Shown piece after piece: positions 1 through 19,637 of a stretch of DNA of 19,637 nt (positions within the stretch are counted from its first letter, which is position 1; each line of letters opens with the position of its first letter). The stretch spans positions 1 through 19,637 of the forward strand of contig CAADGV010000027.1 in NCBI GenBank assembly GCA_900696645.1. Direction: 5' to 3'. The DNA is from an uncultured Chlorobiota bacterium. Its GTDB lineage: Bacteria; Bacteroidota; Ignavibacteria; UBA10030; UBA6906. The position numbers and the translations under genes are program-made. Under the pieces are notes generated by a model, which worked only from the letters and a program-made list of their open reading frames with translations, did not search any database and was not told the DNA's origin.

Positions 1-141
1 ACTCTGTTGATCAACGGAGAGGATGTCGAGAACATGCCGGCACCCGAACGACCGTCCGTTGCCTGCCGCTACTATTTGAACGGAATTCCATCACCGGAAG
101 CAATCCGCTCCAGAATTGAGCAACACCGCTTAGAGGGGTGA
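1..141 (+). CDS. C-terminal end of a thioredoxin-like protein (5' truncated by the window edge)
   Basis: Frame 1 is open from the first base to TGA at 139-141, giving 46 residues of a protein whose start lies outside the window. The visible part opens with TLLINGEDVENMPAPERP, continues with VACRYYLNGIPSP and ends in a basic helix. The pattern 'T-L-L-I-N-G-x-D-V ... C-R-x-Y ... G-x-P-S' resembles the C-terminus of small thioredoxin/glutaredoxin-like proteins found with metal- or mercury-resistance genes, where the TLLING strand precedes the cis-proline loop region. The next start (ATG 146) lies 4 bases after the stop, so it was probably the first gene of a small redox operon with the CxxC fragment that follows. 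The family call rests on a short stretch; a DUF2703-type protein is an alternative. Confidence 0.45.
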   Translation, partial: TLLINGEDVENMPAPERPSVACRYYLNGIPSPEAIRSRIEQHRLEG

Positions 142-145
142 TGTC

Positions 146-316
146 ATGATCTCCGTAAAACTGCTTGGCTCCGGCTGCACAAAGTGCAAGATGCTGGAAC
201 AAAGGCCCCTCCGAAGAAATCCGAAGAGTCGCCATTCCGTACGGCAATCCTACTCACGAGATCCTTCAGGAAGCCAAGAACAGCTACAGCTTGATATTGT
301 GGGAAGTCAAGCATGA
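146..316 (+). pseudogene. Small CxxC redox protein (thioredoxin/TM0996-like), only the N-terminus intact
   Basis: ATG at 146 opens with MISVKLLGSGCTKCKMLE. This is the first beta strand and the C-x-x-C active site (Cys-11, Cys-14) of the roughly 75-80-residue 'small redox-active disulfide' thioredoxin-like family, often next to permeases and metal-response genes. After codon 18 (about 199) the frame continues to TGA at 314-316 but the residues are Arg/Ser/Gln-rich and unlike any thioredoxin fold. From the same point another frame gives a recognisable universal-stress-protein tail. The simplest reading is a deletion that joined the first 54 bases of this gene to the 3' part of a neighbour. The N-terminal match is clear; the product is almost certainly non-functional. 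Confidence 0.6.
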
Positions 317-378
317 GGTTTATGAACGAGTTGTTCATAGGTAGTGCCACAACCAAAATCGAGTCCCTCTTGGCCTGA
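198..378 (+). pseudogene. Universal stress protein C-terminal remnant, frameshifted
   Basis: In frame 3 from about 198 the residues EEIRRVAIPYGNPTHEIL and QEAKNSYSLIL match the part of universal stress proteins (UspA fold) around the G-x-P-x-x-E-I-L nucleotide-loop strand and the following helix. At about 300 the similarity jumps to frame 1, where GKSSMRFMNELFIGSATTKI leads to TGA at 376-378. This is the usual G-x-(9)-(I/L)-G-S-x-T terminal element. Skipping one T near base 300 restores a continuous tail, so a one-base insertion (or two-base loss) is the likely lesion. The N-terminal half of a normal 140-160-residue UspA protein is missing. Both segments align to the same family in the right order, which makes chance unlikely. 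An assembly or sequencing error at 300 is possible but would not explain the missing 5' part. Confidence 0.6.
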
Positions 379-541
379 AGGACTGTTGCAGAAGTCCCGC
401 TCACGGTTAGTCCTGATGGAAAACGCCCTTGCCGACGCGGGAAAGAAGAACTTTGGCATCTGTATTCGCTGCGGGCAGAACATTCCGCGGGGGCACATTC
501 TCCTCATGCCCGAAAGCAAAAAGTGTGTACGCTGCGCTTGA
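344..541 (+). CDS. TraR/DksA-type C4 zinc-finger protein, N-terminally shortened (probably a remnant)
   Basis: The 65-residue frame ends in FGICIRCGQNIPRGHILLMP followed by ESKKCVRCA. This is the four-cysteine zinc finger of the TraR/DksA family (C-x2-C, 17 residues, C-x2-C, with the conserved G-x-C-x-x-C-G-x-x-I-P and M-P). DksA-like proteins bind the secondary channel of RNA polymerase through an N-terminal coiled coil carrying acidic tip residues. Here only about one helix (from LLQKSRS, codon 14) precedes the finger, whereas family members are usually 70-150 residues with a longer coiled coil. The first 13 codons overlap the stress-protein remnant in another frame and are probably not native. 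An internal ATG at 416 would leave only the finger. The zinc-finger match is secure; function is doubtful. Confidence 0.55.
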   Translation: MPQPKSSPSWPEGLLQKSRSRLVLMENALADAGKKNFGICIRCGQNIPRGHILLMPESKKCVRCA

Positions 542-835
542 GGCAGATTTAGCAGGAACGTTCAGCAGTATGCAGCCACCTGAGCCTCTCGCCTGCTTTG
601 TCAATGTTGCTGAGGTAAACGGCCTTTGGTTCATTAAAGAAGATTCGAAGACGACGGCGTGGATAAGGTGATTTCGCCTTATGGCCGAGTATTCGAATCC
701 TATCGGGCCCAATATCTTGGCCGAGGTCGCGGCGCAGAGAATTCAAGAACACGATACGGGGAGGGAAGAAAAGGGTGGAATATTCAACCAAGTAATCCTA
801 CATTTATCATCAGTGAAACGAAATCACCAGCAAAC
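542..835 (+). other. Gap without a convincing gene
   Basis: About 290 bases between the zinc-finger frame and the transporter. Short open stretches exist on the + strand (for example the second half of 429-671, and 681-914) but have no recognisable motif and no good start with a ribosome-binding site. The only local structure is an 8-base-pair stem, ATAAGGTG / CGCCTTAT with a four-base ATTT loop, at 663-682. It is not followed by a T-run on either strand, so it does not look like an intrinsic terminator. Confidence 0.4.
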
Positions 836-1603
836 ATGCATACAGAAGTCGTTACCATTCTTAGCCTCGGTTTCTTTCTCGGACTTAAGCATGCCCTCGA
901 CGCAGACCATTTAGTCGCCATTACGACTATGGTAAGCGACGGAAAGGGGATTCTCCAATCATCAATCATCGGGGCCCTCTGGGGTTTCGGACACACTCTG
1001 GCATTAGTAATCGTGGGGTCATTCGTTATTGCGCTTGGTGTGCAAATACCGGAGAACGTCGCCTTGTTGCTGGAGTTGGGAGTTGCAGCAATGCTCATTA
1101 TCCTCGGCGTACATGTCCTGATAAAGCTCTTCCGTGGCGATACGCTTCATGTACATACACATGCCCACCACGGAAGAACCCACATCCACCCTCACACACA
1201 CCCGCATACTGCAGAACACTCTCATGATAAGGGCGCATCGCATCATGAAAGTGTCCCAGGCAATCTGCTACAGCGTATCTTGTCGCACGTTTCAGCGGGC
1301 AAGAGGTCGATTCTCATCGGTATAGTTCACGGAATGGCAGGAAGCGCTGCCCTGATGCTCGTTGTACTCGCCACAATTTCATCAACCAATTTGGCGATAG
1401 CCTACATCGCCGTCTTTGGAGTCGGATCGATTGGGGGAATGATGTTGATGAGCACGGCAATAGGCCTTCCGTTTATGCTCTCAGCAGCGCGTTCGCGGAT
1501 ATTCAATATTGTTGTTCGGGGAATTGCAGGCGTGGTCAGCGTTGCTTTCGGCCTGTTTCTGGGATGGCATATTGGATTTGTTGAGGGGCTCTTCCTGCCA
1601 TAG
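836..1603 (+). CDS. NicO/UreH-type nickel/cobalt transporter with His-rich loop
   Basis: A 255-residue inner-membrane protein likely to move Ni2+ or Co2+ across the membrane; NicO/UreH/RcnA relatives act in metal import for urease or hydrogenase, or in efflux. Near the N-terminus is the signature H-x4-D-H (His-19 to His-25 in KHALDADHLVAI) of nickel/cobalt permeases, then WGFGHT and hydrophobic segments at about 35-60, 65-90 and three more in the last 100 residues. Residues about 105-135 form a cytoplasmic-type loop very rich in His (HVHTHAHHGRTHIHPHTHPH), a common metal-chelating feature. The frame is open back to 659, but those 59 residues are hydrophilic and unlike the family, so ATG 836 is preferred; the ribosome-binding site is weak. 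It converges on the histidine kinase gene 20 bases away. Direction of transport cannot be told. Confidence 0.85.
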   Translation: MHTEVVTILSLGFFLGLKHALDADHLVAITTMVSDGKGILQSSIIGALWGFGHTLALVIVGSFVIALGVQIPENVALLLELGVAAMLIILGVHVLIKLFRGDTLHVHTHAHHGRTHIHPHTHPHTAEHSHDKGASHHESVPGNLLQRILSHVSAGKRSILIGIVHGMAGSAALMLVVLATISSTNLAIAYIAVFGVGSIGGMMLMSTAIGLPFMLSAARSRIFNIVVRGIAGVVSVAFGLFLGWHIGFVEGLFLP

Positions 1604-1623
1604 AAGTGCCGAACAGAAATCCT

Positions 1624-2916
1624 TCAATCTGGTAAGGGAAACGTAAGCGTGAACGTCGTGCCCTCACCCTGTCGCGAGTCTACCCTTATACTCCCACCAT
1701 GGTTTTCCACAATCTGACGGCAGACAAGTAACCCGTATCCATGACCGTCGACCTTGGTTGTCACCTTTTCAGCAAACAACTTTGGCAGGATGGACTCGTC
1801 GATACCGGGACCGCTGTCTTCTACCTTGAGAATTGCGACACGGTTCGTAGGATTGACTTCGGTAACAAACCGGATGTCCGCATCGGCGCGGGCTTCCACG
1901 ATATTGTTCACCAAATTCAGCAATACTTGCTGAATCTGATCGATGTCCAGGTTCAGCAGGGGGATATTCTCCGCCAAAGAACACGAAATTTTGTTGGACC
2001 TGAATTTGGGAATAAACCTCATGAAATCGGCAAAGTCGGATGTAATTTTGTTCAGGCAACGAGGCGCAAGATTCACGGCAGAGTGAGGACGACTGAGGAG
2101 ATTTGTGGAGAACTTTTCAATCTTCCGGACGCCGCCGATTGCATTTTCAATAATCCCGCTTAGCTCATCTGGTGTTACTGAACCAATACGCATCCGCAAA
2201 CGCTGCAAGCTGAGCAGTACCACTGAAACAAGATTCTTCAGTTCGTGACTTACTTCCGAAGCTAATTCTCCTTTCATCGCCATCCGCTCGGACTGGATAA
2301 TGTGCAGATGCGCCTGTCTCAGATCCTCATATGCCTCCTTGAGATTGGCATAGAGTTGCGCGTTGCGAATGGCGATGGCTGCCTGCCCGACAAGGATTTC
2401 AAACAGGGAGAGGATTTCGCCTTTGTCGACCGACTGGATGTGCTTGCTGTCCACATACAGTACTCCGATCTTCTCCTCTTGAGTCTTGAGAAGACTGCAG
2501 ATAATCGTCTGCAACTCAAGACTGAGAATACTTTTTCGGCTTTCGAAGCGCTGATCCGTGAGGGCACTTTCGATGCAAATGGATTCGCCGGTGTTGTACA
2601 CATCCTCAAGCACGCTGGAGCTGACCTGGATATTTTCGGCTTGCAGTGATTCCCCGCGTGCATTACGACCAATGACATAGGCAAGTTTGCCTGCTTCGTT
2701 GGTGAGCATAAGGAAGCCGCGGTCGGCCCTCACAATACGGATTGCCTCATCTGTAACGTGTTCCAGCACCTGTGAGAGTTCGAGCGAACTGTTGATCTTG
2801 CGAACAACGTTCAGGATCATTTCCAGATCGTGAACTCTCGTCTGCGCACTATCTCCTGCTTCCTCACTTTCGTGGTGCGCAACACGATCACTCTTGATGA
2901 GTTCCTCGAGTTTCAT
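1624..2916 (-). CDS. GAF-domain sensor histidine kinase (HK1), paralogue of the kinase at 5218-6564
   Basis: A 430-residue kinase with no signal peptide or membrane segment, so probably cytoplasmic. A short N-terminal linker leads to a GAF sensor domain (about 45-188), a connecting helix (about 190-215), the phosphoacceptor H-box with His-224 in EVSHELKNLV, and a HATPase domain. The latter has N-box QQVLLNLVNN, G1 DSGPGID and G2 GHGYGLLVC, followed by the C-terminal beta strands. Such proteins autophosphorylate on His and pass phosphate to a receiver Asp. ATG 2916 follows a G-rich ribosome-binding site (GGGGGGAT, 10 bases upstream). It lies 30 bases after the TPR gene on the same strand, so the two are probably co-transcribed. 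In the GAF core it has CSLLKT where the paralogue has CSPLQT. The ligand is unknown and no matching intact receiver is encoded in the window. Confidence 0.9.
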   Translation of the reverse strand: MKLEELIKSDRVAHHESEEAGDSAQTRVHDLEMILNVVRKINSSLELSQVLEHVTDEAIRIVRADRGFLMLTNEAGKLAYVIGRNARGESLQAENIQVSSSVLEDVYNTGESICIESALTDQRFESRKSILSLELQTIICSLLKTQEEKIGVLYVDSKHIQSVDKGEILSLFEILVGQAAIAIRNAQLYANLKEAYEDLRQAHLHIIQSERMAMKGELASEVSHELKNLVSVVLLSLQRLRMRIGSVTPDELSGIIENAIGGVRKIEKFSTNLLSRPHSAVNLAPRCLNKITSDFADFMRFIPKFRSNKISCSLAENIPLLNLDIDQIQQVLLNLVNNIVEARADADIRFVTEVNPTNRVAILKVEDSGPGIDESILPKLFAEKVTTKVDGHGYGLLVCRQIVENHGGSIRVDSRQGEGTTFTLTFPLPD

Positions 2917-2946
2917 GGATTGAATATCCCCCCATTTTGGTAAGTT

Positions 2947-4098
2947 CTAACGACACGCTTTTTGCATCATGCAAAGCCCCGATGGCCTGGAATGTCGGAG
3001 GCTCTTTTCCAATGCGATACGGGCTCCGCTCTTCTTGTCGCTGCACGCGTACAAAATGCCAAGTTGCCGACAACACTCCGCAACCCCGTACCGGTTCTCC
3101 ATTGCCTGATTGATCGACAGGCTTGTGCGGAAATACCATTCGGCAAGCTCTAAGCGTTTCTCACTCCGATAAATTTTGCCCTTCAGCAGAAACAGGTCGG
3201 CGGCATGTATTCTGTTGTCATGCGTTGAGAGCGCCTCACGCGCCTGGTTTGCGAATGTCAATGACGCCTTCATGTCTCCCAATTCAAACAGTATAATCGC
3301 TCTTCCCAGATTCGAAAGTCCTTGGAACGTTGGACTGCTGGCTTTCTTACCGAGAGATGCTGTTCGGTCGAATTGGCGTGCTGCATCCCCGAACGAACGC
3401 TTTGCGAGAAATGCCATGCCGATTCTGTAATGCAACAAAGCCAGCCGTGCCGGGTCGCCTACCTCTTCGAAGTGGGACCTGGCACGGTGGTAGGAGCTTA
3501 GCGCGGCATCGTAATCGCCGAGCAGACTTGACACAACCCCAAGATTCATCTGTGCGATGCCCGAATCGACCACTTCGTTAAAGTGCTCGAATGATTGCAG
3601 TGCGTGCCTGATATATGACTTTGCCCGTTTAATTTTCCCTCTCAACGCGTAGCTCAAACCCAGAATATTCTCCACCCTCCCTGCTGCAACAGGTATGTTG
3701 AGTTGTTGGTAGATTCTTCTCCCGCGTTCAAAGTCGGCGATTGCTTCACGCCATTTCCCCTGCGTTTTGTACACATCCGCCCTTTGCAATAGCGCTTCGG
3801 CAAGGAGGCTGAGGGAACACCCACTTGACCACCGGTCCAACCCCAAGTTGTACAACTCCTCGGCCCGGGAGGCATCCCCGAGATCCCTATAATAATTCCC
3901 GATGGATATGACAAGCCTGAAAAAATCTTCCTTCTCCATCGATTCACTCCACAGTTTGAGAAATCCGTCGGGCAGACCGGAGTTCCCCTGCAACGCTTCT
4001 TGCAGGCCGGGCATATCCGAACCTTCAAAAGGGTTGCCCGTGTTGTGAATTGGTGAATCGATTCTTATCAACCTTGGCATCATTCCCGTCGGTGACAT
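2947..4098 (-). CDS. TPR-repeat protein, probable signalling scaffold
   Basis: A 383-residue soluble protein made almost entirely of tetratricopeptide repeats from about residue 60 to 370. Examples include units with A-x-x-x-Y-x-x-A (DYDAALSSYHRARSHFEEVG), RVENILGLSYALRGKIKRAK and LAEWYFRTSLSINQAMENRY. The first 50 residues are non-repetitive, with no signal peptide. TPR arrays bind partner proteins and have no catalytic activity. The repeats resemble those in the C-terminal half of the large Ser/Thr kinase at 8606-12298. ATG 4098 is used; ATG 4083 is an in-frame alternative and neither has a strong ribosome-binding site. The gene lies downstream of a sigma-54-type promoter candidate (4264-4279) and a leader with two hairpins, and 30 bases upstream of HK1. 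A role as adaptor or regulator of HK1 is inferred from position only. Confidence 0.85.
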   Translation of the reverse strand: MSPTGMMPRLIRIDSPIHNTGNPFEGSDMPGLQEALQGNSGLPDGFLKLWSESMEKEDFFRLVISIGNYYRDLGDASRAEELYNLGLDRWSSGCSLSLLAEALLQRADVYKTQGKWREAIADFERGRRIYQQLNIPVAAGRVENILGLSYALRGKIKRAKSYIRHALQSFEHFNEVVDSGIAQMNLGVVSSLLGDYDAALSSYHRARSHFEEVGDPARLALLHYRIGMAFLAKRSFGDAARQFDRTASLGKKASSPTFQGLSNLGRAIILFELGDMKASLTFANQAREALSTHDNRIHAADLFLLKGKIYRSEKRLELAEWYFRTSLSINQAMENRYGVAECCRQLGILYACSDKKSGARIALEKSLRHSRPSGLCMMQKACR

Positions 4099-4142
4099 TA
4101 TTGTTCATGCCTTGCAGAGCAACATCGATGTAATGAACTTTA

Positions 4143-4201
4143 CACTCAAGCACTGAGTGGCAGAGGCTCTCGGGGGGCAGATTCCTGTGCTCGGGAATCT
4201 G
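4143..4201 (-). promoter_or_regulatory. Two adjacent hairpins in the presumed 5' leader of the TPR-HK1 transcript
   Basis: Two perfect inverted repeats lie close together. CACTCA / TGAGTG (4143-4148 and 4154-4159) has a 5-base loop. CAGATTCC / GGAATCTG (4178-4185 and 4194-4201) has an 8-base loop. If transcription starts at about 4253, both would be in the untranslated leader, 45-105 bases before the TPR start codon. Neither is followed by a T-run on the - strand, so they are not typical terminators. They could affect RNA stability or bind a protein; this is inference. Confidence 0.4.
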
Positions 4202-4263
4202 AGGCAAGTGGAGATCGAGTCGTGACTAGACTACCCGATCCCTCTCTTGCGAAGGAAACAACG

Positions 4264-4279
4264 TGCAAGCAATATGCCA
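4264..4279 (-). promoter_or_regulatory. Sigma-54 (-24/-12) promoter candidate for the TPR-HK1 pair
   Basis: Read on the - strand the site is TGGCATATTGCTTGCA. The sigma-54 consensus is TGGCAC-(G)-N4-TTGCA. The GG at -25/-24 (4278-4277) and GC at -13/-12 (4266-4265) have the required 12-base offset, and TGGCA and TTGCA are both exact. Predicted start about 4253, giving a leader of about 155 bases to ATG 4098. An inverted repeat (4312-4327) lies about 35-50 bases further upstream, where an activator could bind, and the window itself encodes a sigma-54 activator. Confidence 0.6.
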
Positions 4280-4311
4280 GTATTATCGTAGAAGGGTAAC
4301 TCGCAGAAAAC

Positions 4312-4327
4312 TGCCGTTAACTCGGCA
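4312..4327. promoter_or_regulatory. Inverted repeat TGCCG-N6-CGGCA upstream of the -24/-12 site
   Basis: TGCCGTTAACTCGGCA has perfect 5-base arms with a 6-base spacer and sits 33-48 bases upstream of the -24 element. The same pentamer TGCCG recurs twice at 7073-7077 and 7084-7088 in the other long intergenic region of the locus. It is a possible operator for the activator at 7175-8596. The arms are short, so chance is not excluded. Confidence 0.3.
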
Positions 4328-4463
4328 ATAATTCACTATCTGGTAGGAGTGAAAGGAAGCTGATTGCTACGTTTTGATTCAGATTGGTTGTATTGCTGGA
4401 ACATTATGTTACACCCACAGCGTCAAACAGTTACACCGATGCCCACACTCCTGTCTGGCTTGT

Positions 4464-5249
4464 CTAATCAAGGCATCTTTTCTGAGGCACAACCACTCTC
4501 GCAGCAACAACCGAGATGTTGTCTTCGCTGTGATTTGTACCGGCTTGGTGGATGAGTCTCACCACAACCTGATCGAAATCGGTGGTGTCGAGAGTATTCT
4601 GAATTTCCATATCAGAAACGACAGATGTCAGGCCATCAGAGCAAAGAACAAGAGTATCTCCTGCTGCAATATCGCCGGAATAGAGATGCGGCTGTATGTT
4701 CCTTTGAGGACCTATGGCCTGCGTAAGTACATGAGACAGGTTGCGAACACCGGGGCTGAAAGGATTAAAATACATACTGTCCATTGCATGGTCCCGACTG
4801 ACCATTTGAAGAGTGCCGTTGCGAAACAAATATGCACGGCTATCGCCTACATTCACAACAACAAGAGTACTGCCGATAATCACAGCAGCCACTGCCGTTG
4901 TACCGATACCTTTCTTTCCGTAAGTCCTCCTCCCCTCTTCATAGACAAGGCGGTTCATTTCGACCATCGACTCGGCCAGACACTCCTGCACATTCGGGTT
5001 TGGGTTCTCAAGATAAATCCATGGCAACAGCGAAGTGACCATCGCGCTTGCATGCTCACCGGCTTCCATCCCCCCCATGCCGTCTGCGACTACCAGAAGC
5101 GTCCCTTTTTCCGGCACACCTTGATCTGAGTAGTTGACGACTGTCAGGCTATCTTCGTTACGATCACGAACAGGGCCCTTCTCGCTTGTGCAAACGAATT
5201 GAACGACAAACTGTTTTTCACTGGCAATAGCGTGTGTTGAATTCAACAT
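4464..5249 (-). CDS. PP2C-family Ser/Thr protein phosphatase
   Basis: A 261-residue metal-dependent phosphatase that removes phosphate from Ser/Thr residues and is the usual counterpart of bacterial Hanks-type kinases. All core PP2C motifs are present: RDRNED (Asp-33), VADGMGG (Asp-56, Gly-57), GIGTTAV (about 114-120), VGDSRAY (135-140), LCSDGLT (Asp-205) and the final metal ligand in EDNISVV (Asp-243, Asn-244). There is no membrane segment or extra domain. The start ATG 5249 lies inside the end of the HK2 gene (32-base overlap) with no good ribosome-binding site, pointing to translational coupling. The natural substrate in this locus would be the kinase encoded at 8606-12298 or its targets, which is an inference. 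It lies within the size range of stand-alone phosphatases such as PrpC/Stp. Confidence 0.92.
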   Translation of the reverse strand: MLNSTHAIASEKQFVVQFVCTSEKGPVRDRNEDSLTVVNYSDQGVPEKGTLLVVADGMGGMEAGEHASAMVTSLLPWIYLENPNPNVQECLAESMVEMNRLVYEEGRRTYGKKGIGTTAVAAVIIGSTLVVVNVGDSRAYLFRNGTLQMVSRDHAMDSMYFNPFSPGVRNLSHVLTQAIGPQRNIQPHLYSGDIAAGDTLVLCSDGLTSVVSDMEIQNTLDTTDFDQVVVRLIHQAGTNHSEDNISVVAARVVVPQKRCLD

Positions 5250-6564
5250 GAGAATCAGCGTGATCCGGTTTGTTTTGTGAAACCGGGAGCGAGATGACGA
5301 ACACTACTCCCTCCCCTTTTTTTGATTGAACTGAGATCGTCCCTCCATGCCCTTCAATAATCTGCCTACAGATTGGAAGTCCGTAGCCGTGGCCATCAAC
5401 CTTCGTTGTGATCTTTTCCGTGAACAGACGGTTAAGAATGGCCTCATCTATGCCGGGACCGTTGTCCTTGACAAGAAGTCGCACCATATTCGCCGCGGCA
5501 TCATGTTCCGTCTGCAGTGTGATTGCCGCAAACGGATCGGCTTCGACACTATTGTTAACAAGGTTGAGAAGCACCTGCTGAATCTGATCGGTATCAAGAT
5601 CAACGACCGGTATCTCATCGCTCAGAACGGCTTGGATACTGTTCCGCTTGAATTTGGGCAAGAACATCACAAATTCGACAAAATCAGAGGCAACCTTGTT
5701 CAGACTGCCGGGCACCAGTTTCGATGAACTCGGACGTCTGCTCAGAAGGCTCTTAGAAAACCCCTCAATCTTACGTGCACCCGTGATGGTCTTTTCAATC
5801 AACCCGCTGATTTCATCAATTGATACATTGCCGGATTTTCGTTGCATGAGCTCGAGGTTCAGCAACACCACGGCTACGAGGTTTTTCAGTTCGTGGCTAA
5901 CTTCGGCGGCAAGCTCGCCTTTCATCGCCATGCGTTCGGACTGGATTATGTACTGGTTCGCCTGCTTCAGTTCTTCATACGTCCGTTTGAGGTTGTCATA
6001 CAGACGGGCATTGTTTATTGCAATTGCGGCCTGCCCGGCAAGAATCTCGAATACGCTCAGGATTTCGTCTTTCTCGACAGCCTGAATGAACTTGCTGTCG
6101 ACATAAATGACGCCGATTTTCTGATCATGAGTCTGCAAAGGGCTGCAGATAATCGTCTGCAACTCAAGATTCATGATGCTTTGTCGCCTCTCGAACCGCT
6201 CGTCATTCAGGGCATTCTCAATGCACAACGATTCGCCTGTCGCAAACACATCCTCCAGCACAGTGGAACTCACCTGAAAACTTTCGGCTCGAATCGATTC
6301 GCCATTGGCGTTTCTGCCTATAACGAATTCGAGTCTACCCCCGCTATTTGCAAGCATCAGGAATCCCCGCTCGGCCGTTGCCAGTCTGATTGCTTCATCG
6401 GTAACAAGCTCAAGCACTTCATTCAGTTCAAGAGATGTATTGATCTTCCGAACGATATTGAGGATGGTCTCAATATCGCGGACGGTCGATCGTGGCGGCG
6501 GATCAATCACATCGACCGGCGCTTCAACCGTAAGGCTCTGCCGCATCAGATCGTCAAGATTCAT
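5218..6564 (-). CDS. GAF-domain sensor histidine kinase (HK2), paralogue of HK1
   Basis: A 448-residue cytoplasmic kinase with the same layout as HK1: GAF (about 45-188), helix, H-box with His-224 in EVSHELKNLV, N-box QQVLLNLVNNSVEA, G1 DNGPGID and G2 GHGYGLPIC. It has a 20-residue C-terminal tail absent from HK1. The two align without gaps from residue 34 through the H-box; over residues 34-93 I count 18 differences in 60 positions. ATG 6564 has a good ribosome-binding site (GAGGTG, 5 bases upstream). The PP2C gene starts inside its 3' end, so the two are produced together. Upstream is a 610-base gap with only weak promoter candidates. As with HK1, no intact receiver partner is in the window; the pseudo-receiver of the sigma-54 activator lacks the acidic pair. 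Confidence 0.9.
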   Translation of the reverse strand: MNLDDLMRQSLTVEAPVDVIDPPPRSTVRDIETILNIVRKINTSLELNEVLELVTDEAIRLATAERGFLMLANSGGRLEFVIGRNANGESIRAESFQVSSTVLEDVFATGESLCIENALNDERFERRQSIMNLELQTIICSPLQTHDQKIGVIYVDSKFIQAVEKDEILSVFEILAGQAAIAINNARLYDNLKRTYEELKQANQYIIQSERMAMKGELAAEVSHELKNLVAVVLLNLELMQRKSGNVSIDEISGLIEKTITGARKIEGFSKSLLSRRPSSSKLVPGSLNKVASDFVEFVMFLPKFKRNSIQAVLSDEIPVVDLDTDQIQQVLLNLVNNSVEADPFAAITLQTEHDAAANMVRLLVKDNGPGIDEAILNRLFTEKITTKVDGHGYGLPICRQIIEGHGGTISVQSKKGEGVVFVISLPVSQNKPDHADSHVEFNTRYCQ

Positions 6565-7174
6565 AGCAACACCTCACTACTGTGCATCTCTGAAGTCCAT
6601 ATCTGTGTTCCGGTTCTTCCAACAGGAAACAGACAAACACCACAGGCCATTTCTGTTCCCCACAAGGGACACATCCATTGGCTCAATTCTTCTCCCCATT
6701 TTGTTGATATTGACTCGTCACTTCTTGTCATCGCCGACGAAAAACGAAGTTGCATCTCGGCGCGGTAACAAATCCTCCGGGCATTGCAGCCCGCCAAACC
6801 ACGGCACATTGTTACTACGGGAAGATTTCTGCGCGACTCAACCCGCTGCCTCCAATGCAACGTTCAGTCTCTTGGGGGAAAGAGCATACTGCGAGGCGTA
6901 AGGGGATCAATTCACACCTCTGTAATCACTATTCGTGTTACCATCTGTATGCCACAATGGGGGAAGGCGGTATTGGGGTATGATAGGAAAGAGGTGACGA
7001 TAACTGCTTGTTATAATGAGGCTTACACGGACTCAGAAATCAAATGCAGTTGTTGGAGATATGCGAACCGAGTGCCGACATCGTGCCGTCGGTAAACTCT
7101 GCGAAAAGAGGAAGGAATTTTCTACAATCGACTTCTGATTGCCTCTGTTGAAACGGTAAGCTTTGCTGACAGTC
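6565..7174. other. 610-base intergenic region with no convincing gene
   Basis: No frame here has a plausible protein on either strand. A 99-codon - strand frame (6561-6860) touches the HK2 start with an ATGA overlap but is rich in Cys, Trp, Met and Arg with no motif. A small inverted repeat ATAAC-TGCTT-GTTAT sits near 7000-7014, and two TGCCG copies with -24/-12-like spacing lie at 7062-7088. No intrinsic terminator is evident after the activator gene, so HK2-PP2C might still be reached by read-through. Confidence 0.45.
7062..7089 (-). promoter_or_regulatory. Tandem, overlapping -24/-12-like elements (weak)
   Basis: On the - strand, CGGCACGATGTCGGCA (7089-7074) and CGGCACTCGGTTCGCA (7077-7062) each carry GGCAC with a GC exactly 12 bases on, as sigma-54 promoters require. 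Both lack the first T and deviate in the TT of the -12 box. Downstream is HK2, but about 490 bases away. They might equally be copies of an activator site containing TGCCG/CGGCA. Confidence 0.25.
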
Positions 7175-8596
7175 TCATTGTTTAATGCTGCGCAGGATGC
7201 GGTCAAGCCGGGGGCGTGACACCTTCAGTATCCGCGCCGCTTTCAGCTTGTTTCCGCCGACATATTCAAGCACTTTTTTGGCGAGCATTGCCTGAACCTC
7301 CTTTGCCGAGGCCTGATCGAGGGGAACGAGGAGCATAAGAGTCTCCATAGGCATAGTCGGAAGTGCATCACTTGATCCGGCAATAATACGTTTTTTGGCA
7401 GGCCGTATGGTCCGATCCTCAAACTCAAAATCCTCTTCAGCGAGCCAGTCACCTTCTTCCAGCAGAACAGCCCGTTCAATTGCATGCTTGAGTTCACGAA
7501 CATTTCCTTCCCAAGAATGTTGCATGAGAAGGTGCATGGCTTTAGGAGCTATGCCCTTTATTTTCTTGGTGTATGTGTGATTGAATGACTTGAGGAATGC
7601 TTCCGCAAGAAGCGGAACATCCTCTATACGTTCGGCAAGGCTCGGCAATTCCAGCGGCAGAATTTTCAAGCGATGATACAAATCTTTCCGGAATTCATTT
7701 GCCCGGATTTTTGTGGAAAGGTCGGCGCTTGTTGCTGCAATGATGCGTGCACGGACAGGCACGTCACGTATGCCTCCGACCCTCCGCATTGTCCGGTCCT
7801 CAATGACTTTGAGAAGTTTAGACTGAATTGCGAGAGAGATATCTCCTATCTCGTCCAGAAAAATTGTCCCGTCACCGGCAAGCTCAAACAGTCCGATCTT
7901 TCGTTCCTTGGCATCTGTGAACGCTCCCTTTTCGAAGCCGAACAGTTCGGCTTCAAGCAACGTTTCGGGAAGAGCGCTGCATGCAATGTCAACGAACGGG
8001 CTGTTACGGTTCGCGCTGTTGTAGTGGATAGCGCGTGCAAAGAGTTCCTTCCCTGTTCCGGTTTCACCTGTAATCAGGATCGTTCGTGCGTTGTTTTTAA
8101 TGACTTTTCGGGCCCGCTCGATGGTTTGCTTCAAAAGCGGCGATGAACCGATAATCGAACGAAAGTCATACACCTCCTGCTGAATCTCAACAAAACGGCT
8201 TTTCTGTTTCTTCGCCTGCCAGTCGTTGTAGAGGAGGTTGACTTCATCGCGAATTTTTCTATGCTCATCCGGCACAATGAAGTATGCAGAAACCCCGAGC
8301 TTCACCAAATCAACGGCGAAACTGTGATCAGGGTCTTGAGCAAGGGCGACAATCGGTACGTCAGGGATCTCTGAACAGAATTCCTTCAACGACGATCGCA
8401 GCGTCAGATTATCACGCGTAACGTCAATAAGAACAAGCCTCGGCACATTGAACAACGCCCTCCCGACCAGAAACGACGGCGAAGAAGCAAACTGCAGGTG
8501 AACATCATCTGCCGGAGTTATCAATCGGCGTACATCTGCCATCATTTCTTTGCGGCCGCAAAGCAGAATCGTGAACCGGTCTTTTTTTGTGGGCAC
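7175..8596 (-). CDS. Sigma-54-dependent transcriptional activator with degenerate receiver domain
   Basis: A 473-residue bacterial enhancer-binding protein of the NtrC type. Residues 1-125 have a receiver-like fold. Asp-58 (LVLIDV) sits at the phosphoacceptor place, but the acidic pair normally after strand 1 is Cys-Gly (13-14). The Thr/Ser of strand 4 is Ala and the Lys of strand 5 is not evident, so ordinary Mg-dependent phosphorylation is unlikely. The AAA+ domain spans about 146-375: Walker A GETGTGKE (177-184), sigma-54 loop GAFTDA (224-229, usually GAFTGA) and Walker B GTIFLDE (243-249). The last 45 residues form a Fis-type helix-turn-helix (NKLKAARILKVSRPRLDRIL). The start is GTG 8596, with GAGGA 7 bases upstream overlapping the stop of the kinase gene 9 bases away, so translation is coupled to the kinase. 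Control by that kinase or by protein binding is plausible. Confidence 0.92.
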   Translation of the reverse strand: MPTKKDRFTILLCGRKEMMADVRRLITPADDVHLQFASSPSFLVGRALFNVPRLVLIDVTRDNLTLRSSLKEFCSEIPDVPIVALAQDPDHSFAVDLVKLGVSAYFIVPDEHRKIRDEVNLLYNDWQAKKQKSRFVEIQQEVYDFRSIIGSSPLLKQTIERARKVIKNNARTILITGETGTGKELFARAIHYNSANRNSPFVDIACSALPETLLEAELFGFEKGAFTDAKERKIGLFELAGDGTIFLDEIGDISLAIQSKLLKVIEDRTMRRVGGIRDVPVRARIIAATSADLSTKIRANEFRKDLYHRLKILPLELPSLAERIEDVPLLAEAFLKSFNHTYTKKIKGIAPKAMHLLMQHSWEGNVRELKHAIERAVLLEEGDWLAEEDFEFEDRTIRPAKKRIIAGSSDALPTMPMETLMLLVPLDQASAKEVQAMLAKKVLEYVGGNKLKAARILKVSRPRLDRILRSIKQ

Positions 8597-8605
8597 GACT
8601 ATTCC

Positions 8606-11600
8606 TCAGGATTTGATGATTGAGTCTATCGTTGCTAGAACCCGGTCTTTTTGATCAACAGCAAGATAACTTGATTTCAACTGGTCGGATGAAATGCGAG
8701 AAAGAAAGAACTGCACAATGAGCCTCGTCTTGATGAGATACTCCTTTGCACGATCGCGCTGTCCGCGGTTATAGTATTCCCCTGCCAACGCATATGCCAG
8801 CTTCCACGTTATCTCTGCGATCGGTTCTTTCGCAAGAATATCCATCCCTCGCTTAAACGCGACAATCGGTTTTTCCAGTCCTTCGCCGTTCTTCGAGCCG
8901 GCACAGATGCCAAGGATGAAATTCGCTTCAGCAAGGTAGCGGGGATGGCGGTGTACCTCTTGTTCACCCAGTATTCCGTTGGCAAGCGTCGCCGCCTCCT
9001 CATTGTTCTCCAACTTGTTCAAACACTCGGCAAGTCGCAATTGGGATTGCCATCGGATCTCATTGGTCTTTTCTTCGCTGGACACACGCATTGCATCGCG
9101 GAATGCTACGCAGGCTTCATCGTACTTCCCGCAAAGATAGGTACGCGACCCACGAAGAAGCAGGTAACGAGCAAGAAATGTACGTTGACCTTCCTTCTCT
9201 ATCAAAAGTCCTGCTTCATTGAGCCTCGTCCCGGCAATATCAAGAACGCCGAGGGCAAGAAGAGCCTGCACACCAAACAACAAGCTGTCTACCTGATGAT
9301 ATCTGTTCTCCATTGCTTCGGCCAGACCTCGGGATTCGTCAAAGAACGTAAGTGCCTTCTCATACTCACCTTCAGCAAGAGATACCTCTCCAAGATTCGC
9401 AATGACCAGCGCCAAGCCAGCCATCGAATCAATCCGTTGGTATTGTGAGCGTGCCTTATCGTAATACTGTCTTGCGGCGCCGTATTTCCTGAGACTGTAA
9501 TGCGCGATCCCAAGATTATTGTGAATCAGCGCCTGCTGATGCATCGTGCCGAAATCCTCACTTGCCTTCAGTGCCCGGTGCCAATACTCAATGGCCCGCT
9601 CCGTGTCACCTTTCCTGCTCAGGACATTGCCAATGTTGTTCATCGAGTTGATCACCTGCGTTCGTTCCCCCGTCGATTCAAACTGCTTCATTGCTTCAAT
9701 AAAGCACTCTACGGCATCATCGAAGCGCTCCTGGTAGAAGGTTGCAATCCCGAGATTGGTATAGATGTCGCCTTTCAGCCTGTTCGATTCCAAACCGGCG
9801 ATCTCTCCGAGCTGCTGCAGGCAATCCTTTTCAGCCTCTGCAAAACGACTTGCAGAGATTGCAAGTCCGACCAGTTCCTGCCGCAGTTCAAGCTGCTCCG
9901 CTTTGTCGGTTGTTTCGCGCAGAGCCGCACTCAGAAGCTCGTGGGCAAGATCATTCTCACCAAGCCGGGATGCAGAAAATCCCATCACCTTGGAAAGCCG
10001 GGCTCTCTCGGGGGGCAGCAAAGCCGTATTATCCTTCAGTTCACGGCACAATGTAATTGCTTCCCGATACGAACCAGTCTCGTAGAGTGCCGTGGCCAGC
10101 TTTACTTGAACAGCTACTTCACCACGAACATGCCGGTTTGCCTTTGCGAGTTCTATCGCGCTACGATACAGTTGAAGTGAGCGTTGAAGAGCGAACAACC
10201 TCATTCCTTCGTCGGCGGCCCGTTCGTAACAGGAGAATGATTGCATGTACTTGCCGCATCCGGCAAACTGGAAGGCAAGTTCCTGCAATCCTTCAAATCC
10301 ACGGGAGCTTTCCTCATCACGTTCCAGCGTTGTCGAGATCAGTGCGTGCAGTTCAGGCTTCTCATCCTGAATCCGTTCGTAAATCGCGTCTTTCAGCCTC
10401 TTTATCCTTATGAAGACACGCTGACCGGAGCTCGATATAAACTCGTCGAGGTACAGAAACCGAAGGTGATCCGACATGCGCTGCGGGTGAAAAGGAAGGA
10501 GTCCGGCGAGTATCTTCTCTTTCACAGGAAATTGGAAACACGCAAGAATGCTGAGAACCAACTGCCTCTCGCGGCTCAATTTGTTGAAGCGCGCAAGAAG
10601 GAAGTCATCTATCGTGCGCGGGAGTTTCGTCTCCAATCCGGAAACGAATTCCTTCCCCATGTCGGGCTGCTTCAGCGCATCGGCCGGAACCATTGACAGC
10701 ACGGCATTGAGTGCCTCCACCACGATCGCCGGCGTTCCGCCATATAGACTATGGAGCAATGAACTTATTGAATGGACTACGGAAGTTTTCCCGAGAACCG
10801 ACTGGCTTATCTCGGCAATCTCTTCAGCAGCAAGTTCACCCAAGTGAAGCTCTTCAGCAATCGCCGACGGAAAGACTGTTGCCCTTTCGGCAGTTTCCGC
10901 GACAAGCGCCATCACACGCCCTTTCATTGCATCGCGTATGATTGTGCGTACCACCTGTACCGACGCTTCATCGAGACGCTGGGCGTTATCAATTACCACA
11001 ACGAAGGGAAGTACATCCGAACATGCAACAAGAAATCTCGCCAGAAGCTCGGCACTCTCATCCTTCCTTCCGCCCCACCTCTCAAAACGATGTGCAGGGG
11101 CTGCACTTAGACCAATCAGTTGATCGAATCTGTCAAACACCATTCTTCCTTGCTCCGAGCAGGAACGAATATCCGCAACCAGAGGTGAGAGAATTTCGGA
11201 TATGCCTTCGAAAGGAACATCTGAACGAATGGGATCGATTTCATATACAGTCAAACCGGAGGATCGAGCATGCTTCAGAGACTCTTTGATCAGGGAGGTT
11301 TTGCCGATGCCCTCCGGGCCCGTAACGCTGATGGCTGAGCGGGAAGGCACATCTCCGTCAGTGCCAAGAGCAGACAAAGCACGTTGAATCGTCTCGAGTT
11401 CCTTGCGGCGGCCGACAAAGCGGGACGACCGCGAAAGCCCGAAATATGATTCATACAACTCAACGCCGTTTTGCATTGACGAACTGAGCTTTCGTGCAGC
11501 CTCTTCTGCAGTGGCAAACCTGCGGGAGGGCTGCTTCTGCATAAGTCCCAGAATGACCTCTCGCGTGCGGGATGTTCCTGCCCCTGATGTGAAGCGCGGT

Positions 11601-12298
11601 TCCTCCGAAAGAACGCGTTTGACCAGTTCTACCGGTGTTCCTGCTTCAAACGGGGGATGTCCTTCAAGCAAGTGATAGAATGTTGCGCCCAGCGAATATA
11701 AGTCCAGCCGGTGGTCGTATTCCTCACCCTTGAGGCATTCCGGCGCCGTGTACTCCAGCGTCCCCCGGACGGAAATATCAAGCGTCTCCTCTTTCTTCTT
11801 GCTAAAGCCGAAGTCTGCCAATTTGAGCAACGGGGCTGTTGCCATTTTCCCTTCATCGACAACCACAAGATTCTGCGGCTTAATATCGAAATGCACAATA
11901 CCTTCGCGATGGACGTAAGAAAGAACACTCAATGCCTGAAGCAGGAGGAGTTCAAGTTGCGAATGCTTCTTTTCAACATTGGACTCAACCCACGCCAGCG
12001 TATCAACACCACGCAACAATTCCATTGTGAAGAATCGTCTCAGAAGAAGGGCTTCGTCCGCATGCTGTATCGTGCCGAAGTCAAATATGCGGATCAGATT
12101 CGGATGTGAAAGGGCAAGCAGCGCCGATACTTCATTCTTGAAAACTTCATCGGCCTCCGTGTCGGATTCCCCGAAGCGATGGAGAATTTTCATCGCCATC
12201 TGTTGATTCTTCCGGCAGGTATCTTCAACCAAGAATACCTCGCCACTTCCACCGACACCCAGTTTTTGAAGAAGGGTGTACCGGAAATTGATCATCAT
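8606..12298 (-). CDS. Large Ser/Thr protein kinase with AAA-type ATPase and TPR array
   Basis: A 1230-residue cytoplasmic signalling protein. Residues 7-270 are a Hanks-type kinase: glycine loop LGVGGSGEV (13-21), Lys-37 in AMKIL, Glu-56, catalytic loop HFDIKPQN (Asp-138, Asn-143; Phe replaces Arg of HRD), DFG (162-164) and APE (185-187). From about 293 there is an orphan ATPase domain of the type seen in PknK/MalT-like regulators, with VGRRKELE, Walker A GPEGIGKTS (327-335, Lys-333) and a Walker B-like VVVIDNAQ. Residues about 690-1190 are tetratricopeptide repeats. The frame is open to 12385, but ATG 12298 is chosen: it overlaps the permease stop as ATGA and has GTGAGG a few bases upstream. 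This couples the kinase to the transporter genes. The activator follows 9 bases later. Likely role: a sensor/switch whose ATPase-TPR part gates kinase activity. Confidence 0.93.
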   Translation of the reverse strand: MMINFRYTLLQKLGVGGSGEVFLVEDTCRKNQQMAMKILHRFGESDTEADEVFKNEVSALLALSHPNLIRIFDFGTIQHADEALLLRRFFTMELLRGVDTLAWVESNVEKKHSQLELLLLQALSVLSYVHREGIVHFDIKPQNLVVVDEGKMATAPLLKLADFGFSKKKEETLDISVRGTLEYTAPECLKGEEYDHRLDLYSLGATFYHLLEGHPPFEAGTPVELVKRVLSEEPRFTSGAGTSRTREVILGLMQKQPSRRFATAEEAARKLSSSMQNGVELYESYFGLSRSSRFVGRRKELETIQRALSALGTDGDVPSRSAISVTGPEGIGKTSLIKESLKHARSSGLTVYEIDPIRSDVPFEGISEILSPLVADIRSCSEQGRMVFDRFDQLIGLSAAPAHRFERWGGRKDESAELLARFLVACSDVLPFVVVIDNAQRLDEASVQVVRTIIRDAMKGRVMALVAETAERATVFPSAIAEELHLGELAAEEIAEISQSVLGKTSVVHSISSLLHSLYGGTPAIVVEALNAVLSMVPADALKQPDMGKEFVSGLETKLPRTIDDFLLARFNKLSRERQLVLSILACFQFPVKEKILAGLLPFHPQRMSDHLRFLYLDEFISSSGQRVFIRIKRLKDAIYERIQDEKPELHALISTTLERDEESSRGFEGLQELAFQFAGCGKYMQSFSCYERAADEGMRLFALQRSLQLYRSAIELAKANRHVRGEVAVQVKLATALYETGSYREAITLCRELKDNTALLPPERARLSKVMGFSASRLGENDLAHELLSAALRETTDKAEQLELRQELVGLAISASRFAEAEKDCLQQLGEIAGLESNRLKGDIYTNLGIATFYQERFDDAVECFIEAMKQFESTGERTQVINSMNNIGNVLSRKGDTERAIEYWHRALKASEDFGTMHQQALIHNNLGIAHYSLRKYGAARQYYDKARSQYQRIDSMAGLALVIANLGEVSLAEGEYEKALTFFDESRGLAEAMENRYHQVDSLLFGVQALLALGVLDIAGTRLNEAGLLIEKEGQRTFLARYLLLRGSRTYLCGKYDEACVAFRDAMRVSSEEKTNEIRWQSQLRLAECLNKLENNEEAATLANGILGEQEVHRHPRYLAEANFILGICAGSKNGEGLEKPIVAFKRGMDILAKEPIAEITWKLAYALAGEYYNRGQRDRAKEYLIKTRLIVQFFLSRISSDQLKSSYLAVDQKDRVLATIDSIIKS

Positions 12299-13509
12299 GC
12301 TTGCCTCACCCCATCTTTCACGGCATAGTGAAGCGCAATCAATACCGCGGCAAGCAGCGCTCCCGGAAAGAATCCCAGCCACCATCCTGAATGCAACGAA
12401 CTAAGTGATTGCCACAACATATTCCCCCAACTTGCAGTCGGCGGTTGGATGCCAAGTCCCAGGAAACTCAACGATGCCTCCGCCAACACTGCACTGCCAA
12501 ACTGGAGGGTGGCTGCAACGACAAGAATCGGTTTGAGATTCGGCAGCATGTGTTTACGGAGTATATTCCAACCCGATTGATGAAGAAGTCTTGCTGCAAG
12601 GATGAATTCTTTCTCACGCAGTCGCAGTACTTCGGTTCGAACCGTTCGGGCTATCCCCATCCACCCGGTGAGGGAAAGGAGGATGATAAGAGATGTGATG
12701 GAGGTCCCCAAAAACGCCATCACTGCAACGACCAGAAAAATGCTTGGAATGGAAAGCATGAGGTCGGTGAGTCGCATCAAGATTGTATCAAGTGCACGAT
12801 TCGTGTACCCGGCAAGGAAGCCAACAATGACCCCAATCAGAAGAGAACCAATTGTAGCACATAGCCCGATCCCCAACGATACCCGGGTGCCGAATACAAC
12901 GCGACTGAAAACATCCCGCCCGATATCATCAGTCCCGAAAAGAAATCGAATAGAACTCATTTTAGTCGCAGATGTTTCGTTCGGTTCATCATGGGGCTGT
13001 GCGTGAAAAGAGATGTTCTGTTGCAGCAACAAGTTATTCGATTTTTCATACGATCGTTGCAGTGAACTCAACTCTACCGGTTCCGTATCTTGCGGAACTG
13101 TGTGTACAAGGGCCCCCCGGCTCAACGGGCCAAGCAACCGTGTCGTAACAAGATCCCCCTGTTTGTTCGGACCGATTGGGGTCAAAAAGGGGGCACAAAC
13201 CGCAATAAAAGCCAGAATCGCCAGAAAACCGACGGGTCGTAACCTCCACTTCTGGGCAACAGTCTGACCTTGGAAATCTTGCCAAATCTTCCACATGATA
13301 TACACTCCGCCGCCAAGCCATACAACCGCAGCGAGCCAAAACTCCCAGACATCGTGTCTCCAATATGTCGCCGGAGATGTCAGTTCCGAAAGAGTCAGGA
13401 GGCAGTACGAACAAAGCGAGACAATGCTCGCAACAATCTCATCTATCTTTTTCCAGAACAGAAAGAGGTAGATGACAAGACCGGCAGAGAGTAGCGTACT
13501 GCGTTTCAT
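12295..13509 (-). CDS. ABC transporter permease, DppC/OppC-like, with N-terminal extension
   Basis: A 404-residue inner-membrane permease for peptide or nickel-type ABC importers. The conserved C-terminal core has FLFGTDDIGRDVFSRVVFGT, several membrane helices, the EAA-loop (EFILAARLLHQSGWNILRKH followed by MLPN) that contacts the ATPase, and ASLSFLGLGIQPP. Family members are usually about 270-300 residues. Here about 90 extra N-terminal residues add hydrophobic segments (about 5-40 and 57-77) before the usual first helix (about 92-110). The loop before the GTDDIGRD motif (about 110-180) is also unusually long and polar. ATG 13509 has GGAGG 6 bases upstream and starts 2 bases after the DppB-like stop; its own stop overlaps the kinase start. 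No ATP-binding subunit is encoded in the window. Confidence 0.9.
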   Translation of the reverse strand: MKRSTLLSAGLVIYLFLFWKKIDEIVASIVSLCSYCLLTLSELTSPATYWRHDVWEFWLAAVVWLGGGVYIMWKIWQDFQGQTVAQKWRLRPVGFLAILAFIAVCAPFLTPIGPNKQGDLVTTRLLGPLSRGALVHTVPQDTEPVELSSLQRSYEKSNNLLLQQNISFHAQPHDEPNETSATKMSSIRFLFGTDDIGRDVFSRVVFGTRVSLGIGLCATIGSLLIGVIVGFLAGYTNRALDTILMRLTDLMLSIPSIFLVVAVMAFLGTSITSLIILLSLTGWMGIARTVRTEVLRLREKEFILAARLLHQSGWNILRKHMLPNLKPILVVAATLQFGSAVLAEASLSFLGLGIQPPTASWGNMLWQSLSSLHSGWWLGFFPGALLAAVLIALHYAVKDGVRQA

Positions 13510-13511
13510 TG

Positions 13512-14474
13512 TTATCCTCCAATCCGCAACCGCGGATCGATGAATGCATTGAGGATGTCGGCAAGCATGTTACCGGCAATCACTACAACTCCGGCTACGA
13601 GCGTACAGCCCAGTATGAGCGGATAATCACGTGCGTAAATCGCCGCAACAGTCAACTGCCCCATCCCAGGCCATGAAAACAGAACCTCAGTCACCAGTAC
13701 GCCGGTCAGCAAAATCCCGATCTCCACTCCTATAAGTGATACAATGGGCGTGATTGCATTCGGCAGAACATACATGCTGAAGATTTTTCTCTGCGGCAGT
13801 CCCATACTTCGAGCATGAAGCACATACGGTTGCTGCATCACGGCAGACACGTTACTTTGCAGATAGCGGGCCAGCCCGGCAGCGGCAGGGATAGCCGCGG
13901 TACAAGCAGGCAGTACAAGATGATGCAGAATATCCGGCACCGATCCGGCTTGGCCTGACGAGTACATTTGTGATGAAGGAAATAGGCCGAGTCCGTATGA
14001 AAAAATAACAAGCAACATAATGCCGACCCAAAACGAGGGCAGCGCATACACAACCAACAGCGCGTTTGCGAGCACCATCTCTACCCGTTTTCGCTTCGTG
14101 AAGAACGTCGCGGCCGCAAGCGAGATGCCCAGCACCACTTCAAGAAACAACGCAGCGCCGGCAAGAAGAATGGTGTTTGGGAACACTTCCCCGATTATGT
14201 CAGCAACCGGCGCATGCCGGGCTAATGACATTCCCAGATCGCCGGAAAAAACCGAGCTAAGCCAAACCCAGTATTGCTCAAGCAAAGGCCGGTCCAGCCC
14301 GAATTGCCTTTGCAACTGATCTCTGACGGTTTCCGGAATTGTCGGGGAGAGAAGCGCATCAGTCACACTGCCGGGCAGCAACCGGGATAAGAAGAAAACG
14401 ATTGTCACCAGGCCGAAAATGAGGGGAACTGCTTCGAGAATACGTCTGAGAACGTAGTAGAAAAGTGACACCAA
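13512..14474 (-). CDS. ABC transporter permease, DppB/OppB-like
   Basis: A 320-residue inner-membrane permease of the peptide/nickel importer class, of normal length. It has the typical N-terminus YYVLRRILEAVPLIFGLVTI, the GLDRPLLEQYWVWLSSVFSG segment followed by DLGMS, membrane helices at about 95-125, 135-165, 180-205, 235-260 and 285-305, the cytoplasmic coupling loop (HARSMGLPQRKIFSMYVLPN) and the end FIDPRLR. The annotated start is TTG 14474; GTG 14471 is equally possible, with GCGGAA 6-9 bases upstream. It follows the binding-protein gene by 17 bases and precedes the DppC-like gene by 2. It should form a heterodimeric channel with that protein and receive substrate from the lipoprotein encoded upstream. 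Confidence 0.93.
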   Translation of the reverse strand: MVSLFYYVLRRILEAVPLIFGLVTIVFFLSRLLPGSVTDALLSPTIPETVRDQLQRQFGLDRPLLEQYWVWLSSVFSGDLGMSLARHAPVADIIGEVFPNTILLAGAALFLEVVLGISLAAATFFTKRKRVEMVLANALLVVYALPSFWVGIMLLVIFSYGLGLFPSSQMYSSGQAGSVPDILHHLVLPACTAAIPAAAGLARYLQSNVSAVMQQPYVLHARSMGLPQRKIFSMYVLPNAITPIVSLIGVEIGILLTGVLVTEVLFSWPGMGQLTVAAIYARDYPLILGCTLVAGVVVIAGNMLADILNAFIDPRLRIGG

Positions 14475-14491
14475 AGTGATTCCGCTAGCGA

Positions 14492-16177
14492 CTATTGGGT
14501 TTGTGCCGTTTCAACGCGCCACTCCCACGCATTATGTGTCGTTCCGAGAATGCCGATGTGAGTTCCCTGTACCCGCGTGCGCACACCGGTGATGTTGTTG
14601 ATCCAGAACAGGAAGGTATACGGCTGCTCATCGTACACAATCGTTTGAAACTCTTTCCACAAAGAAGCCCCCTCGGTTTCATCGGAAAGTGTCCGTACCT
14701 CCGCAAGAATTGCGTCAACGCGGGGATGCCGGAAGCCTGCAAGATTGAACGGATATTTCTTCAGGTCGGAGCCCCACAGATCATCCAATTGCATCTGCAG
14801 CGGAACACTGAAGCCGGCAAACCAGGCATCATACGATCGCTGCATCAGATTATTCCAGAACGTTCCGCGTTCCACCTGTTCAATCTTCATTTCAATCTTT
14901 ACGTCCTTCAACTGCTGTTGAATAACTGTGGCCATCAGATTGCGAAGTTGGTTGCCCGACGCAAGGTTCAGCGTGAACGAAAACTTCATACCGTGTTTGT
15001 CGAGAATTCCGTCACCATTGGAATCTCTCCACCCCTCCTTTTGCAGAATGCTCGCTGCCTGTGCCTTGTCGAACGGCAACGGCTGGAGTGTATCGTTGTA
15101 TGCCCATCTGAACAGCGGTGAAACGCCGCCGATGGCCTCCTGTCCGTGCTCGCCTAGATATGCTTTCACAATCTCGCGCCGGTTGATCGCCATTGTGAGC
15201 GCCCGCCGAACACGGGACGAACCGAACAGCGGATGCGGTTTGATTTCCCGCCCCGCCGTTTGTGTGTACGTTTCGGGATCGATGTTATTCCATCCGATAA
15301 AGTCATAATCTCGACCGACGGTAGAGATGATTGTGATGGATGGATATCGCGAAGGCAAATCGGCTTCTTCAAGACGCAAACCCGAGACGACATCAACCTC
15401 ACCGGATATTAATTGCTCAACACGTGTTCTATAGTCGGGCAAGATCTTGAACACCAGTTGAGACAACTTCGGGGTGAATGGCTCATAAGGGAATCTGGAT
15501 GGCGACAGAACGACTTCCTGCAACGGATTCCAGCGGGCTATTGCAAACGGGCCGGCTGTTGTTGGAGCCTTGTTGTGCAGACTCGTCCGAATTTCATTCC
15601 GCGGTATGCCGCTGAAGATATGCGCGGGAATGATCGGGAGGCCCACATCGAACAACTGTCCCGGACGGGCTTGTTCGAAGTGAAACACAATCGTGGAATC
15701 ATTTAGTACATCTATACTCTTGCCGACTTCGAGCTTGCCGTTCGTACGGCGGAAATTCTGCACGGCACTTTGGCGAACACTTGCTACAATCGTATCGCCG
15801 TACAGTTCAAAGGAGAACCGGACATCGCGGGCCGTCACGGCAACGCTGTCCGACCATCGAAAATCGGTTCGAAGATGAAATGTTACATCACGCTGACCGT
15901 TACTGGACTCCCATGACTTGGCAAGAAACGGCGCAAATTCCAGTGACCCCTGTGTGGCGTTGAATTCGGGATGGATCAGGCGGGGAAAAATTAGATCGTT
16001 GATTTCGCCGGCAACTATTTCACGGGCGAAAAGAGGATTGAATGTATCGATATCGCCTTCGATAGCGACGGTGACTGCGGCACGCTCACGATCTCGAGTA
16101 CCGCATCCCCCAAAAAAAATTGAAATCGCAGCTATCGACAAAAACGATAGCTGCAATACAGCTATTTTGTTACGCAT
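14492..16177 (-). CDS. Peptide-binding lipoprotein of an ABC importer (SBP family 5)
   Basis: A 561-residue extracytoplasmic solute-binding protein of the DppA/OppA family. The N-terminus is a lipoprotein signal: basic MRNK, a hydrophobic stretch and FFGGC with the lipidated Cys at 25 (Phe at -3 is unusual). The mature part has family landmarks: ITVAIEGDIDTFNPL-like strand, FAPFLAKSWE, VTFHLRTDFRWSDS, TAGPFAIARW, a central VRRALTMAINRREIVKAYL, and a Ca-loop-like DSNGDGILD. It would capture peptides, or another small ligand, and deliver them to the DppB/DppC-like pair. ATG 16177 directly follows AGGGG, closer than ideal. A good vegetative promoter lies 20-55 bases upstream. The first codons contain overlapping inverted repeats (16128-16165). 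It is the first gene of a five-gene operon ending in the sigma-54 activator. Confidence 0.93.
   Translation of the reverse strand: MRNKIAVLQLSFLSIAAISIFFGGCGTRDRERAAVTVAIEGDIDTFNPLFAREIVAGEINDLIFPRLIHPEFNATQGSLEFAPFLAKSWESSNGQRDVTFHLRTDFRWSDSVAVTARDVRFSFELYGDTIVASVRQSAVQNFRRTNGKLEVGKSIDVLNDSTIVFHFEQARPGQLFDVGLPIIPAHIFSGIPRNEIRTSLHNKAPTTAGPFAIARWNPLQEVVLSPSRFPYEPFTPKLSQLVFKILPDYRTRVEQLISGEVDVVSGLRLEEADLPSRYPSITIISTVGRDYDFIGWNNIDPETYTQTAGREIKPHPLFGSSRVRRALTMAINRREIVKAYLGEHGQEAIGGVSPLFRWAYNDTLQPLPFDKAQAASILQKEGWRDSNGDGILDKHGMKFSFTLNLASGNQLRNLMATVIQQQLKDVKIEMKIEQVERGTFWNNLMQRSYDAWFAGFSVPLQMQLDDLWGSDLKKYPFNLAGFRHPRVDAILAEVRTLSDETEGASLWKEFQTIVYDEQPYTFLFWINNITGVRTRVQGTHIGILGTTHNAWEWRVETAQTQ
16128..16165 (-). 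promoter_or_regulatory. Mutually exclusive hairpins in the first codons of the binding-protein gene
   Basis: One inverted repeat has perfect 10-base arms GCAGCTATCG / CGATAGCTGC (16128-16137 and 16145-16154, 7-base loop). A second has perfect 7-base arms ATAGCTG / CAGCTAT (16147-16153 and 16159-16165, 5-base loop). They share 16147-16153, so only one can form in the RNA. On the - strand a run of eight T follows the larger stem after about 9 bases. This resembles an attenuator, but it lies within codons 5-17 of the signal peptide and the T-run is not directly adjacent. Confidence 0.35.
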
Positions 16178-16203
16178 CCCCTGAACGCAAAAAATTACAG
16201 CTA

Positions 16204-16232
16204 AATATAGTTATAGTGCCACGGTTTGTCAA
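16204..16232 (-). promoter_or_regulatory. Sigma-70-type promoter for the transporter-kinase operon
   Basis: On the - strand, TTGACA (16232-16227) is separated by exactly 17 bases from TATATT (16209-16204). The predicted start is near 16197, about 20 bases before ATG 16177. The -35 box is exact and the -10 box has one or two deviations. It lies in the only real gap (109 bases) between the metallopeptidase gene and the operon. If the organism is a Bacteroidota with its distinct -33/-7 consensus, the vegetative signal could differ. Confidence 0.6.
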
Positions 16233-16286
16233 CCATCTCTGTTCATTGGTTATCAAAACGTGATGCCCGCCGCACCGCAATGACAT

Positions 16287-19232
16287 TTAGTTCTTGAGCA
16301 ACTTGAGCGAAACAAACCACTCATCGGCATGCCTGCCGTTTATCCATGCCCGAGCCACTCCGGCAGAGAGTGTTGACTCCAAATTGAACCAATGCCTGAA
16401 CACACAATTCATCTGAAATCCGGCATTGACACTGAACCATCTGCTGCCATTTGCCAGCAGTGTTTGTGAAAACAGTGACGCATCAACGTGGCTCAACAGG
16501 TGTTGACCGAGAGATACATCGCCGAATCGCAACGGCGGAAAGTTGTTCTCAACCATCAGCTTTGCAAATCTATCAACACCAATGCTGTAGATCGGAGCGC
16601 CGGGAAAGCGGAACACTGTGCGGAATTGCTTTGCATCAACATTCTCCACTGCGCGATTTCCGAAGCCGCCAAAATAAAATCGTGACTGTACAAGCTTCTT
16701 GTTCGTTGGATGATACCCACCAGCCAACTTCAGATGCAGTACATTGTGCGGAGCAAGGTATGTCGCAAAGTGATCCCATTCAGCGTAGAGCTGTACTCCG
16801 AGTTCGGGTCTTCGTAGATTGGCGCCAAAGATCATCGCCGTTACGCCGATTTCATTTCCGAATTCGTGGTCACCGCTGCCGATAGACCTCCGAAGATATT
16901 GCGAGGTGAGCGTTGTACGTCCGACCACAAAATCAGGTTGCGATACCGGCACAAGGTTGTCATTGATGAACTCCACTCCGCTGTAGAGCGTGAGTTCCGA
17001 TCGTTGCTTCAGCTTGTATGGATTGTCGTACACCCAGTAGTGAGTATTGCCCAACCGGAACTGGTTGCCGTACAATCCTCTTTTCCTCTTGTTGAAAAGA
17101 TCATAGAAATCAGGGCTGTTGTACTCCCAACCAACCTCGAATGATTTCTGATACTCGTATTTCAGGCGAATGTGAAATTGCGTCGGCTGATTTCTTTCAC
17201 GGAACGGGCTTACCCCTGTTTCGACGATCAAATCATGATTCAGAATCGGGTCGGAAACCTGGCCAAATACACCGAGTACCTTTTTCGATTGGAATCCCGT
17301 TAAAACCGGAACGAACGACACGACTTTCAGGTGATCAAAGCCGTTGTATTCATTCGCCATCAGATTCGGTACATTTGTGTCAGCAATTTCCTGTTGCGCA
17401 ACAGCAAAGTCTGCAACTTCCGGATACATTTCCTGAATCTGCTGTCCAAGATATTTGATAGCAGGAAGCCGTTGCGCGGGAACATTCGGAATGAGAACAG
17501 GATAGAACCCGTCTGTTGAAAACTCAAATGCAAACACTGAATCTTTGCTCAAATGTAATGGCTTGAACAGGCCTATGCGCGTGTGGCTGATTGCCTCAGT
17601 GGTTCCGCTTTCCATACTTCTTCTGTAGATATTAGATACGCCATTGGTAAAGGCATTCCAATAGAGCCATTTGTTATCAGGACTCCAGCTCGGGTTCTCA
17701 GGAGAGCCTTTGTCGGTAATGACGGAATACGACGCGGGCTCACCTTTTCGAATCTTCTCACAATCAGAAAGAACGATCGATTGATCGCCGCTTGCACGAT
17801 GAAGCACTGCTGCCAATCGACTGCCGTCGGGGCTTACTGCTATACCGTGTATTTCGTCCCCGATATCAAAATGTATGTGTTCCACCAACGAATCATACGG
17901 TGGAGTAAAGCTCACCAACGTCGCAACCCCTCCGCCATGTCGGATACCCCAGAGTTCGTTTGTGAGGGAAGATACCGTCAGATGTCCCACTCGACAGTCC
18001 TCGAACAGCAATCTCCGCTTTCCCGTCGTCGCATCCAACATCCAAAGGTCCCGGTAGAGTTGATTATTGTTGGTGGTGAAGAATAGCAAATCGGTTTCGG
18101 CGTTGAAAGCAGTTGATGTCACTTGATGCGCGCCGGGCGTGGGCAATGTTGCCATTTCGATCGATGTGCGTGTTCGACGATCAAAGCGTTGAATTCCCGC
18201 GAGGTGATGGGGACGGTGTTTCGCCCAAAATAAGAATCTGCCTGAACTGTCAACATTCGGATGCGACACAGCGCCGGAAGGCGTGTCAGACAATCGCGTG
18301 ATCGGTGTTATTGGGGCACCTTCGAGTATCGCGAGATTGGAGCGCTGAAACTGCTGCTCCGACTGCTCAAATTCTCTCCACGCCGCACTGAAATCAATTC
18401 CGTACGCCTGCTTGAATCGTTGGGAGAAATTCTTGTAGAAGTCACTCTTTTGGGGAGTGAACCACTCAAAGAGTTTCGAGATCCCGTATTGTTTGACGAG
18501 ATGCGAAACAAACCTTCCTCCATATGTGTAGTGATTTGTTTCCGTTAAGAATGATTGATGGGGGGTCTTGGATTCGAGATAGATATCCGAGGGGAACTCC
18601 TTCCCCTCCGCAACGAGAGACCGGAAGTACATCTCATCAAAACTTCCCATCGTTCTTCCGAATCCACCACTCATCCATGTCTCCAGAAACACGGCAACAC
18701 CCTCCTGATGCCAACGGGGTGTGTATCGTCCGTAATTCGTGAGCAGGCTATAGAGTACAGTAAGAGGCTGGTTTTGAACCGGAGCCACTTTTGAGAAGAT
18801 GAAACGATTGAACTTCTCAATGTCGGGAGCCAAATCGTTCACAACCACATGCACAAGTTCGTGATTCAGCAGCCATTGGAAGCGCTCGCTGTACGGTATG
18901 TTCTCATAACCGGGTTCGAGAGGTGAAAGATCAAGCCAAATGTAATTGACAGGCACCGACGAGGCAGCAGCACCGCCATAGTCATTTACATCATGCGTAT
19001 TGATGACAATTTTACCTGACGGAGTATACGAGAAGATGATGCTGAGCCGCTGCAAAGCAGCTTCTGCTGAGTTCAGAATATGTTCAACCAGGTGGGCATG
19101 TCCCGCCCGATAGATAATCCGGAAGTGTTTGCTCTCGCACTCGTACCACTGCACTTGCGCGGTTAGTCGATTCATGGCGCAAAAGGCGATATTCAGGACA
19201 ATAACACAAGCTAACAACCGGACACGTGACAA
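16287..19232 (-). CDS. Secreted HExxH metallopeptidase with beta-propeller and outer-membrane-barrel-like C-terminus
   Basis: About 981 residues, exported. The signal peptide is SRVRLLACVIVLNIAFCAMN followed by RLTAQ. Residues about 30-320 form a gluzincin-like (peptidase MA/M1-type) domain with HELVH at 124-128 and WHQEGVAVFLE carrying the probable third zinc ligand at Glu-177. Residues about 325-600 contain TolB/PD40-like propeller blades (SHPNVDSSGRFLFWAK, NPSWSPDNKWLYWNAFTNG). From about 640 to the end are alternating strands with aromatic-rich turns, as in outer-membrane barrels, ending in FVSLKLLKN. The frame is open to a TTG at 19283, but that codon lies inside a terminator stem and has no ribosome-binding site. 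TTG 19232 has CGAGG five bases upstream and starts at the signal peptide, so it is preferred. It may act on surface or periplasmic peptides. Substrate unknown; the barrel assignment is by pattern only. Confidence 0.8.
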   Translation of the reverse strand: MSRVRLLACVIVLNIAFCAMNRLTAQVQWYECESKHFRIIYRAGHAHLVEHILNSAEAALQRLSIIFSYTPSGKIVINTHDVNDYGGAAASSVPVNYIWLDLSPLEPGYENIPYSERFQWLLNHELVHVVVNDLAPDIEKFNRFIFSKVAPVQNQPLTVLYSLLTNYGRYTPRWHQEGVAVFLETWMSGGFGRTMGSFDEMYFRSLVAEGKEFPSDIYLESKTPHQSFLTETNHYTYGGRFVSHLVKQYGISKLFEWFTPQKSDFYKNFSQRFKQAYGIDFSAAWREFEQSEQQFQRSNLAILEGAPITPITRLSDTPSGAVSHPNVDSSGRFLFWAKHRPHHLAGIQRFDRRTRTSIEMATLPTPGAHQVTSTAFNAETDLLFFTTNNNQLYRDLWMLDATTGKRRLLFEDCRVGHLTVSSLTNELWGIRHGGGVATLVSFTPPYDSLVEHIHFDIGDEIHGIAVSPDGSRLAAVLHRASGDQSIVLSDCEKIRKGEPASYSVITDKGSPENPSWSPDNKWLYWNAFTNGVSNIYRRSMESGTTEAISHTRIGLFKPLHLSKDSVFAFEFSTDGFYPVLIPNVPAQRLPAIKYLGQQIQEMYPEVADFAVAQQEIADTNVPNLMANEYNGFDHLKVVSFVPVLTGFQSKKVLGVFGQVSDPILNHDLIVETGVSPFRERNQPTQFHIRLKYEYQKSFEVGWEYNSPDFYDLFNKRKRGLYGNQFRLGNTHYWVYDNPYKLKQRSELTLYSGVEFINDNLVPVSQPDFVVGRTTLTSQYLRRSIGSGDHEFGNEIGVTAMIFGANLRRPELGVQLYAEWDHFATYLAPHNVLHLKLAGGYHPTNKKLVQSRFYFGGFGNRAVENVDAKQFRTVFRFPGAPIYSIGVDRFAKLMVENNFPPLRFGDVSLGQHLLSHVDASLFSQTLLANGSRWFSVNAGFQMNCVFRHWFNLESTLSAGVARAWINGRHADEWFVSLKLLKN

Positions 19233-19262
19233 CTTTACCTCGGGGGTTTTGGGTTCAGAATG

Positions 19263-19302
19263 AAAATAAAAAAAAGCCTTCAACGATGAAATTGAAGGCT
19301 TT
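19263..19302 (-). terminator. Strong intrinsic terminator (active on the - strand)
   Basis: An 11-base perfect stem, AAAGCCTTCAA / TTGAAGGCTTT (19273-19283 and 19292-19302), has an 8-base loop. On the - strand it is followed at once by a T-rich tract (TTTTTTTTATTTT). It would stop leftward transcripts coming from the repeat region or beyond. It ends only about 30 bases before the preferred start of the metallopeptidase gene. On the + strand the stem is followed only by TTTGGGTTT, a poor terminator. Confidence 0.85.
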
Positions 19303-19329
19303 GGGTTTACTCCCCTGAAAGGAAGACAA

Positions 19330-19577
19330 ATGACTAAGGCCTTGAAGGGTGAAGATACTTATCGTCCGAAGATGTACGCGCTACCGAGTGCTTCCACCTG
19401 TGACGCTGAACGTCCGAAGATGTACGCGCTACCGAGTGCTTCCACCTGCGATGCCGAACGTCCGAAGATGTACGCGCTACCGAGTGCTTCCACCTGTGAC
19501 GCCGAACGTCCGAAGATGTACGCGCTACCGAGTGCTTCCACCTGTGACGCCGAACGTCCGAAGATGTACGCGCTACC
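19330..19577 (+). CDS. Tandem-repeat peptide (16-residue units), 3' end missing
   Basis: ATG 19330 has a well-placed ribosome-binding site (AAAGGAAG, 19318-19325). It opens an 11-residue leader, MTKALKGEDTY, followed by four identical copies of RPKMYALPSASTCDAE and a fifth cut after RPKMYALP. I do not recognise the family. Each unit has one Cys, one Tyr, one Met and two Pro. The three bases that differ between units are all silent in this frame (TGT/TGC, GAC/GAT, GCT/GCC). There is no signal peptide. Repeated identical cores after a leader recall multi-core precursors of processed peptides, but no maturation enzyme is in the window and the leader is very short. The apparent ending after base 19577 comes from adapter sequence, so true length and copy number are unknown. 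The opposite strand (repeat SAYIFGRSASQVEALG, stop at 19359-19361) is also open and tolerates the same variants. Confidence 0.5.
19363..19577. repeat. 48-bp tandem direct repeat, 4.5 units
   Basis: Units at 19363-19410, 19411-19458, 19459-19506 and 19507-19554, with a partial fifth at 19555-19577. They start CGTCCGAAGATGTACGCGCT and differ only at three positions near the 3' end of the unit. There are no spacers, so it is not a CRISPR array. The length is a multiple of three, which keeps all frames in register. The contig ends inside the array, as expected where an assembler cannot resolve a repeat. Confidence 0.95.
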
Positions 19578-19637
19578 AGATCCGAACAGCGGCGAGTAGG
19601 GAAAGAGTGTAGAGCTCGGTGGTCGGCGGATCACTAA
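19578..19637. other. Illumina adapter read-through (sequencing artefact)
   Basis: From AGATCCGAACAGC at 19578 the sequence follows the reverse complement of the Illumina TruSeq universal adapter as I recall it: 50 of 58 positions agree without gaps, including the exact stretch GTAGGGAAAGAGTGTAGA (19596-19613). The reverse-strand translation begins MIRRPPSSTLFPYSPLF, close to the well-known adapter-derived peptide MIRRPPRSTLFPYTTLFR found in contaminated database entries. The mismatches fit a low-quality read tail. Stops and codons here are not biological. Confidence 0.93.

Follow-up and report, generated by a model that had tools for sequence, protein, structure and literature searches.

A secreted-peptide autoinducer system is the best explanation that we found for the locus described here, and on balance we think it probable. 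The window analyzed is 19,637 nucleotides long and is an entire contig (C27 of genome G000). Conservation of the genes, their co-occurrence, a common heptapeptide, motif sites, a degenerate receiver and intact kinase residues were established computationally. In its fuller form the proposal is one of pheromone-type signaling outside Firmicutes: species-specific heptapeptides from multi-copy repeats or lipoprotein tails would return to the cell and be detected there by a protein that combines Ser/Thr kinase, AAA and TPR parts, and this protein would control a sigma-54 activator whose receiver is dead. We regard this fuller statement as evenly poised between right and wrong.

Gene Content of the Locus

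The preliminary description listed nine genes on the minus strand, and ORF and profile checks recovered all of them with order, strand and positions as claimed. They encode a peptide-binding lipoprotein of the SBP_bac_5 family (SBP, 14492..16177), a DppB/OppB-type permease (13512..14474), a DppC/OppC-type permease (12295..13509) whose long N-terminal extension leaves profile matches only from about residue 174, a Ser/Thr kinase-AAA_16-TPR protein (KIN, 8606..12298), a sigma-54 AAA+ activator (EBP, 7175..8596), a GAF-HisKA-HATPase kinase (HK2, 5218..6564), a PP2C-type phosphatase (4464..5249), a TPR protein of 383 aa (2947..4098) and another GAF-HisKA-HATPase kinase (HK1, 1624..2916), the last two being core members of the second operon. 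The ATGA overlap between DppC and KIN is real as well; the KIN ORF as listed starts further upstream, at 12385. Rfam and tRNA scans of the whole window gave no matches.

The locus extends beyond 16177. A gene for a protein with a PD40 beta-propeller (PD40, 16287..19283, minus strand) and the 3′ terminal part of REPEAT, a propeptide-like gene for an apparently secreted tandem-repeat protein (19359..19577, minus strand), also belong to it, and the cut at the end of the contig falls inside REPEAT. The 5′ part of REPEAT, with a signal-peptide-like start and seven repeat copies, was found on contig C45 beside DppD. An intact REPEAT orthologue is present in the sister genome G001 (L035, 19032-19748; L143), where the uncut order is DppF-DppD divergent from REPEAT-PD40-SBP, and this arrangement suggests that C27 and C45 join at REPEAT. 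The precursor genes, the peptidase-like partner, DppD and DppF, the promoter and the upstream activator site had all been missed in the preliminary description.

SBP is the only SBP_bac_5 protein of its own genome, and the solved structure closest to it is that of AppA from B. subtilis (1xoc). The ATPase pair DppD/DppF lies on contig C45 by the 5′ end of REPEAT, and beside the operon in G001 and many relatives. The set for an Opp/Dpp-type ABC importer, consisting of an SBP_bac_5 protein, two permeases and two ATPases, is thus complete, and the idea of a transporter without ATPases was rejected. The transporter proteins had earlier been supposed to sense a peptide or similar ligand. A peptide-type ligand for SBP is plausible, AppA being its nearest structure, and the sensing itself is a step that we infer.

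Conservation of Gene Order

The typical order among relatives is DppF-DppD divergent from SBP-DppB-DppC-KIN-EBP, followed by X (a lipoprotein-like protein described below) or REPEAT, then PD40 and/or TPR, and HK. In script counts around 49 KIN homologues from one class, with some loci chosen because they contain REPEAT, KIN was immediately preceded by DppC in 42 of 46 loci that could be tested and immediately followed by EBP in 39 of 45 (EBP is missing from loci L111, L112 and L147); a GAF histidine kinase came later in the downstream direction in 30 of 36. The loci are related, so p-values overstate their independence. Dozens of genomes in the class have this order even though KIN identity falls to about 22-30%, so it is conserved far beyond chance.

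Relatives of KIN were detected in 20 of 100 related genomes at E ≤ 1e-30, 15 of them at E ≤ 1e-80, and a profile search at E ≤ 1e-90 found KIN in 59 of 391 genomes of the class. All 15 KIN matches in a phylum sample of 392 genomes fell inside the window's class. The FCB placement adopted in the preliminary description is plausible. Among the 100 relatives, SBP was present in 14 of 15 KIN genomes versus 2 of the remaining 85; the sole KIN genome lacking it (G061) has a contig that stops at the kinase.

The view of transporter, kinase and activator as one module is borne out by the DppC-KIN and KIN-EBP counts. Scattering of the genes among relatives had been named as the finding that would speak against the locus being a unit; the search across relatives was run, and the two halves co-occur, as the downstream histidine kinase counts indicate. 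PP2C and the twin histidine kinases, also taken for module members, fared differently. PP2C turned up nowhere but in the window's genus and in G007, and HK2, an extra copy in the window's genus, stands beside PP2C only there. PP2C and HK2 are local additions and lie outside the core.

Putative Precursor Families and the Common Heptapeptide

REPEAT, at the right tip of the window, is an apparently secreted tandem-repeat protein of the form (SAYIFGRSASQVEALG)n. The part inside the window holds five copies of SAYIFGR, the last of which abuts the stop codon, and REPEAT proteins are 160-330 aa long. X, a protein of 170-220 aa, fills the slot after EBP in most families of the window's order, and its few invariant residues are concentrated in a C-terminal HFS-x-Y-x-F. 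No remnant of X was found by tblastn between EBP and HK2 in the window. Family f23 and parts of f14 have in its place an apparently secreted protein with repeats of 15-16 residues, e.g., (SRYGFLRSNSQLEELG)n and (SRYAFAKSNSQLDELG)n, and the arrays usually terminate in SRYxFx[RK] followed by the stop. Hydrophobic N-terminal stretches and lipobox-like cysteines are visible in REPEAT and X proteins. X gave a weak match to ZU5 (E 0.0074) that stayed below the acceptance cut-off and came from one of three members only.

The heptapeptide S[RA][YF]x[FW]x[RK] is the sole feature common to REPEAT and X, which are unrelated families occupying the same slot. Most X proteins, and all but a few of the complete REPEAT arrays, have it immediately before the stop codon. 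Within genomes the two versions tend to agree: SRFGFLR is identical in X and REPEAT of G147, and the X and REPEAT versions are similar in G225 (SRFGFVR and SRFGWVR) and in G000 and G001 (SAYGFGR and SAYIFGR). Agreement is poorer in genus g148, as in G287, where X has SRYTWAK and REPEAT has SVYGYSK. Among the REPEAT units, 131 codon columns vary synonymously only and 17 alter the residue; with an overlapping array counted once, 2 of 15 residue changes fall in the heptapeptide (binomial p 0.014), indicating that changes avoid it.

REPEAT was found in 28 of the 391 class genomes, and KIN is present in 27 of these, 22 by profile search and five more through a KIN gene adjoining REPEAT. In the remaining genome (G323), the contig begins in the repeat and carries the PD40-HK tail. 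Close PD40 orthologues, defined by about 890 bits or more (the next group reaching at most 583), occur in 28 genomes, 26 of which are REPEAT genomes, so 26 of 28 match (Fisher p 5e-36). In genus g148, PD40 does not adjoin REPEAT. The window's PD40 has a gluzincin-like N-terminus (HELVH...WHQEGVAVFLE), the propeller and a presumed C-terminal barrel; Pfam supports the propeller part only. HE[LI]VH is present in all members inspected and WxxEGxA in several, and we therefore guess that PD40 is a peptidase. These features make it a candidate processing or display partner of REPEAT.

Kinase and Activator

The catalytic Lys, Glu, HxD and DFG of KIN, together with its P-loop, are invariant across the aligned homologues. 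EBP shows the features of sigma-54 activators (bEBPs), namely an AAA+ domain with Walker motifs, a GAFTGA-type loop and an HTH, here of Fis type. Its N-terminus is receiver-like (hhalign probability 95, E 2.7e-8 in comparison with receivers from further activators encoded in that genome). The phosphorylation pocket has nonetheless lost its acid pair, Thr and Lys in all homologues, and L045 and L046 lack the Asp position as well. EBP has receiver homology yet departs from two-component response regulators, whose receivers carry an acidic pair, a phosphorylatable Asp, Thr/Ser and Lys. The loss of these residues makes histidine-kinase input to EBP by the usual route unlikely, and with it the earlier suggestion that EBP receives a second input from the histidine kinases.

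The sigma-54 contact loop reads GAFTDA in every EBP homologue aligned, and GAFTGA in seven other activators read from the same genome. In NorR the same Gly-to-Asp change, G266D, escapes the repressing domain of the protein (PMC2941729).

Predicted Promoters and Activator Site

The top-scoring -24/-12 site of the window is a predicted sigma-54 promoter, TGGCATATTGCTTGCA (4264..4279, minus strand; shuffle p 0.002), between the PP2C and TPR genes, and the TPR-HK1 operon downstream of it looks like an output, judging from this predicted element. A predicted activator-binding palindrome, TGTAACATAATGTTCCA, lies at 4397..4413 (minus strand). No sigma-54 site or upstream activator site is visible before REPEAT in the window's genus, where REPEAT lies upstream of SBP. 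The gap after EBP contains a weak sigma-54-type site, CGGCACTCGGTTCGCA (7062..7077, minus strand), which is also kept in G001. In G002 the corresponding gap was seen to hold a site and an X gene.

In most loci of relatives, a TGGCAY-N5-TTG site is located about 80-150 nt before X or REPEAT. The predicted -12 element is often not TTGC, its final base frequently being other than C. Sigma-54-type sites before X or REPEAT gave combined shuffle p-values of 2e-19 and 2e-9, uncorrected for the relatedness of the loci; in the control gaps between SBP and DppD there were few such sites and none of note. Good sites were also seen before four of seven X genes located elsewhere in genomes. Across G000 the sigma-54 pattern had nine matches versus three in the reversed control, and as several of these lie within genes, no regulon is claimed.

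Upstream of the site, with two mismatches permitted, the palindrome TGTAAC-N5-GTTACA was present in 16 of 26 regions versus 8-9 for the best shuffle palindrome. Its matches in KIN genomes fall at promoters of the X/REPEAT slot, at the distant X gene of G008 and, in some members of the order, in the SBP-DppD gap. Genome-wide in G000, with one mismatch, there were six matches versus six for the control, and because enrichment is absent at that scale, the weight of the palindrome lies only in its position.

Proposed Mechanism and Alternatives

The mechanism that we deduce comprises peptide release with its exact ends, import, TPR binding, phosphotransfer to EBP and a direction of feedback. A Sec-exported precursor would carry the heptapeptide S-[RA]-[YF]-x-[FW]-x-[RK] in many copies (REPEAT) or in one C-terminal copy (X). 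Release of the copies would probably be aided in REPEAT systems by the neighboring surface peptidase-like PD40, and in X systems would perhaps occur through cleavage at the invariant HF|S; such autocleavage of X is suggested by the motif, and the ends of the mature heptapeptide are a guess from the shared pattern. The peptide, e.g., SRYGFVR, would then be bound by SBP and taken in via DppBCDF. Once in the cytoplasm, it may bind KIN at its TPR part, the TPR protein or both, and so activate KIN, which would phosphorylate or release EBP. Bound at TGTAAC-N5-GTTACA, EBP would fire the sigma-54 promoter and turn on PD40, TPR and HK and, in most lineages, X or REPEAT as well; through expression of the precursor the loop would feed back positively. 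The window's genus has its predicted site before TPR-HK1, and PP2C and HK2 may have been added as modulators.

REPEAT and X might instead be structural surface proteins (adhesin, sheath or amyloid-like) that PD40 displays or trims, with importer, kinase and activator reading turnover peptides as a sign of envelope state instead of as a cell-to-cell message. Such a role would suit a secreted repeat protein with units of 16 residues, a lipoprotein and a large secreted PD40, and the promoter logic would be the same. The stretch SRYxFxR alternates like a beta-strand and closes a domain in X, and the heptapeptide could be a beta-strand or a sorting motif. A surface role does not, however, predict that two unrelated proteins share the heptapeptide alone and agree in it within genomes, nor that almost every complete array and the majority of X proteins have the motif exactly at the stop, and we regard it as unlikely. 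Sensing of nutrient or foreign peptides, in which the Opp/Dpp importer reports environmental peptides to KIN and EBP and X or REPEAT capture or buffer them, resembles the view taken in the preliminary description, and we consider it quite improbable. The importer is complete, its binding protein is AppA-like and the co-occurrence of SBP and KIN is strict, but the predicted output consists of X/REPEAT, TPR and HK with no visible peptidases or catabolic genes, and precursors with conserved repeated heptapeptides are left without a role. Autoinducer signaling is favored over both because neither explains the common heptapeptide.

Secreted precursors, a dedicated peptidase-like partner and an importer could also belong to an antimicrobial-peptide precursor with its own import or immunity and regulation, the heptapeptides acting on neighbors. 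That seems very improbable, given that no exporter, modification enzyme or immunity gene accompanies them and that a short linear peptide has been conserved from one family to the next. Anti-phage defense was rejected, as PADLOC gave generic kinase, AAA and TPR matches only.

Comparison with Known Systems

Pheromone peptides that cells take back up are known chiefly from Firmicutes. If our proposal of autoinducer signaling is true, a class outside that group has built the same logic on different components: precursors with many copies, a peptidase-like protein encoded nearby, a TPR Ser/Thr kinase as candidate receptor and a sigma-54 output. It would also assign a role to a large gene cluster that has no name, provide a case of a Hanks-type kinase directly controlling a sigma-54 activator, and define short peptides that are readily synthesized and tested. 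Without the peptide reading, there is still a widely conserved importer-kinase-activator module with no named match in the open-licence literature. Searches of that literature on quorum sensing and sigma-54 in Ignavibacteria, Opp pheromones of Gram-negative bacteria and tandem-repeat signal precursors did not turn up this system. Neither the module nor the combination of parts matches a system described there.

ZU5-superfamily domains of bacterial surface proteins and PIDD have been proposed to undergo autoprocessing (PMC3482391). X resembles such autopeptidases in being a secreted domain of possibly the same fold that ends in HFS; unlike them, it has no CxH motif as described there, its ZU5 match is weak and it would free only a heptapeptide. 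The cyanobacterial dual kinases HstK/cbSTKIII combine Ser/Thr kinase and GAF-HisKA modules (PMC2176072) in one polypeptide, whereas KIN and the GAF histidine kinase are encoded by separate genes in different operons and accompany a peptide importer and a sigma-54 activator. With the NtrC-family bEBPs, EBP shares a receiver-like domain, a sigma-54 AAA+ domain, a Fis HTH and a palindrome upstream of a -24/-12 site, but differs in its lost receiver pocket and in GAFTDA replacing GAFTGA.

In RRNPP systems (PlcR-PapR, NprR, Rap-Phr and ComR), a secreted propeptide acts on cytoplasmic TPR proteins with feedback onto the propeptide gene (PMC10075063), and the peptides enter through an Opp-type importer (PMC10569065). 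The same elements, secreted propeptide, Opp-type importer, cytoplasmic TPR proteins and feedback, are proposed here, and importer genes of the Opp type are present and linked to the locus. Export of RRNPP propeptides is by Sec; REPEAT and X, with their hydrophobic N-terminal stretches and lipobox-like cysteines, are candidates for that route. The receptor that binds an RRNPP peptide has 250-500 aa with TPRs, and two candidates exist here, the TPR protein of 383 aa and the TPR-bearing part of KIN. RRNPP receptors are of HTH or Rap type, whereas no HTH match was obtained in the TPR protein or KIN, and RRNPP propeptides have 10-100 residues and lie beside the receptor gene, whereas REPEAT and X are longer. 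Because several defining features fail, we do not file the locus under RRNPP. It is set apart, in hosts that are apparently not Firmicutes, by long multi-copy or lipoprotein precursors, a Ser/Thr kinase-AAA-TPR protein as candidate sensor and a sigma-54 activator as the proposed output.

Gene Content in and around the Module

In family f23, a hybrid kinase of HisKA-HATPase-receiver architecture comes after the module's GAF histidine kinase (locus L149, 18283–19794; locus L109, 1090–2604). In the window, a gene for a NicO-type metal transporter (659–1603, plus strand; Pfam E-value 5 × 10−8) adjoins the GAF-HisKA-HATPase kinase HK1 (1624–2916, minus strand) on the opposite strand, and it likewise lies next to the module in the related genomes G001 and G002.

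A variant arrangement was found in the relative G225 (L111, contig C2), where two homologues of the Ser/Thr kinase-AAA_16-TPR protein (KIN) are separated by approximately 6 kb containing X, TPR, and HK genes, while neither the sigma-54 activator (EBP) nor a permease adjoins the pair. The lipoprotein family X is also represented away from the module by a lone homologue in the genome of the window (L125, G000:C4:19229–19825), whose tail, HFSAYGFGRLTSEENWH, consists of the heptapeptide motif followed by additional residues. G001 carries an X homologue similar to this copy.

Of the 56 positions at the right tip of the window (19578–19633), 49 agree with the Illumina P5/TruSeq adapter; the match scores 77, against at most 24 after shuffling. 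This adapter-like tip, located at the break inside the secreted tandem-repeat gene REPEAT, is an assembly artefact.

Permease and Activator Features

The OppC/DppC profiles leave the N-terminal approximately 170 residues uncovered in the DppC-type permease (12295–13509) and its homologues. In the predicted promoters of the module's EBP, the −12 element TTGC often lacks its C. Among the sigma-54 activators read from this genome, the EBP itself is the only one with GAFTDA, while GAFTGA is present in the seven others (L001, L003–L008).
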